Source of the DNA: Streptomyces sp. R44
GTDB lineage: Bacteria; Actinomycetota; Actinomycetes; Streptomycetales; Streptomycetaceae
Direction: 5' to 3'
Assembly: GCF_041053105.1 (NCBI RefSeq)
Contig: NZ_CP163444.1
Coordinates: forward strand, 992,001 to 1,056,000
DNA length: 64,000 bases
Below, one piece after another: positions 1-64,000 of the stretch (positions are counted from its first letter, which is position 1; the number at the start of each line of letters is the position of its first letter). The notes beneath the pieces are model-generated. The model did not search any database and was not told the DNA's origin. It was given only the letters and a program-made list of their open reading frames with translations. The position numbers and the translations under genes are program-made.

Positions 1-429
1 ACCGGGCCCGGCCATCTGGTGCGCGCCCTGTGCGAGGGCGTCGCCGCCCAGGTCGTGGAGCTGGCCGCGGCCACCGCCGCGGACCGGGGGGCGCCGCTGA
101 CGGCGCTGCGCGCCGACGGCGGGCTCACCCGTTCGGCCCTGCTCATGCAGACCCAGGCCGATCTGCTGCAACTCCCCGTCGAGGTCGCCTCGTTGCCGGA
201 CGCCACGGCCCTCGGGGTCGGCGCGGCCGCCCGGCTCGGCCACCACCCGGGGCTCACCCTCCGCGAGGCCGTACCGGAGTGGAAGCCGTCGGCCGTGTAC
301 GAGCCCCGGATCTCGGCCGACGAGGCGGCGGAACGCCTGGGACGCTTCCGTACGGAGGTGGCGGCGCTGGTGGAGCGGTCGGGAGGCGCGGCCCGCGCGG
401 GGGACGACGCCGGCGGCGGGGCCGCATGA
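1..429 (+). CDS. glpK: Glycerol kinase, C-terminal fragment
   Basis: This is the last 142 codons of an FGGY-family carbohydrate kinase; the reading frame is open at the first base, so the gene begins outside the window. The segment with residues DGGLTRS followed by QTQADLLQLPVEV matches the C-terminal actin-like domain of glycerol kinases, which phosphorylate glycerol to sn-glycerol 3-phosphate with ATP in the cytoplasm. The stop overlaps the next start (ATGA), and that gene encodes a glycerol-3-phosphate dehydrogenase-like flavoprotein, which supports glycerol rather than another sugar as substrate. Other FGGY kinases (xylulose, gluconate) cannot be fully excluded because the N-terminal half is missing. 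Confidence 0.85.
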   Translation, partial: TGPGHLVRALCEGVAAQVVELAAATAADRGAPLTALRADGGLTRSALLMQTQADLLQLPVEVASLPDATALGVGAAARLGHHPGLTLREAVPEWKPSAVYEPRISADEAAERLGRFRTEVAALVERSGGAARAGDDAGGGAA

Positions 430-1850
430 GCGTCACGCGGACCGGGCCGCTCCCCGCCGGGGAGGCCGCGGAGTACGACGTCGTGGTCGTCGGCGCGGGG
501 GTCGTCGGTTCCGCGATCGCCCGCGCCCTGGCCCGTCACCCGCTGCGCATCGCGCTCGTGGAGGCGGCCGACGACGTCGGCGACGGCACCTCGAAGGCCA
601 ACACGGCGATCCTCCACACCGGTTTCGACGCCGCGCCCGGCACCCTGGAGGCCCGCCTCGTGCGCGAGGGACACCGGCTGCTCACCGCGTACGCGCGCGA
701 GGCCGGCATCCCCGTGGAGCCGCTGGGCGCGCTGCTCGTCGCCTGGAACGAGGAACAACGGGCGACGCTCCCCCGCCTCGCGGAGAAGGCCGAGCGCAAC
801 GGCCACCGCACCACCCGCCTCCTGACGCCCACCGAACTCGCCGCTCGTGAACCGCACGTGGGGCCGGGCGCCCTGGGTGCGCTGGAAGTGCCGGGCGAGT
901 CGGTGATCTGCCCGTGGACGACCACCCTCGCGTACGCCACGCAGGCCGTCCGCTCCGGGGTGGACCTGCATCTCGACTGCCGGGTGGAGAAGGTGCGTCC
1001 GGGCGATCCGTACCACCGGCTCGTCACCCGGCGCGGGGTGCTCCGGGCCCGCCACCTCGTCAACGCCTGCGGTCTGCACGCGGACGCCTTCGACGCGCTC
1101 GTCGGCCGGGAGGACTTCACCGTCACCCCGCGCCGGGGCCAGCTGCTCGTCTTCGACAAGTTCGCCCGCGACCTCGTCCGCCACATCCTGCTGCCCGTAC
1201 CCGGGCCGCTCGGCAAGGGCGTGCTCATCTCGCCGACGGTGTACGGGAACGTCATGCTCGGGCCCACCGCCGAGGACCTGGACGACAAGACCGCCACGGG
1301 CACCACGGAGGAGGGGCTCGCCGGCCTGCGCGAACAGGGCGGCCGGATCCTCCCCGCGCTGCTCGACGAGGAGGTCACCGCCGTCTACGCGGGGCTGCGG
1401 GCCGCCACCGGCCAGGAGGACTACCGGATCGCCGCCCATCCGGAGCTGCGGTACGTGACGGTGGGCGGGATCCGCTCCACCGGGCTCACCGCCTCCCTGG
1501 CCATCGCCGAGCACGTCCTCGGCCTCCTCGCGGACTGCGGCCTCGATCCGGGGCCGGCCCGTCCGCTCGCCCCGGTCCGGATGCCGAACCTCGGCGAGTC
1601 CTTCCCCCGCCCGTACCGCGACGCCGGACTCATCGCGCGGGACCCGGAGTTCGGGTCGATCGTCTGTCACTGCGAGCGGGTCACCCGGGGCGAGATCCGG
1701 GCCGCGCTCGCCTCCACGATCCCGCCCGGCGGCCTCGACGGGCTGCGGCGCAGGACGCGCGCCCGCGGCGGCCGCTGCCAGGGGAACCACTGCGGCGCCG
1801 AGGTGCGGGCCCTGTTCGAGGAGCGACCGTACGGGGAGGGGGCACGGTGA
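426..1850 (+). CDS. FAD-dependent glycerol-3-phosphate dehydrogenase-like oxidoreductase with BFD-type [2Fe-2S] domain
   Basis: A 474-residue flavoprotein. Near the N-terminus VVVVGAGVVGSAIARAL is a Rossmann FAD-binding motif, and the body fits the DAO/GlpA fold. The C-terminus carries a BFD-like cluster-binding domain with cysteines in CHC and CxxxxC spacing (VCHCERV and RCQGNHC), as in GlpA-type dehydrogenases. It probably oxidises glycerol 3-phosphate to dihydroxyacetone phosphate. The ATG overlaps the kinase stop, and its own stop overlaps the next GTG, so the three genes look translationally coupled. I see no GlpC-like membrane anchor nearby, so the electron acceptor is unknown. Confidence 0.85.
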   Translation: MSVTRTGPLPAGEAAEYDVVVVGAGVVGSAIARALARHPLRIALVEAADDVGDGTSKANTAILHTGFDAAPGTLEARLVREGHRLLTAYAREAGIPVEPLGALLVAWNEEQRATLPRLAEKAERNGHRTTRLLTPTELAAREPHVGPGALGALEVPGESVICPWTTTLAYATQAVRSGVDLHLDCRVEKVRPGDPYHRLVTRRGVLRARHLVNACGLHADAFDALVGREDFTVTPRRGQLLVFDKFARDLVRHILLPVPGPLGKGVLISPTVYGNVMLGPTAEDLDDKTATGTTEEGLAGLREQGGRILPALLDEEVTAVYAGLRAATGQEDYRIAAHPELRYVTVGGIRSTGLTASLAIAEHVLGLLADCGLDPGPARPLAPVRMPNLGESFPRPYRDAGLIARDPEFGSIVCHCERVTRGEIRAALASTIPPGGLDGLRRRTRARGGRCQGNHCGAEVRALFEERPYGEGAR

Positions 1851-3052
1851 ACCGAACGGTCGACGTCCTCGTCGTGGGCGCGGGACCCGCCGGGCTCGCC
1901 GCGGCCGCCCGGCTCGCGGCGGCCGGTGCGGGCCGCGTCGAGGTCCTGGAGCGGGAGGCGACGGCGGGCGGGGTGCCGCGCCACTGCTCCCGGCCGGGGT
2001 TCGGCGCGGACGCCCGCGGGCGCGCCCTGGACGGCCCGGCGTACGCGCGGCGCGCGCTGCGGGAGGCCCTGCGGGCGGGCGCGGTCGTCCGCACCGGCGT
2101 CTCGGCCACCGGCTGGGCGGGGCCCCTCACCCTGGACGTCACCGCCCCGACCGGCCTCGAACGCGTCCGGGCCCGGGCGGTGGTCCTCGCCACGGGGGCC
2201 CGCGAACGGCCCCGCAGCGCCCGGCTCGTGCCGGGCACACGGCCCGCCGGAGTGCTGACCACGGGCGAACTCCAGCGGACCCTCGCGCGGTTCGGGCCGC
2301 GCCGGGAGTCCGTCGGGCGGCGGGCGGTGGTCGTCGGCGGCGACCCGGTGGCCCGGGGCGCGGTGCGGACGCTGCGGGCGGCGGGGGTGGCGGTGACGGC
2401 CGTCGTCACCGGTCCGCCCTCCCCCGCGGTCGCCTTCGCGGGGGTCCCGGTCCTCGTCGGCACGGTCGTGACGGAGCTGCTCGGACGCGGCCGGCTGACC
2501 GGGGTCGCGGTGCGGGGCCCGGACGGGCGGACGGCCGTGCTGCGCTGCGACACGGTGGTCTTCTCCGGCGACTGGATCCCGGAGCACGAGCTCGTCCGTG
2601 CCCGCGGCCTCCCCCTCGCCCCGGGCACCCGGGGCCCCGTGACGGACCATGGCTACCGCACCACCGAGCCCGGGGTCTTCGCCGTCGGCAATCTGCTGCG
2701 CGGCGTGGAGCCCGCGCTCGTGGCCGCCGCCGAGGGGCGCGCGGCGGCGCGGGCGGTGCTCGAACGGCTCGGCGGCGCTCCCTGGCCGGCCGCCGGGGTG
2801 CCCGTGACGGCGACGGCCCCGCTGCGGTGGGTGACGCCCGGTCTCCTCGGCCCGGAGACCGGCCCCTTGCTCCTCCGTCCGGAACGGCGGCTCGTGCGGC
2901 CGGTCCTGACCGTCGCCCAGAACGGCGTCACGCTGCGGCGGGAGCGGCTGGGCGGGACGCTCGTCCCGTGGCGGTCGGTGCGGCTCGGGGAGCAGTGGAC
3001 CGCCGGCCTGGACCCGGCGGGCGGACCGGTGACGGTCGACGCCGAGGAGTAG
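1847..3052 (+). CDS. NAD(P)/FAD-dependent oxidoreductase (second flavoprotein of the glycerol operon)
   Basis: A 401-residue pyridine nucleotide-disulfide-like oxidoreductase starting at GTG within the previous stop (GTGA). The first dinucleotide fold is clear (VLVVGAGPAGLAAAARL) and ATGAR is the usual second FAD contact. The second fold is degenerate: VVVGGDPVARGA replaces the normal GxGxxA/G signature, so NAD(P)H binding may be weakened. It lacks the redox-active CxxC of disulfide reductases. GAVRTLRAAG and the EPGVFAVGNLLRG segment resemble flavoproteins paired with BFD-containing dehydrogenases, for example HcnB or the small subunits of amino-acid and opine oxidases. It is likely the partner subunit of the preceding enzyme. 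Confidence 0.8.
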   Translation: MNRTVDVLVVGAGPAGLAAAARLAAAGAGRVEVLEREATAGGVPRHCSRPGFGADARGRALDGPAYARRALREALRAGAVVRTGVSATGWAGPLTLDVTAPTGLERVRARAVVLATGARERPRSARLVPGTRPAGVLTTGELQRTLARFGPRRESVGRRAVVVGGDPVARGAVRTLRAAGVAVTAVVTGPPSPAVAFAGVPVLVGTVVTELLGRGRLTGVAVRGPDGRTAVLRCDTVVFSGDWIPEHELVRARGLPLAPGTRGPVTDHGYRTTEPGVFAVGNLLRGVEPALVAAAEGRAAARAVLERLGGAPWPAAGVPVTATAPLRWVTPGLLGPETGPLLLRPERRLVRPVLTVAQNGVTLRRERLGGTLVPWRSVRLGEQWTAGLDPAGGPVTVDAEE

Positions 3053-3112
3053 CGGCGGGACCACGCGCGCGGGGGGCTGCGGCGGCCGGGCCCTTCGGAC
3101 ACACTGGTGCGC

Positions 3113-3589
3113 ATGCCGGACAAGCGCAGCGCGGGTCTTCTGGTCTTCCGCCGTACGACCGACGGTGGCGTCGAGGTCCTCATCGGTCACATGGGCGGGC
3201 CCTTCTGGGCCTCCCGCGAGGAGTCGGCCTGGTCGATCCCCAAGGGGGAGTACGAACCCGACGAGGCTCCCGAGGCCGCCGCCGCCCGGGAGTTCCTGGA
3301 GGAGCTGGGTCTCCCGGCCCCGGACGGCGAGTGGTTCGCCCTCGGCGAGTCCCGCCAGCGGAACGGAAAGCTCGTCACCGTGTGGGCCGTCGAGGGCGAT
3401 CTCGACCCGGCCGAGGTGGTGCCGGGGACCTTCGTCATGGAGTGGCCGCCCCGGTCCGGGATCCGGGAGGAGTTCCCGGAGATCGACCGGGTCGGCTGGT
3501 TCGCCCCGGAGGCCGCCGCTCCGCTGCTCGTCTCCGGCCAGCGGGTCTTCCTTGAACGGCTGTCGGACCACCTCGACGGGCGGGCCTGA
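3113..3589 (+). CDS. NUDIX hydrolase
   Basis: A 158-residue protein with an intact Nudix box, G-x5-E-x7-REFLEELG, around residues 45-67; these residues bind the divalent metal and catalyse hydrolysis of a nucleoside diphosphate linked to another moiety. The substrate cannot be read from sequence. The N-terminal SAGLLVFRR strand is typical of the ADP-ribose/diadenosine type. ATG at 3113 was preferred over an in-frame GTG two codons upstream because it begins at the family's usual point; neither has a strong Shine-Dalgarno sequence. It stands alone after the glycerol operon, with a 60-base gap on each side. Confidence 0.85.
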   Translation: MPDKRSAGLLVFRRTTDGGVEVLIGHMGGPFWASREESAWSIPKGEYEPDEAPEAAAAREFLEELGLPAPDGEWFALGESRQRNGKLVTVWAVEGDLDPAEVVPGTFVMEWPPRSGIREEFPEIDRVGWFAPEAAAPLLVSGQRVFLERLSDHLDGRA

Positions 3590-3651
3590 GCCCGATTGTC
3601 AGACCCGTACGAGAGGGTGGTGAGCGCCGAACTGTCGAGAGGGAGCCCGAC

Positions 3652-3897
3652 ATGACCACGATCACCGCCAGCGAGCGCGCGGCCGCCCAGGCGTACCTGC
3701 GGCTGCTCGAATCCACTCAGGCCGTGCTGACCGACCCGCAGCTCGCCCCGTACGCCGGGGTGATGCTCACCCATCCGATGGCGGAGGCGGACGAGGCGCT
3801 GCGCGCCGCGGGTCTCGCGGGGAACGAGGACCGGCTGCTGCGCCTCGTCTCCTCCCTGCGCGCCTCCCCCGCGACCGCCTGGGGGCGCACCGGTTGA
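3652..3897 (+). CDS. Small conserved hypothetical protein
   Basis: An 81-residue, Ala- and Leu-rich, probably all-helical soluble protein that I do not recognise. GAGAGGGAG lies 6 bases before the ATG, and third positions are almost all G or C, both of which support translation. There is no signal peptide or membrane segment. It converges with the P450 gene across a 22-bp perfect palindrome that can act as terminator for both. Confidence 0.65.
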   Translation: MTTITASERAAAQAYLRLLESTQAVLTDPQLAPYAGVMLTHPMAEADEALRAAGLAGNEDRLLRLVSSLRASPATAWGRTG

Positions 3898-3916
3898 CGC
3901 GGCGGGCCCCCGGGGC

Positions 3917-3938
3917 CGGCCCCCGGGCCCGGGGGCCG
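3917..3938. terminator. Palindromic bidirectional terminator candidate
   Basis: A perfect 22-bp G/C palindrome lies between the convergent small hypothetical gene and the P450 gene. There is no T-tract, as is usual for Streptomyces terminators. Confidence 0.5.
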
Positions 3939-3957
3939 CTCTTCGGCGCCGGTGGCG

Positions 3958-5214
3958 TCAGACGCCCGGGCGGACGGGGAGGGCCCGGACGCTGTTGCCG
4001 ACGAAGCCGGAGTGACGGGTCAGCTCGGTCTCCGGGACCGCCAGGTCCAGGTCGGGGAAGCGGGTGAAGAGCGCCTCCAGGGCGATCGCGGCCTCCATCC
4101 GGGCGAGCGGGGCGCCCAGGCAGTAGTGGGGGCCGTGCCCCAGCGAGAGGTGCTTCACCGTCGCGGCGCGGGTGATGTCGAAGCGGTCGGCGTCCGGGCC
4201 GTGGACCTTCGTGTCGCGGCCCGCCGCCGAGTATCCGGCGAGGACGGGGGTGCCCTTCGGGATGACCGTGCCGTCGACCGTCAGGTCGCGGGTGGGGTAG
4301 CGGAAGGGGAAGTAGCTGACCGGGCTGTCCCAGCGGAGGGTCTCCTCCACCACGTCGGCCCAGTCGGCGCGGCCCTCGGTGACCAGGGCCAGCTGGTCGC
4401 GGTGGGCGCAGAGCGCCCGGACCGCGTTGGTGACGAGGTTCAGGGTGGTCTCGTGGCCCGCGATGATCATCAGGAGCAGGGTGCCGATGAGCTCTGGCTG
4501 GCTGAGCCGGTCGCCGCCCTCGTCACGGGCGGCGATGAGGGCGCTGGTGAGGTCGTCGCCGGGGGCGGCGGCCTTGGCGGCGGCGATGGAGGCCAGGAGC
4601 TCGACGAGTTCGCGGTTGGCGGCGACCGCCCGGGCGGGCTCGGTGTCGGTGGCGACGACCAGGCTGGAGAGGTGGTGCAGCCGGTCCTGGTGCGCCGGGT
4701 CGACGCCGAGGAGTTCGCAGATGACGCCGAGGGGCAGCGGAAGCGCGTAGTGGCGGCGGAGATCGGCGACGCCGTCGCCGGCGCGGGCGGCCTCGGCGAG
4801 TCCGTCGAGGAGTCCGGCGGTGACCGTCTCGACGCGCGGGCGGAGCTCCTCGACCCGGCGGGCGGTGAAGGCGCTGCTGACCAGGGTGCGCAGCCGGCGG
4901 TGGTCGGCTCCGTCGGCGGTGATCATGCCGGGCACGGTGGCGAAGGTCAGCAGCGGCCAGCCCTCGGGTATGCGGCCCTCGGCGAGGGCGGTGAAGTGCT
5001 GGGGTCCCTTGGCGACGTCGGGGTGCGAGAGGAAGTCGCGGAGCGCGTCGTGGCCGAGCACCGCCATGCCCTCGATCTCGCCGGGCAGGACCACCGGGGC
5101 CACCGCGCCCTCGGCGAGCAGCCGGGCGTTCGCCGCGTGCGGGCAGCCGCCCGCGGGGTCCATGCGGTACGGCGGGCGGCCGGCGGCGGGGGTGGTGGTG
5201 TGCGGTGTGTTCAA
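3958..5214 (-). CDS. Cytochrome P450
   Basis: A 418-residue bacterial class I P450. The I-helix oxygen-binding motif is AGHETT, the ExxR motif is EETLR, and the haem ligand loop is LGHGPHYCLGAPLAR, all intact. The short PHAAN-rich N-terminus lacks a membrane anchor, so it is a soluble monooxygenase needing separate ferredoxin partners, which are not encoded here. I chose TTG at 5214 because AGGAG sits 7 bases upstream; an in-frame ATG 17 codons later (5163) has no such signal. The frame stays open far upstream into the next gene, but that is G+C-bias read-through. Substrate unknown; there is no biosynthetic cluster around it. Confidence 0.93.
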   Translation of the reverse strand: MNTPHTTTPAAGRPPYRMDPAGGCPHAANARLLAEGAVAPVVLPGEIEGMAVLGHDALRDFLSHPDVAKGPQHFTALAEGRIPEGWPLLTFATVPGMITADGADHRRLRTLVSSAFTARRVEELRPRVETVTAGLLDGLAEAARAGDGVADLRRHYALPLPLGVICELLGVDPAHQDRLHHLSSLVVATDTEPARAVAANRELVELLASIAAAKAAAPGDDLTSALIAARDEGGDRLSQPELIGTLLLMIIAGHETTLNLVTNAVRALCAHRDQLALVTEGRADWADVVEETLRWDSPVSYFPFRYPTRDLTVDGTVIPKGTPVLAGYSAAGRDTKVHGPDADRFDITRAATVKHLSLGHGPHYCLGAPLARMEAAIALEALFTRFPDLDLAVPETELTRHSGFVGNSVRALPVRPGV

Positions 5215-5366
5215 GGAAGGGCTCCTGACTGCGGATGCGGGCCGTCGCGGACACGTGCGGGCTCTGTGCGGGCCCTGGCAGGCCCGTGCGGGCCGTTGAC
5301 GGCCGTTGGGGGGCCGCTGCGGGCCCCTGCCGGCCGTTTCGGCACGTGAGTGGTCAGATCCTACGG
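5215..5366. other. G+C-rich spacer with degenerate short repeats upstream of the P450 gene
   Basis: About 150 bases between the P450 start and the stop of the RCK gene. On the plus strand variants of GTGCGGGCC and GGCCGTT recur several times between 5235 and 5340. I see no clear promoter hexamers; it probably carries the P450 promoter. Confidence 0.3.
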
Positions 5367-7424
5367 TCAACCCCGCTCCGTTCGTACGGAGTTGTCCGGC
5401 GCTCTGCGCTCGTCCCGGCCGCCGCGGCCGAGGAGTTCGGCGAGGCCGCGGCGGGTGGCGGCCACCACGACCCGGTCCCCGACCCCGAGCAGCCGCTCCG
5501 GCCGCAGGCGCCAGCCCTCGCCGGAGCCGGCCGCGCGTCCGTCGAGGGCGATGACCCGCCAGGCGCCCGGGCGGAAGGCCTCGGCGACCGTGCGGCCGTC
5601 CAGGAGCGGGTGGTCGGCGACGTCCACGGCGGCGAAGAGGAGGACCCGGCGCTCGACGGGAACGGCGCCGAAGACCTGGCGGCCCATCATGGCGCCCGCG
5701 AAGGCCGGTGCGGCGAGGTGGGAGACGCTGCGGCTCCGGGTGAGGGCCCCGGGGTGGGCGGTGCGCAGGGTGCGGAAGACGGCGGTGGCGAAGTCGTCGT
5801 CGTACAGGCGCAGCACGACCCGCAGGTCGGGCGTGACGGCTCGGGCGGAGAGCGCGGCCTCCAGGTTGGTGATGTCCACGCTGGTCAGGGCGAGGAGCGC
5901 GTGGGCGCGGTGGATGCGGGCCGCCTCCAGGACGCCTTCCTCGGTGACGTCGCCGATGACGGTGGGGACGCGCAGCCGGCGGGCGACCGCGATGCCCCGG
6001 GCCTCCGGGTCGGATTCGACGCACACCACCGGGATGTTCAGTCGGCGGAGCCGGGCGAGGACGCGGGTGCCGACCTTGCCGAGCCCGAGGAGGACGACGT
6101 GGCCGGAGAGTCCGCGCGGCGGACGGCGCAGGGTGGTCGCGGTGCGGAAGGTGCCGAGGCCTTCGAGGAGGGCGGCGACGATCACCGGCAGCAGGAGCAG
6201 GCCGACGAACCCGGCGAGGATCTGGAGCAGCTGGCGGCTGGTCGGTTCGCCGACGGCCGGGTCGCCGATGGCGAAGATGTCGAGGAGCGTCAGATAGGCG
6301 GCGTGCAGCGGGTGGTCGCCTGTGGTGAAGGTGGAGGCGAGGGCGAGCGCCAGGACGGCGGCGACGGCGCCCGCGAGGGACCAGCGCAGCCGGCGGGAGA
6401 AGAGCGAGGCGACGGGCAGCGCGGAGGCGGCGAGCCGGCCCGCCGGCAGGGCCGGGCCCGCCGGGGTGACCGCTTCGAGGGTGACGGCGGCCCGTCCGGT
6501 GGCGGCGGCCACCGTCCGGTCGTCCGGCAGGAGCCGCGGGCCCGCGTCCCCGCTGTGCTCGGAGCCCTCGCAGCCGGCGGGGTCGCCGGCGGTGGCGGAG
6601 AGCAGGGCGAGCGTGCAGAGCCCGGGGTCGGGTGCCTGGCCCGCGACGGGCGGCCGGTCGACGGCGTGCAGCAGCAGTCCCCCGGCCTGGACCACCTTGC
6701 TGGTGCCCGCGACGGCGGCCGCGGCCAGGCCGGGGGCGGCGGTGTCGACGTCGGACAGGACCGTGGTGGCGGCGTCGAGCTTCTCGGGATCGAGACCGGG
6801 TTCGGCGACGGCCGCGGCCTGGTCGAGGAGCGTTTCCAGGTGCTGGCCGAGCTTGCGGTTGTAGAGCCGGATCACCAGGCGGAGCCGGGGGTTGAGGCGG
6901 CGGGCGGTGAGCGCGGCCCGGATGTTGGTCTCGTCGTCCTCGTGGACGAGGGCGAGGGCTGAGGCGCGCTCCGCCCCGGCGTCCCTCAGGGCCCGGTCGT
7001 CCGCCTCCGCCGACTCGACGACCCGCAGGGTGCCGGTCGGTTCGGCGCCGTCCTCCGAGGGCGCCGCCGGAGCTCCGGTCCCGGTGGTGCGGGTGACGGC
7101 GGCGGTGACCCGCCCGAAGAGGGCGAGGGCCCGGCCGGTGCGGCCGGCGGGTGTGCGGGGTGTGTCGGGCAGCGCCGGCACCAGGAGGGTGACCTGCTCC
7201 CCGTACACCTCGTGGAGCTCGCGCGCGAGGCGGTGGGCGAGGGCGTCGTCGCCACACACGATCATGTGCCCGACGGGGGCCGTGCGGGACTGCCGGTCGG
7301 TCCGGAGCGCGGGCGCGCCGAAGGGACCGGCGGGGCCGGGAACGGACCGGGCCGCCGGCTCGGCGGGGGCCGCGGCGGGGGTCCCGTCCGGAACGGCGTT
7401 GCTCTGATGCGGGTATGAGGGCAC
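5367..7424 (-). CDS. Double-RCK (TrkA-N) membrane protein with non-canonical pore segment
   Basis: A roughly 685-residue protein with two RCK/TrkA-N NAD-binding regions flanking a short membrane portion. The N-terminal region begins at HMIVCGDDALAHRLA, and the second carries GHVVLLGLGKVGTRVLARL. Between them lie one hydrophobic helix (SLAGAVAAVLALALAS), a re-entrant-like stretch and a second helix (GFVGLLLLPVIVAALL), the 2-TM arrangement of potassium-channel and CASTOR/POLLUX-like proteins. Where a selectivity filter TVGYGD would be expected the sequence reads FAIGDPA, so ion selectivity is doubtful. The GTG start at 7424 is tentative: no good Shine-Dalgarno is visible and the first 45 residues are Pro/Ala-rich. 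Confidence 0.75.
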   Translation of the reverse strand: MPSYPHQSNAVPDGTPAAAPAEPAARSVPGPAGPFGAPALRTDRQSRTAPVGHMIVCGDDALAHRLARELHEVYGEQVTLLVPALPDTPRTPAGRTGRALALFGRVTAAVTRTTGTGAPAAPSEDGAEPTGTLRVVESAEADDRALRDAGAERASALALVHEDDETNIRAALTARRLNPRLRLVIRLYNRKLGQHLETLLDQAAAVAEPGLDPEKLDAATTVLSDVDTAAPGLAAAAVAGTSKVVQAGGLLLHAVDRPPVAGQAPDPGLCTLALLSATAGDPAGCEGSEHSGDAGPRLLPDDRTVAAATGRAAVTLEAVTPAGPALPAGRLAASALPVASLFSRRLRWSLAGAVAAVLALALASTFTTGDHPLHAAYLTLLDIFAIGDPAVGEPTSRQLLQILAGFVGLLLLPVIVAALLEGLGTFRTATTLRRPPRGLSGHVVLLGLGKVGTRVLARLRRLNIPVVCVESDPEARGIAVARRLRVPTVIGDVTEEGVLEAARIHRAHALLALTSVDITNLEAALSARAVTPDLRVVLRLYDDDFATAVFRTLRTAHPGALTRSRSVSHLAAPAFAGAMMGRQVFGAVPVERRVLLFAAVDVADHPLLDGRTVAEAFRPGAWRVIALDGRAAGSGEGWRLRPERLLGVGDRVVVAATRRGLAELLGRGGRDERRAPDNSVRTERG

Positions 7425-7432
7425 GTCACAAG

Positions 7433-7520
7433 GATGCCCTGCGCCACCGACAGCGGGTCCGGCCCCGCTCGGCGGTGATGCCGAGCGCCACCGACAGCGG
7501 GTCCGCACCCGCTCGACGGG
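7433..7520. repeat. Two-copy 44-bp tandem repeat
   Basis: Copies at 7433-7476 and 7477-7520 differ at only a few bases; the inner 21 bases (7441-7461 and 7485-7505) are identical. They lie in the divergent promoter region between the RCK gene and the carboxypeptidase gene, so they could hold duplicated regulator sites. Confidence 0.8.
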
Positions 7521-7629
7521 GCGGGCACCACCCGGGCGGACGCACGACGCGCCGCCGAACGCCACACCCGCTACGCCGGTCGGCGCACTTCGATCTGCGG
7601 GGTCCGCACCTCCTTCCTACGGTGGCTGA

Positions 7630-8898
7630 ATGATCGTCACGTCAGCTGTCCGTCATGCCGCCGCCGGTTCCGCGGCGCTGCTGTTCGTGCTGCCCGTCCC
7701 GGCGGCCGCCGCCTCTGCCGTCTCTCCCGTCTCCCGGGTCGCGACCGCGCTCGGGGAGCCCACCCCGCCCGCGCGCCAGTACGTCGACCCGGCACGGCTC
7801 GACCGGAAGGGCACGCAGGTGCAGCGGCTGCCGGGCGCGCCCTCCGTGCCCTCGGTGTCCGCCCTGTCGTGGGTGGTGGCGGACGCCTCGTCGGGCGAGG
7901 TGCTCGCCGCGCGGAACGCGCACCGGAAGCTGCCGCCGGCCAGCACCCTCAAAGCCCTGTTCGCGCTCACCGCGCTCCCCCACCACAAGCCCTCCGAGCT
8001 GCACACCGTGGCCGATGCCGAGCTGACCGGGATCGGGGCCGGGAGCAGCCTGGTCGGGGTGAAGGAGGGGTACACGTACAAGGTCTCGGACCTGTGGAAC
8101 GGGGTCTTCCTGAGCTCGGGGAACGACGCCGTGCACGTCCTGGCGGAGATGAACGGCGGCTGGGAGTCGATGACCCGGCAGATGCAGGAGAAGGCCCGCG
8201 CCCTGGGCGCCGAGGACACCCATGTGGTCTCCCCGGACGGCTACGACGCCCCCGGTCAGGTGTCCTCCGCGTACGACCTGGCGGTGTTCGGCCGCACGGG
8301 GCTCCAGGACCCCGCGTTCGCCCGGTACTGCTCGACGTCGTACGCGGACTTCCCGGCGGGCTCCTGGTCGTACGGGATCGCCAACACCAACCGGCTCCTG
8401 ACGGGCGCGGACGGCGTGGAGCGCTACCCGGGGATCCTGGGGATCAAGAACGGCTACACGAGCAACGCGGGCAACACCCTGATCTCGGCGGCCCGGCGGG
8501 GCGACCGGACGCTCGTGGTCTCGGTGATGAACCCTCAGGAGGGCGGCGGGTTCGCCGTGTACGAGGAGGCGCGGGAGCTGCTCGACTGGGGCTTCGAGGC
8601 GGCGGGGCGGGTGCAGCCGGTGGGCTCGCTCGCCCCGGTACGGGCGAAGGCGGCGGCCGACGCGGGCACGCGGGCGGTGTCGGTGGCCCGTGAGGGGCAC
8701 GGGAGGAAGGCGGCGCCGGTGGCGCCCCGGGTGGGCGCGGGGCTGGGGGCGGAGGCAGTGGCCGCGCCCGGCGGGAAGGCTCCGGAGGCGGCGGCGTCGA
8801 GCCCGTCGGCCGGGCTTCCGCTGACCCTGGTGGGCTCGGCCTGCGCAGCGGCGCTCGCCCTGTGGGGGTGGCGGCGCAGGACGGCCCGCAGGGCCTGA
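7630..8898 (+). CDS. D-alanyl-D-alanine carboxypeptidase (low-molecular-weight PBP)
   Basis: A 422-residue S11-family serine peptidase that trims the terminal D-Ala of peptidoglycan stem peptides outside the membrane. A signal peptide covers about residues 1-28. Catalytic motifs are in order: SxxK as STLK, SxN as SGN, and KTG present as KNG (IKNGYTSNAG), a common actinobacterial variant. A Pro/Ala linker near residues 340-390 leads to a C-terminal membrane helix and the basic tail RRRTARRA, so it is probably anchored rather than released. The start lies 205 bases from the divergent RCK gene; upstream Shine-Dalgarno pairing is weak (GGTGG). Confidence 0.9.
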   Translation: MIVTSAVRHAAAGSAALLFVLPVPAAAASAVSPVSRVATALGEPTPPARQYVDPARLDRKGTQVQRLPGAPSVPSVSALSWVVADASSGEVLAARNAHRKLPPASTLKALFALTALPHHKPSELHTVADAELTGIGAGSSLVGVKEGYTYKVSDLWNGVFLSSGNDAVHVLAEMNGGWESMTRQMQEKARALGAEDTHVVSPDGYDAPGQVSSAYDLAVFGRTGLQDPAFARYCSTSYADFPAGSWSYGIANTNRLLTGADGVERYPGILGIKNGYTSNAGNTLISAARRGDRTLVVSVMNPQEGGGFAVYEEARELLDWGFEAAGRVQPVGSLAPVRAKAAADAGTRAVSVAREGHGRKAAPVAPRVGAGLGAEAVAAPGGKAPEAAASSPSAGLPLTLVGSACAAALALWGWRRRTARRA

Positions 8899-9054
8899 AC
8901 GTCCCGTTTCGAGGGCCGCAGGTCGTGCGGTGTCACGGGAGACGCAGGACCCGGCCGGGCCGGCGACGGTTCGGCGGGCGCCGCACGATCCGGCTTCTAG
9001 CCTGCGGGAACACCGTCCGGGACCGGCCCGGGCGGACTTCCCGAGGAGTGCCCG

Positions 9055-9675
9055 ATGACGGACAGTGCGCCCGCCGCCGTACGGATCGCCGAGATCGCCG
9101 AGCGGTTCCGCGAGGTGAACGGCGAACATCCGATGACCGCCGAGGACGACGCGTACGTCTCCGCCCAGTTCGTCCCGCTGGAGACGCTGTGCGGCCGGTG
9201 GGGCCGGGACGCCGACGAGGTCCGGGGGCTGATGCTCGCGGGTCTGCTGCCGCTGCCGGGCTATCTGCGGTCGGACGGCGCCGAGATGGTGCCGCGCGAT
9301 CTGTTCGCGCTCACCGAGGCGGCCGGTGGTGCCGACCTCCTGCGCGCCTGGTTCACCGGGCACTGGGAGGACCCGGTCCGGGGCGAGGAGGAGTGGACGG
9401 CGTATCTGAGCGGCCGGTACGTGTGCCTGCACCAGGTGACTCCGGCGAACATCCGCCGCAAGGAGCGGCTGACGGCGGAGATCACCGAGCGTCTCGCGGC
9501 GGCGGGGCCGGATCCCTCGCCGGAGTGGCGGGGCGCCCTCCACGCGTGCGTGGACGCGCTCGACGCCCTGGAGCCGGCGTTCACGGCGTACGACCGGCTG
9601 CGCTTCGGCGGCCCCACCTCGCGGGACACCTGCGTGGACGCGCCTCGGGCGCTCTTTCCCCGTCCACGGGACTGA
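9055..9675 (+). CDS. Conserved actinobacterial protein of unknown function
   Basis: A 206-residue soluble protein with no signal peptide or membrane segment. GAGGAG precedes the ATG by 7 bases. The N-terminal half has charged helices, and RGLMLAGLLPLPGYLRSDGAEMVPRD resembles a DNA- or ligand-binding helical pair, but I cannot assign a known fold with confidence. It may belong to a DUF family seen near natural-product genes (DUF6058 comes to mind; unverified). It converges with the UvrA-like gene across a hairpin. Confidence 0.75.
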   Translation: MTDSAPAAVRIAEIAERFREVNGEHPMTAEDDAYVSAQFVPLETLCGRWGRDADEVRGLMLAGLLPLPGYLRSDGAEMVPRDLFALTEAAGGADLLRAWFTGHWEDPVRGEEEWTAYLSGRYVCLHQVTPANIRRKERLTAEITERLAAAGPDPSPEWRGALHACVDALDALEPAFTAYDRLRFGGPTSRDTCVDAPRALFPRPRD

Positions 9676-9711
9676 GCGGCGGCCCGGTGACCGAGGCCAC
9701 GGACCGCCGCC
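9676..9711. terminator. Convergent hairpin terminator
   Basis: GCGGCGGCCCGGTG and CCACGGACCGCCGC form an imperfect stem around a 7-base loop directly after the stop of the preceding gene and before the stop of the UvrA-like gene on the other strand. Confidence 0.5.
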
Positions 9712-9733
9712 GTCGAAGGGTCGGACGCCGGGG

Positions 9734-12121
<2,388 letters not shown>

Positions 12122-12209
12122 CGTGTCTCCAGCCTTCGCGCGGTTCCTGACGGTGATCCTTCGCGCCCGTGGCCGAGCGCGTCGAGCACGTGAGCGAAGG
12201 TCATGGGTG

Positions 12210-12455
12210 TCACGCTAGTGGCGGCACGATGGCGATGCTTCTCGATTCCTGATCTCCTCCCGAGGTCACGTACCGCTCGGCGGCGAGGACGGCCTCGCGC
12301 GCGGTGCGTTCTCCCATGAGGACGCACAGGGTGTACGCCGTGTCCTCGAAGCGCCGGCGGGCCGACAGGTCGCCCGGCCTGTCCAGCACGCTCCGCTCCT
12401 GGGCGCGGAAGTGCCGGAGCAGCCGTTCGACGGTGTTCCTGTCGGGCAGCAGCAT
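12210..12455 (-). CDS. DUF5133 family small protein
   Basis: An 81-residue protein with the layout of the Streptomyces DUF5133 family: an N-terminal MLLPDRNTVERLLRHF helix, then the conserved RRFEDTAYTLCVLMGER core. Function is unknown in the family. AGGAG lies 7 bases before the ATG. It is 88 bases upstream of the UvrA-like gene on the same strand and divergent from the epimerase gene. Confidence 0.8.
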   Translation of the reverse strand: MLLPDRNTVERLLRHFRAQERSVLDRPGDLSARRRFEDTAYTLCVLMGERTAREAVLAAERYVTSGGDQESRSIAIVPPLA

Positions 12456-12598
12456 GGCCGTTCTCCTGTCTCCTGAGTCGCTTCATAGTCGCGGTCGTCG
12501 GCCGCACTCGCGAACCGTACGGACACGCTCCGTGAGCGGGGCTGTACGGGGAGGCCGCCGGAATGCGCTTCCTCCGCCGATGGCGGAGGGTCGGAGAC

Positions 12599-13636
12599 AT
12601 GAACGCGAGCACGCTCGGACGCGTCGTCGTCACGGGCGCCACCGGCAACGTCGGAACGAGCCTGGTCCGGATCCTGGCGCGCGATCCGGGCGTCGGCTCG
12701 GTCCTCGGTCTCGCCCGGCGCAGGCCGGGACTCGAACTCCCGGGGGTGGAGTGGGCGGAGCTGGACCTCTCCCGGGAGGGGGACGAGCCGCGGCTCGCGC
12801 AGTACGTGGCGGACGCCGACGCGGTGGTGCACCTGGCCTGGCGGTTCGGGCCGACGCACGACCCGGTGGAGACCTGGCGGACCAATGTCCTGGGCGCGGT
12901 CCGCGTCTTCGACGCGGTGGCGGCGGCGCGGGTGCCGGTCCTGGTGCACGCCTCCTCGGTGGGGGCCTACTCCCCCGGTCCCGAGGGCGGCGCCCCGGTG
13001 TCCGAGGCGTGGCCGACGCACGGCTGGCCGGGCGCCGCGTACACCCGGGAGAAGGCCTATCTGGAGCGGGTCCTCGACACCTTCGAGCGGGACCATCCGA
13101 TGACCCGGGTGGTACGGATGCGTCCGGCGTTCCTCTTCAAGGAGGAGTCGGCGAGCGGGCAGCGGCGGATCTTCGCCGGGCGGTTCTTCCCGGGGCAGCT
13201 GGTGCGGCCCGATCTGCTGCCGCTGCTCCCGGAGTTCGACGGGCTGCGCTTCCAGGTCCTGCACACGGAGGACGCGGCGGACGCCTATCGCCGGGCGCTC
13301 CTGAGGGACGTCCGGGGCGCGTTCAACCTGGCCGCGGAGCCGGTGATCGACGGCGCGACGCTGGGTGAACTGCTGCACGCCCGGCCGGTGAAGGTACCGG
13401 CGGGCGCGGTACGGGGTGCCTTGTCGGCGGCCTGGCGGCTGCGGCTCGCCCCGGCCTCCCCGGGTCTCTTCGACGCGCTGCGGCACCTGCCGCTCCTCGC
13501 CACCGAGCGGGCCCGGCGCGAACTGGGCTGGGAGCCGGAGGCGAGTTCCCTGGAGGCCCTGGAGGCGTTCCTGCGCGGGGTCCGCGCGGGCTCGGGCGAC
13601 GACACGGGGCCGCTGGCGGGACACCGCATCGGCTGA
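12599..13636 (+). CDS. NAD-dependent epimerase/dehydratase (extended SDR)
   Basis: A 345-residue extended short-chain dehydrogenase. The N-terminus VVVTGATGNVGTSLVRIL is the GxxGxxG NAD-binding motif; the serine of HASSVGAY and the Y-x3-K pair of YTREK are the catalytic residues. The family acts on nucleotide sugars or related substrates in the cytoplasm; the substrate here is not evident. I start at ATG 12599 because GGAGG is 9 bases upstream, rather than at an in-frame ATG 12 codons earlier. It converges with the GST-like gene over a strong hairpin. Confidence 0.88.
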   Translation: MNASTLGRVVVTGATGNVGTSLVRILARDPGVGSVLGLARRRPGLELPGVEWAELDLSREGDEPRLAQYVADADAVVHLAWRFGPTHDPVETWRTNVLGAVRVFDAVAAARVPVLVHASSVGAYSPGPEGGAPVSEAWPTHGWPGAAYTREKAYLERVLDTFERDHPMTRVVRMRPAFLFKEESASGQRRIFAGRFFPGQLVRPDLLPLLPEFDGLRFQVLHTEDAADAYRRALLRDVRGAFNLAAEPVIDGATLGELLHARPVKVPAGAVRGALSAAWRLRLAPASPGLFDALRHLPLLATERARRELGWEPEASSLEALEAFLRGVRAGSGDDTGPLAGHRIG

Positions 13637-13662
13637 CGCCTCGCACGCGTCGGCGCGATGCG

Positions 13663-13686
13663 GCGCCCGGCCGTCCGGCCGGGCGC
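13663..13686. terminator. Convergent hairpin terminator
   Basis: A perfect 10-bp stem, GCGCCCGGCC with GGCCGGGCGC, and a 4-base loop lie between the stops of the epimerase and GST-like genes. Confidence 0.65.
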
Positions 13687-13694
13687 CCGCCGCG

Positions 13695-14561
13695 TCAGCG
13701 CGGTGCCGCGGCGGTCCAGTCGACGAGGCCTATCCCGGCGCCCGCGGCCTCGCGGCCGCGGCAGTGGGCGCGGTGGCGGCGCAGGAGGGCGTCGATGTCG
13801 AGGTGGCGGGCGAACTCGGGGCGGGCGGCGAGGCGCTGGGCGTAGGCCCACAGGGCGGGGTGTCCGGCGACCCGGTCCATGGCGGCGGCGTCGAGGTGCC
13901 AGCGGTGGACGGTGTCGAGCTGGACGAGGGTGACCCAGACGTGCACGTCGGCGGCGGTGGGCGCGTCGCCGAGGACGTACGGCCCGCGGGCGAGGCGGCG
14001 CTCGAGGGAGCCGAGCGCGGCGAAGAGGACGGTGAGCGGGTCGTGGTGGGCGGCCTCGCCGTCGAGGCCTAGCTCGCCGGCGCGCTGGGCGGCCCGGTTG
14101 ACGCTCCGCTCGCACAGGTCGGCGATCGCGTCGACGGCGTCGCGGTGCTCCTCGGGCAGCAGGTCGGGGCCGTCGCCGCGGAAGCGCAGGGCGAGGTCCC
14201 GGAGGATGTCGGGGACGTGGGTGCTGACGATCCGTCCGGTCCATCCGTCGCTGAGTACGGGCGCGGCGGCCGGGCCGGCGTAGAGGTGGGCGCTCGCCTC
14301 GTACAGCGGGCGGAGCACGGCGTATCCGCCGTCGGGGGTGTCGGGGGTGCCGGGGAGCACGGTCAGCGGGAGCGTGTCGTCGAGTCCGAGGAGGCTGTGG
14401 GTGAGGGCGATGCTCAGACACCGGGGGTCGGACGGTTCGACGTGGAGGCGGTAGCGGTGGGGCACGGCGTAGTGGCCGCTGCACGCGTCGCGGCCGATCC
14501 GGCCGCGGAAGGCGGGCACGGCGGAGGCGGGCAGGAGCGAGGACGGGACGACGACGGACAT
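13695..14561 (-). CDS. Xi-class glutathione S-transferase-like protein with altered active site
   Basis: A 288-residue protein whose C-terminal half (RRLARGPYVLGDAPTAADVHVWVTLVQLD) is a typical GST all-helical domain, in the layout of glutathionyl-hydroquinone reductases. In that family the nucleophile is the Cys of a CPW/CPF motif; here the matching stretch around residues 44-50 reads SDPRCLS, so the Cys position is Asp and a Cys occurs three residues later. Activity may differ or be lost. GAGGGAG precedes the ATG. A cysteine-containing leader ORF lies 157 bases upstream on the same strand, suggesting control by sulfur supply. Actinobacteria use mycothiol, so glutathione itself is unlikely to be the thiol. 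Confidence 0.75.
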   Translation of the reverse strand: MSVVVPSSLLPASAVPAFRGRIGRDACSGHYAVPHRYRLHVEPSDPRCLSIALTHSLLGLDDTLPLTVLPGTPDTPDGGYAVLRPLYEASAHLYAGPAAAPVLSDGWTGRIVSTHVPDILRDLALRFRGDGPDLLPEEHRDAVDAIADLCERSVNRAAQRAGELGLDGEAAHHDPLTVLFAALGSLERRLARGPYVLGDAPTAADVHVWVTLVQLDTVHRWHLDAAAMDRVAGHPALWAYAQRLAARPEFARHLDIDALLRRHRAHCRGREAAGAGIGLVDWTAAAPR

Positions 14562-14718
14562 GCTTCTCCCTCGGGGGTGCTCGGTGCTGGGCCGGGCGGC
14601 GGGCGGCGTCCCGGTCACGACGGTGTGACGCGGAGGCCGCGCGGGGCCCGGAGGCAGCAGAGGTACGGGAAGAGGAGACGGGCGGACCGCGGCGGGCGCC
14701 CGGGGCCGGTCCGGCGGA

Positions 14719-14868
14719 TCAGGCCTCGGCGGACGGGACGCCCGGGCGGGAACGGCGACTCGCGGCGCTGCAGACCCGCAGCAGATCGATGTGCCTGCGG
14801 GACGTGAGGGGCAGCGAGCGCGGGAGGGGCACGGCGGGTGAGGTGTCCCTCCGGCCGGTGCGTCCCAT
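14719..14868 (-). CDS. Putative sulfur-responsive leader peptide
   Basis: A 49-codon ORF with AGGTAGG upstream of its ATG. Residues 21-36 (LTSRRHIDLLRVCSAA) match the short SRRHxDLxRxxS pattern of actinobacterial leader peptides found ahead of sulfur-assimilation genes. The single Cys at residue 33 would let translation sense cysteine supply. It precedes the GST-like gene by 157 bases and is divergent from an Rrf2 regulator, the usual neighbourhood for such leaders. The family match is from memory; no search was run. Confidence 0.7.
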   Translation of the reverse strand: MGRTGRRDTSPAVPLPRSLPLTSRRHIDLLRVCSAASRRSRPGVPSAEA

Positions 14869-15011
14869 GGTTTCCTACCTGTTCGCTCGGTTTCCCGTCC
14901 ATGAGTGTCCGGCGGGTCACGGGTGACGTCAAGGGTGCGGTACGACCCGTCTCACGGCGCGGAACGGACCGGCGGAACGGGTGCACGGATCCGGTCACGT
15001 CCGTGCGGAAT

Positions 15012-15029
15012 AATGCGCGCATGCGCATT
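15012..15029. promoter_or_regulatory. Dyad over the Rrf2 start codon
   Basis: AATGCGC and GCGCATT flank GCAT, which contains the first bases of the Rrf2 ATG. No Shine-Dalgarno sequence precedes the ATG and AATAAT lies just upstream, so the transcript may be leaderless. The dyad could be an autoregulatory site. Confidence 0.35.
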
Positions 15030-15476
15030 TCAGCCAGGGCCGACTACGCGGTGCGGGCCGCCCTCCAGCTCGCCGCCGCCCAGGACGCGGGGCCGCTGAA
15101 GGCCGAGGCCATCGCGGTGGACCAGGACATCTCGCACAAGTTCCTGGAGGGCATCCTCGGCGACATGCGCAAGGGCGGTCTGGTGCAGAGCCAGCGCGGC
15201 GGCAACGGCGGCTACTGGCTGGCCCGGCCGGCCGAGACGATCTCGGTCGCGGACGTCATCCGCTGCGTGGACGGCCCACTGGTCTCGGTGCGTGGGGAGC
15301 GGCCGCCGGAGCTGTCGTACACGGGTCCCGCCGAGTCGCTGCTGACGCTGTGGATCGCGCTGCGGGCGAGCGTCCGCGGAGTGCTCGGGGTGTCCCTCGC
15401 GGAACTCGCGGCGACGAAGCTGCCGGCGGAGATCGTCGCGCTCGCGGACGATCCGGAGGCCTGGACCAACCCCTGA
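15021..15476 (+). CDS. Rrf2 family transcriptional regulator (CymR-like)
   Basis: A 151-residue Rrf2 protein: N-terminal winged helix (MRISARADYAVRAALQLA, then RGGNGGYWLARP as the wing) and a dimerisation helix. It has one Cys (IRCVDG) and lacks the three-cysteine cluster site of IscR and NsrR, so it resembles CymR/CysK-responsive members that repress sulfur metabolism. The divergent leader peptide and the downstream DszC-like gene, which has a 27-bp palindrome in its promoter, are its likely targets. The transcript may be leaderless. Confidence 0.85.
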   Translation: MRISARADYAVRAALQLAAAQDAGPLKAEAIAVDQDISHKFLEGILGDMRKGGLVQSQRGGNGGYWLARPAETISVADVIRCVDGPLVSVRGERPPELSYTGPAESLLTLWIALRASVRGVLGVSLAELAATKLPAEIVALADDPEAWTNP

Positions 15477-15589
15477 CCCGGACGAGGTCGACCCTCCGTC
15501 ACCTGCGCGCATCCGACACGGTCTCGCCCACCAATACGGGTCTGTCCAACTCGTGGACGCCTCTTGGGACCTGAGGGCCACCTCTGTCA

Positions 15590-15616
15590 GTATCCCTACT
15601 ATTCCAGTGGGGATAC
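15590..15616 (+). promoter_or_regulatory. 27-bp palindromic operator candidate
   Basis: Arms GTATCCCTACT (15590-15600) and AGTGGGGATAC (15606-15616) are inverted repeats with one mismatch around ATTCC. It lies 21 bases before the start of the DszC-like gene, in a locally A/T-richer stretch, and just downstream of the Rrf2 gene. Size and symmetry suit a dimeric Rrf2 regulator (inference). Confidence 0.7.
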
Positions 15617-15636
15617 TAGGGATCGGGTGAGGTGAC

Positions 15637-16983
15637 GTGAGTACGCCGAGGAAATCGCCGAAGAGACCAGCGATACGCACCGCCGCAGCACCACCCGACC
15701 GGCCCGCCGACGACGAGATCTGGCCCCGTGTCACCCGCGAGCTCGCCGACGACCTCGCCGTCGACGCCCTCGCCAGGGACCGGGCCGGCAAGGCCCCCTT
15801 CGACGAGGTCGCGCGGCTTCAGGAGGCCGGCCTGCCCGCCCTCCTCACCGCGCCGGGACCGACCCGGCGGGGCGCGGACTGGCGGGCCGCCTGTGCCGTC
15901 GTACGGGAGATCTCGGCCGCCGACAGCTCGGTCGGCGAACTCCTCGCCCACCACTACGCGCTGTCCTGGAGCAGCCGCTTCTTCGGCCCCGCGCACGAGG
16001 CCGGGGACGCGGACTCCCCGGCACCGGCCCCCGCGCTCTCCCTCGACGTGTGTACGGCCGAGGAGCGCTGGCTGCTCGCCGGCGGCGTCGAACCGCCGCG
16101 CGCCGAGACCGGCCCCGGGCTCACGCTCACCCCCGCCGACGGTCCCGGCGGCGGCTGGATCCTCGACGGGCGCCGCACCTTCGCCTCCGGCGTGACCGTC
16201 GCCGACCGGCTCGTCGTCGGCGCCCGGCCCGGCGGCACCGGCGACCTGCTCGTCGTCCTCGTGGACCCGGCCCACCCGGGGGTGTTCACGGACGCCGGCA
16301 CCGACCGGGTCGGTCAGCGTCTGGCCGGGGCCGGCACCGTCACCTTCGACCACGTCCCGGTCGATCCCGGGCACGTCCTCGGGGTCCTCCCGCACGACGA
16401 GCACGCCGTCGCGCCCTTCACCACCCTCGCACCGCTGGCCCTGCGGCTGCTCCTCGTCCAGGTCGGGCTCGGCATCGCCGAGGGGGCGCTCGCCGAGGCC
16501 CGGGACATCAGCCGCGCCGGGCAGGCGGGCCCCGTCCTCGCCGACCGCCCGGGAGGCCCTTCGGCCGCGGACGCCGTCGCGGCGGCCGGAGCCGGGGACG
16601 ACCCGTACCTCCTCCTCGCCTACGGGGAGCTGGCGACGGCCGCGCACGCCGCCGCCGCGGTGGTGGAGCGGGCGACGGACGCCCTCGCCCGGGGGCTGCT
16701 CGCCGAGTGGTCGCTGGGCCTGGAGGAACGCGCCGACATCGCCGTCCTCGTGGCGGCGGCCGAGACCGTCACGGGCCGGGCGGCCGTCCACATCACCACC
16801 CGCATCCTGGAACTCGTCGACGGCACCGCGGGCGCCGACGTCCGGGGCGGCGGTCCGGGCTTCGACCGCTTCTGGCGCAACGCCCGCGCGCTCACCGCGC
16901 CCACCCAGGCGGCCCACCGGCTCCGCGACATCGGGGACCACTACCTCAACGGCACCCACGCCCGGCTCACCCTGCTCGCCTGA
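15637..16983 (+). CDS. Acyl-CoA dehydrogenase-fold flavin monooxygenase (DszC/SfnB-like)
   Basis: A 448-residue protein with the three-part acyl-CoA dehydrogenase fold. The C-terminal FWRNARALTAPTQAAHRLRDIG and YLNGTH segments are those of DszC/SfnB-type FMNH2-dependent monooxygenases, which oxidise organosulfur compounds to release sulfite. Reduced flavin would come from a separate reductase not seen here. It starts at GTG with GGTGAGG upstream, behind the palindromic operator and the Rrf2 gene. The sulfur-acquisition role is inferred from family and context; other N- or S-oxygenations are possible. Confidence 0.78.
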   Translation: MSTPRKSPKRPAIRTAAAPPDRPADDEIWPRVTRELADDLAVDALARDRAGKAPFDEVARLQEAGLPALLTAPGPTRRGADWRAACAVVREISAADSSVGELLAHHYALSWSSRFFGPAHEAGDADSPAPAPALSLDVCTAEERWLLAGGVEPPRAETGPGLTLTPADGPGGGWILDGRRTFASGVTVADRLVVGARPGGTGDLLVVLVDPAHPGVFTDAGTDRVGQRLAGAGTVTFDHVPVDPGHVLGVLPHDEHAVAPFTTLAPLALRLLLVQVGLGIAEGALAEARDISRAGQAGPVLADRPGGPSAADAVAAAGAGDDPYLLLAYGELATAAHAAAAVVERATDALARGLLAEWSLGLEERADIAVLVAAAETVTGRAAVHITTRILELVDGTAGADVRGGGPGFDRFWRNARALTAPTQAAHRLRDIGDHYLNGTHARLTLLA

Positions 16984-17001
16984 GCAGCGATACGGCCCGA
17001 A

Positions 17002-17037
17002 GGGCCGGAAGGACCGGCATGTCGGGACGTCCGGCCC
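17002..17037 (+). terminator. Hairpin terminator candidate after the DszC-like gene
   Basis: GGGCCGGA and TCCGGCCC form an 8-bp stem with a 20-base loop, 19 bases after the stop; there is no T-tract. Confidence 0.35.
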
Positions 17038-17124
17038 TCTCGTCGCACCGCCGTAGGGCCCAAGCTGGAGGGAGCAGGGCCGGCCGCCCGGCGGGCCCGT
17101 CACCGCACCGACGGAGGCAGCCTG

Positions 17125-17997
17125 ATGAGTCGTGAGATCGTCGCAGGAGTGGACGGTTCCCCGGAGAGCCTCGCCGCGGCCGACTGGGCCGCCCGCGAGG
17201 CCCTGCACCGGGGCCTCCCGCTACGGCTCGCGCACGCGTGGCGCTGGGAACCGCTCGACATCCCCCTGGCGCAGGACCCCGAGGAGCAGCAGCGCGCGGC
17301 GTACGCGGTGCTGCGCGAGGCCGAGGCCACGCTCGCCGAGCGCCACCCGGGGCTCGACCTCACGACCGAGCTGCTCCCCGACACCCCGGTCGCCGCGCTG
17401 CTCGGCGCCGAGGAGCGGGCCGAGCTGCTCGTCATCGGCTCGCGCGGCCACGGCGCCGTCACCGGCTTCCTGCTCGGCTCGTACGGGCAGCAGATCATCG
17501 CCGGCGCCACCCGCCCCGTCGTCGCCGTCCGGTCCCGTGACGGCGAGCAGGCCGAACCGCCCTCGGGGTACGTGCTCGTCGGTCAGCTGGGCAGTCCGGA
17601 GGACAGCGCGGCCGCGCTCGGCTTCGCCTTCGGGACCGCCGCCGCGCGCGGGGCGGCGGTGCGGGCCGTCCGCGCGTGGAGCCTGCCGCCCCTGTACGCG
17701 TACAGCCCGGCGTCGATGCGGCTCGCGGACGAGGCCGGCGGGCTCGTCCCGTACGAGGAGAAGGCGCTGCGCGAGGCGCTCGCCCCCTGGCGCGAGCGGT
17801 ACCCCGACGTGCCTGTCACCGAGCACGTCGAGCTGGGCAGCGCGGGCCAGGTGCTCCTGTCCGGCTCGGGCGGCGCCCAGCTCCTGGTGGTCGGCCGGCG
17901 TGCCCGGCGCGGGGCCGTCGGGCCGCGGATCGGTTCGGTGGCGCACGCGGCGCTGCACCTCGCGCCCTGTCCGGTGGCGGTGATCCCGCAGGGCTGA
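17125..17997 (+). CDS. Tandem universal stress protein
   Basis: A 290-residue protein with two UspA domains. The first ends with GSRGHGAVTGFLLGSYGQQI, carrying the G-x2-G-x9-GS ATP-binding signature; the second ends VGRRARRGAVGPRIGSVAHAAL, a less perfect version. Tandem Usps are common in Streptomyces and are linked to dormancy and stress, usually binding ATP in the cytoplasm. GGAGG precedes the ATG by 7 bases. Confidence 0.92.
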   Translation: MSREIVAGVDGSPESLAAADWAAREALHRGLPLRLAHAWRWEPLDIPLAQDPEEQQRAAYAVLREAEATLAERHPGLDLTTELLPDTPVAALLGAEERAELLVIGSRGHGAVTGFLLGSYGQQIIAGATRPVVAVRSRDGEQAEPPSGYVLVGQLGSPEDSAAALGFAFGTAAARGAAVRAVRAWSLPPLYAYSPASMRLADEAGGLVPYEEKALREALAPWRERYPDVPVTEHVELGSAGQVLLSGSGGAQLLVVGRRARRGAVGPRIGSVAHAALHLAPCPVAVIPQG

Positions 17998-18135
17998 AAG
18001 GCTCGGACGTGGGTTGACACACCGCGTTGACGAGGAGTGTCGGGGCGGCGGGAGCCGGAAAGTCTTACCGCCGTCGCCCCGGTGGCTCTCCGAGCGCCGG
18101 ACCGAACGGCGACCCCGGCGAGAGAGCGGAGCTCC

Positions 18136-18798
18136 ATGCGGCACCACGACCGTCCCGGCCAGCCCGAAGAGCGCGACCCCACCGACCGCTTCGCGAGCCC
18201 TCGGCCTTCCGCCGCGGGCAGGCACCGGAGAACGGGCGGGACGCGGCGGCACGTTCCGCGCCGGCCGTCGTTCCGTACCGCCGTCACCCTCGGCGGAGCC
18301 GCGGCCGTGGTGCTCACGGTGGCGACCGGGATGTACGTGGCCACTCCCGCGACCGGCACGACGGCCACCGCGGCCGCCGCCCCGGACCGGCCGACGGCGG
18401 CCGCCGGGAAGGCCGCCCGGTTCGTGCGGGACGTCGTGGAGCTCGCCAACGCCGAGCGCGAGAAGGCCGGTTGCGACCCGCTCCGCTCCGAGGGGCACCT
18501 GCGGGCCGCCGCGCAGGGGCACGCCGACGACATGGCCGCCCGCGACTACTACGAGCACCACAGCCCGGAGGGCCGGGACGCGGGCGACCGGATCACCGGC
18601 GCCGGGTACGCGTGGTCGACCTGGGGCGAGAACATCCACCGCGGACCGAAGACCCCGGCCCGGGCCATGGCGGACTGGATGGACAGTCCCGGCCACCGGG
18701 CGAACATCCTCAACTGCTCCTTCAAGGACATCGGCGTCGGGGTGACCCTCGCCGCCAACGGCCCCTGGTGGGTGCAGGACTTCGGAGCCAGACGCTGA
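18136..18798 (+). CDS. Secreted or anchored CAP (SCP-like) domain protein
   Basis: A 220-residue protein: a basic Pro/Arg-rich cytoplasmic start, a membrane helix at about residues 47-70, then a CAP domain to the end. CAP signatures are visible: the helix with NAEREKAGCDPL, EHHSPEG with the conserved His, WGENI with the Glu, and SPGHRANIL with the second His. Such bacterial CAP proteins are extracytoplasmic with poorly known function. GGAG lies 6 bases before the chosen ATG. It converges, 18 bases apart, on a sigma factor gene whose C-terminus is a paralogous CAP domain. Confidence 0.88.
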   Translation: MRHHDRPGQPEERDPTDRFASPRPSAAGRHRRTGGTRRHVPRRPSFRTAVTLGGAAAVVLTVATGMYVATPATGTTATAAAAPDRPTAAAGKAARFVRDVVELANAEREKAGCDPLRSEGHLRAAAQGHADDMAARDYYEHHSPEGRDAGDRITGAGYAWSTWGENIHRGPKTPARAMADWMDSPGHRANILNCSFKDIGVGVTLAANGPWWVQDFGARR

Positions 18799-18816
18799 GC
18801 AGCCGCCGTCTCCCGT

Positions 18817-20292
18817 TCAGGAGGCGGGGGCGGCCAGTTTCTGCACCCAGATCCGTCCGCTCGGACCGGGCACCGACGCGACGCCGGTGTCCCGGTACCG
18901 GCAGTCCAGCATGTTCTGCTCGTGCATCGCCCCGTCCTGCCAGTCCTCGACGACGCTCTCCGGGTCGGCCGCGCCGCGCGCCAGGTTCTCGGCCCAGGCA
19001 CTCCAGTCGTATCCGGCGGCGGTGATCCGCGCGTCCGCGAACTCGCCCTCGGGGCTGCTGTGCCCGTAGAAGCCGCGCGCGACCATGTCCCGGGCGTAGC
19101 CGCGGGCCGCCTCGACGAGCCGGGGGTCGGTGCGCAGCGGGGCGCAACCGGCCTTCGCCCGGAGGCGGTTGACGAGCGCGGTGACCCGCTCCCCCGGGTC
19201 GGCGGCCGGTGTCGGGCGCGGGGTGCGCCGGGGTGTGGGGGCGGCGGTGGTCGGCGCGGGGGCGGCGACGGTGGCCACCGGGCTCGGGGAGACCGTGGCC
19301 GGGGCGGTCGTCGCCGGGGGCCCGGCGAGGGGCCGCTCGGGCCTGGCCCGTGCCTCGGGCCGCGGCGGTACGAGGAGGGCGACGGCTCCGAGGACTGCGA
19401 CGGCCGCGACGCCGGCGACGGTGGCGCGGCGGAGGGGGGTCCAGCGGCCGCCCCGTACGGAAGGGGTCTCCGCGTACGCCGTGTACTCCACCGCGGGTGC
19501 GTCCGCGAGCTTCGCCGCGACGGTGAGCGGCGGCACGAGGCCGATGCCGACGAGGAGGCCCTCGACGGGGGCGAGTCCGCTGCGGCCGGTCGCGCGGGAG
19601 GCGCAGGCGGCGCAGCCGCGCAGATGGCGGGCGATCCGCTTGCGCCAGAGCGGGGAGGGCCGGCCGTCCCAGGCCGTGAGCATCTCGGTGAGCTCCGGGC
19701 AGGGCGGCATCGCGTCCAGGGCGCGGACCACCGCGCGTCCGGTGTCGAGGCGTTCCCTCATCCGCTGGACGCGGACGGCGGCGTGCGCCGGGGTGACGCC
19801 GAGGCCTTCGGCGAGCTCGGCGCGGGTGAGTTCGCCGGCGGCCTCCAGCCACCACAGCGCGAGGAGTTCGGCGTCGTCCTCGTCGAGCCAGCGGGTCGCG
19901 CGGGCCACGTCGCGGCGCTGCCCGGAGAGGCCGAGGCGGAGGATGGTGAGCTCGGTGAAGTCCCCGGCCGGGTCCGCGAGCTCCGCGGCCCGGTCGAGGC
20001 CGGGGACGGGCCCCCGACGGCGTTCCTGCCAGCGGCGCCGTATGCCGTTCATGGCGATGGCGACGAGCCAGGACCGGAAGCGCGACGGGTCGCGGAGGCC
20101 GGTGAGGCCGTCGAGGGCGCGGACCATCGTCTCCTGGACGATGTCGTCCGTGTCGGCGTGGCCGTCGAGGGCCCGGCCGACGATGTTGTGGACGAGCGGA
20201 AGATGGTCGCGGACCAGGGTGTCCCTGGCGTCCGCGTCACCCGCCCTGGCCGCCTTGACCAGCGCGGTGGTGCGTCGCTCGTCGCTGTGCAT
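18817..20292 (-). CDS. ECF sigma factor fused to zinc finger, membrane helix and extracellular CAP domain
   Basis: A 491-residue single-chain fusion. Sigma region 2 covers about residues 10-85 (DTDDIVQETMVRAL, RFRSWLVAIAMNGIRR), and region 4 about 135-185. A ZAS-like zinc motif follows (C198, then H223-x3-C227-x2-C230), then one membrane helix at 290-308, a Pro/Thr linker to 365, and a CAP domain at 366-487 with HSSPEGE and WAENLA. This topology puts the sigma domains inside and CAP outside, so the protein could sense the cell surface and act as its own anti-sigma. It resembles the C-terminally extended ECF groups known in Actinobacteria. GGGAG precedes the ATG by 8 bases. Confidence 0.88.
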   Translation of the reverse strand: MHSDERRTTALVKAARAGDADARDTLVRDHLPLVHNIVGRALDGHADTDDIVQETMVRALDGLTGLRDPSRFRSWLVAIAMNGIRRRWQERRRGPVPGLDRAAELADPAGDFTELTILRLGLSGQRRDVARATRWLDEDDAELLALWWLEAAGELTRAELAEGLGVTPAHAAVRVQRMRERLDTGRAVVRALDAMPPCPELTEMLTAWDGRPSPLWRKRIARHLRGCAACASRATGRSGLAPVEGLLVGIGLVPPLTVAAKLADAPAVEYTAYAETPSVRGGRWTPLRRATVAGVAAVAVLGAVALLVPPRPEARARPERPLAGPPATTAPATVSPSPVATVAAPAPTTAAPTPRRTPRPTPAADPGERVTALVNRLRAKAGCAPLRTDPRLVEAARGYARDMVARGFYGHSSPEGEFADARITAAGYDWSAWAENLARGAADPESVVEDWQDGAMHEQNMLDCRYRDTGVASVPGPSGRIWVQKLAAPAS

Positions 20293-20380
20293 GGGTCTGC
20301 TCCCTCATCCCTGGTCCGAGTCCCCCGTCGTCAGGAGACCCGTGGGCAAGGGAGGGATAACACTTTCCGATGGCCGACGG

Positions 20381-20674
20381 CTACCGCGGTGGTGCCGCGG
20401 GCAGGGTCGGGACCGTGGCCCCGTTCCCCTCCCGGACGGCCGCCACGACGGCGTCGTGCAGCTCGCGGCTCTCCTCCTCCGAATCGCACGGAACGGGACT
20501 GCCCGACATGGTGAACCAGTCGGACGCGCCGCTGTACTGCACGGCCACGCGTGCCTCGCGATCGGCGAACGTCGTGTGCACGGTCACATCGCCCGTGAGG
20601 ACACCCGCCTCGTCGGTCAGCACCCCACCTCGCCCGGTGTAGACACCGGCGGTCGTCCAAGATGCCCAGCTCAT
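20381..20674 (-). CDS. Small hypothetical protein
   Basis: A 97-residue soluble protein of beta-rich character ([35 protein letters not shown]) that I do not recognise. GGAGGGC lies immediately before the ATG. It sits between isocitrate dehydrogenase and the sigma-CAP gene, all on the minus strand, with a terminator hairpin just upstream of it. Confidence 0.7.
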
Positions 20675-20719
20675 GCCCTCCAGGGTCACACCGGTGGGTG
20701 AGATGCGCCACCGACGGGA

Positions 20720-20752
20720 CCGCCCCGGCCGGAGGGATTCCGGCCGGGGCGG
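20720..20752 (-). terminator. Hairpin terminator of isocitrate dehydrogenase
   Basis: A perfect 14-bp stem with a 5-base loop (arms 20720-20733 and 20739-20752) follows the isocitrate dehydrogenase stop. Confidence 0.7.
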
Positions 20753-20817
20753 TACGGGTCGCGCGCCGAGGCGGTACGGGTCGTCGCGCGCCGGGGCGGA
20801 CGACGGTCCGCGCCGGA

Positions 20818-24151
<3,334 letters not shown>

Positions 24152-24220
24152 GCCCCGATTCGAACCCATGCGCGCCCGTGGCGCCCGCTGGACTCACCCG
24201 AACGACACGTCGGAGGCGGG

Positions 24221-24514
24221 TCAGGCGTCCTGGCGCGGGCGCTGGGAGAGGACGAGGAGGATCAGTCCGGCGAGGAGGAAGCCCAGGGCGATGCCCTGGA
24301 CGGTGGAGCGCGCTCCCCGGTCGTCGAGGAGCGCGGTGGCCGCCTGGAGCGCCAGCGCGGCCCCCATCGACAGCTGGGCCCAGCCGAAGAGTCGCGGCCG
24401 GTGGACGTAGCCGCGCTGCCAGGGCATCACCCAGCCGCTGCGGAGCGTGGCCGTCCCGCCGACGAGAGCCAGCAATGCGACCACGGCGCTCGGAATCGCC
24501 ATGTACCAGGACAC
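24221..24514 (-). CDS. Small membrane protein
   Basis: A 97-residue protein with three likely helices (AVVALLALVGGTATL, GWAQLSMGAALALQAATALL, GIALGFLLAGLILLVLS). The GTG start has AGGGGGG 4 bases upstream. Function unknown. It lies 44 bases downstream of the GH15 gene and may be cotranscribed with it. Confidence 0.75.
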   Translation of the reverse strand: MSWYMAIPSAVVALLALVGGTATLRSGWVMPWQRGYVHRPRLFGWAQLSMGAALALQAATALLDDRGARSTVQGIALGFLLAGLILLVLSQRPRQDA

Positions 24515-24558
24515 GGTCCCCCCTCGATCTTCCAGCACCGCGCCGGAAGTCGACGCGA

Positions 24559-26400
24559 TCATGCCACAGCGAGCCGGCCGGCGCGGTCGCGGTCGTGGCG
24601 GCGTGTGCCGTAGAGGGTGAACGCCGTGTTCACCAGGGCGACATGACTGAGCGCCTGGGGCATGTTGCCGAGCTGACGGCCGGCCACCGGGTCCCATTCC
24701 TCGGCGAGGAGCCCGACGTCGTTGCGGACGTCGAGGACCCGCTCGAAGACGGCCCTCGCCTCGTCGGCGCGGCCGGTCACGGCGAGGGCGTCGGCGTACC
24801 AGAACGTGCAGGCGACGAAGCTCCCCTCGGTGCCGCCGAGGTCGTCGAGCTCGTGCGTGCCGCCGTCGCGGGCGTCGCCGTACCGGCGCAGGAAGCCGTG
24901 GTCGTCGAGCCGTTCCATCGCCCGGACGGTGCCGAGGACACGGGGGTCGGCGGCCGGGAGGAAGCCGAGCCGGGGGATCAGCAGGGCGGTGGCGTCGACC
25001 TGCCGGCTTCCGTAGTACTGGGTGAAGGAGCCCTGTTCCTCGCTCCATCCGCGGGCGCAGATCTCCGCGTGCAGTTCGGTGCGGAGCGCCTGCCAGCGTG
25101 CGAGGGAGCCGCGCAGTCCGGCGAGGCGGGCGAGGCGGACGGCACGGTCGGCGGCGACCCAGGCCATGACCTTGGAGTGGACGAAGTGGCGGCGCGGGCC
25201 CCGGACTTCCCAGATGCCCTCGTCGGGTTCGCGCCAGCGCTTGCCGAGGTACTCCAGGAGCGAGGCCACCAGGGACCAGGCCGCGGGGTCGAGGTCGACG
25301 CCGGCCCGGACGGCCGAGTAGACGGTGCTGAGGACCTCGCCGTAGATGTCGAGCTGGAACTGGCCGACGGCGGCGTTGCCGAATCTGACGGGGCGTGAGT
25401 TCTCGTAGCCGGGCAGCCAGTCGGCGTACGTCTCGGGCAGCCGCCGCTGCCCCTCGACCCCGTACACCGGCTGGAGGTCGGCGGGGTCGCCCGCGACGGC
25501 GCGCAGCAGCCAGTCGGTCCAGGCCAGGGCCTCCCTGCGGTATCCGCTGCGGAGCAGACAGGAGAGGGTGAAGGTGGAGTCGCGCAGCCAGCAGAAGCGG
25601 TAGTCCCAGTTGCGGCCGCCGCCGACGGACTCGGGCAGCGAGGCGGTGGCGGCGGCGACGATGCCGCCCGAGGGGGCGTAGGTGAGGGCCTTGAGGGTGA
25701 GCAGGGAGCGGAGCACGGCCTCGCGGGCGGGCCCTTCGTAGCGCAGGTTCGCTGCCCAGTCGTTCCAGAAGGCGAGGGTACGGGCGAGGGCGGCGGCGAC
25801 ACCGGCGGGCGAGGCGGGCGGCGGCGCGGGGGCGTACGAGGGGCTCCAGCCGAGGACGAAGGCGACCCGGCGGCCGGCCGTGACGGTGAACTCGCAGCTC
25901 GTACGGTCGGGGGTGACGTCCAGTTCGACGCCGGGCCCGCAGGAGAGGTGGGCGGCGTCCGGCCCGGCGAGGGAGACGACGGTGCGCCGGTCCTTCGCGC
26001 GGGTCCAGGGCACGATGCTGCCGTGGTCGAAGCGGACCCTCAACTCGCCCCGTACGGCGACCCGTCCGGCGACCCCCTCGACGATGCGGACGATCCTCGG
26101 GGAGTCCTCGCCCGGGCTGCGGGGCGGCATGAAGTCGGTGATCCGGACGGTTCCGGAGAGGGTCTCCCAGACGCTGTCGAGGACGAGCGTGTCGCCGCGG
26201 TAACTCCTGCGCGTACAGCGGCCGTTGCCGACGGGGGCGAGGATCCATCGGCCGTGGTCCGGCTCGCCGAGGAGGGCGGCGAGGCAGGCGGGCGAGTCGA
26301 AGCGGGGTGCGCACCACCAGTCGACGGACCCGTCGGTCCCGATGAGCGCGGCGGTCTCCAGGTCACCGACGAGGGCGTAGTCCTCAATTCGCCCTGCCAT
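24559..26400 (-). CDS. GH15-family glycoside hydrolase (glucoamylase/trehalase-like)
   Basis: A 613-residue cytoplasmic enzyme with the N-terminal beta domain (IEDYALVGDLETAALIGTDGSVDWWCAPRFDS) and the C-terminal (alpha/alpha)6 barrel of GH15. The motifs GGGRNWDYRFCWLRDS and GLLAEEWDP carry the Trp/Arg/Asp substrate contacts and the catalytic Glu. Actinobacterial members of this shape include trehalases as well as glucan 1,4-alpha-glucosidases, so the substrate is not settled. No signal peptide. It is divergent from the glycan operon across 199 bases. Confidence 0.9.
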   Translation of the reverse strand: MAGRIEDYALVGDLETAALIGTDGSVDWWCAPRFDSPACLAALLGEPDHGRWILAPVGNGRCTRRSYRGDTLVLDSVWETLSGTVRITDFMPPRSPGEDSPRIVRIVEGVAGRVAVRGELRVRFDHGSIVPWTRAKDRRTVVSLAGPDAAHLSCGPGVELDVTPDRTSCEFTVTAGRRVAFVLGWSPSYAPAPPPASPAGVAAALARTLAFWNDWAANLRYEGPAREAVLRSLLTLKALTYAPSGGIVAAATASLPESVGGGRNWDYRFCWLRDSTFTLSCLLRSGYRREALAWTDWLLRAVAGDPADLQPVYGVEGQRRLPETYADWLPGYENSRPVRFGNAAVGQFQLDIYGEVLSTVYSAVRAGVDLDPAAWSLVASLLEYLGKRWREPDEGIWEVRGPRRHFVHSKVMAWVAADRAVRLARLAGLRGSLARWQALRTELHAEICARGWSEEQGSFTQYYGSRQVDATALLIPRLGFLPAADPRVLGTVRAMERLDDHGFLRRYGDARDGGTHELDDLGGTEGSFVACTFWYADALAVTGRADEARAVFERVLDVRNDVGLLAEEWDPVAGRQLGNMPQALSHVALVNTAFTLYGTRRHDRDRAGRLAVA

Positions 26401-26458
26401 GACCGGATTGTATTCCTCCGGGGGATCGCGTGCAGAAACAACCTGGTGACAGGGGGGA

Positions 26459-26483
26459 ATGACCCGGCGGCAGAGCGGGTCAT
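26459..26483. promoter_or_regulatory. Dyad in the GH15 / glycosyltransferase divergent promoter
   Basis: ATGACCCG and CGGGTCAT are perfect 8-bp inverted repeats around 9 bases, in the middle of the 199-base divergent region. A dimeric regulator site is plausible. Confidence 0.4.
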
Positions 26484-26599
26484 CCTTTCGCGCGGGTCCG
26501 CATATCCTTCCGCTCTTCTTGACGGCGTCGCCCCGGGCGCAGGATTCTGAGAACGCGGGCCGGCCATCGAGAGGCCGGGCCGGCGAGAAGGCCGTACCG

Positions 26600-27388
26600 A
26601 TGAGTAGCGATTCGCATGCGCATCCCCTGCGCCGGTCGACCGACCGGGCACCCGGTTCTGGCACCCTGACGGTGAGCCTCGTCCTCACGGCCCGTCCGGA
26701 CGGCGGGGACCCGGGAGCGGCGCTCGACCGGATCCTCGACCAGGTGCCGTCGAGCGTGCGGGAGGTCGTCCTGATCGGCGGACCCGCCGGAGGGACCGAG
26801 GAGCGCGCCGGGCTCGGCGTGCTCCGGCTCGGGGCCTGGGACTTCACCCGCGGCGACATTCCGCACGCGGCCCTGCTCGCCGCGACCGGGGATCTGGTCG
26901 TTCTGATGAACGCCGACGGAAGCATGTCGCCGCAGGAGATCCCGCATTACCTGCATTACCTGGAAAGCGGTTACGACTTCGTCAAGGGATCGCGTTTCAT
27001 CGCGGGCGGGGATTACGCCGACTATCCGCTGTCACGGCGGATCGGGCACCGCGCTCTGCTGCGGGTCGCCCGCCGCCTCTACGGCCAGCACCTGACGGAT
27101 CTCTGGTACGGATTCTGTGCGTTCCGGCGCCCCTTCGTCGACCTCCTCGACCTGCGCGAGGACGGGGTGGAGCTCGGCGCCGAACTCGTCACGCACGCGC
27201 TGCACTACGGGCTGCGCGTCGCCGAGGTGCCGAGTCTCGAACTGCCCCGCCGTCACGGCCCGTCGCATCCCCGCACGATCCGCGACGGCGCCCGTATCCT
27301 CGGCGCCCTCCTCCAGGAGCGACCGCACAACGCCCTGTCGCGCCTCACGCGGACCCCTTTGCGCGGCTCGCGGGACGCTTCCGGTTGA
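26600..27388 (+). CDS. GT2-family glycosyltransferase
   Basis: A 262-residue protein with the core of polyprenol-phosphate-mannose synthase-like GT2 enzymes: DLVVLMNADGSMSPQEIP as the DxD-like metal and nucleotide-sugar site, YDFVKGSRFIAGG, and WYGFCAFRR. No membrane helix is evident, so it is cytoplasmic or peripheral. The N-terminus is abnormal for GT2: where a VVIPAYNE strand is expected it reads SLVLTARPDGGDPG. ATG 26600 has GAGAAGG 7 bases upstream. It is the first gene of a plus-strand glycan operon. Confidence 0.85.
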   Translation: MSSDSHAHPLRRSTDRAPGSGTLTVSLVLTARPDGGDPGAALDRILDQVPSSVREVVLIGGPAGGTEERAGLGVLRLGAWDFTRGDIPHAALLAATGDLVVLMNADGSMSPQEIPHYLHYLESGYDFVKGSRFIAGGDYADYPLSRRIGHRALLRVARRLYGQHLTDLWYGFCAFRRPFVDLLDLREDGVELGAELVTHALHYGLRVAEVPSLELPRRHGPSHPRTIRDGARILGALLQERPHNALSRLTRTPLRGSRDASG

Positions 27389-27493
27389 CGAAACGGCCCC
27401 AAGGGTGCTAACGCTGAGATGAGCAACATTTCTGGACAAACCAGACAGTGAGCGCACACCCTCGGCAGGGTCGGTTGCCGGAAGAGGCTCGTC

Positions 27494-27898
27494 GTGACCT
27501 CCATCCATTCCAGCCGGACGCCGGTGGCACCCGTGCCGCACCCCCTGCGGCGGGTGACCGACTGGCCCCTCGCCGATGCCCGGCACCGCTCGCTCTGCCG
27601 CCCCCCGCACCGTCCGACGGCCCATCCCGCCCGCCGCGCCACCGACCGGATCGGCCGCCATGTCCCCGCGCCCCTGTGCCTGACCCGCAGGCCGCGCGGC
27701 GCAGGGCGGCGACGGCGCGCGCGTACGGCCCACACCCGCACCGCGCGACGGAGTCGCGGCTCCGGCCGATCGTCCGGCGCGTCCGGCTCATCAGGCTCAC
27801 CCGGCCCCTTCGGCGGGTGCGGTGCGACCCACCGCGCCGCCCCTTTCCGCGCCCCCGCCCCGGTGCGGGCCCGGAAGCCGGGGAGGCGGGTGCCATGA
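27494..27898 (+). CDS. Arg/Pro-rich small ORF coupled to the next gene
   Basis: A 134-codon ORF from GTG with GGAAGAGG 6 bases upstream; its TGA overlaps the next ATG (ATGA). Third positions stay strongly G/C, as in real genes, but the product is an Arg-, Ser- and Pro-rich, probably disordered chain without recognisable domains. It may be a real small protein or chiefly a translational lead-in. Coding status is uncertain. Confidence 0.45.
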   Translation: MTSIHSSRTPVAPVPHPLRRVTDWPLADARHRSLCRPPHRPTAHPARRATDRIGRHVPAPLCLTRRPRGAGRRRRARTAHTRTARRSRGSGRSSGASGSSGSPGPFGGCGATHRAAPFRAPAPVRARKPGRRVP

Positions 27899-29739
27899 CC
27901 GGCTTCCGCGGACCCCTGCTCGTCGCCGTGTCGGGTCCCGACGACGCGGGCACGTCCTCGCTGGTGCGCCGGCTCGGGAGACTGCTCCGCGAGCGCGGCG
28001 TCACCGTCGTCACCGTCCATGGCCACGGCTGCTTCCTGTGCCGCCGACTCCCGGTTCCGCCACGCGTGAGGGAGACCGGGGAACCGGGTGGGGGCGGGTG
28101 GGCACGGCGCGCCTCGGATCCCGAGCGCCGGGGACCCCGGCTGCGCCGTGTCCACGCGCTCCTCGAAGCCGCCGAGCTCGCGGCCCGGATCGCCGCGGCC
28201 CGGCGGTTCGCGCGGGCGCGGGCCCACGGCGGGCAGGCCGTGGTCGTCACCGACCGCGGCCCGCTGGACGGCCTGGTGAGGTTCGACCCGCCGGCCTCCT
28301 CCGGGACGGCGTCCGCCTTCTGCCGGATCGCCGCGGGCTACGCCCTGACGCTGCTGGTGGAGACGGGGCCCTGGGCCCGGCCGGTCCGCGGCCGGGAGGA
28401 GACCGAGGGATCACCGGCCGCCCGGTGGGGCCGCTACCGGAGCTGGTCGCTGCGGCTGACGGGCATCGCGCGCCTCGACGGCGCACGGGCCCCGTCCCTG
28501 GTGGCGGGCGCGGCCCTGGAGCGGATCCTCGACACGGTGTGGGAACGGGAGCGGGTGGTCGCCGAGCCGGAGCCCGAGCCGGCCGGGGAGCGGCGGCACG
28601 TGGTGCTGTCGGTCTACGACGACGCGGACGACCCCGCCCACCGGGGCGAAGGGCCGCTGCTCGCGGGCAAGGTGGCGCGGCGGCTCGCCGAGGACTTCCG
28701 GGTGACCATCGTGACGGCGGGCCGACGCGGCGGCACCGAGGACCGGGACGGCATCCGGTACGTCCGGCTCCCGGTGGGCCGGGCGGGCCCACGCACCGGA
28801 AGGCTGCTCTTCCTCGCGATGCTGCCGTTCGCGGCCCGGCGGATCCGGCACGACCTGTGGCTGGAGAACTTCACTCCCCCGTACTCGACGAGCTTCCTGC
28901 CCCTGACGACCCGCGCCCCCGTGGTCGGCATCGACCACGGGGGCGCCGAGGCCCCGTGGTGGCGCCACCACGTGCCGTTCTTCCTGGTGGAGCGGCTCGG
29001 CCTGCGCTGCTACCGGCACATCGTGGTGACGAACGCGGCGGACGGATCGGTGATCCGCAGGCTCAGCCCCCGGGCCGACGTACAGGTCGTTCCCAACGGG
29101 GTGGAACAGCCCTTCCCTGACGAGGCCCGGCTGGGCGCCGGGCAGTTCATCCTCTTCCTGGACCGGATCGACACCTGGGTGAAGGGCCTCGACCTGCTGA
29201 TCGACGCCTACGACCGGGCCCGGCCGCCGCTCGACCTGCTGCTCGCGGGCACGGGTCCCCCCGCGGAGGAACGCCGGCTCACCGCGCTCCTCGCCGCCCA
29301 CGCCCGCGGCCCCGAACCCCGGATCCACTGGGTCGGACCCGCCGGAGAGGCCCGCAAGCGCCAGCTGCTGCGCGACAGCGCCTTCCTGGTGATGCCGTCC
29401 CGGCACGAGACCTTCGGTCTGGTGGCCCTGGAGGGCATGGCGTACGGCAAGCCGGTGCTGCACTTCGACCTGCCGGCGCTGCGCTGGATGCGCGACGGCG
29501 GCGACGTGGCCGTCCCGCCGTTCGACGTGGCGGCGTTCGGGGCGCGCATGACCGAACTGGCGACGGACACGGCGCTCCGGCGCCGACTGGGCCACCGCGC
29601 CGGGATCGCGGCGCGGCACTACACGTGGGACGAGACGACGGGCCGCTATCTGGCCCTGGCCCATCGGCTGCTCGACTCACCCGCCGCCGCGCGGCGGCCG
29701 AGGAAGAGGGGTGCGTCGTCATGGCAGACGACCCGCTGA
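27895..29739 (+). CDS. Degenerate P-loop kinase domain fused to GT4 glycosyltransferase
   Basis: A 614-residue fusion. Residues 1-220 have the layout of thymidylate-kinase-like P-loop kinases, but the Walker A site reads SGPDDAGTSS, with Thr20 where Lys is required; VVVTDRGPLDG (D120-R121) matches the DR motif. Residues 235-600 are a GT-B/GT4 glycosyltransferase, with PNGVE, KGLDLLIDAYDRA and the E-x7-E motif HETFGLVALEGMAYGKPV. The kinase half is probably regulatory or structural. GGGGAGG precedes the ATG. It overlaps the PIG-L gene by 19 bases and so belongs to one operon. Confidence 0.87.
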   Translation: MTGFRGPLLVAVSGPDDAGTSSLVRRLGRLLRERGVTVVTVHGHGCFLCRRLPVPPRVRETGEPGGGGWARRASDPERRGPRLRRVHALLEAAELAARIAAARRFARARAHGGQAVVVTDRGPLDGLVRFDPPASSGTASAFCRIAAGYALTLLVETGPWARPVRGREETEGSPAARWGRYRSWSLRLTGIARLDGARAPSLVAGAALERILDTVWERERVVAEPEPEPAGERRHVVLSVYDDADDPAHRGEGPLLAGKVARRLAEDFRVTIVTAGRRGGTEDRDGIRYVRLPVGRAGPRTGRLLFLAMLPFAARRIRHDLWLENFTPPYSTSFLPLTTRAPVVGIDHGGAEAPWWRHHVPFFLVERLGLRCYRHIVVTNAADGSVIRRLSPRADVQVVPNGVEQPFPDEARLGAGQFILFLDRIDTWVKGLDLLIDAYDRARPPLDLLLAGTGPPAEERRLTALLAAHARGPEPRIHWVGPAGEARKRQLLRDSAFLVMPSRHETFGLVALEGMAYGKPVLHFDLPALRWMRDGGDVAVPPFDVAAFGARMTELATDTALRRRLGHRAGIAARHYTWDETTGRYLALAHRLLDSPAAARRPRKRGASSWQTTR

Positions 29740-30593
29740 CCGGATTCGTCCGCACCGTCCTGGGCACCGGCGTCCCGATGCTCGTGCTCTCACCGCATCT
29801 GGACGACGCCGTGCTGTCCTGCGGCGCGCTGCTCGGCTGGGCGGGGCGGCGGGCCCCGGTGACGGTCGCGACGCTGTTCACGGAGGCCGCGCCGCCTCCG
29901 TACACCCTCTCCGCCCGGCAGTACCTGAAGCGGGCCGGGGCCCGGGACGCGCAGGAGCTGTTCGCCGACCGGCGCGCGGAGGACCGGCGGGTCCTGGAGC
30001 TGCTCGACGCCGACTGGCGCCATGTCGGCCTGGTCGACGGGCTGTTCCGGCGGCTGCCGCGGATCGGCCCGGGCACCGCCCGGCTGTCCCGGGTGCTGCC
30101 CGAACTGGCGCATGTGTACCCCACGTACCGCCTGCACCTGTCCCGGGGCCGGGTCTCCTCGTACGACGCCGAGACGCTGCGCGTGGCCGGGGAGGTCGTC
30201 GACGCGCTGCTGCCCGCCCGCTCCGGCGGCCTGGTGCTCGCGCCCCTCGGCGTGGGCGGGCACGCCGACCACGTCCTGGCCCGCACCGTCGCGGAGCGCA
30301 GCGGCCGCCGGGTCGTGTACTACAGCGAGTTCCCGTTCAACCAGACGGCCGCCGCCGACGCGGAGTTCACCGGCCGGCACCGTCTGGTGGCCCGCGCCTG
30401 GGAGCGTGACCTCGACCGGAAGGCGGAGCTGATCCGCGGCTACCGGACGCAGACCGGGACGCTGTTCCCCGGGGGCGGCATCCCGCGGGCGCCCGAGGTG
30501 TATCTGCTGCCCGAGGCCGCCGACCCCGCCGTGTCCTGGGAATCCGATCGCCTGCGCGGCACCCGGGCCCGGACCGCGGGAGGTGTGGGGTGA
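29721..30593 (+). CDS. PIG-L family N-acetylglycan deacetylase
   Basis: A 290-residue LmbE/PIG-L deacetylase with the zinc-binding signature SPHLDDAVLSCG (H26, D28, D29) near the N-terminus and the second metal/catalytic motif GGHADHV. The family removes N-acetyl groups from GlcNAc conjugates such as mycothiol precursors, GPI-like lipids or antibiotics. Between two glycosyltransferase genes, its substrate is presumably a sugar intermediate of the same pathway. There is no signal peptide, so it acts in the cytoplasm. Confidence 0.9.
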   Translation: MADDPLTGFVRTVLGTGVPMLVLSPHLDDAVLSCGALLGWAGRRAPVTVATLFTEAAPPPYTLSARQYLKRAGARDAQELFADRRAEDRRVLELLDADWRHVGLVDGLFRRLPRIGPGTARLSRVLPELAHVYPTYRLHLSRGRVSSYDAETLRVAGEVVDALLPARSGGLVLAPLGVGGHADHVLARTVAERSGRRVVYYSEFPFNQTAAADAEFTGRHRLVARAWERDLDRKAELIRGYRTQTGTLFPGGGIPRAPEVYLLPEAADPAVSWESDRLRGTRARTAGGVG

Positions 30594-30724
30594 CCGCCCC
30601 GGACACCGTCCCCGTCCTCGCGCCCGGCGCGGGCGGGCGGGCGGGGGTCGCGTGCCGGCGGCCCTCCCCGCTGTGCCGGGCGCCGGGACCGGACGCCTCG
30701 GAGGTGCCCGATGCCGCGCCATGA
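30590..30724 (+). CDS. Possible 44-residue coupled small ORF
   Basis: GTG overlaps the PIG-L stop (GTGA) with GGGAGG 6 bases upstream; the frame ends inside the start of the next glycosyltransferase gene. The peptide is Pro/Ala/Gly-rich with two Cys and matches nothing I know. Signals are good but length is short, so it may only couple translation. Confidence 0.35.
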   Translation: MTAPDTVPVLAPGAGGRAGVACRRPSPLCRAPGPDASEVPDAAP

Positions 30725-31805
30725 GCGGCGGCCCCGTGTCCTGCTCCTGACCGCCGGCGCGCTGGACGGTCCGGAGGCCTGTGGCGTGCGGCTGGCCGCC
30801 GACGTCCTCGGGGCCCTGCCCGACGTGGACTTCGTCTGGTTCACCCAGGGGCCGCGACGGCGCCAGGCCCCGCCGGAGCGCGGGCGGCCGGTCCGCGTCC
30901 TGTCCCGGGACGGCGGGCCGCACATCACCCTCCGCGCGCAGTCGGCGCTCGCCGGGGCCGTGTTCGCCCGCCGGGTCGACCTCGTGCACGCCTTCCTGAG
31001 CATCGGCCGCGCCTTCCCCGCCTTCTCCTGGCTGCGCCCGCTGCTGCTCAGCGGACGGCCGGTGGTGCACACCGTGCCCGGGGTGACCGACAACCGCTCC
31101 CTGCGGCGCGCCCGGCCGCTCGGGACCACGGTCGCCCTGTCCGAGTCGATGGCCCGCCGGCTGCGGGCGGCGGAGTTCGGGGACGTCCGGGTGGTCCCGC
31201 CCATGGTCCGGCTCGACGAGTGGCCGTACCTGCCGCGGCCCGAGGGCTTTCCCGTGGTCCTCTTCGCCGGTCACCACGACCCGCACGGCGGGGCGGAGAT
31301 CGCGATCGAGGCGGCTGCGGTGGCCCACGGCGAGGGGGCCAGGTTCCGGCTGGTGCTCGCGATGCGGGGACGGCCGGGGCAGGACGCCGAGGCCCTCGAC
31401 GAGGCGCTGCGGGAGCGGGCCGGCGCGGCCGGGCTGCCCGAGGTCGACGTCCGCGGATACGTCGACGACATGCACGCCCTGCTGGCCTCCGTCCAGGTGC
31501 TGCTGTTCCCGCCGGCCCGGCTCGGCGGCCACGCGGACATCCCGCTCACGGTGCTCCAGGCGCTGGCCTCCGGGCGGCCGTCGATCCTCAGCGACCTCCC
31601 CCAGTTCGCCGACTTCGGCCATGCCGTGCTGCGGGCCCCGGCGGGCGACGCGCGCCGCACCGGGCAGCAGCTGGCGTGGCTGCTCGACCAGCCGCGCTCC
31701 TGGGACATGCTCGCGGAGCGGGGGCGGGCCCTGGTCGAGGACCACTTCGGCCCCGAGCGCTTCGCCGCCCGGTACGCGGCGCTCTACCGGGAGCTGCTGG
31801 CCTGA
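30711..31805 (+). CDS. GT4-family glycosyltransferase
   Basis: A 364-residue GT-B protein. The N-terminal Rossmann domain begins RVLLLTAGALDGPEACGVRLA and contains VDLVHAFLS; the C-terminal nucleotide-sugar domain has VVLFAGHHDPHGGAE and ends with LTVLQALASGRPSILSDL, where the E-x7-E motif is weak (the first Glu is not obvious). Sugar and acceptor unknown. GGAGG lies 6 bases before the ATG. It is the last gene of the operon and converges on the methyltransferase gene with 25 bases between stops. Confidence 0.85.
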   Translation: MPRHERRPRVLLLTAGALDGPEACGVRLAADVLGALPDVDFVWFTQGPRRRQAPPERGRPVRVLSRDGGPHITLRAQSALAGAVFARRVDLVHAFLSIGRAFPAFSWLRPLLLSGRPVVHTVPGVTDNRSLRRARPLGTTVALSESMARRLRAAEFGDVRVVPPMVRLDEWPYLPRPEGFPVVLFAGHHDPHGGAEIAIEAAAVAHGEGARFRLVLAMRGRPGQDAEALDEALRERAGAAGLPEVDVRGYVDDMHALLASVQVLLFPPARLGGHADIPLTVLQALASGRPSILSDLPQFADFGHAVLRAPAGDARRTGQQLAWLLDQPRSWDMLAERGRALVEDHFGPERFAARYAALYRELLA

Positions 31806-31830
31806 CGGCCCGGCCTCACCCCCGTACCGG

Positions 31831-32607
31831 TCACGGCGAACCGTCCGGCCGGGTCGCCGAGAGGAGCAGGACGCCGGTGTCCCCGTACTCGGGCAGGGTG
31901 CGGTCCTTCGCGAGCCGGGTGATCCGCAGGCCGGTGGTACGGGGGACGAACACGGCCCGCAGGGCGGGCTCGTCGACCGGGCAGGCGGGCCAGACCGGGC
32001 CGGTGCCGATGCGGTAGCTGGGCATCTGCTCCATGAAGGCGGCGATGAGCGTCCCGCCGGGCCTGACGGCGCGGACGAAGGCGTCGCAGACGGCGGTGAA
32101 CTCGCCGAAGTCCTCGGTGACGCTCTCGGCGACGAAGTTCATCGAGGCGAGGTCGTACGTGCCGGGGACCAGGTCGTCGGCGGTGCCCCGGACGACCCTG
32201 ACCCGGTGGAGCGCCTCCGCGCACTCCGCCGGGAGGGCGGGGTCGAGGGAGCGGCACAGGGCGTAGAAGGGCCGCCAGCTGTCGTCGATGCCGTACGTGA
32301 GCTGTGCGCGCAGATAGCGGACGCTGGCGGCGCTGGGCTCGACGGCGTCGACGCCGCGGCTCGCGGCGCCCGCGAGCATCAGCGGGTACAGATTGGGTCC
32401 GGCGCCGAGCTCCACCGTGCGGGAGAGGCTGCCGGGGGTGAAGCGCCGGTAGACGGCGGCGTGATGGCGGATGACGCCGATGTCGCAGGGGTGGAGCCTG
32501 CGGTAGTTCTCGGCGAGGTAGGCGTCGACCGGCCAGGCGTTCCAGTCGGCGTCCCGGTTGCGGCGGACCCGGCCCGTCTCCTGGGGGCCCGGCGGATTCA
32601 GGTCCAT
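31831..32607 (-). CDS. SAM-dependent methyltransferase coupled to the c-di-GMP/PLP fusion gene
   Basis: A 258-residue class I methyltransferase. VELGAGPNLYPLMLAGA is SAM motif I, VDAVEPSAASVRYL follows as the acidic ribose-binding strand, and RAVRPGGTLIAAFMEQM is the post-motif strand. Overall layout resembles the NNMT/PNMT/TEMT group, which methylates small amines; the target here is unknown. The ATG overlaps the stop of the upstream gene (TGATG), with GGAGGAG as ribosome site, so the two proteins are likely made together and act in one pathway. Confidence 0.85.
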   Translation of the reverse strand: MDLNPPGPQETGRVRRNRDADWNAWPVDAYLAENYRRLHPCDIGVIRHHAAVYRRFTPGSLSRTVELGAGPNLYPLMLAGAASRGVDAVEPSAASVRYLRAQLTYGIDDSWRPFYALCRSLDPALPAECAEALHRVRVVRGTADDLVPGTYDLASMNFVAESVTEDFGEFTAVCDAFVRAVRPGGTLIAAFMEQMPSYRIGTGPVWPACPVDEPALRAVFVPRTTGLRITRLAKDRTLPEYGDTGVLLLSATRPDGSP

Positions 32608-35600
32608 CACTCCTCCGCGGGCCTTCCGGCGGTGACGGAACGGGAGGCCTCGGCGGGCTGCAGCGCGAAGCGCGCGGCGAGCTGTGTGAGGGCGGTGCAC
32701 AGCTGGTCGATCTCCTCGTCGGTGTTGGCGGCGGTGATCTGGACGCGGAAGCCGACCCGGTCGCGCGGGACGAGCGGATAGGACGCGAGCGTCACGTAGA
32801 TGCCGTGCTCCCAGAGGAAGGTGGCGACGGCGTCGAGGTCGCGGGCGTCGCCGAGCGGGATCTCCACGATCGGCAGGCCGTCCGTGTTGGGGGTGGCGAT
32901 GCCCAGGGCCCGCACATGGTCGAGGACGCGGGCCGTCCTGCGGTAGAGGCGGGCCCTGATCTCGTCCCCCCGCTCGTCGTTCAGTTCGAGCCCGGCGAGG
33001 GCGGTGGCGAGCGAGGCGGTCGGCGAGGGCCCCGAGTAGAGGTACGGGGCAGCCGCCACCTTGAGGTGGTCCTTGAGCCACCTCGGTACGGCGAGGAAGG
33101 CGAGCAGCGAGGAGAAGGCCTTGGAGAAGCCGCCGACCAGGACCAGGTTGTCGTACGTCTCGCCGACATGCCGGACGATGCTGTTGCCGCGCGAGCCGTA
33201 CGGGCTGCTCTCGCCATCGCGGCGCTCGCCGATGACGCCGAAGCCGTGCGCGTCGTCGACGTACAGCAGGGCGCCGTTCTCCCGGCAGATCCGGGCCAGG
33301 ACGGGCAGGTCGGGGAAGTTGCCGGTCATGCTGTTGACGCCGTCCATGCAGACGAGCCGGCCCGCCTCCGGGGGCGCGCCGCGCAGCAGCGCGGCCAGCT
33401 CCTCCGGCTGGTCGGCGCGGAAGCGGTGGATCTCGGCGCCCTGTCCCCGGGCGCCGACGCAGCCGTCGTACACGGTGCGGTGGGCCTGCGCCTCGACGAA
33501 GACCTGTCCGGTGCCGGCGAGGAGCGGGATGACGGACTGGTGGATGAGGGTGATGGTGGGCAGCAGCAGGGTGTCGGGGGCGCCGAGGAGTTCCGTGAGC
33601 CGCTCCTCGATGCGGGGGTAGAGCCGGGGGCTGCCGATGAGCCGGGACCAGCTGGGGTGGGTGCCCCACCGCCGGACCTCGGGTTCGATGGCCTCGATGA
33701 TGGCGGGTTCGAGGTCGAAGCCGAGGTAGTTGCAGGAGGCGAAGTCGATGAGCCAGTCGTCGCCGACGCGGATGCGGCGGCCGTCGACCTCGTCGATGAC
33801 GGCGTCGCACATGAGGCTGGTCCGCTGGAGGTGCTCCAGGTCCCGCCAGCGGGACTCGCGCGGGGGCCGGACGGTGCGGACCGCCGGGACGGGGCCCGCG
33901 AGCCGGACGGCGGGGCGGGCGGTCGGCCCGGTGGCGGCGGGCGGGGAGCGGTGCAGATAGGACTCGGTCTGGTGGGCGGTCATGGGGCGGGCGAAGAGGT
34001 AGCCCTGCCCGTACCGGCAGCCCATCTGGGCGAGCAGTGCCCGCTGTTCCTCGTGCTCGATGCCCTCGGCGACGACCTGGAGGCCGAGGACGTCGGCGAT
34101 GCGCACGATGCCCTCCACGAGCGCCACCTGCTGCAGGTCGGTGGTGATGTCGTCGATGAACGACTTGTCGACCTTGAGGACGTCGATGGGGAACTCGCGG
34201 AGGTAGCTGAGCGAGGAGAATCCGGTGCCGAAGTCGTCGATGGCGATGCCGACGCCCAGCTCCTTGAGGGCGGCCATGGTGGTCCGGATCTGGGCGTCCT
34301 TGCGCATCAGTACGGTCTCGGTCAGCTCCAGGAAGAGCGAGTCGGGTGCGAGCCCGGAGGAGTGGAGGGCGCGCCGCACCTCTTCGAGGAAGCCGGGGTC
34401 GCGGAACTGCCGCGGGGAGACGTTCACATTGGCCCGCAGCGGCGACTGGCGGGGGTGCATGCGCTGCCAGCGCGCGATGTCGAGGGCCGCGTGTTCGAGG
34501 ACCCAGGCGCCGAGCGGCATGATGTGGCCGCTCTCCTCGGCCAGGGTGATGAACTGGTCGGGCGGCACCATGCCGCGTCGGGCGTGCGGCCAGCGGATGA
34601 GCGCTTCGAGGCCGGCCGTGGCGCCTTCCTCCACCTCGACGATCGGCTGGTAGCGCAGGGCGAAGGCGTGGTCGGCGATGGCGTTGTCCATGCCCGCCTG
34701 GAGTTCGTGGCGGGCGACGAGCCGGGAGTGCAGCTCGGGGTGGAAGAGCCGCCACCGCTTCTTGCCGGCGGCCTTGGCCGCGTACAGGGCGAGGTCGGCG
34801 TGGCCGAGGAGCTCCTCCGCGTGCGCGCTGTCGAGCACGGTCGCGATCCCGACGCTGGTCGACACGGAGACGGCGCCGTCGGTGAGGTGGAACGGCTGGC
34901 TGAGGGTGTGCACGATCTCGGCCGCGAGGGCCTCGGCGTCGCGGGGCTCGCGCGCGCCCTCGATGAGGACGGCGAACTCGTCGCCGCCGAGCCGGGCCGC
35001 GGTGTCGGTGAGCCGCAGGACCGAGGTGAGGCGGCGGGCGACGGCGACGAGGAGTTCGTCGCCGACGGAGTGGCCCATGGTGTCGTTGACGACCTTGAAG
35101 TCGTCGAGGTCGACGAAGAGCATGCAGGTCAGGGTGGACTCGCGGCGGCCGCGGAGCAGCGCCCGCTCGATGCGTTCGAGGAGGAGGACGCGGTTGGGGA
35201 GCCCGGTCAGCGAGTCGTGGAACGCCCGGTGGGTCAGCTCCCGTTCCAGCTTCCGCTGCTCGGTCACGTCCCGGAGGGTGAGGACCAGGCCGTGGACGGT
35301 GCGCTCGTCGCGCAGGTTGCTGCACCGGACCTCGACCTCCAGTTCGCCCGAGCCGCCGTGCAGCAGCTTCCAGTCGTCCCGGGCGTCGGCGGCGCCGCGG
35401 GCGCGCGCGTCGGCGACGAGACGCAGGGCGCTCGCCGTGTCGGCGGGGGCGAGGAGGTCGACGAGCGGGGTCCCGGGGAGCAGCGAGCGGCCGAACATGG
35501 ACTCGGCGGAGGGGCTGGCGTACCGGATGCTGTCGTCGTCGTCGACGATCAGGATGACGTCCGAGGTGTTGTGCACGAGGGTGCGGAAGTAGGCCTCGCT

Positions 35601-37085
35601 GGTGCGGCGGTTGACCTCTTCGCTGAGCCCGAAGCGTTCGAGGGCCAGGGCCGCCTGGGAGGCGAGGGACTGGGCGGGTGCCGCGATCTCCGCGAGCTTC
35701 TTCTCCGGTCCCGCGAAGAGCATCACGCCGAGCACCGGTTCGCCTCCGGCGGGGACCTGGAGCTCGAGCGGGCACAACAGGGCGTGCGACTCGGGCGTGA
35801 TCTCGGCTGTGATGGACGGGTCGAGGCGGGTCACCGGGAGCAGCCGGGCCCCTTCGGCGACCAGCTCGGGCCAGGGGGTGCCGCGGGGCCGGATCAGCTC
35901 GTCGGTGCGGCAGCTCCAGGGGTGTTCCGCGGTGGCCACGGCGGTCAGGCCGCCGCGGCGGTCCCGGGTGAGCAGCAGGACCCGGTGGGAGGGGCCGGGG
36001 CCGAAGAGGGTGGCGGAGGCCGTCTCGACCGCTCCGGCGACCTCGCGGGGGCTGAGGGCGGCGACGAGGGAGGCGGCGGCGACCCTGAGGCTGCGTTCCC
36101 GGGCCTCGGCCTTGCCGTGGTCGAGCATCATGCCCCAGAGCCGGGCGAGGACGAGCAGGAACATGATCGCCGAGAAGATCGCGATGACGCCGATGTCCTC
36201 GTTCCGGTCGTGGCGCAGGGACTGCAGGAGCAGCAGGACCGGGGCGACGAGGGAGGCTCCGGCGAGCAGCGCGAGCCGCCGCTCGGCGATGCGCGGGGTC
36301 GGTTCGGGGGCGGTCTCGGTCAGGCCGGTCATGGAGGGGTGGAGGGCGGCGAGGCCCCAGGCGGTGAAGAAGACGACCCAGCCGAGGTCCCAGGGGGTGC
36401 CGACCATCCAGGTGCCCTTGAGCTGGAGGATGCCGTAGATGACGTCCGACGCCAGGATGCCGCAGGTGCCGAGGGTGAGGAGCTGCACGGAGCGGGAGCG
36501 CAGTCCGCCGGGGACGAGGAGCCGGGCGAGCATCGCCAGCATCAGCACGTCGCCGAGGGGATACGCGATGGAGATGGCCTTCTCGGTCCAGGTCATGTCC
36601 TCGCTTCGGGCGAGCGGGGTGATCAGGTTGACCCAGCAGAGCAGCGCGAGGCCCGAGGTGAGGATCAGCGCGTCGAGGAGGACGGCGAGGTCACGGCCGA
36701 CGGCCCGGTAGCGGATGAACCCGAACAGGCCGACGGCGAACAGGGGATACGTGGCCAGGTAGAGGGCGTCGGCGATGGACGGGAAGGGTCTGGTCTGGCC
36801 GAAGAAGGCCTCCAGGGCGTTGTACGCGGTGTCGCCGCTCACGAAGGTGAGGTTCGCCGCGGCCAGGACCAGCCAGGGCCAGCGGCGGGCGGGCCGGTGC
36901 AGATGGACGCCGACGAGGATGGCGACGACGCCGCTGAGCCCGATCAGCGCCCAGAGGGTGGTGTGGCGGGCGGGGATCTCCAGGTACGCGACGGTCAGCA
37001 GGGTCACGAACAGGAGGTAGACGACGGTCCAGGTGCGCAGGGCCCGGCGCTCGGTGGCATGCCGGTTCGGCCGGCGCAGCGACAT
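32607..37085 (-). CDS. Membrane GGDEF-EAL protein fused to a PLP-dependent alpha-oxoamine synthase
   Basis: A 1492-residue single ORF. Residues 15-320 hold about eight to ten membrane helices. A GAF-like region covers 330-490 and a PAS domain 500-615. GGDEF lies at 615-790, with GGDEF at 700-704 and an RxxD inhibitory site at 691-694. EAL lies at 795-1050, with E827, the DDFGTG motif from D950, K971 and E1007. After a Pro/Ala linker, residues 1090-1475 form an aminotransferase-fold enzyme of the AONS/KBL/serine palmitoyltransferase group, with DDAH (D1277, H1280) and the PLP lysine K1322 in GGFSKAF. All catalytic motifs look intact, so it could make and degrade c-di-GMP and condense an amino acid with an acyl-CoA. 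No frameshift or internal start is evident. Confidence 0.93.
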   Translation of the reverse strand: MSLRRPNRHATERRALRTWTVVYLLFVTLLTVAYLEIPARHTTLWALIGLSGVVAILVGVHLHRPARRWPWLVLAAANLTFVSGDTAYNALEAFFGQTRPFPSIADALYLATYPLFAVGLFGFIRYRAVGRDLAVLLDALILTSGLALLCWVNLITPLARSEDMTWTEKAISIAYPLGDVLMLAMLARLLVPGGLRSRSVQLLTLGTCGILASDVIYGILQLKGTWMVGTPWDLGWVVFFTAWGLAALHPSMTGLTETAPEPTPRIAERRLALLAGASLVAPVLLLLQSLRHDRNEDIGVIAIFSAIMFLLVLARLWGMMLDHGKAEARERSLRVAAASLVAALSPREVAGAVETASATLFGPGPSHRVLLLTRDRRGGLTAVATAEHPWSCRTDELIRPRGTPWPELVAEGARLLPVTRLDPSITAEITPESHALLCPLELQVPAGGEPVLGVMLFAGPEKKLAEIAAPAQSLASQAALALERFGLSEEVNRRTSEAYFRTLVHNTSDVILIVDDDDSIRYASPSAESMFGRSLLPGTPLVDLLAPADTASALRLVADARARGAADARDDWKLLHGGSGELEVEVRCSNLRDERTVHGLVLTLRDVTEQRKLERELTHRAFHDSLTGLPNRVLLLERIERALLRGRRESTLTCMLFVDLDDFKVVNDTMGHSVGDELLVAVARRLTSVLRLTDTAARLGGDEFAVLIEGAREPRDAEALAAEIVHTLSQPFHLTDGAVSVSTSVGIATVLDSAHAEELLGHADLALYAAKAAGKKRWRLFHPELHSRLVARHELQAGMDNAIADHAFALRYQPIVEVEEGATAGLEALIRWPHARRGMVPPDQFITLAEESGHIMPLGAWVLEHAALDIARWQRMHPRQSPLRANVNVSPRQFRDPGFLEEVRRALHSSGLAPDSLFLELTETVLMRKDAQIRTTMAALKELGVGIAIDDFGTGFSSLSYLREFPIDVLKVDKSFIDDITTDLQQVALVEGIVRIADVLGLQVVAEGIEHEEQRALLAQMGCRYGQGYLFARPMTAHQTESYLHRSPPAATGPTARPAVRLAGPVPAVRTVRPPRESRWRDLEHLQRTSLMCDAVIDEVDGRRIRVGDDWLIDFASCNYLGFDLEPAIIEAIEPEVRRWGTHPSWSRLIGSPRLYPRIEERLTELLGAPDTLLLPTITLIHQSVIPLLAGTGQVFVEAQAHRTVYDGCVGARGQGAEIHRFRADQPEELAALLRGAPPEAGRLVCMDGVNSMTGNFPDLPVLARICRENGALLYVDDAHGFGVIGERRDGESSPYGSRGNSIVRHVGETYDNLVLVGGFSKAFSSLLAFLAVPRWLKDHLKVAAAPYLYSGPSPTASLATALAGLELNDERGDEIRARLYRRTARVLDHVRALGIATPNTDGLPIVEIPLGDARDLDAVATFLWEHGIYVTLASYPLVPRDRVGFRVQITAANTDEEIDQLCTALTQLAARFALQPAEASRSVTAGRPAEE

Positions 37086-37205
37086 CGTCCACCGCCCCCT
37101 TGCCGGGTCGGACGCCGTCGGCAGCGCCCTGGTCGCGGATACGGACCCCGTACGGTGTCCATTCTCCGGGGCCCCCGGGAGGGCTGCATCTCGGCTGCTC
37201 CCGCG

Positions 37206-38240
37206 TCAGGAGGAGGCGCGGACCACGAGCTCGGTGGGCAGCATCCGGCGGGGCTGGTCGTCGGGGTCGCCGGGCGAGGCGATCTCCTGCAGGAGCAGGC
37301 GCGCCATGGTGCGGCCCATCTCCTCGATGGGCTGGCGCACGCTGGTCAGCGGCGGGTCCATGTGCCGGGCGACCGCCGAGTCGTCGACGCCGACGAGGGC
37401 CACGTCCTCGGGGACCCGGCGGCCTGCCTCGCGCAGGACGCTCCGCGCGCCGGCCGCCATCACGTCGGAGGCGGCGAAGACGGCGTCCAGGTCGGGCCGG
37501 CGGTCCAGGAGCTCCCGCATGGCGCGGCGGCCGCCCTCCTCGGTGAAGTCGCCGTTGGCGACCAGCGTCTCGTCGGGCGCGAGGCCGGCCTCCGTCAGGC
37601 CCTCGCGGTAGCCGTCGAGGCGGCAGCGGGCCACGTACATGTCGAGCGGTCCGGTGACGGTCGCGATACGGCTCCGGCCGCGTGCCACGAGGTGGGCGAC
37701 GGCCGTCCGCCCGGCGCCGGTGTTGTCGGAGTCGACGAAGGCGACGCGCTCGGCCTCGGTGCGCCGGCCGTTGAGGACGGCGGGCAGGCCGAGGGCGCGG
37801 ACCTGGTCGGGCAGCGGGTCGTCGGCGTGCACGGAGACGAGCAGGACGCCGTCCACGCGCTGCGCGGCGAGGTACTGCTCGAAGCGCTGCCGCTCCTGTT
37901 CGCTGCGGATGAGGGTGAGCAGCAGCTGTTTGTCGGCGTCGGCGAGTTCGGCGCTGACGCCGCGGATGATGTCGAGGAAGTACGGCTCGGCGAAGAGGCG
38001 CGCCTCGGTCTCGGGGATCACCAGGGCGACGGCGTCGGTGCGGCTGCCGGCGAGGGCGCGGGCCGCGCGGTTGGGGACGTAGCCGAGTTCGGCGACGGCC
38101 CGCTCGACGGCGGCCTTGGCCTGTTCGCTGACCTTCGGGGAGCCGTTGATGACGCGGGAGACCGTGCCGCGGCCGACTCCGGCCCGGGCCGCGACCTCCT
38201 CCAGGGTGGGCCTGCCGGTCTGCCGCCCGCTCACCGCCAT
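37206..38240 (-). CDS. LacI-family transcriptional regulator
   Basis: A 344-residue repressor: an N-terminal LacI helix-turn-helix (PTLEEVAARAGVGRGTVSRV, then INGSPKVS and the YVPNRAARAL hinge) and a periplasmic-binding-protein-like effector domain. These usually bind sugars. No sugar transport or hydrolase gene is adjacent except the more distant GH15 gene, so the regulon is unknown. GGGAG lies 9 bases before the ATG. It lies upstream of the fusion gene on the same strand across 120 bases. Confidence 0.93.
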   Translation of the reverse strand: MAVSGRQTGRPTLEEVAARAGVGRGTVSRVINGSPKVSEQAKAAVERAVAELGYVPNRAARALAGSRTDAVALVIPETEARLFAEPYFLDIIRGVSAELADADKQLLLTLIRSEQERQRFEQYLAAQRVDGVLLVSVHADDPLPDQVRALGLPAVLNGRRTEAERVAFVDSDNTGAGRTAVAHLVARGRSRIATVTGPLDMYVARCRLDGYREGLTEAGLAPDETLVANGDFTEEGGRRAMRELLDRRPDLDAVFAASDVMAAGARSVLREAGRRVPEDVALVGVDDSAVARHMDPPLTSVRQPIEEMGRTMARLLLQEIASPGDPDDQPRRMLPTELVVRASS

Positions 38241-38335
38241 GTCCCGTTTCTCCCCTCGGGCCGCCGCCCCCGCCTGCGTGTGCACGCGAACCTATCAGGC
38301 GGGGCGGCGGGGGCCGGGGGCCGTGGCGGAACGGC

Positions 38336-38665
38336 TCAGGCGCCGGTCGGGGCCAGCTCGGCCATCGCGCCCCAGCCCTGCTGCGGGACCTCGACGTTGA
38401 TGATCTCGGGGGTGGTGGCGATGGCCCCGGCCATGGCCGCCAGGCCGGCGGTGAAGTGCTCGGAGGCGACGTGGACGGCACCCGCCTCGGCGTCGGCGAA
38501 AGCCTCCAGGAGGACGAACACGTTCGGGTCGTCGACGCTGCGGGACCAGTCGAAGAAGAGGTTGCCGGGCTCCGCGCGGGTGGCGCGGGTGAAGTCGTCG
38601 ACCAGGTCGAGCCAGCGGTCGGCGTGGTCGGGTCGGACGGTGAAGCGGACGGCGATGAAGATCAT
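38336..38665 (-). CDS. Antibiotic biosynthesis monooxygenase-family protein (YgiN-like)
   Basis: A 109-residue ferredoxin-like dimeric alpha/beta barrel protein: MIFIAVRFTVRPDHADRW, then EPGNLFFDWSRSVDDPNVFVLLEAFAD and HVASEHF. Such proteins are quinol or small-molecule monooxygenases, or chaperone-like binders. It lies 46 bases after the IclR gene and is probably cotranscribed with it; an aromatic or quinone-responsive function is an inference. Confidence 0.87.
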   Translation of the reverse strand: MIFIAVRFTVRPDHADRWLDLVDDFTRATRAEPGNLFFDWSRSVDDPNVFVLLEAFADAEAGAVHVASEHFTAGLAAMAGAIATTPEIINVEVPQQGWGAMAELAPTGA

Positions 38666-38711
38666 GCGTCCACCCTGCGGCGGGCGGAGCCGGCGGGGCG
38701 AGCGGGACGGC

Positions 38712-39479
38712 TCAGGATTCCGGCAGGATCGGAAAGGCGGGTACGGCACGGGTCAGCGCGGCCCGGATCTCGCCCTGCCGCCGGCCGAACTCGGCGGTCG
38801 GCAGGGAGACGGAGAGGGCGTGCACGATGCCGTCGCCGCGCTCGGGCAGGGCCACGGCGAGACAGGTGTACGCGAGGTCGGCCTCGCCCACGGAGACGGC
38901 GAAGCCGTGGCCGCGCACCCGGTCCATCTCGGCCTCGAAGCGCTCCGCGCTGGTGATCGTCCGCTCGGTGAAGCGAGCCATGCCGTGCTCCGCCAGGTAG
39001 CGGCGGCGCAGCGGGCGCGGCAGCGCGGCGAGCAGAGCCTTTCCGTGCGCGGTCGCGTGGGCGCGGGCCTCGGGGCCCGGGCTGAAGGGGTGTCCGGCGT
39101 CGGTGACCGGCGCGGTGGTGTCGACGACGGTGATCAGGCCGTCGCGGTAGGCCGTGTGGTACGCCTCCGCTCCCGTGGCCCGCCGCAGCCGGCCGAGGAG
39201 CTCCCCGGTCCCGGCACCGAGCCCGTGGTGCCGCTGGTGCGAGCGGTACAGAGCCGGGACGCGGGGGCCGGGCGCGTACCCCTCGGCGGTCCGGACGAGG
39301 TAGCCGCGGGCGAGCAGGGGTCCGGTGAGGTGGTAGACCGTCGAGAGCGCGCAGCCGAGCCGCCGCGCGAGCGCCTTGGCCCCGACGGGCCGGTCGGCGT
39401 CGGCGACGACGTCGAGCACGGCGAGGGCCCGCTCGACGGACTGGGGGCCGGGACGCCGGGGCCCGGTGCTGTCAGGCAT
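38712..39479 (-). CDS. IclR-family transcriptional regulator
   Basis: A 255-residue regulator with an N-terminal winged helix (SVERALAVLDVVADADRPVGAKALARRLG, then STVYHLTGPLLARGYL) and a C-terminal IclR effector domain (ARAHATAHGKALLAALP, FAVSVGEADLAYTCLAVAL). The family often controls aromatic or acetate catabolism. ATG 39479 and a GTG one codon earlier are both possible starts. It precedes the ABM protein in an apparent two-gene unit. Confidence 0.92.
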   Translation of the reverse strand: MPDSTGPRRPGPQSVERALAVLDVVADADRPVGAKALARRLGCALSTVYHLTGPLLARGYLVRTAEGYAPGPRVPALYRSHQRHHGLGAGTGELLGRLRRATGAEAYHTAYRDGLITVVDTTAPVTDAGHPFSPGPEARAHATAHGKALLAALPRPLRRRYLAEHGMARFTERTITSAERFEAEMDRVRGHGFAVSVGEADLAYTCLAVALPERGDGIVHALSVSLPTAEFGRRQGEIRAALTRAVPAFPILPES

Positions 39480-39500
39480 CACCCCAGCTTATGCGGCCCG

Positions 39501-39569
39501 CCGTTGTGGGCAGGCGCTCCGCAAGGAGCGGTGCCCACCCCGTTGTGGGCAGGCGTTCCGCAAGGGGCG
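39501..39569 (+). repeat. Two direct copies of a hairpin repeat
   Basis: The 29-base units at 39502-39530 and 39541-39569 differ at two bases. Each holds a small hairpin with a GCAA loop (CGCTCC/GGAGCG in the first, CGTTCC/GGGGCG in the second); the differences keep pairing through G-U. They begin the non-coding 39480-39963 stretch, in which I find no gene. Confidence 0.8.
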
Positions 39570-39612
39570 ATGGGGGTCCCCCCTGCTCGAGCGAAGCCGA
39601 GAGCTTGGGGGA
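39570..39612. repeat. Inserted hairpin element
   Basis: TCCCCC...GCTC and GAGC...GGGGGA arms flank CGAGCGAAGCC. It splits the plus-strand palindromic element, whose inverted partner lacks it. Its sequence is of a type I recall as widely interspersed in Streptomyces genomes (memory, not searched). Confidence 0.65.
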
Positions 39613-39790
39613 GGGTGGGCACAACGGACGGCGCCCTTGCCGGCGCCAGAGGCTTCCGCGCCTGAACCCGCACCACGTCGCGCACCGCGCAAGGTGGTGC
39701 GGGCCAGGGCGCGGAACGCGGAGGCGCCGCTGAAGGGCGCCGTCCCGTGTGCCCACCCGTCCCGCCCAGCGGGACGATTGCCCACACGGC
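39613..39790. repeat. Large imperfect inverted repeat
   Basis: Arms at 39613-39676 and 39693-39758 are inverted copies, about 80-85% identical by eye, around a 16-base centre. The right arm continues through a perfect 8-bp hairpin (39758-39776) into a further inverted copy of the unit seen at 39541-39569. Confidence 0.8.
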
Positions 39791-39889
39791 GGCGGGGTAC
39801 CGCCCGCCCGGGCGCGGGCCCACACGGGCGGTGGGCGTACGTTCCGTAGCCGGTCCTAAGCGCCCCGTATCCCCGCAGGTCAAACCGCC

Positions 39890-39903
39890 CTTATGTGCAT
39901 AAG
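39890..39903. promoter_or_regulatory. Dyad upstream of the VanW gene
   Basis: CTTATG and CATAAG flank TG, an A/T-rich perfect dyad 61 bases before the chosen start of the VanW gene. It may lie in its promoter as an operator. Confidence 0.35.
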
Positions 39904-39963
39904 ACACTCTTTCGGCGTACCGTCGTGTGGTTCCCCCCTTCCCTCGACGCACCGGGAGAGCGC

Positions 39964-41754
39964 GTGCCCCGCTCCACGACCGACCTTGACCCGACGCCCC
40001 GCGAGGGGCGCCGACCGCGTCTTCGGGCGGTGGCGATCGCGACGGGTGTGGTGGCGGTCGCGGCGGGCGGCCTGTATGTGGCGGGGCTGCTGGCGACCGG
40101 GGACGACATATCCGCCGGCACCCGGGTCGACGGCGTGGACATCGGCGGCATGAGCCGTGCCGAGGCCGAGGCCGAGCTGACCTCCGCGGCCCCGGCCTCC
40201 TGGAAGGCGCCGATACCCGTGCGGGTCGGCGACCGCGCCGCCACCGTGGACCCGGCGTCCGCCGGGCTGACCGTGGACGTGGCGAAGACCGCCGACCGGG
40301 CCGCCGACCCGTCCCATGACCCCTTCACGGTCATCGGGCGGTTGTTCTCCTCCGGCGAGCGCGAGGTCCAGCCGGTCCTGGCGTACGACGAGGCCAAGAC
40401 CCGGGCCACCGTCGCCGACCTGGCGAAGCAGAGCGATCTGAGCGTCCGTGAGGGCTCCGTCGCCTTCCGGGACGGCAAGGCCGTCGCGACCCAGCCGGTG
40501 ACGGGCCGGAAGCTGGACACCGGGCAGGCCACCGAGGCCCTGCGCGCCTCCTACCCGGCCGCCACGGGCGCCTCCCCGGTGACGCTGCCCGTCGCCCTGA
40601 CCCAGCCCAAGCTGCCCGCCGCCGAGGTGACCCGGTTCCTCGACACGTACGCCGAACCGGCCGTCTCCGGCCCCGTGACGCTCACCGCCGGCGACCAGCG
40701 GGTGCGGATCTCCGCCGCCACCCTCGGCGACCACCTCACCGTCAAGAACGACGGCGGCCGCCTCACCGCCTCCCTCGACGAGAACGCCCTGCTGCGCGAC
40801 CCGGACGTGGCGCGTCCCCTCGCCGCGCTGACGGGCGCGCCCGTGGAGGCCTCCCTCGGGGTACGGGACGGCAAGGTCGTCGTGGAGTCGGACGGTCGCC
40901 CTGGCCACGAGGTGACCGCGAAGGCCCTCGGCGACGCCGTACGCCCGCTGCTCACCAAGTCCGGCGACGCGGCCCGTACGGCTCCGGTGGCGACCCGGGT
41001 CACCGAGCCCGAGCTCTCCTCCGGCTCCCTGGCCCGCCTGGGCATCAAGGAGCAGATGTCGACGTTCACGGTGAACTTCCCCACCGCCCCGTACCGGACG
41101 ACGAACATCGGCCGGGCGGCCGAGCTGATCAACGGCTCCCTGGTGCAGCCGGGCGAGGTGTGGAGCTTCAACAGGACGGTCGGCGAGCGGACCCCGGACA
41201 ACGGCTTCGTCGACGGCACGATGATCCTCGACGGCTCGTACCGCTCCGCGCCCGGCGGCGGCGTGTCGGCGATGGCCACCACCGTCTACAACGCCATGTT
41301 CTTCGCCGGCGTGCAGCCCGTGGAGCACGGTGCCCACTCCTTCTACATCGAGCGCTACCCGGCCGGCCGCGAGGCGACCGTCGCCTGGGGCTCGCTCGAC
41401 CTGAAGTTCCGCAACGACACGGGCAAGCCGATCTACATCAAGGCGGGCGCCACCGACCACTCGGTCACGGTGAGCTTCCTCGGCACGAAGAAGTACGACT
41501 CCGTGGAGGCGGTCGCCGGGCCGCGCACCAACCTCACGCAGCCCACGAAGCGCGAGGGCACCGGCGAGGCCTGTGTGCCGCAGCCGCCCCTGGAGGGCTT
41601 CGACATCTCGGTGGACCGCGTCTTCAAGAACGGCGGCGCCGAGGTCAAGCGCGAGACGTACAAGACCCACTACACCCCGCGCGACGAGGTGACCTGCAAG
41701 CCGGTCGCCGAGGACGGCGCCCGGGACGGCGGGCAGGGCGGCGACCGCCGCTGA
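39964..41754 (+). CDS. VanW-family membrane-anchored protein
   Basis: A 596-residue protein with an N-terminal membrane helix (AVAIATGVVAVAAGGLYVAGLLA, residues about 18-40), peptidoglycan-binding-4-like repeats over the middle, and a C-terminal VanW domain (NIGRAAELINGSLVQPGEVWSF, then NRTVGERTPDNGF). VanW occurs in some vancomycin-resistance clusters but its biochemical role is not established; most copies, like this one, stand alone and probably act at the cell wall. I chose GTG 39964 because GGGAGA lies 5 bases upstream; an in-frame GTG at 39895 is possible. Confidence 0.88.
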   Translation: MPRSTTDLDPTPREGRRPRLRAVAIATGVVAVAAGGLYVAGLLATGDDISAGTRVDGVDIGGMSRAEAEAELTSAAPASWKAPIPVRVGDRAATVDPASAGLTVDVAKTADRAADPSHDPFTVIGRLFSSGEREVQPVLAYDEAKTRATVADLAKQSDLSVREGSVAFRDGKAVATQPVTGRKLDTGQATEALRASYPAATGASPVTLPVALTQPKLPAAEVTRFLDTYAEPAVSGPVTLTAGDQRVRISAATLGDHLTVKNDGGRLTASLDENALLRDPDVARPLAALTGAPVEASLGVRDGKVVVESDGRPGHEVTAKALGDAVRPLLTKSGDAARTAPVATRVTEPELSSGSLARLGIKEQMSTFTVNFPTAPYRTTNIGRAAELINGSLVQPGEVWSFNRTVGERTPDNGFVDGTMILDGSYRSAPGGGVSAMATTVYNAMFFAGVQPVEHGAHSFYIERYPAGREATVAWGSLDLKFRNDTGKPIYIKAGATDHSVTVSFLGTKKYDSVEAVAGPRTNLTQPTKREGTGEACVPQPPLEGFDISVDRVFKNGGAEVKRETYKTHYTPRDEVTCKPVAEDGARDGGQGGDRR

Positions 41755-41857
41755 CGGAAGGGTGTCTTCCCGTTCGGCCGGGGCATGACTTCGGAGCGCG
41801 GCCCGTCGCCCCTCGACCGGGCCGCACCGAACCTCCCCGGACCGTCGGAGGCACGCC

Positions 41858-42889
41858 TTGGCACAGCGCAGCGACCCCTTCGAGCGGCTCCTCGGCGAGG
41901 CCGCGCGCGCGGGCACGTACCCCGGCGCCGCGTGGGCCGTGGGCGACGCCCGTACGACCCTCTCGGCCGGGGCGGTCGGGCTGCTCGAACCGTCGGACCC
42001 GGGGGGACCGGCACTGCCCGACACGCTCTTCGACGTCGCCAGCCTCACCAAGATCCTCACGGTCTGGGCGGTCGTCGGCACCCTCGTCGACGCCGGGAAG
42101 CTCGACCTGACCGCCCCGCTCGGCTCGTACTGGCCGGAGGCCGCCGGCCGGCCGCTCGCCGGGGCCACGGCGCACCACCTCCTCACCCACACCGCGGGCC
42201 TGCCGCTCCGCGCCAACCTCCGGCACCTGTACGGCTCCGATCCGCAGGACGTCCGCGACGGCGTCCTCGCCGAGCCGCTCCGGCACCGGCCCGGGGAGGC
42301 CGTCGCGTACACCGACCGGGCGGCGCTGATCCTCGGCTACCTCGCCGAGCACCTCACCCGGCAGCCGCTCCCCCGGCTCGCGGAGGACCGGGTCTGGACG
42401 CCCCTCGGCATGACGGAGACGCGGTACGGGCCGCTGGCGGCCGGGGCGAGGCGGCGGTGCGCGCCCACGGAGTACGACGCGGAGAGCGGCGCTCCGCTGC
42501 GGGGCGTCGTCCATGACTTCTCGGCCCGGCTCCTCGGCGGCGCCTGCGGGATCGCGGGGGTCTTCACCACCACCGCCGACATCGGCCGCTTCCTGCGCCA
42601 TCTGCTCGTCCCGGTGCCCGGCACCTTCTCCGCGGAGTGGACCGCGGCCTCGCTGCGCGTCCACACCGGCCCGCTCATCCCGCCGCGCGGCCTCTTCTGG
42701 CATCCGGCGCCCGGCATGGAACCGGCGGAGGACGTCTGGGCGCACTTCGGCTTCACCGGCACGGCCCTGTGGGTCTCCCCCGCGAGCGGCCGCTGGGCCG
42801 TGCTGCTCACCAACCGGCTCCGCCTCACCCGGGACCCGGACCCGCTGACCCGGGTCAGGAACGAGTTCCGGACCCTGGCCTTCCGCTAG
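41858..42889 (+). CDS. Serine hydrolase of the beta-lactamase/class C PBP superfamily
   Basis: A 343-residue protein with SxxK as SLTK (DVASLTKILT), YTD in the YxN position, and HFGFTG in the place of the third motif. Without a signal peptide it is probably a cytoplasmic esterase or peptidase rather than a beta-lactamase. It starts at TTG with GGAGG 7 bases upstream. Its TAG overlaps the TAG of the SARP gene on the other strand within CTAG at 42886-42889. Confidence 0.85.
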   Translation: MAQRSDPFERLLGEAARAGTYPGAAWAVGDARTTLSAGAVGLLEPSDPGGPALPDTLFDVASLTKILTVWAVVGTLVDAGKLDLTAPLGSYWPEAAGRPLAGATAHHLLTHTAGLPLRANLRHLYGSDPQDVRDGVLAEPLRHRPGEAVAYTDRAALILGYLAEHLTRQPLPRLAEDRVWTPLGMTETRYGPLAAGARRRCAPTEYDAESGAPLRGVVHDFSARLLGGACGIAGVFTTTADIGRFLRHLLVPVPGTFSAEWTAASLRVHTGPLIPPRGLFWHPAPGMEPAEDVWAHFGFTGTALWVSPASGRWAVLLTNRLRLTRDPDPLTRVRNEFRTLAFR

Positions 42890-45753
42890 CCGGCACGGGT
42901 CCCTTCCTCCGCGGCCCGGGACGCGAGGGCCTTCAGGCCTTCCAGGCACTCGTCGATCCGCTTGGCGAGGTTGTGCCGGCGGGCGAGCTCCAGGCACGAC
43001 TCCCAGGTCTCGCGGGCCGCCTCCCACTCCCCGAAGTGGTGGTGGGCCCGGGCGGTGAAGACCAGGCAGTCGGCCGTACCGCCCTGGTCGTCCATCCGCA
43101 GGCGGATCGACAGCGCCTCCGCCAGGACCTCGAACGCCTCGTCGCGGTCGCCGAGGACCCGCAGCACGTCGCCGTAGTTGGTGAGGGCGGTGGCGAGGAA
43201 CACCCCGTGGCCGGTCCCGCGGATCAGCTCGATGACCCTGCGGTAGTCCGCGGCCGCCAGGTCCGGTTCGCCGAGCATCTTGTGGACGTCCGCGATCCGG
43301 CTGAGGAGGAGCGCCTCGCCGCGGGCGTTCCCGGCCTCGCGGTAGAGGTCACGGGAGCGTTCGGCGTGGACGAGCGCCTGCTCGGGGTCCTCCGACTGCA
43401 GGTACAACGCCGACATGTTGCCGAGGATCGACGCCCGGGCCGCGAGGTCGCCGCGCTCGGTGAAGAGGTCCAGGGCGATCCGGAGGTGGTCGAGGCAGGC
43501 CTCGTTGCGGAAGGCCATGCCGTGGGCGACGGCCGTGCGCCGGTGCAGCCAGGCCTGTCCGAGCCGGTCGTCGTGGGCCCGGGCGATGTCCATGGCCTGC
43601 TCCAGGCAGGCGTCCCACTCCCCCGTCCACCAGTGCGTGCTCGCATGCCCGAAGAGGCCCACGGCGAGCCGCCAGGCGATGTCGGAGCGGCCGAGCTCCC
43701 CGGCGCGGGTGAGGGCGTCCCGGACGGCCGGCAGCTCCTTCGCGGTCCACCGGATCGCCTCGTCGTCGTCCGCGAACTCGGGCAGCGAGAGGTTCTTCAG
43801 GGCCTCGGGGTCGAGCGGCGGCGGGGACTGGGTCTCGCGGGTGGCCGCGCGCGTCGCGGCGGCGAGGGCCGCGGCGTACCAGGAGAGCAGCCGGAGGAGC
43901 GCCGTGGTGCGCTCCTCCTCGGTGTCCTCCTCGTCGCGCTGCGCCGCGTACTCGCCGAGCAGGTCGTGCAGCTGGTACCGGTCGGGCTCGGGGTTGAGGA
44001 CGAGGTGGGCGTCGGCGAGGACGTCGAGGACGGCGGCGGCCCGGGCCTCCGTGACGTCGAGGAGCGCCGCTGCGGACTGCGGGGTGACCGCGTGCGCCGA
44101 CCACTCCCGCCCCAGGAGCCGGAAGGCCCGCGCGGCCTCGCGCTCCAGCGGCTGGTCGCTGTCCCGCATGGCCACGTAGCTCATGGCGAAGGTCCGTCGG
44201 ACGTCGAAGTCCCCCATGGCGAGGGTGTCGAGCCGGCCCTGGTGGGGGGTGAGCCGTTTCGCCAGGAGCGCGAGGGGCCAGGAGGGCCGGGAGGCCAGCC
44301 GTCCGCCGACGATGTGCAGGGCGAGCGGCAGGCCTCCGCAGGCGGCCATGATGGCGGCCAGCGCCTCGGGCTCGCTCCGTACCCGCTCGGCGCCGGCGAG
44401 CCGGGCGAGGAGCGCGTGCTGGTCGGACTCCGGCAGCGGGGAGAGCGGGACCTTGGCGGAGCCCGGCAGGTCGGCGAGGAGCTGGCGGCTGGTGATCAGG
44501 GCGGCGCTGGGCCCGCCGGCGGGCAGCAGGGGCGCCACGTGGGCGGCGTTGCGCGCGTTGTCGAGGACCAGGAGCACCCGGCGCTCGGCGAGCGCCGAGC
44601 GGAAGAGCAGGGCGCGGTCGTCGGTGTCCTCGGGCAGGGCGTCCTGGTGGACGCCCAGGTCGGACAGGAACCGGGCGAGCAGCTCGTGGGCCGTGCGCGC
44701 CCCGCCGACGCAGTAGCCGCGCAGGTCGGCGTAGAGGGCGCCGTCGGGGAACGCCTCGCGCACCCGGTGAGCGACGTGGACCGCGAGGGCGGTCTTCCCG
44801 ACGCCGCCCATGCCGGACACCACGACGGCCCGGACCGCTCCGGGACCCGGCCCGTTCCCACCGGCCTCGGGCCGTCCCCCCAGGAGGGCCCGTACGGTCG
44901 CCGCCTCGGCCTCCCGGCCCGTGAAGGCGTCGGCCTCGCACGGCAGCTGGAAGGGCGGGCGGGTCGAGGCGGCGTGCGGGCCTGGCCGGGGCGCGGGTTC
45001 TCCCGCGAGCACCTCCGCGTACGCCTCCTGGACGGCCGCGCCGGGTTCCGTGCCGAGCTCCTCGACCAGGCTCCGGCGCAGCCGCTGGAAGACGGAGAAG
45101 GCCTCGGCCTGGCGGCCCGAGCGGTGCAGGGCGAGCATGAGGCTCCGGTGGAAGCCCTCGCGCAGCGGGTGCTCGCCCGCCAGGGCGGTGAGCGGGGCGA
45201 CGGCCTCCTGGTGGCGGCCGAGGCACAGTTCCGCGTCGAAGCTCCATTCGAGGGCCTGGAGCCGCGCCTCCGCGAGCTGGTGGATCCGGAGCGCGGGCGT
45301 CTCGGTCTCGGAGTAGGGGGCGAGGTCCGCGAGGGGGGTGCCGCGCCACAGCGGCATGGCGAGGTCGGCCTCCCGGCGGACCGCCTCCCAGTCCGCCCGC
45401 CGGTACGCCTGCCGGACGGCCTGGACCCCGGCCTCGAAGACGTCGGCGTCGAGCTCGCCCTCGCGGACGGTCAGCTGGTAGCCCGGGGCGACGGTGCGCA
45501 GCCGCTCGTCGGTGCCGCCGTCGGCGGCGGCGAGGACGCGGCGGAGCCTGGTGAGGTGGTTGGCGAGGGCGGCGTCGGCGCTGGCGGGGACCGAGGCGCC
45601 CCAGAGGGCTTCCTTGAGGGCGTCCCGGGAGACCGTGCGGTTGGCCTGGAGCAGGAGTGCGGCGAGGAGGACGCGGACCTTGAGGCCGGTCACCGGCCGC
45701 AACTCCGTCCCGTCGTGGACGACGAGCGATCCGAGCAGCCCGAACTTCACCAC
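42886..45753 (-). CDS. AfsR/SARP-type regulator with NB-ARC and TPR domains
   Basis: A 955-residue regulator. Residues 1-90 form an OmpR-like DNA-binding domain (MVKFGLLGSLVVHDG, ALANHLTRLRRVLA), 95-250 the bacterial transcriptional activation domain, about 310-600 an NB-ARC ATPase (Walker A SGMGGVGKT, Walker B LLVLDN, GLPLAL) and 650-940 TPR repeats. AfsR-like proteins activate secondary metabolism or development, and kinases may phosphorylate them. Two adjacent GTGs (45753, 45750) could serve as start. It is divergent from the GAPDH gene. Confidence 0.92.
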   Translation of the reverse strand: MVKFGLLGSLVVHDGTELRPVTGLKVRVLLAALLLQANRTVSRDALKEALWGASVPASADAALANHLTRLRRVLAAADGGTDERLRTVAPGYQLTVREGELDADVFEAGVQAVRQAYRRADWEAVRREADLAMPLWRGTPLADLAPYSETETPALRIHQLAEARLQALEWSFDAELCLGRHQEAVAPLTALAGEHPLREGFHRSLMLALHRSGRQAEAFSVFQRLRRSLVEELGTEPGAAVQEAYAEVLAGEPAPRPGPHAASTRPPFQLPCEADAFTGREAEAATVRALLGGRPEAGGNGPGPGAVRAVVVSGMGGVGKTALAVHVAHRVREAFPDGALYADLRGYCVGGARTAHELLARFLSDLGVHQDALPEDTDDRALLFRSALAERRVLLVLDNARNAAHVAPLLPAGGPSAALITSRQLLADLPGSAKVPLSPLPESDQHALLARLAGAERVRSEPEALAAIMAACGGLPLALHIVGGRLASRPSWPLALLAKRLTPHQGRLDTLAMGDFDVRRTFAMSYVAMRDSDQPLEREAARAFRLLGREWSAHAVTPQSAAALLDVTEARAAAVLDVLADAHLVLNPEPDRYQLHDLLGEYAAQRDEEDTEEERTTALLRLLSWYAAALAAATRAATRETQSPPPLDPEALKNLSLPEFADDDEAIRWTAKELPAVRDALTRAGELGRSDIAWRLAVGLFGHASTHWWTGEWDACLEQAMDIARAHDDRLGQAWLHRRTAVAHGMAFRNEACLDHLRIALDLFTERGDLAARASILGNMSALYLQSEDPEQALVHAERSRDLYREAGNARGEALLLSRIADVHKMLGEPDLAAADYRRVIELIRGTGHGVFLATALTNYGDVLRVLGDRDEAFEVLAEALSIRLRMDDQGGTADCLVFTARAHHHFGEWEAARETWESCLELARRHNLAKRIDECLEGLKALASRAAEEGTRAG

Positions 45754-45894
45754 CGTGCCCCCGCATCCTGGTAGGTGGGTCCGCCCGACAGCGGCGGCTC
45801 CCGACGTGACCCATCGTACGGTTCGGCACCCCTTGATTGATCAAACCGACCGCGGGTTAACATGTGAGCGCCGCCTAGCTCGAAAGATAATCTT

Positions 45895-47340
45895 GTGACT
45901 GTCAATGACGACTCGTTCACCAGCTGGAAGAACCGCGAGGAGATCGCGGAGTCGATGATCCCGATCATCGGGAAGCTGCACCGGGAGCAGGACGTCACCG
46001 TCCTGGTCCACAGCCGCTCCCTGGTGAACAAGTCGGTGGTCAGCATCCTCAAGACCCACCGCTTCGCCCGGCAGATCGACGGCGAGGAGCTCTCGGTCAC
46101 CGAGACGCTGCCGTTCCTCGAGACGCTCACGACCCTCGACCTGGGCCCCTGCCAGATCGACATCGGTGTGCTGGCCGCGGACTACAAGACCGACGACCGC
46201 GGTCTCTCGGTCGCCGAGTTCACCGCCGAGGCCGTCGCCGGCGCCACCGGCGAGAACAAGATCGAGCGCCGTGACGGCCGCGACGTCGTCCTCTACGGCT
46301 TCGGCCGCATCGGCCGCCTCGTCGCCCGCCTCCTCATCGAGAAGGCCGGCTCCGGCAACGGTCTGCGCCTGCGCGCGATCGTCGTCCGCGGCGGCGGCGA
46401 CCAGGACCTCGTGAAGCGCGCCTCGCTGCTGCGCCGCGACTCCATCCACGGCCAGTTCCAGGGCACGATCACGGTCGACGAGGCGAACAGCACCATCGTC
46501 GCCAACGGCAACACGATCAAGGTGATCTACGCCAACGACCCCTCCGAGGTCGACTACACGGCGTACGGCATCGAGAACGCCATCCTCATCGACAACACCG
46601 GCAAGTGGCGGGACCGCGAGGGCCTCTCCAAGCACCTGCGCCCCGGCATCGACAAGGTCGTCCTGACCGCGCCCGGCAAGGGTGACGTGCCGAACATCGT
46701 GCACGGCGTCAACCACGACACGGTCAAGCCGGACGAGCAGATCCTGTCCTGCGCCTCCTGCACCACCAACGCGATCGTCCCGCCGCTCAAGGCCATGGAC
46801 GACGAGTACGGCGTGCTGCGCGGCCACGTGGAGACGGTCCACTCGTTCACGAACGACCAGAACCTCCTGGACAACTACCACAAGGCCGACCGCCGCGGCC
46901 GTTCCGCGCCGCTCAACATGGTGATCACCGAGACCGGTGCCGCCTCGGCCGTCGCCAAGGCGCTGCCCGACCTGAAGGCCCCGATCACCGGCAGCTCGAT
47001 CCGCGTCCCCGTCCCGGACGTCTCGATCGCGATCCTGAGCCTGCGCCTGGGCCGCGAGACCACCCGCGAGGAGGTCCTGGAGTACCTCCGCGACGTCTCG
47101 CTGCACTCGCCGCTGAAGCGCCAGATCGACTTCACCACGGCCCCCGACGCCGTCTCGATGGACTTCGTCGGCTCGCGCCACGCGTCCATCGTCGACGCCG
47201 GCGCGACCAAGGTCGACGGCGACAACGCGATCCTGTACCTGTGGTACGACAACGAGTTCGGCTACTCGTGCCAGGTCATCCGGGTCGTCCAGCACGTCTC
47301 CGGCGTGGAGTACCCGACCTTCCCGTCCCCGGCGGTCTGA
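45895..47340 (+). CDS. gap: Glyceraldehyde-3-phosphate dehydrogenase, long form
   Basis: A 481-residue GAPDH. Residues 1-125 are an N-terminal extension absent from the usual 330-residue enzyme; then come the NAD-binding [16 protein letters not shown], the active-site SCASCTTNA with the catalytic Cys, and WYDNEFGYS near the end. It interconverts glyceraldehyde 3-phosphate and 1,3-bisphosphoglycerate. Long-form GAPDHs exist in some bacteria beside the canonical gene and may serve gluconeogenesis. GTG 45895 has no Shine-Dalgarno sequence, and GATAAT lies 4 bases before it, so the message may be nearly leaderless. Confidence 0.95.
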
Positions 47341-47399
47341 TCTCCGACGGCACTTCCGCACGGCGAACCGAACACGGGTGCCCCCGCGTCCCTCCCGCC

Positions 47400-48176
47400 A
47401 TGAGGACGCTCACCCAAGGGATACGCCAGCTGCTGCGCTTCGCGGTCCTGGAGGCGCGCTGCTGCGCCTTCGCCGTCGCGCTCGTCGCCGGCATCGCCGT
47501 CTCCACCCTGCTGCCCGAACTGCCGGTCGCCCGCTACGACCTGCTGTTCCTGTACGGCGTCGGCCTCACCCTCCTCGCGTGGAAGGTCGGCTGGGACACC
47601 GGCCGGGACGTCGCCGTGATCGCCGGGTGCCATGCCATCGGCCTCCTCTTCGAGCTGGTCAAGGTGCGGATGGGCTCGTGGAGTTATCCGGAGGACGGCC
47701 TGACGAAGTTCGGCGGCGTCCCGCTGTACGGCGGGTTCCTGTACGCGGCGCTGGGCAGTTACGTCTGCCGGGCCTGGCGCCTGTTCGACCTGCGGCTCAC
47801 CGGCTACCGGCCGCGGATCACGGCGGCCCTCGCCGCGGCCGTGTACGTGAACTTCTTCAGCCACCACTGGCTGCCCGACGCCCGCTGGGCCCTGGCCGCG
47901 CTGCTCCTGGCCGCGACGGCGGGGACCTGGGTCCGGTTCCGGGTCGGCGAGAGCGATCACCGGATGCCCCTGGCCCTGTCGTTCGTCCTGATCGGCTTCT
48001 TCCTCTGGGTCGCCGAGAACGCGGCCACCTACGTCGGCGCCTGGAGCTATCCCGACCAGCTGCACGGCTGGCAGCCTGTGTCCCTGGCGAAGTTCGGCGC
48101 CTGGGCGCTGCTCGTCACGGTCACCTTCGTCCTGACGGCCCGGCACAGCAATCGGGAGAATCGGACATTTTTCTAG
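47400..48176 (+). CDS. DUF817 integral membrane protein
   Basis: A 258-residue protein with about seven or eight membrane helices and the DUF817 signature [25 protein letters not shown], repeated in weaker form near the end ([12 protein letters not shown]). Function unknown. It starts 59 bases after the GAPDH stop; no strong ribosome site is seen. Confidence 0.85.
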
Positions 48177-48240
48177 CATGGCCACCGGATGCCGTGCTAC
48201 AGTCGAGATCAGTTGCAGTCGTGGTTCCCAAAGAACTGAC

Positions 48241-48275
48241 AAGTGCCTTTGACGATTCGACATCGTCAGGCACTT
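48241..48275 (+). promoter_or_regulatory. Strong hairpin in the cold-shock mRNA leader
   Basis: AAGTGCCT pairs with AGGCACTT and, inside it, GACGAT with ATCGTC around loop TCGAC. It lies in an unusually A/T-rich 200-base leader, 102 bases before the cold-shock gene. Followed by TATGTGTTTTC, it could be a thermosensitive leader element or a terminator/attenuator. Confidence 0.65.
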
Positions 48276-48376
48276 TATGTGTTTTCGGTGCAGTTTTCCG
48301 GACGGGGCAATCATCACGGCGACGCCGGGATCCGCACAGTGCGGGTTCCAGGGCTACGCCCCGAAGGAGATATGAC

Positions 48377-48580
48377 ATGGCTAACGGCACCGTGAAGTGG
48401 TTCAACTCGGAAAAGGGCTTCGGCTTCATCGAGCAGGAGGGTGGCGGCCCGGACGTGTTCGCCCACTACTCCAACATCGCCACCCAGGGCTTCCGTGAGC
48501 TCCAGGAAGGCCAGAAGGTGACCTTCGACGTCACGCAGGGCCAGAAGGGCCCCCAGGCGGAGAACATCCTCCCCGCCTGA
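48377..48580 (+). CDS. Cold-shock protein (CspA family)
   Basis: A 67-residue single OB-fold protein with RNP1 KGFGFIE and RNP2 DVFAHYS, which binds single-stranded RNA or DNA and melts secondary structure. AAGGAGA lies 7 bases before the ATG. The long structured leader upstream is typical of cold-inducible csp genes. A terminator follows, then a DEAD-box helicase gene, a functional partner in cold adaptation. Confidence 0.97.
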
Positions 48581-48598
48581 CGTTGACACGTCCGACGC

Positions 48599-48645
48599 GG
48601 CCGGGACCCCACCCTTGTGGTGCGGGCCCCGGCCCGTCGCTTTTT
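48599..48645 (+). terminator. Rho-independent terminator with T-tract
   Basis: GGCCGGG pairs with CCCGGCC, with a partly paired inner stem (CCCCACC/GGTGCGGG); then CGTCGCTTTTT. It lies between the cold-shock and DEAD-box genes and could attenuate read-through. Confidence 0.8.
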
Positions 48646-48674
48646 CCAGACCTTTCCGACGGACCAGGTGCCGC

Positions 48675-50051
48675 ATGACCACCACGCCCCGCAACGACGC
48701 CCTCGCGGCGGCCACGACCTTCGCCGCGTTCGGCCTGCCGGCCGACCTGCTCGCGGAGCTCACCCGCCGCGGTGTCGAAGCGCCCTTCCCGATCCAGGCC
48801 GCCACGCTGCCGGACGCCCTCGCGGGCCGCGACGTCCTGGGCCGCGGGCAGACCGGGTCCGGCAAGACGCTCGCGTTCGGCCTGCCGCTCCTCGCCCGCA
48901 CCGCCGGGCGCCGGGCCGAGGCCCGCAGGCCGCTCGCCCTGGTCCTGGTCCCCACCCGCGAGCTGGCGCAGCAGGTCACCGACGCCCTCGCCCCGTACGC
49001 CGAGGTCCTGAAGCTGCGCCTGGCCACCGTGGTCGGCGGTCTGTCGATCGGGCGGCAGGCGGCCGCGCTGCGGGACGGCGCCGAGGTCGTGATCGCCACC
49101 CCGGGCCGGCTCATGGACCTCGTCGAGCGCAAGGACTGCCGGCTCGACCGGGTCGCCGTCACGGTCCTCGACGAGGCCGACCGGATGGCCGACATGGGCT
49201 TCCTGCCGCAGGTCACCGAGATCCTGGACCAGGTGCCGGGCGCCGGCCAGCGGATGCTGTTCTCGGCCACGCTCGACCGGGACGTCGACGCGCTGGTCGA
49301 GCGCTACCTCAAGGACGCGGCCGGCCACTCCGTCGACCCCTCGGCCGCCGCGGTCTCCACCATGGAGCACCACGTGCTGCACGTGCACGGCCCCGACAAG
49401 TTCGCCACGGCCACGGAGATCGCCGCGCGCGACGGGCGCGTGATCATGTTCCTGCACACGAAGGCCTCCGTCGACCGCTTCACCAAGCACCTCCTCGGCA
49501 GCGGTGTGCGGGCCGCGGCCCTGCACGGCGGCAAGTCGCAGCCGCTGCGGACCCGGACCCTGGACCGCTTCAGGACCGGCGAGGTCACCGTCCTGGTCGC
49601 CACCGACGTGGCGGCGCGCGGCATCCACGTCGACGAGCTCGACCTGGTCGTCAACGTCGACCCGCCCGCCGACGCCAAGGACTACCTCCACCGCGGCGGG
49701 CGCACCGCGCGCGCCGGGGAGTCCGGGCTCGTCGTCACGCTGGTGACGGACGAGGAGCGTCGGGACGTGGCCCAGCTCATGACGGAGGCGGGCATCCGGC
49801 CCCGTACCACCCGGGTCCGCTCCGGCGAGGCCGAGCTGACGCGGATCACCGGCGCCCGGAAGCCCTCGGGCGTGCCGGTCGACGGCAGCGCGCCGAGCCA
49901 GGAGGGCGGGAAGCGCGGCGGCGCGGCCTTCCGGGGCATCGGCACCACCCCGGGCCGCCCGGGCCGCGCGAAGAACGAGTCCCGCCGCGCCGCCGAGGCC
50001 CGCAAGACGGCCGAGGCCCGCCGGGCGGCGAAGGTCCGGCGGGGCGGCTGA
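48675..50051 (+). CDS. DEAD-box ATP-dependent RNA helicase
   Basis: A 458-residue helicase: Q motif FPIQ, Walker A GQTGSGKT, PTRELA, GG, TPGR, DEAD-box DEAD, SAT, and C-terminal ARGIHVDELD and HRGGRTARAG. A basic Ala/Arg/Lys tail (about 410-458) probably binds RNA. The family unwinds structured RNA in ribosome assembly and cold growth. It follows the cold-shock gene in the same direction. AGGTG before the ATG is a modest ribosome site. Confidence 0.95.
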   Translation: MTTTPRNDALAAATTFAAFGLPADLLAELTRRGVEAPFPIQAATLPDALAGRDVLGRGQTGSGKTLAFGLPLLARTAGRRAEARRPLALVLVPTRELAQQVTDALAPYAEVLKLRLATVVGGLSIGRQAAALRDGAEVVIATPGRLMDLVERKDCRLDRVAVTVLDEADRMADMGFLPQVTEILDQVPGAGQRMLFSATLDRDVDALVERYLKDAAGHSVDPSAAAVSTMEHHVLHVHGPDKFATATEIAARDGRVIMFLHTKASVDRFTKHLLGSGVRAAALHGGKSQPLRTRTLDRFRTGEVTVLVATDVAARGIHVDELDLVVNVDPPADAKDYLHRGGRTARAGESGLVVTLVTDEERRDVAQLMTEAGIRPRTTRVRSGEAELTRITGARKPSGVPVDGSAPSQEGGKRGGAAFRGIGTTPGRPGRAKNESRRAAEARKTAEARRAAKVRRGG

Positions 50052-50070
50052 GCGGACGGTTCGACGGTCA

Positions 50071-50100
50071 CACCGGCCGGAGCCTGGACTCCGGCCGGTG
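50071..50100. terminator. Convergent hairpin terminator
   Basis: A perfect 12-bp stem (CACCGGCCGGAG with CTCCGGCCGGTG) and a 6-base loop lie between the stops of the helicase and lipoprotein genes. Confidence 0.75.
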
Positions 50101-50112
50101 CGGCGGACGCCG

Positions 50113-50721
50113 TCAGACGCTCCAGATCTCCTTCATCGTGTCCACTTCGCCCTTGGCGTTCAGCGTGACCTCGTAGACATTGCCGTAGCAGCCGTAGGGG
50201 GCCTCCACCTTGGGGTAGTCCTCGGTGGGAGCCCCGATCTCCTGGGCGTGGCAGCGGTCGATGTGCAGCGCCAGCTGCTCGTGGTCGACCTGCTTCGTCT
50301 GGCCGGGGCCGAGGGCCAGATACGCCTTGACGTCGTCGGGAAGGACGTAGTGCTTGGTCGGGTCCCCCTGCTCGGCGCCGTAGATCCAGTCGTTCGGCGT
50401 GCAGTGCGGCTTGGCCTCGGCGGCCTCGAAGCCGCCGGAGTCACGCATGAGCTGGACCTTCAGCTTCATGAGCCCGGCCGGCAGGGTCGGCGGCGTGCCG
50501 CAGTCGCCGCCCTTTCCGTCACCGTCGACGTCGTCGGCCGGGGCTCCGTCTCCGGCCTCGCCGGGGTCCGATGTCCTGGACGCCGTACCCGACGGCGCGG
50601 CGGCGGCGCCGGAACCTCCGGTGGTGCCCTGTGCGCCGGGGTCCTCCGGGCCGCAGGCGGCGATGCCGCTCAGCGCGGCGAGAAGCGCGATCGCGCTGAG
50701 GACACGGCGAGTTGAGGTCAT
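50113..50721 (-). CDS. Secreted lipoprotein of unknown function
   Basis: A 202-residue protein with a lipoprotein signal peptide ending in the lipobox IAAC (Cys23), then a Gly/Ser/Asp-rich linker and a globular C-terminus with several Cys (CGTPPTLP, HCTPNDW, DRCHAQE, YGCYGNVY) that may form disulfides. I do not recognise the domain. It lies 115 bases downstream of the kinase-transporter gene on the same strand. Confidence 0.82.
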   Translation of the reverse strand: MTSTRRVLSAIALLAALSGIAACGPEDPGAQGTTGGSGAAAAPSGTASRTSDPGEAGDGAPADDVDGDGKGGDCGTPPTLPAGLMKLKVQLMRDSGGFEAAEAKPHCTPNDWIYGAEQGDPTKHYVLPDDVKAYLALGPGQTKQVDHEQLALHIDRCHAQEIGAPTEDYPKVEAPYGCYGNVYEVTLNAKGEVDTMKEIWSV

Positions 50722-50836
50722 TCTTCCATTCCCCCGAATGTAGAGAGCTCGATGTCGTGATCATGATTGATCGACGGGGCTTTCTACACCACGGGGTTGT
50801 CGAAGGGCCAATTGGCGCGCCCTCGGGCGCGGACCG

Positions 50837-53401
50837 TCAGTCCCGCACAGGAGCCCTCGTCGTGACCAGCAGGCCCACCAGGAGGCTCGCGAGGAGCAGG
50901 AGGCCGGACGTGGACCAGAGGGCGACGGAGTACGAACTCAGGACGGCCGCGTTCGACTGCGCGACGGCACCGGACGCCGCTGCCGGGAGGTGGTGCGGGT
51001 CGATGAGCGCGCCGCGGCTGACCGCTTCCGTCAGGGCTTGCGGAAGGCCCTCGACCTCTGACAGGCGGCTGGAGATCCCCGAGGCGATGATGCTGCCGAA
51101 CAGCGGGACGCCGAGCCGGCCGCCGAGGCTCTGGGCCGCCAGGACCGTGCCCGCCGTGCCGCCGGAGCCCTGCGGGCCGGACGCGCCGGTCGCGGTGTCG
51201 AGCAGCGGCCCGAGGGCCAGACCGAGGCCCAGACCGAGGAGGAGGATGCCGGGCAGGACGAGGCCGGTGTACGAGCTGTCGGCCTCGAGCCGGGCCAGGA
51301 GTCCCACGCCGGCGGCCGCGAGGACCAGGCCCGGGACGGCGAGAAGGCGGGGCGCGAGCCTGGCCGGGAGGCGGCCGGAGACCTGGGCGGCCACGAGGAC
51401 GGCGGCGGCCAGGGGCAGCAGGGCGAGTCCGGTCCGGGACGGCGTGTAGCTCAAGCCGGCCTGCAGGTACAGGGACAGGACCAGGAAAACGGTGGGCGTG
51501 CTCATGCCGACGAGGGTCAGGGCGAGGAGGGAGCCGACGCGGTCACGGTCCTCGAAGAGACCCGGCGGGACGAGCGGGCTGCTCGTGCCGGTCTGCCACC
51601 AGGCGAAGGTCACCAGGAGGGCCGCGCCGAGCAGCAGGAGGAGGACGGTCAGGGGTGTGGTCCATCCGCTGCCGTAGGCGACCTCCGCCCGGTGGAAGCC
51701 GTAGAGGAGAGCGGCGAGCCCGCCGGTGCCGAGCAGCAGGCCCGGTACGTCGAGGCGGGCCGGGGTGCGGGCAGACCGGTCGTCCGCCAGCCGGACCGCG
51801 GGGATCACGGCGGCGAGGGCGAGCGGGACGGCGGCGTAGAAGCACCAGCGCCAGCTCAGGGTCTCGACCAGCCAGCCGCCCGTGAACGCTCCGACGGCCA
51901 GGCCGCCGCCCGCGAACACGGCGTAGATCCCGAAGGCCGTGCCGCGCTCCTTCCGGTCGGTGAATTCGCCGGCCACCAGGGCGAGGGCGGCCGAGGAGAG
52001 CAGCGCGGCGAACGCGCCCTGGAGGGCGTAGGCCGCGAGGAACACGGGGGTGGCGGGGGCGATTCCGCCGAGCACGGAGGCGGCGGCGTAGCCGGCGAGG
52101 CCGATGATCGCCGCCCGTTTGCGGCCCAGGAGATCGCTGAGGTGCCCGCCGAGCAGGAGCAGGGCACCGAAGGCGATCCCGTACGTGAAGGGCAGCAGCT
52201 GGAGGTCGTCGACGGAGAGGGCCAGGTCGGCCTGGATCACCGGCAGCGCCGCGTTCGTGCTCGTCGAGCCGACGAGGACCAGGAACTGCGCCAGCGCGGC
52301 GACGGCGAGTCCGGCCCACCGCCGGGGCGACGGGTCCGTCCGGCCGGCCGGGGCGGTGGGCGGGCCCCACGCTCCGGGCACGGCGTCCACGACGGGCCCG
52401 AACCCGGGCGGCGGATTGCCGCCCGCCGGCGTGGTCGGGGTGTAGGCGGGGTGCGGCGGGGCCTGCACGGGGATCCGCGGGTCCGGAACCGTCGCCCGCG
52501 TCTCGGGGGCGAAGTCCAGCAACTTGGCCGCATGGCGGCCGAGTTGGGCGAGTACGGAGCCGGGCAGCCACTCCTCCGCCGGGTCCGTCGCCGTGCGCAC
52601 CGCCACTTCGGAGGGTGTCGGCCGCCGCGTCGGGTCCTTGTGGAGGCACTCCCGTACGAGATCGACCAGCGAGTCCGGCACGCCCGTGAGGTCCGGCTCG
52701 TCCTCCGCGATCCGGAAGAGGTGCGCGCTGAGGCCGGTGTCGGTGGCGCCGAAGAGGAGCCGCCCGGTGGCGGCGTACACGAGGACGGCACCCAGGCAGA
52801 AGACGTCGCTGGCCGGGGTGAGTTCGAGCCCGCGTACCTGCTCGGGCGACATGAACCCCGGCGAGCCGATCAGCATGCCCGTACGGGTGTGCAGACTGTC
52901 TCCGCCGAGGCCGTCCATCGCCCGCGCGATGCCGAAGTCGATCACGCGCGGCCCGTCCACGGTCACCAGCACGTTGGACGGCTTCAGGTCGCGGTGGATC
53001 AGTCCCGCCGCGTGCACGGACTGCAGCGCCGCGGCCAGCCGGTGGGCGAGGACGCGGACCGAGTGCTCGGGCAGCGGACCGAAGTCCTTGGCCACGACGG
53101 TGGTCAGGTCGGGCCCGGGGATGTACCGGGTCGCCACCCACGGCACCGGAGCCTCGGTGTCGGCGTCGAGCACGGCCGCCGTCCACTCCCCGCCCACCCG
53201 GCGTGCGGCCTCCACCTCGCGCGCGAAGCGCCGGCGGAACTCGGGTTCCCTGGCGTACTCGGCCTGCACCACCTTCACGGCGACCGTCCGCCCGGCCTCG
53301 GACCGGCCGAGGTACACCAGTCCCATCCCACCCGCGCCGAGCCGGGCGATGAGGCGGTACGGGCCGATGCGCGTCGGATCTTCGGTGATCAACTGGTCCA
53401 C
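50837..53401 (-). CDS. Ser/Thr protein kinase fused to an MFS (DHA2-like) transporter
   Basis: An 854-residue fusion. Residues 10-275 are a Hanks-type kinase with GAGGMG, K43 in VAVKVV, HRDLKPSN (D138), and D155-F156-G157. A Pro-rich linker (300-360) leads to an MFS permease with about 14 helices (362-850), with motif A at GGHLSDLLGRKR (418-429), as in drug:H+ antiporters of the DHA2 class. The kinase could sense a condition and gate the transporter, or the transporter could be its sensor. The start is uncertain: GTG 53401 lacks a Shine-Dalgarno sequence and the frame stays open upstream. Confidence 0.88.
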   Translation of the reverse strand: MDQLITEDPTRIGPYRLIARLGAGGMGLVYLGRSEAGRTVAVKVVQAEYAREPEFRRRFAREVEAARRVGGEWTAAVLDADTEAPVPWVATRYIPGPDLTTVVAKDFGPLPEHSVRVLAHRLAAALQSVHAAGLIHRDLKPSNVLVTVDGPRVIDFGIARAMDGLGGDSLHTRTGMLIGSPGFMSPEQVRGLELTPASDVFCLGAVLVYAATGRLLFGATDTGLSAHLFRIAEDEPDLTGVPDSLVDLVRECLHKDPTRRPTPSEVAVRTATDPAEEWLPGSVLAQLGRHAAKLLDFAPETRATVPDPRIPVQAPPHPAYTPTTPAGGNPPPGFGPVVDAVPGAWGPPTAPAGRTDPSPRRWAGLAVAALAQFLVLVGSTSTNAALPVIQADLALSVDDLQLLPFTYGIAFGALLLLGGHLSDLLGRKRAAIIGLAGYAAASVLGGIAPATPVFLAAYALQGAFAALLSSAALALVAGEFTDRKERGTAFGIYAVFAGGGLAVGAFTGGWLVETLSWRWCFYAAVPLALAAVIPAVRLADDRSARTPARLDVPGLLLGTGGLAALLYGFHRAEVAYGSGWTTPLTVLLLLLGAALLVTFAWWQTGTSSPLVPPGLFEDRDRVGSLLALTLVGMSTPTVFLVLSLYLQAGLSYTPSRTGLALLPLAAAVLVAAQVSGRLPARLAPRLLAVPGLVLAAAGVGLLARLEADSSYTGLVLPGILLLGLGLGLALGPLLDTATGASGPQGSGGTAGTVLAAQSLGGRLGVPLFGSIIASGISSRLSEVEGLPQALTEAVSRGALIDPHHLPAAASGAVAQSNAAVLSSYSVALWSTSGLLLLASLLVGLLVTTRAPVRD

Positions 53402-53517
53402 GGAAGCAACATAGTTGAGGCGCGCCCGGTCCGGTGCGGGATCAACGGAACCATGGGCCACGTCACGAAGGTGATCGCCGTCCCCGGGACCGGTCCCGGG
53501 TCCCCCGTGCCGGCCGG

Positions 53518-55065
53518 TCACGAGGGCTCCGGGCCGAAGGACAGCATCCGGGCCTCGTGCACCCTGTCGTCACCGCTCACGCCAGACGGCGTGATCACGA
53601 TCCGGCCCTTCGCGTAGGCCAGGTGGCCGGCGAGCATGCCGTACTCGGTGGAGCGGGCGGACTCCGGGTGGTTCAGGACCCGTTGCTCGGTGTCCGCGCC
53701 GCCCGGGCCGAGGCGGAGGATTCCGCCCGGCCGGCGGAGCGAGGCGGCCTCGTAGACGAGAGCCGAGGAGCCCGCCTCCGCGTGCAGGGGATGGAGGGTG
53801 CTGTCCGCGGACTTCACGCCCCAGACGAGTTTCCCGGTTCCGAGGTCGTAGGCCCCGACCCGGTCCGTACCGCCGAGGTAGACGGCGTTCCGGCCGACGA
53901 GCGTGCCCGGGCAGTCCTCGATGTCCTCGCCCGAGTCCCCCGTGCCGGCGCAGTACGCGAAGCCCTTCGGCCGGGGGTCGATGGTGGTGCGGGGCTTCCC
54001 GTCCGGCCGCAGGACGACGATCCGCCAGTCGGCGGTGCGCTTCGTGGCGTGGAAGGTGGTGAAGACGGCCGGGTCGACGGAGAGCACCTTGCCGATCTCC
54101 CATCCCGACTGGGTACGGAAGCGCCACAGGACCTTCCCGGTACGTGGTTCCAGGGCGCGGAGCAGGCTGTAGCTCTTCGTCCGGTCGACGCTGATCGCGC
54201 AGTCGGCCTTCACCAGGAGCCGGGTGCCGCCCGCCACGTCGTCGGGGTGGCACTTCCCGGGGTTCTCCACGGGGATGTCGTAGAGCTTGCTGCCGTCGCC
54301 GACGCGGTACGCGGCGGCCTTCATGCTCTGGCCGACGGCGAGGACGTCGCCGCTCAGGGCGCTGTTCACGATGATCGTGTCGTCCCCGGCGCCGGTCTCG
54401 GCGAGCTGTCGGTGCCAGCCCGCTCTGCCGGTCCGGAGGTCGATCATCCGGAGCTGGTCGCAGCGGTATCCGGTCCAGGCCTCACGGTTCTGGTACACCA
54501 CGACCACCTTGCCGTCCGGAGTCGGATGGGCGGGGGTCTCGCAGACGGGCGCGGGCAGGTCCACGCTCCACAGCTCGGCGCCGTCCGAGAGGCGGAAGGC
54601 CGTGACCTTCTTGTAGAGGGCCTGGACGACGGTGTCGCCGACGATCCACAGGTCGCGGGCCTCGATGGAGCGCCGGGGCAGATCGGTCCGGTCGTCGACG
54701 ATCCACGCCTGCGCGTCCCCCGGCTTCCGCCCCGCGTTGATCTCCTCCGACGTCGGGATCCGCTTCGGTTCGGGCGGGCGGACGGATGGGGTACGGGACG
54801 GGGTCGGCGTCCCCGCGGGCCGCGGGGTCCGCTCGGCCACCGGTGCGGTCGGACCGGTCCACCGGCCGCCGCCGACGGCGTACCCGCCGGCGCCCACCGC
54901 GAGGAGCAGCAGGGCGACGACCGCGGCGAGCACCGGGCCCTTGCCGAAGCGTCCGCGCCGGGGCGGCGGCCCGGGCGTGGTGTATCCCTCCGGGGCGTAC
55001 GGGTTGCCCGGCACCGGCTGTCGGGGTGGGTGCGGTGAGTACCAGGGCTGCGGCGGGCGCTGCAT
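53518..55065 (-). CDS. Membrane-anchored PQQ-like beta-propeller protein
   Basis: A 515-residue protein: a Pro-rich cytoplasmic head, one membrane helix (VLAAVVALLLLAVGAGGYAVGGG, about 45-67), a Pro/Thr linker, then an extracytoplasmic propeller with repeats of the form TGKVLWRF, TGKLVWGV and DGAELWSV. Such propellers often accompany, or are fused to, Streptomyces Ser/Thr kinases as sensor modules; here the kinase gene follows 116 bases downstream. No PQQ-enzyme active site is seen. Confidence 0.85.
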   Translation of the reverse strand: MQRPPQPWYSPHPPRQPVPGNPYAPEGYTTPGPPPRRGRFGKGPVLAAVVALLLLAVGAGGYAVGGGRWTGPTAPVAERTPRPAGTPTPSRTPSVRPPEPKRIPTSEEINAGRKPGDAQAWIVDDRTDLPRRSIEARDLWIVGDTVVQALYKKVTAFRLSDGAELWSVDLPAPVCETPAHPTPDGKVVVVYQNREAWTGYRCDQLRMIDLRTGRAGWHRQLAETGAGDDTIIVNSALSGDVLAVGQSMKAAAYRVGDGSKLYDIPVENPGKCHPDDVAGGTRLLVKADCAISVDRTKSYSLLRALEPRTGKVLWRFRTQSGWEIGKVLSVDPAVFTTFHATKRTADWRIVVLRPDGKPRTTIDPRPKGFAYCAGTGDSGEDIEDCPGTLVGRNAVYLGGTDRVGAYDLGTGKLVWGVKSADSTLHPLHAEAGSSALVYEAASLRRPGGILRLGPGGADTEQRVLNHPESARSTEYGMLAGHLAYAKGRIVITPSGVSGDDRVHEARMLSFGPEPS

Positions 55066-55104
55066 GACGGGCCTTTCTTCGTCCTCGCTGTCGACCGGGA
55101 GGCC

Positions 55105-55653
55105 TCAGGTCGCGAGGCGTTCGCCGGACGGGTCGGCGACGACGATCCGGAGGTGCGACGGTGCGTACACGCGGGCCTTGGTCACCATCTTCCGCAGGTC
55201 GAACTTGGCGCGGAGGACGGCGACATGGATCGGCGCGGGCATGTCCGGGTCGTGCGCGGGCACGGGCCCGCCCGCCGGCAGGGCCGCGCCGGGGCGCAGC
55301 CGTGCCCCGATCAGGGCGTGCGTGCCGCCCTCCGGGGTGGCCACGACGAACTCGGTGATGTCGCTCCAGGGCAGCGGGACGGCGCCGAACCGGACGCCGG
55401 CCGCGTCGAACTGGAACGCCGTCCGCCGGTTCTCGTACCAGGAGACGATGAAGGGGACCGCGGCGACGATGACGACGCCGCCCTTCATGTCGAGCGCCCA
55501 TCCGAGCAGGACGGCGAGCGCGACGACGCCCACGATCGCCCCCCACAGTCCCGCCTGGTCCTTCGCGGAGAACGGGTGGGTGACCCGGTAGCGCTCCCAT
55601 CGGGCGGCGCGGCGGGCGGGCCGCGCGCCCGGTGTGCTGCCGGACTGTGACAT
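55105..55653 (-). CDS. PH-like domain membrane protein
   Basis: A 182-residue protein with a basic N-terminus, two adjacent helices (GLWGAIVGVVALAVLLGWAL and GGVVIVAAVPFIVSWYE), then a PH-like/bPH beta domain (RRTAFQFDAAGVRFGAVPLPWSDITEFVVAT). Function unknown. GGGAG lies upstream of the ATG. It lies 39 bases before the propeller gene and may start that operon. It is divergent from the second SARP gene. Confidence 0.78.
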   Translation of the reverse strand: MSQSGSTPGARPARRAARWERYRVTHPFSAKDQAGLWGAIVGVVALAVLLGWALDMKGGVVIVAAVPFIVSWYENRRTAFQFDAAGVRFGAVPLPWSDITEFVVATPEGGTHALIGARLRPGAALPAGGPVPAHDPDMPAPIHVAVLRAKFDLRKMVTKARVYAPSHLRIVVADPSGERLAT

Positions 55654-55827
55654 GGCGCTGTCTCCCTCTCTCGACGACGCGGGCCGGCTGCCGCCCCCAC
55701 GGCGGCAGCCGGCCCGACGGCGCCCACCCTGTCGCGCCGCGCTGCAAGGCCGATGAAATGCTGCTGAAGCGAAGGTCTGGGGAAGCGGTGCGGGCACCGC
55801 GCGCACGGGGGACGTGGGGGCGACGAC

Positions 55828-58800
55828 GTGAGTGGGGAACCGAAGGGCCGGGGCCGCGGCCCGGGCGGAGCGCTGCGGATCGATCTGCTCGGGCCCGTGC
55901 GCGCCCTGCGCGGTGACGTCCCGGTCGTCCTCGGTCCGGTACGGCGGCAGGCGGTGCTCGCCGCCCTGGTGCTGCGCGCCCCGGGCTTCGTGACGTACCG
56001 GCAGCTCCTCGACGACGTCTGGGGGGCCGAACCGCCGGGCACCGGCCACCGCGTCCTGCCGAGCTATGTGTACGCGCTCCGCAGGGCCCTGGACCCGGCG
56101 GACGCCGGGCCCGGCCGGTCGGTGATCGGCGGCGGGCGCGGCGGCTACCGTTTCGAGCCCGGCGGAGCCCGCACCGACCTGGCCGAGCTCGCCGAACAGG
56201 CGGCGCTCGGCCGGCACGCGAAGGCCTCCGGGGACCTCGCCGGCGCCCTCGACGCGGGCGGCCGGGCGCTCGCGCTGCTCCGCGGCGAGCCACTGCCCGG
56301 CCTGCCGGGTCCGCTCGCCGACACGGAGCGGCAGCGGCTCGTCCGGCTGCGCCGGGCCCTGCACCAGGAGCGCGCGGAGTGCCTCGTCCTGCTCGGGCGC
56401 CACCAGGAGGCACTGGACGGCCTCATGGCGGCGCCGGTGGCCCTGCCGTACGACGAACCCCTCGCCGCCCTGCGGATGCGCGCGCTGTACGGCAGCGGCC
56501 GGCAGGCCGAGGCGCTGGCCGTCTACCGGGAGACCCGTGCCCGACTCCTCGACGAGCTGGGCGTGGAGCCGGGCGAGGACCTGCGCCGCGTGCACCAGGC
56601 GGTCCTGCGCCGCGACGACGCGCTGCTCCTCGGCCGGGCGGCACGGATCGCGGGCGCGTCCGCCCTGCGGGCGACCGCCGCGGACCCGGACGAACCGGTT
56701 CGCGCCGGCCGCGAAGAGACCCCCGGCCGGCCGACCGGCGCCGGTACGGGGACTCTCGGCCGAGCGGTCGAAGCCGGCCGTGGCAGGACCCCCGACCGGC
56801 CGGGGGACGCCGGCCACCCGGCCGGGCCCGGCAGCACCGTCCGCCCCCGTCGCAACGAACTCCCCGGTGACACCGCCCGCCTGGTCGGGCGTGAGGCGGA
56901 GCTCGGCGTCCTGACCGCTCCCGTCCATCCGGGCGCGGTGACCGTGATGACGGTGGACGGGACGGCGGGGGTCGGCAAGACCGCGCTCGTCGTGCGCGCC
57001 GCCTGGGCGCTCGCCGACGAGCACCCCGACGGGTGTCTGTTCGTGGACCTGGAGGCGCACGGCGCCGACGGCCCGCACCGGGCCCTGCGCCGGCTGCTCC
57101 GCACGGTCCGGGGCGCCGCCGGGGAGCTCCCCGCCGGGCAGGACGACGCGGACGGCCTGGAGGACCTGGTGACGGCCTGGCGGGCGGCCACGAGCGGGCT
57201 GCGGCTGCTGCTCGTCGTGGACGGCGCGCGGAGCGCCGAGCAGGTCCGGCCGCTGCTGCCCGCCGGACCGGGGAGCCGGGTCCTCGTCGCGGGCCGCCGG
57301 CGCCTGCCCGGCCTCGACGCCGAGGCGAGGCTCACGGTGGAACCCCTGGGCGCCGGCGACGCCGTCGGGCTGCTGCGCGCGCTCCTCGGGGAGTCCCGGG
57401 CCGACCGCGAGCCGGAGGCGGCCGCGGAACTCGCCCGGCGCTGCGGCGGTCTGCCGCTGGCGCTGCGGATCGCGAGCTCCCGGCTGCAGAACCGCCCGTC
57501 CTGGACCCTGTCGTACCTGGCGGGCCGGATGGCCGACGACGCGCACGGCCTCGGTGAGCTGCGGGCGGAGGACCGCAGTGTGGAGGCCGCCTTCCGGGTC
57601 TCGTACGACCGGCTCGAACCCGAAATGCGGCGCGGATTCAGGGTGTTGGGCGTCGTCCCGACGGTCCGGTTCGACGGGCTCGGGCTGGCCGCCGCGCTGG
57701 GCCGTCCCCGTGCGCACGCCGAGGGGATCCTGGAGGACCTGGTCGACGCGAGCCTGCTCCAGGAGCCGCATCCGGGCCGCTACCGGCTGCACGACCTCGT
57801 CCGGGCCCACGCCCGGCAGCTCGCCGCCACGGCGCCCGGGGAGGCGGCCGCGGACCGCGCGGCCGTCCTGAGCCTCTACACGGTGGCGGGTCGGCTCGCG
57901 GGCGACTGGGGTCCGGACGCGTTCCCGACGGGCCCCGACACCACCGGCGCCCCGTTCGCCGGCCGGCGGGAGGCGTCGGCGTGGCTGGACGCGGCGGGCG
58001 GGGAGCTGGTCGACGTGGTGGCGTACGCGGCCGCCGCCGGGGAGTTCGACCATGCCTGCTGGATCGCGGAGGCCCTGGTGGACCATCTGCTCCGGCACGG
58101 GCACCCGCACGAGTGCCGGGCGGCCCTGGAAATCGCCCTGCCCTGCGCCGACCGGGCCGGTGACCGGCGGATGCCGTCCTCGCTCCGCACCTGCATGGGG
58201 GTGGTCGACGTCCACCAGGGGCGCTTCCGGCAGGCTCACTCCTGGTTCACGGAAGCGCTGCGCACCAGCACCGGCGTACGGGACCGGGCGCGGGCCGTCG
58301 CGGGCCTCGGCGTCTGCGCGTGGACGCAGGGCCGCGTCGCGGAGGGAACCGCGCACCTAGAGGAGGCGGTGGAGCTGGCGGCGGGACACGGCGACGACTG
58401 GCTGACCAACGTGGTGGCCTGCAACCTCGGCATGATCCACCACCAACAGGGCCGTCACGAGAAGGCACTTGAGCTCTTCCTGCCGGTCCTCGCGCTCGCG
58501 GAGAAGAACGGCCGGCCCCGCACGATCAGCAGCACCCTGTGCTTCGTCGCCGAGGCCCGACTGGCCCTGGGTCGCGCCGGGGAGGCCGCGGACCTGCTGC
58601 GGCGGGCGGCCGACCTCGCCCGCGAGGCCGACGACGCGCCGCTGCACGCCGCGGCCCTGTCCCGCCTCGCCACCGCCGAACACGCCCGGGGCGAGCTGCG
58701 CACGGCCGTCGACACCCATCACGAGGCCCTGTCCAATCTGACCGAACACACCAGCACCTGGCTGGAGATGGAGATCCGCATCCGCCTCGGCAGCACCTAC

Positions 58801-58950
58801 GCGGCGGCGGGCCGTCGCGCGGAGGCCCACGAGGAGTTCGCCACGGCCCTCTCGCTGCCCGACGCCGGCGACCACCCCCAGCAGTACGACCGCGCCCGCG
58901 AGGGCCTGGCCGCCACGGGCGCCCCCGGACGGGCCGCCGCCGACGGGTAG
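55828..58950 (+). CDS. AfsR/SARP-type regulator with NB-ARC and TPR domains (second copy)
   Basis: A 1040-residue regulator: OmpR-like DNA-binding domain (about 15-105; LRIDLLGPVRALRGD, LPSYVYALRRAL), activation domain to about 270, a Pro/Arg/Gly-rich linker around 285-345, an NB-ARC ATPase from about 355 (Walker A GTAGVGKT, GLPLAL) and C-terminal TPRs. It shares architecture but little linker sequence with the other SARP gene in this window. It starts at GTG; GTGGGGGCG precedes it. The target pathway is not adjacent. Confidence 0.9.
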   Translation: MSGEPKGRGRGPGGALRIDLLGPVRALRGDVPVVLGPVRRQAVLAALVLRAPGFVTYRQLLDDVWGAEPPGTGHRVLPSYVYALRRALDPADAGPGRSVIGGGRGGYRFEPGGARTDLAELAEQAALGRHAKASGDLAGALDAGGRALALLRGEPLPGLPGPLADTERQRLVRLRRALHQERAECLVLLGRHQEALDGLMAAPVALPYDEPLAALRMRALYGSGRQAEALAVYRETRARLLDELGVEPGEDLRRVHQAVLRRDDALLLGRAARIAGASALRATAADPDEPVRAGREETPGRPTGAGTGTLGRAVEAGRGRTPDRPGDAGHPAGPGSTVRPRRNELPGDTARLVGREAELGVLTAPVHPGAVTVMTVDGTAGVGKTALVVRAAWALADEHPDGCLFVDLEAHGADGPHRALRRLLRTVRGAAGELPAGQDDADGLEDLVTAWRAATSGLRLLLVVDGARSAEQVRPLLPAGPGSRVLVAGRRRLPGLDAEARLTVEPLGAGDAVGLLRALLGESRADREPEAAAELARRCGGLPLALRIASSRLQNRPSWTLSYLAGRMADDAHGLGELRAEDRSVEAAFRVSYDRLEPEMRRGFRVLGVVPTVRFDGLGLAAALGRPRAHAEGILEDLVDASLLQEPHPGRYRLHDLVRAHARQLAATAPGEAAADRAAVLSLYTVAGRLAGDWGPDAFPTGPDTTGAPFAGRREASAWLDAAGGELVDVVAYAAAAGEFDHACWIAEALVDHLLRHGHPHECRAALEIALPCADRAGDRRMPSSLRTCMGVVDVHQGRFRQAHSWFTEALRTSTGVRDRARAVAGLGVCAWTQGRVAEGTAHLEEAVELAAGHGDDWLTNVVACNLGMIHHQQGRHEKALELFLPVLALAEKNGRPRTISSTLCFVAEARLALGRAGEAADLLRRAADLAREADDAPLHAAALSRLATAEHARGELRTAVDTHHEALSNLTEHTSTWLEMEIRIRLGSTYAAAGRRAEAHEEFATALSLPDAGDHPQQYDRAREGLAATGAPGRAAADG

Positions 58951-59006
58951 GCGTGCCGGTCCTCCGCGCGAAAAAGCGCGTGCCGCCGCCGGCGGGAGGC
59001 GGTACG

Positions 59007-59072
59007 GTGATCGCGATGATGACTCACCTCCTTCACAGATCGGGGGTCCCGTCCGCGCAAGGTGAGTGCTGA
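59007..59072 (+). CDS. Possible 21-residue coupled leader ORF
   Basis: GTG with GGGAGG 7 bases upstream opens a 21-codon frame (VIAMMTHLLHRSGVPSAQGEC) whose TGA overlaps the ATG of the next gene (TGATG). The frame spans a hairpin that hides the ribosome site of that gene, so its translation would expose the site. Confidence 0.5.
   Translation: MIAMMTHLLHRSGVPSAQGEC
59022..59067 (+). promoter_or_regulatory. Hairpin sequestering the ribosome site
   Basis: ACTCACCT (59022-59029) and AGGTGAGT (59060-59067) are perfect inverted repeats; the second contains the AAGGTGAG Shine-Dalgarno of the gene starting at 59072. Confidence 0.5.
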
Positions 59073-60511
59073 TGGCCTCTCCCTCCGCGTACGAGGATTC
59101 CCACCTCTCCCGCTGGCTGCGCGTGCGCGAGTTCGCCGTGCCGCCCTCCATGATCGAGACCGCGACGACCCGCCGTCGGGCCGGGGACTGGGCGGGCGCC
59201 TGCGCCGCCGCCCACGTCGACGTCGATCTCGACCTCCGCGCCCTGGCACGCCGTCACGGCACCGAGCTCGCGGCCCGCGTGCGCGCCGATCTGCGCCTGC
59301 TCGCCCCGGACCTGCTGCGCTGGCACATGCCGAGGATCGCCCCCGACGGGCTGCTGCGCCCGGGCCTCACCGTCGCGCTCGCCCGCTACGGCACCGCGGG
59401 ACGCGAGCGTGCGCGCCCCCTGCACCTGGTGGCGCGGACCGCGCCCGCCTGGGCGGACTCCGGGCAGCGGATCAGCCTCGCGCTCTGGGATCCGTCCTCC
59501 GGCACGGGCCCCGCGCACTCCCCTCCACACCCCCATCCGCACCCCCGGTTCCGGCTGGACCTGCACCGCCATCTCTGGGACGCGAGCCGGGCCGGTGAAC
59601 TGCGCACGCGCTCCGGGGCCGACGGACCGCCGGACGCTCTTCCCGCGCGGGATCCCGGACTGCCGCAGGGCGGGCCGCACGGGGCCGTGGACCGGTGGGC
59701 CGACGAAGCCGCGATCCTGCTGCGCGCCGAGGGCCGGCCGGCGGGCCCCGTGGCCGTACGCCTGGGCAAGGGGCAGCGGTTGTTCGTGCACGCCGACCCG
59801 ACCGGTGCCCGGTCGTCCCCGGCGTCCCGGACCGCGCCCGCCCGGCGCGCCTCCGACACGCCGCCCGTCCTGCCGGACGCGGCCACCTGGCTACTGCCCG
59901 ATCTGCGGTTGCTGCGCGCCGGTCTCATCGAGGCCGGGCAGCTGCACCCGCTGGTCGCCGCCGCGCTCGTGCCCGGTCACCAGCCGAGCGGTGCGCCGCG
60001 GCCGCCCGACCGGGCGGGCGCACCACGCCTGGTGGACTGCCGGGGTGCCCGGCACCGGATCGGTCTGGTCGACGGCGTACTGACACCGCTCGACCACGAC
60101 CCGGCCGAACTCCGGCGCGAGGAGCTCCTCGTCGCGCTGACCGGCACCGCGCTCCCCTGCGTACGGGCCGTCGACGAGGCGCACCGGCGTCCGGACTGCC
60201 TCACCGGAGTCCGCGAGCGGCTCGACCACGGTGACATCGCCGGGGCGCTGGCCGTCGTCGAGGGCCTGCTCGGTCCCGCCGCACTGCTGCGCGACGGCGC
60301 CCTCCGGGACGCGCTGGAGGCGGCGGCGCGGCAGCGCGTCACCTACGGGCTGTACCGGGCGGGGCTCTTCGGGCCCGCGCCGGGACGGGAGCTCGCGCCC
60401 CCTGCCCCACCCGCCCGCAGAACCCGCCCCGACAGCCGCCGCACGCGCACGCGTGGCGCGCGTCCGCGCCACGCCACGTCCGCCTCCCCTTCCTCCTCCG
60501 CGTCCCGCTGA
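59072..60511 (+). CDS. Conserved hypothetical protein of the MoxR/VWA cassette
   Basis: A 479-residue soluble protein without recognised domains. It has a His/Pro-rich stretch (HSPPHPHPHPRF) near residue 155 and a disordered Arg/Ser-rich C-terminal tail. It lies 43 bases upstream of the MoxR ATPase gene in the same direction. The AAGGTGAG ribosome site is in the arm of a hairpin and the ATG overlaps the stop of a short leader ORF. It is presumably a partner or substrate-recognition protein of the ATPase. Confidence 0.8.
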   Translation: MASPSAYEDSHLSRWLRVREFAVPPSMIETATTRRRAGDWAGACAAAHVDVDLDLRALARRHGTELAARVRADLRLLAPDLLRWHMPRIAPDGLLRPGLTVALARYGTAGRERARPLHLVARTAPAWADSGQRISLALWDPSSGTGPAHSPPHPHPHPRFRLDLHRHLWDASRAGELRTRSGADGPPDALPARDPGLPQGGPHGAVDRWADEAAILLRAEGRPAGPVAVRLGKGQRLFVHADPTGARSSPASRTAPARRASDTPPVLPDAATWLLPDLRLLRAGLIEAGQLHPLVAAALVPGHQPSGAPRPPDRAGAPRLVDCRGARHRIGLVDGVLTPLDHDPAELRREELLVALTGTALPCVRAVDEAHRRPDCLTGVRERLDHGDIAGALAVVEGLLGPAALLRDGALRDALEAAARQRVTYGLYRAGLFGPAPGRELAPPAPPARRTRPDSRRTRTRGARPRHATSASPSSSASR

Positions 60512-60554
60512 CGGAGACCCCGTCTCCCTCCTCTCCTTCCTCAGGTGATCACCC

Positions 60555-61808
60555 ATGCCCACGCTCATGTCCTCCGCCGCGGCCTCGTCCACCGGACTCG
60601 ACGTCGCCGGCACCCTGTTGTCCCTGCTGCGCGACACCACCACCGAGCCCCGGCCCGACCCCCAGCTGGAGGCGCTGACCCTCGCGGTCGCCGCCGACCT
60701 TCCCGTCCTCCTGTGGGGTGAGCCCGGCATCGGCAAGACCGCGGCGCTGACCCAGCTCGCCGCCTCGCTCGACCTGCCGCTGACCACGGTCATCGCGAGC
60801 GTGCACGAGCCCACCGACTTCTCCGGTCTGCCCGTCGTCGGCGACGACCCCGCGGAACAGGGCGTGCCGATGGCCCCGCCGGAGTGGGCCGTGCGTCTGG
60901 TGCGGGCCGGCCGGGGCCTGTTGTTCCTGGACGAGCTGTCCACCGCTCCCCCGGCCGTCCAGGCGGCCCTGCTCCGTCTCGTCCTGGAGCGGCGGGTCGG
61001 GACCCTGGTCCTCCCGCCCGACGTGCGGATCGTCGCCGCCGCCAACCCCCGGTCCTCGGCCGCCGACGGCTGGGAGCTGAGCCCGCCGCTGGCGAACCGT
61101 TTCGTCCATCTGCGCTGGACCCACGACGCCGAGGTCGTGGTCCGCGGCCTCGGGGGCGTCTGGCCGCGCACCACGCTCCCCCGGCTCGACCCGGAGAAGC
61201 TGACGGAGGCCGTGGACGTCGCCCGGCGGGCGGTCTGCGGGCTGCTGACCGCCCGTCCGGCGCTCGTGCACCGGCTGCCCGGCGGCGAGGCGCTGCGGGG
61301 CGGTCCCTGGCCCTCGCCCCGGAGCTGGGAGATGGCGCTGCGGCTGATCGCCTTCGCGACCGCCGCCGGTGTCACGCGGGACGTGCTCTCCCAGCTGGTC
61401 AGGGGGGTCGTCGGGGACGGGCCGGGGCTCGAACTCCTGGCCTGGCTCGACCGGATGGACCTCCCGGATCCCGAACTGCTCCTCGCCGACCCCGAGGGGG
61501 CCGAGCTGCCCGAGCGCGGGGACCGTCGCCAGGCGGCCTTGGAGGGCGTCGTGGAGGCGGTCGGCCGTCGCCCGGAGAAGTCCCGCTGGGATGCGGCGTG
61601 GGCGCTGCTCGTCCGGGCGCTGGAGTCCGGCGCCCCGGATCTGGTGGTGGTGCCGGCGACGACGCTGGCGGGGCTGCGCCGGGAGGACTGGGACGTTCCG
61701 GAGTCGATCGAGCGGCTCGCCGGCGTGGTGTCCCTGTCGCGGCGCGCGGACCGGGCGGGCGGCCGTGCGGCGGCGGGCGCGGGGGCGGGCACGGGGGCGC
61801 GGCGATGA
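60555..61808 (+). CDS. MoxR-family AAA+ ATPase
   Basis: A 417-residue AAA+ ATPase: Walker A GEPGIGKT, Walker B LLFLDE, sensor-1 AAANP, and the arginine-finger region LANRF. MoxR proteins act as chaperones in the maturation of protein complexes, usually with a VWA partner, which is the next gene here and overlaps by 4 bases (ATGA). AGGTGATC precedes the ATG. The last 25 residues are a low-complexity Ala/Gly tail. Confidence 0.93.
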   Translation: MPTLMSSAAASSTGLDVAGTLLSLLRDTTTEPRPDPQLEALTLAVAADLPVLLWGEPGIGKTAALTQLAASLDLPLTTVIASVHEPTDFSGLPVVGDDPAEQGVPMAPPEWAVRLVRAGRGLLFLDELSTAPPAVQAALLRLVLERRVGTLVLPPDVRIVAAANPRSSAADGWELSPPLANRFVHLRWTHDAEVVVRGLGGVWPRTTLPRLDPEKLTEAVDVARRAVCGLLTARPALVHRLPGGEALRGGPWPSPRSWEMALRLIAFATAAGVTRDVLSQLVRGVVGDGPGLELLAWLDRMDLPDPELLLADPEGAELPERGDRRQAALEGVVEAVGRRPEKSRWDAAWALLVRALESGAPDLVVVPATTLAGLRREDWDVPESIERLAGVVSLSRRADRAGGRAAAGAGAGTGARR

Positions 61809-63127
61809 GGCCGGCCGCAGCGGTGCCGAAGGCTGCGCTGGATCTGGAGAACGCGCTGGCTCTGGAGAACGCGCTGGCTCTGGAGAACGCGCTGGACCTG
61901 GAGAACGCGCTGAACCTAGAGAAGCTGTACGCCGCCCGCCTGTACGCCGTACGCGTCCGGCCGTATCTGGCGACCGCGCTGTTCGCGCTGCACACCGTGG
62001 AGTCGCGGGAGGTGCCGACGATGGCGGTCGACCGCCACTGGCGCTGTTATGTCTCGCCGGCGTTCGTCGACCGGACCCCGGTGGAGGAGCTGGCCGGCGT
62101 GTGGGTGCACGAGGTGACGCATCTGCTCCGCGATCACCACGGGCGCAGCGACCGGGTGGCGCGGGAGCGCGGTCTCACGGGTTCGGGCGAGCGGCTGCGG
62201 ATGAACATCGCGGCGGACTGCGAGATCAACGACGACGTGTTCGGCGACGGGCTGCCGATGCCCGAAGGGGCGGTTCATCCGGCGATGCTGGGGCTTTCCG
62301 AGGGGGAGCTCATGGAGGACTATCTGCGGCAGTTCCAGCTCGGCGCGCGGACGAGGGACGCGGGCTGGCTGGACTGCGGCAGCGGCGCCGACGGCCTCGA
62401 CCGGGCCTGGGATCTGGGGGCGGACGGCGCCCGGGGCCTGAGCGCCCAGGAGCAGGACGCCGTACGGTTCCGGGTGGCCCGGGCGATCACCGGCCGGCCG
62501 GGGAACACGCCGAAGGGCTGGCGGCGGTGGGCCGAGGAGGCGTTCCATCCGCCGCAGGCGTGGCGCGAGTTGCTGGGGGCGGCGGTCAGGTCGGCGGCCT
62601 GTGGTTCCGGCGCCGGGGACGACTACTCGTACGGGCGGCCGTCGCGGCGCTCCGCCTCCGTGCCCGGCGCGGTGCTGCCGAGCCTGCGGCGCAGTCCGCC
62701 CCGGGTCTCCGTCGTCATCGACACCTCGGGTTCGGTCAGCGACGCCGAACTGGGCAGCGCGCTCCTGGAGGTCGCCGCGATCTCCCGGGCGGTGGGCGGG
62801 CGGCGCGATCTGGTCACCGTGCTGCCGTGCGACGCGGCGGCGCGGATCGTCCATCCGTTGTGCCGCGCCGAGGGCATCCCGCTCCTGGGCGGTGGCGGTA
62901 CGGATCTGCGGACCGGTTTCGCCGCGGCCCTGCGGGCACGGCCGCGCCCGGACGTGCTCGTGGTGCTGACCGACGGTCAGACGCCGTGGCCGGCCACGCG
63001 GCCGCCGTGCCGGACGGTGGTGGGCCTGTTCCCGCGCGCGCGACGGTTCCGTTCGTGGGACGAGGACGACCCCCACCATGTGCCGGCCGGGCCGCCGGAG
63101 TGGGCCCGGGTGGTCGACATCGGATAG
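61805..63127 (+). CDS. VWA-like protein with metallopeptidase-like HEVTH domain
   Basis: A 440-residue DUF2201-type protein. The N-terminal half has the zinc motif HEVTH (VWVHEVTHLLRDHH); the C-terminal half is a VWA-like fold with the MIDAS sequence DTSGS (VSVVIDTSGSVSD). It is the expected partner of the overlapping MoxR gene. Residues about 12-40 consist of a hexapeptide repeat (LENALx) encoded by 18-bp tandem repeats, an odd insertion forming an amphipathic or coiled helix. Confidence 0.9.
   Translation: MRPAAAVPKAALDLENALALENALALENALDLENALNLEKLYAARLYAVRVRPYLATALFALHTVESREVPTMAVDRHWRCYVSPAFVDRTPVEELAGVWVHEVTHLLRDHHGRSDRVARERGLTGSGERLRMNIAADCEINDDVFGDGLPMPEGAVHPAMLGLSEGELMEDYLRQFQLGARTRDAGWLDCGSGADGLDRAWDLGADGARGLSAQEQDAVRFRVARAITGRPGNTPKGWRRWAEEAFHPPQAWRELLGAAVRSAACGSGAGDDYSYGRPSRRSASVPGAVLPSLRRSPPRVSVVIDTSGSVSDAELGSALLEVAAISRAVGGRRDLVTVLPCDAAARIVHPLCRAEGIPLLGGGGTDLRTGFAAALRARPRPDVLVVLTDGQTPWPATRPPCRTVVGLFPRARRFRSWDEDDPHHVPAGPPEWARVVDIG
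61844..61924 (+). repeat. 18-bp tandem repeat inside the VWA gene
   Basis: Four full units of CTGGAGAACGCGCTGGCT and a partial fifth, nearly identical, code for LENALA/D/N. Such uniform units suggest recent expansion by slippage. Confidence 0.9.
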
Positions 63128-63250
63128 ACGCCCCGGAGTGGACGTGACCCGGATCACAGGGAACGTTCGGCGCGTACGGGTCCTCCTTCAGGTGTCGGCG
63201 CACGGGGCGCCTGATGCGATCTCGACCTCGACCCGATACGGAGGGACCCC

Positions 63251-63688
63251 ATGGCGGTCATCGACATCGAGCGGCCTCGTGCGGCCGGCGGCGGGCGTGC
63301 CGTCGCCGTGCTGCTCGCCGTGCTCGCGCTGGTGCACGTCTACTGGGCGACGGGGCTGACGTGGCCCGCCGCCGACGAGCGGGGGCTGTCGCTCGCGGTG
63401 CTCGGCAGTGTCGTGTCCTTCGGGCCCGCGGTGGTGCTGCCGCTCGCGGTGGTCGAAGGCGCTGCCGCGGTCGCCGTGGCCGCCCGGGCGCGCGGGATCC
63501 GCGGTCGGGTCCCGCGCCTCGTAACGTACGCCGTGGCCGGCGGGATGCTGCTGCGCGGGGCGGCCGGTCTGCTGTGGATCGTGGTGGGCCGGGACGGTTC
63601 CGGGGCGGCCTTCCCCTGGCTGAACGCGCTGCTGTACACCCCGCTGAGCCTGGTCTTCGGCTGGACGGCCCTGCGTGCCGCCCGCTGA
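63251..63688 (+). CDS. DUF3995 membrane protein
   Basis: A 145-residue protein with four likely helices. HVYWATGLTWPAADERGLSLAVLG and SFGPAVVLPLAVVE match the DUF3995 layout; function unknown. GGAGGG lies 4 bases before the ATG. Its stop lies inside the following sigma-factor gene, and pairing of such a membrane protein with an ECF sigma factor could mean it takes part in the sigma factor's control. Confidence 0.85.
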   Translation: MAVIDIERPRAAGGGRAVAVLLAVLALVHVYWATGLTWPAADERGLSLAVLGSVVSFGPAVVLPLAVVEGAAAVAVAARARGIRGRVPRLVTYAVAGGMLLRGAAGLLWIVVGRDGSGAAFPWLNALLYTPLSLVFGWTALRAAR

Positions 63689-64000
63689 GGCCGCAGGTCC
63701 CGTCGACCGGGGTGTCGCGCTCGTCCGGGCCGCCCGGCGGGGCGACACCCTGGCCCTGCACGACCTGCTGGACCACCTCACCCCGTACATCTCCCGGATC
63801 TGTGGGCCCATCGCCCTCGACGACGGGCCGGACGCCACCCAGGAGGCCCTGGTCGCCGTCTTCACCTCCCTGCGGTCGCTGCGCGAGCCCGCGGCGCTGT
63901 ACGGGTGGGTGCGGGCGATCGCCGTACGGGAGGCGGTCCGGGTCGCCCGGCGGGCGGCGCGGGCGCGGCCGGCGGAGCTGCCCGACGTGCCGGAGCGGGG
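63675..64000 (+). CDS. ECF sigma factor, N-terminal fragment
   Basis: 108 codons from GTG 63675 to the window end. The sequence shows sigma region 2: RRGDTLALHDLLDHLTPYI, then DDGPDATQEALVAVF and REPAALYGWVRAIAVREAVR. The family directs RNA polymerase to stress promoters. The start overlaps the DUF3995 gene by 14 bases; there is no strong ribosome site, so translation is probably coupled. Confidence 0.8.
   Translation, partial: MPPAEAAGPVDRGVALVRAARRGDTLALHDLLDHLTPYISRICGPIALDDGPDATQEALVAVFTSLRSLREPAALYGWVRAIAVREAVRVARRAARARPAELPDVPER

Follow-up and report, generated by a model that had tools for sequence, protein, structure and literature searches.

Why should a single Streptomyces protein combine the domains of c-di-GMP turnover with a complete alpha-oxoamine synthase (AONS)? 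In the 64,000-nucleotide stretch of Streptomyces sp. R44 DNA analysed here (the window), such a CdgF-like fusion protein of 1492 aa is encoded on the minus strand by one open frame of 1492 codons without interruption (32607..37085). The frame received the top score of a codon-composition gene caller in the window, to which its length contributes partly, and a ribosome-binding-like AGGGGG, read directly (37095..37100, minus strand), lies nine bases 5' of the ATG at 37085. The domains, all on the same strand, follow in the order ten transmembrane helices (10TM), spacer, PAS, GGDEF, EAL, linker and AONS. Residues 1-335 (36081..37085) match no Pfam family above cut-off and form a membrane sensor with ten predicted transmembrane helices (AlphaFold2 pLDDT 89.5), in line with the multi-helix sensor of a preliminary description of this locus. 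The GAF-like domain proposed there was not confirmed, as residues 331-495 showed no match to a Pfam GAF family at E<=1e-3. Its PAS, GGDEF and EAL domains were each recovered above cut-off in a Pfam search of the full product: PAS at residues 499-607 (35265..35591), GGDEF at residues 621-777 (34755..35225; GGDEF 700-704, RxxD 691-694) and EAL, with key residues intact, at residues 801-1034 (33984..34685). A linker (33831..33965) then leads to the AONS domain at residues 1086-1475 (32661..33830), which carries the motif WGTHPSWSR and the PLP lysine K1322 and contains an Aminotran_1_2 match above the Pfam cut-off (residues 1113-1466). In an alignment of 120 proteins, the linker is poorly conserved and of variable length, spanning 44-131 residues over positions 1040-1088.

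The fusion itself is confirmed. A length-restricted protein search returned 604 proteins with E<=1e-3, and the best 120 of these, the window protein included, carry EAL together with Aminotran_1_2; where organisms are named, they are Streptomyces. Because length-matched fusions recur in this way, a sequencing frameshift is unlikely as their cause, and one polypeptide does join sensor, PAS, GGDEF, EAL and a complete AONS, as the preliminary description had claimed. The catalytic residues that it had listed as intact in the three enzyme parts (R691, D694, GGDEF 700-704, E827, D950, K971, E1007, D1277, H1280 and K1322) are all present and conserved in 119-120 of the 120 aligned fusions. Judged by its residues, the protein would qualify both as a diguanylate cyclase and as a c-di-GMP phosphodiesterase, with a GGDEF domain that includes the I-site and an EAL domain that retains metal and catalytic residues.

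In the AONS domain, K247, D202, H205, H127 and R372 (domain numbering) are invariant in 41 of 41 sequences, the window included; we take these to be the PLP lysine, the aspartate to the pyridine nitrogen, the histidine pair and the carboxylate arginine. The AlphaFold2 model of the domain (pLDDT 88.9) has alpha-oxoamine synthase (AOS) enzymes as its best PDB matches (E about 1e-33), with TM-scores of 0.78-0.84 among the 50 matches listed. The structures of ThAOS, KBL, BioF and serine palmitoyltransferase (SPT) share its fold over about 400 residues at 20-30% identity, and its PLP lysine aligns with those of 2x8u and 8s1y. These data support a genuine AONS/SPT-type (fold-type I PLP) domain with predicted catalytic activity, and hence the enzyme group assigned earlier. 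Unlike these enzymes, the domain has its own motif, WGTHPSW[SC]R, which is invariant but for one position among the 41 sequences, and it misses the NCBIfam equivalog cut-offs for bioF (177 of 426 bits), KBL (148 of 460 bits), ALAS (108 of 339 bits) and SPT, for which all three models listed stay far under cut-off (best 157 of 500 bits). Two loci depart from the motif, with WGAHPSWSR in the L151 relative and no match in the L150 relative. The likeness to CqsA is also distant: two relatives reach 99 and 76 bits with the CqsA-type model NF005526, far under its cut-off of 428 bits, and for the window protein this model is absent from the best 25 of 43 matches, that is, ranked below 108 bits. By sequence, the AONS domain of the fusion is a subfamily of its own among alpha-oxoamine synthases.

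A counterpart of the fusion has already entered the literature under another description. In genome G015, five EAL genes have the order and spacing expected from the locus numbers published for cdgF, cdgA, rmdB, cdgC and rmdA, and the fusion protein is 99.2% identical to a protein named as Streptomyces venezuelae (P0033). From this name and the gene order we infer that G015 is S. venezuelae; its copy of the fusion is, by location, CdgF (vnz02140/sven0451), and shares the gene position and architecture of cdgF. CdgF was published as 10TM-PAS-PAC-GGDEF-EAL (PMC6205966, Table 1); our analysis found the C-terminal AONS domain on the S. venezuelae copy, and the accessible part of that paper makes no mention of it. 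According to the same source, CdgF is membrane-bound and has been tagged and deleted, the deletion giving no developmental phenotype (PMC6205966), and its function is described elsewhere as yet to be defined (PMC13232838). Our searches found no characterised protein of this fusion type, which agrees with the preliminary description.

Of the 335 named loci that belong to this AONS family, the best 80 were analysed, and all were fused or adjacent rather than consistently unlinked: 60 encode the fusion and 20 have a GGDEF-EAL gene directly upstream. On the AONS tree, fused and split forms interleave. In a phylum sample of 396 Actinomycetota genomes (AONS threshold E<=1e-90, sensor threshold E<=1e-20), a sensor-domain match lies on the same contig in 25 of the 26 AONS genomes; two of these 25, both Streptomyces, have one open frame, and the other 23 have the sensor 72-4419 bases from the AONS. 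The AONS of G835 (locus L152) is present without a sensor nearby. Among 295 Streptomyces genomes, AONS and sensor occur together in 51, AONS alone in 1 (a fragment), sensor alone in 4 and neither in 239, as raw genome counts without phylogeny correction; the AONS is thus patchily distributed (52/295). Among 20 loci from other families, three (L137, L139 and L150) have as the sole sensor beside the AONS one that carries a histidine kinase, not GGDEF-EAL, and L135, L138 and L140 each line up a kinase version and a GGDEF-EAL version of the sensor with a single AONS gene and a single MFS gene. In other Actinomycetota, the AONS and the sensor remain together, and it is the output that changes between GGDEF-EAL and histidine kinase. 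The L150 and L151 relatives are AMP-binding/DIP2-like-PP-AONS fusion proteins, and these AMP-ligase-carrier-AONS fusions point to fatty-acyl donors.

The fusion gene is followed by a gene for a SAM methyltransferase of 258 aa (31831..32607, minus strand), a relative of the SCO2525 family below that family's cut-off, whose ATG overlaps the fusion stop codon (TGATG) and whose homologue lies downstream in most relatives. A methyltransferase and/or MFS exporter gene is found downstream of the AONS in 67 of the 72 named loci with 2.5 kb of sequence. MFS genes occur in only 3 of 56 fused loci, and none was seen next to the window operon in the genes checked with Pfam. The convergent glycosyltransferase gene (30711..31805, plus strand) is given as context, its membership in the system not being established. 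Pfam-named families that recur near the 97 compared loci, window included, are glycosyltransferase (29), epimerase (26) and PIG-L (18).

The sensor family extends beyond the AONS. At E<=1e-20, sensor-domain matches occur in 115 of the 396 genomes, of which 89 lack an AONS at E<=1e-90; since the profile was built from AONS-linked sensors only, the AONS-linked ones rank high partly by construction. In a quick tree, AONS-linked sensors cluster (5 changes, against 16.8 in shuffles) and do not form one clade, at least 3 changes being forced; Frankia sensors share only about 21% identity with the window sensor. We examined 8 of about 16 AONS-less Streptomyces paralogues of the CdgF sensor. Five adjoin an A-PCP-R-type gene and a Leu/Phe-transferase-type gene, and three (L204, L207 and L208) have neither an AONS nor an NRPS module. 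The former arrangement recalls the livipeptin system, an A-PCP-R NRPS with an L/F transferase (PMC10548850), in whose main text GGDEF or diguanylate is unmentioned. An L/F transferase gene also accompanies the Frankia AONS loci; livipeptin-type genes (A-PCP-R, L/F transferase) are absent among the examined neighbours of the window operon.

Tentatively, and at somewhat less than an even chance, we favour the view that the synthase makes a small molecule and is coupled to a membrane sensor that perceives this product, or one closely related to it, and responds through c-di-GMP. By its fold and active-site residues, the AONS domain would join an amino acid and an acyl thioester, the latter probably derived from a fatty acid, in a condensation that gives a putative alpha-aminoketone. 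The coupled methyltransferase would modify this product, which some relatives may export through the MFS transporter. The ten-helix domain, given its linkage, may bind the product or a related molecule, and the ligand signal, passing via PAS, would set the GGDEF/EAL balance and the c-di-GMP level through domains whose residues are intact. Synthase and sensor would form one polypeptide in most Streptomyces that have the system and neighbouring genes elsewhere, and outside Streptomyces the sensor may drive a histidine kinase instead. Such a system would operate in the manner of CqsA/CqsS, but with c-di-GMP as its output. It resembles CqsA/CqsS and LqsA/LqsS in that a PLP-dependent synthase gene is paired with a membrane sensor, the cognate one in those systems (PMC3376566). 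In contrast to CqsA/CqsS, the sensor at the fusion locus outputs through GGDEF-EAL rather than a histidine kinase, found here in some relatives, and both known systems differ from ours in its ten predicted helices, its methyltransferase or exporter genes and its placement of synthase and sensor on one chain. Product sensing is favoured by the fused or adjacent linkage, the co-occurrence, the constant sensor with changing output, the sensor clustering, the downstream methyltransferase/MFS genes, the acyl-donor fusions, the livipeptin-like modules and the CdgF data. Against it stand the breadth of the sensor family, the failure of AONS-linked sensors to form one clade, the Frankia divergence, the sensorless G835, the lack of an NRPS module in L204, L207 and L208, and the scarcity of MFS genes in fused loci.

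The preliminary description had suggested direct control of the AONS by c-di-GMP. In such a model, the half with the sensor and GGDEF-EAL would turn the attached enzyme on or off by setting either the local concentration of c-di-GMP or a conformation. The frequency of fusion (60 of the 80 best named loci) and the conserved c-di-GMP residues suit this idea, which is nevertheless unlikely given the variable linker, the interleaving of fused and split forms, the 20 of 80 loci with two genes and the histidine-kinase sensors that adjoin the same AONS family, as the output in 3 of 20 other-family loci. The product-sensor model is favoured over it, with product, ligand and direction of control putative. 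It is similarly improbable that the AONS makes a long-chain, sphingoid-like aminoketone that ends up in a lipid of the membrane or envelope, with the sensor monitoring the envelope and the tether merely positioning the enzyme at the membrane. The AMP-ligase/carrier/AONS fusions do recall SPT genes, which co-occur with genes for ACP and acyl-CoA synthetase (PMC9386255), and the recurrent glycosyltransferase, epimerase and PIG-L genes would fit; yet the SPT models stay far under cut-off, the methyltransferase and exporter genes better suit a released small molecule, and the patchy spread in Streptomyces speaks against a bulk lipid. Least probable is that the locus is a conventional specialised-metabolite operon whose sensor-GGDEF-EAL protein just regulates the pathway on an environmental cue, with no product sensing: this would accommodate the livipeptin-like modules beside sensor paralogues and a sensor family wider than the AONS, but leaves both the repeated tight pairing with kinase and c-di-GMP outputs and the protein fusion unexplained.

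In Streptomyces, both development and antibiotic production are under the control of c-di-GMP, and the signals to which the sensory domains of c-di-GMP enzymes respond are described as unknown (PMC6205966). A sensor that carries or adjoins the synthase that may make its ligand could render that ligand findable by enzymology and metabolomics, and the cdgF gene already deleted in S. venezuelae merits re-examination for metabolites, not just sporulation. Alpha-hydroxyketone signalling is described as apparently confined to aquatic gamma-proteobacteria, and homologues of its synthase and sensor are also known from Burkholderia and Ralstonia (PMC3376566); a comparable system that acts through a second messenger would, if true, extend CqsA/CqsS-type signalling beyond Proteobacteria. 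A broader possibility, which we regard as doubtful, is a class of cell-cell or self-signalling in Actinomycetota in which one chain would make a lipid-derived alpha-amino-carbonyl signal and sense it via a ten-helix receptor with c-di-GMP as its output, and in which the family of receptors would be modular in its synthase (AONS, or A-PCP-R with an aminoacyl-tRNA transferase) and in its output (c-di-GMP or phosphorelay). In such a modular reading, AONS and the amino-aldehyde-making A-PCP-R with its aminoacyl-tRNA transferase would both yield alpha-amino carbonyls.

The frame at 32607-37085 is uninterrupted, as the preliminary description had it; it lies on the minus strand, starts at an ATG with a ribosome-binding-like site, and encodes a protein of 1492 aa. 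The window spans 0.99-1.06 Mb in the 8.89-Mb single-contig genome. PAS, GGDEF, EAL, and Aminotran_1_2 domains all score above cut-off in Pfam, which did not confirm the GAF-like domain also proposed. In AlphaFold2 models, residues 1-335, the membrane sensor, form ten helices (pLDDT 89.5), and the C-terminal domain has an alpha-oxoamine synthase (AONS) fold (pLDDT 88.9), with ThAOS, KBL, BioF, and SPT as top matches in structure comparison. The catalytic residues named beforehand are all as described, and each one checked is kept in 119 or 120 of 120 aligned sequences.

Both a protein search and a scan of named genomes place the closest named relatives in Streptomyces. The search, scored on the AONS part (E≤1e-3, lengths restricted to 0.55-1.75x full length), found 604 proteins. 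The best 120 of these, window included, combine EAL with Aminotran_1_2, and wherever an organism is named it is a Streptomyces; we claim the fusion for these 120 and not for the other 484. Judged by these sequences, the fusion is neither an artefact nor rare. At E≤1e-60, the AONS domain occurs in 52 of 295 Streptomyces genomes, two being partial matches.

We infer that genome G015 (8,223,505 bp) is S. venezuelae and that the S. venezuelae copy of the fusion is CdgF, from two lines of comparison. The five EAL genes of G015, at 0.487, 2.84, 5.58, 5.61, and 7.48 Mb, match in order and spacing the S. venezuelae loci 0451 (cdgF), 2604 (cdgA), 5165 (rmdB), 5187 (cdgC), and 6830 (rmdA), as numbered in the available text of PMC6205966, and its fusion protein, which carries the AONS domain, is 99.2% identical to P0033, a Streptomyces venezuelae protein according to NCBI. 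The same text describes CdgF as a membrane-bound 10TM-PAS-PAC-GGDEF-EAL protein and cdgF as among the least expressed, with no developmental phenotype (PMC6205966); the available part of a 2026 paper states that the function of CdgF is yet to be defined (PMC13232838).

When named genomes were scanned for the AONS family alone, GGDEF-EAL was fused in 60 of the best 80 of 335 relatives, encoded by the adjacent upstream gene in 20, and absent from none. An EAL domain lies within about 3.2 kb of AONS in 18 of 20 further chosen loci; in the remaining two (L042, L044), a contig edge cuts the expected side. As a control, the window genome has 35 Aminotran_1_2 places and five EAL genes, and only the fusion locus has both within 10 kb. 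On a quick AONS tree (95 rows after removal of four duplicate loci and two lacking EAL; SH-aLRT only; Frankia outgroup), the two-gene versions branch at the base, and the fusions fall inside Streptomycetaceae, interleaved with split forms; the three labels require 9 changes. The underlying history may be either a single fusion with several re-fissions or repeated fusion, and certain split rows, such as the long-branched L075, may be assembly errors.

Across the phylum, the AONS family occurs at E≤1e-90 in 26 of 396 genomes. In 25, AONS and the CdgF sensor domain share a contig, within one open frame in two Streptomyces and 72-4419 bases apart in 23; in G835 they are on different contigs. Twenty of the 24 non-Streptomyces loci were retrieved for inspection: 16 contain GGDEF (15 with EAL; L141 ends at a contig edge), in three (L137, L139, L150) the sensor occurs solely in a kinase version, and one (L152) has no sensor. 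An exporter is present in ten, and L135, L138, and L140 have a row of AONS, sensor-kinase, exporter, and sensor-GGDEF-EAL. In L150 and L151, a more distant AONS (42-43% identity) is the C-terminal part of an AMP-binding/DIP2-like-PP-AONS protein; the AONS motif reads WGAHPSWSR in L151, and the motif search found no match in L150. This architecture points to carrier-bound fatty-acyl groups as putative AONS donors. Both fusion genes adjoin a sensor kinase or sensor-GGDEF-EAL gene. A similar AMP-ligase beside the sensor at L192 runs to the contig end, leaving AONS out of view.

In raw counts over the 295 Streptomyces genomes, kinship ignored, AONS (E≤1e-60) and sensor (E≤1e-40) occur together in 51, neither in 239, AONS alone in one (a fragment), and the sensor alone in four. 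About 16 extra Streptomyces sensor copies lack a matching AONS. In five of eight retrieved (L205, L206, L209, L210, L211), the sensor is followed by a ~1000-aa gene and a ~240-267-aa gene; Pfam found A-PCP-R in 3/3 large and Leu/Phe-transferase in 3/3 small genes scanned, the unscanned ones being classed by where they lie and how their sequences begin. Upstream, four of these five carry an MFS-like gene, confirmed by Pfam in L205. Neither the large nor the small gene type lies beside the other three sensors (L204, L207, L208). The five share this architecture with livipeptin as described in the available text of PMC10548850; the available livipeptin literature yielded no link to a c-di-GMP protein for such a module, found here beside CdgF paralogues. 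On a quick 68-row sensor tree, with L192 scored as linked despite its unseen AONS and L202 as unlinked despite AONS elsewhere in its genome, AONS-linked sensors cluster (5 changes versus 16.8 shuffled; 0/500 shuffles as low). They are not a single clade (at least 3 changes forced), and output type switches within the cluster.

AONS is found with the sensor more consistently than with c-di-GMP. We tentatively favor, as the simplest account, detection of the AONS product or a chemically close molecule by the sensor; control would run to c-di-GMP, or a phosphorelay, as output, and fusion would give equal amounts of synthase and sensor. Against product sensing stand the breadth of the sensor family (115 of 396 genomes, 89 of these without AONS), a sensor profile built solely from AONS-linked members, and the very diverged Frankia form. 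The preliminary proposal that the c-di-GMP half controls the attached AONS seems unlikely. A lipid role for AONS is likewise improbable, and plain pathway regulation by a sensor-GGDEF-EAL protein is slightly less probable still. Product sensing would work similarly to CqsA/CqsS, a PLP-dependent synthase with a paired membrane sensor (available text of PMC3376566). We rejected membership of that system because scores fall short of the CqsA model cut-off and the sensor of the fusion is not a kinase.

The stop of the fusion frame and the start of a SAM methyltransferase gene overlap (TGATG, containing the ATG). The methyltransferase is an SCO2525-family relative (120 of 240 bits) and also resembles NNMT/PNMT-group amine N-methyltransferases, though weakly and below cut-off. 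Downstream sequence of at least 2.5 kb is available for 72 of the 80 named loci, and 67 of these carry this methyltransferase and/or an MFS exporter within 2 kb downstream (fused 52/56, adjacent 15/16); the product may be methylated and exported. Nine of ten Dactylosporangium and Actinoplanes-group loci have an exporter, and a methyltransferase was seen in none of the ten, four of which have less than 2.5 kb downstream. All eight Frankia-family loci (L043-L050), whose name comes from L047, show a match to Leu/Phe-tRNA-protein transferase close to AONS (Pfam check on L045), and seven have a GGDEF-EAL gene in reach.

Around the 97 loci compared, three gene families come up repeatedly, here left as unassigned context: a glycosyltransferase (29 loci), an epimerase (26), and PIG-L (18). 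A GH15/trehalase-like gene lies at 24559-26400 on the minus strand, its family being near 35 of the 97, window included. Genes for a glycosyltransferase, a PIG-L deacetylase, and a glycosyltransferase (27895-31805, plus strand) converge on the operon and have homologues at the S. venezuelae-like locus L052. Of two decayed copies (L213/L212), that in G009 has broken sensor and AONS frames and an open methyltransferase frame, and that in G197 is an AONS fragment only. At L039, one minus-strand frame (7282-9354) directly downstream of AONS joins an MFS_3 exporter to an SCO2525-like methyltransferase.
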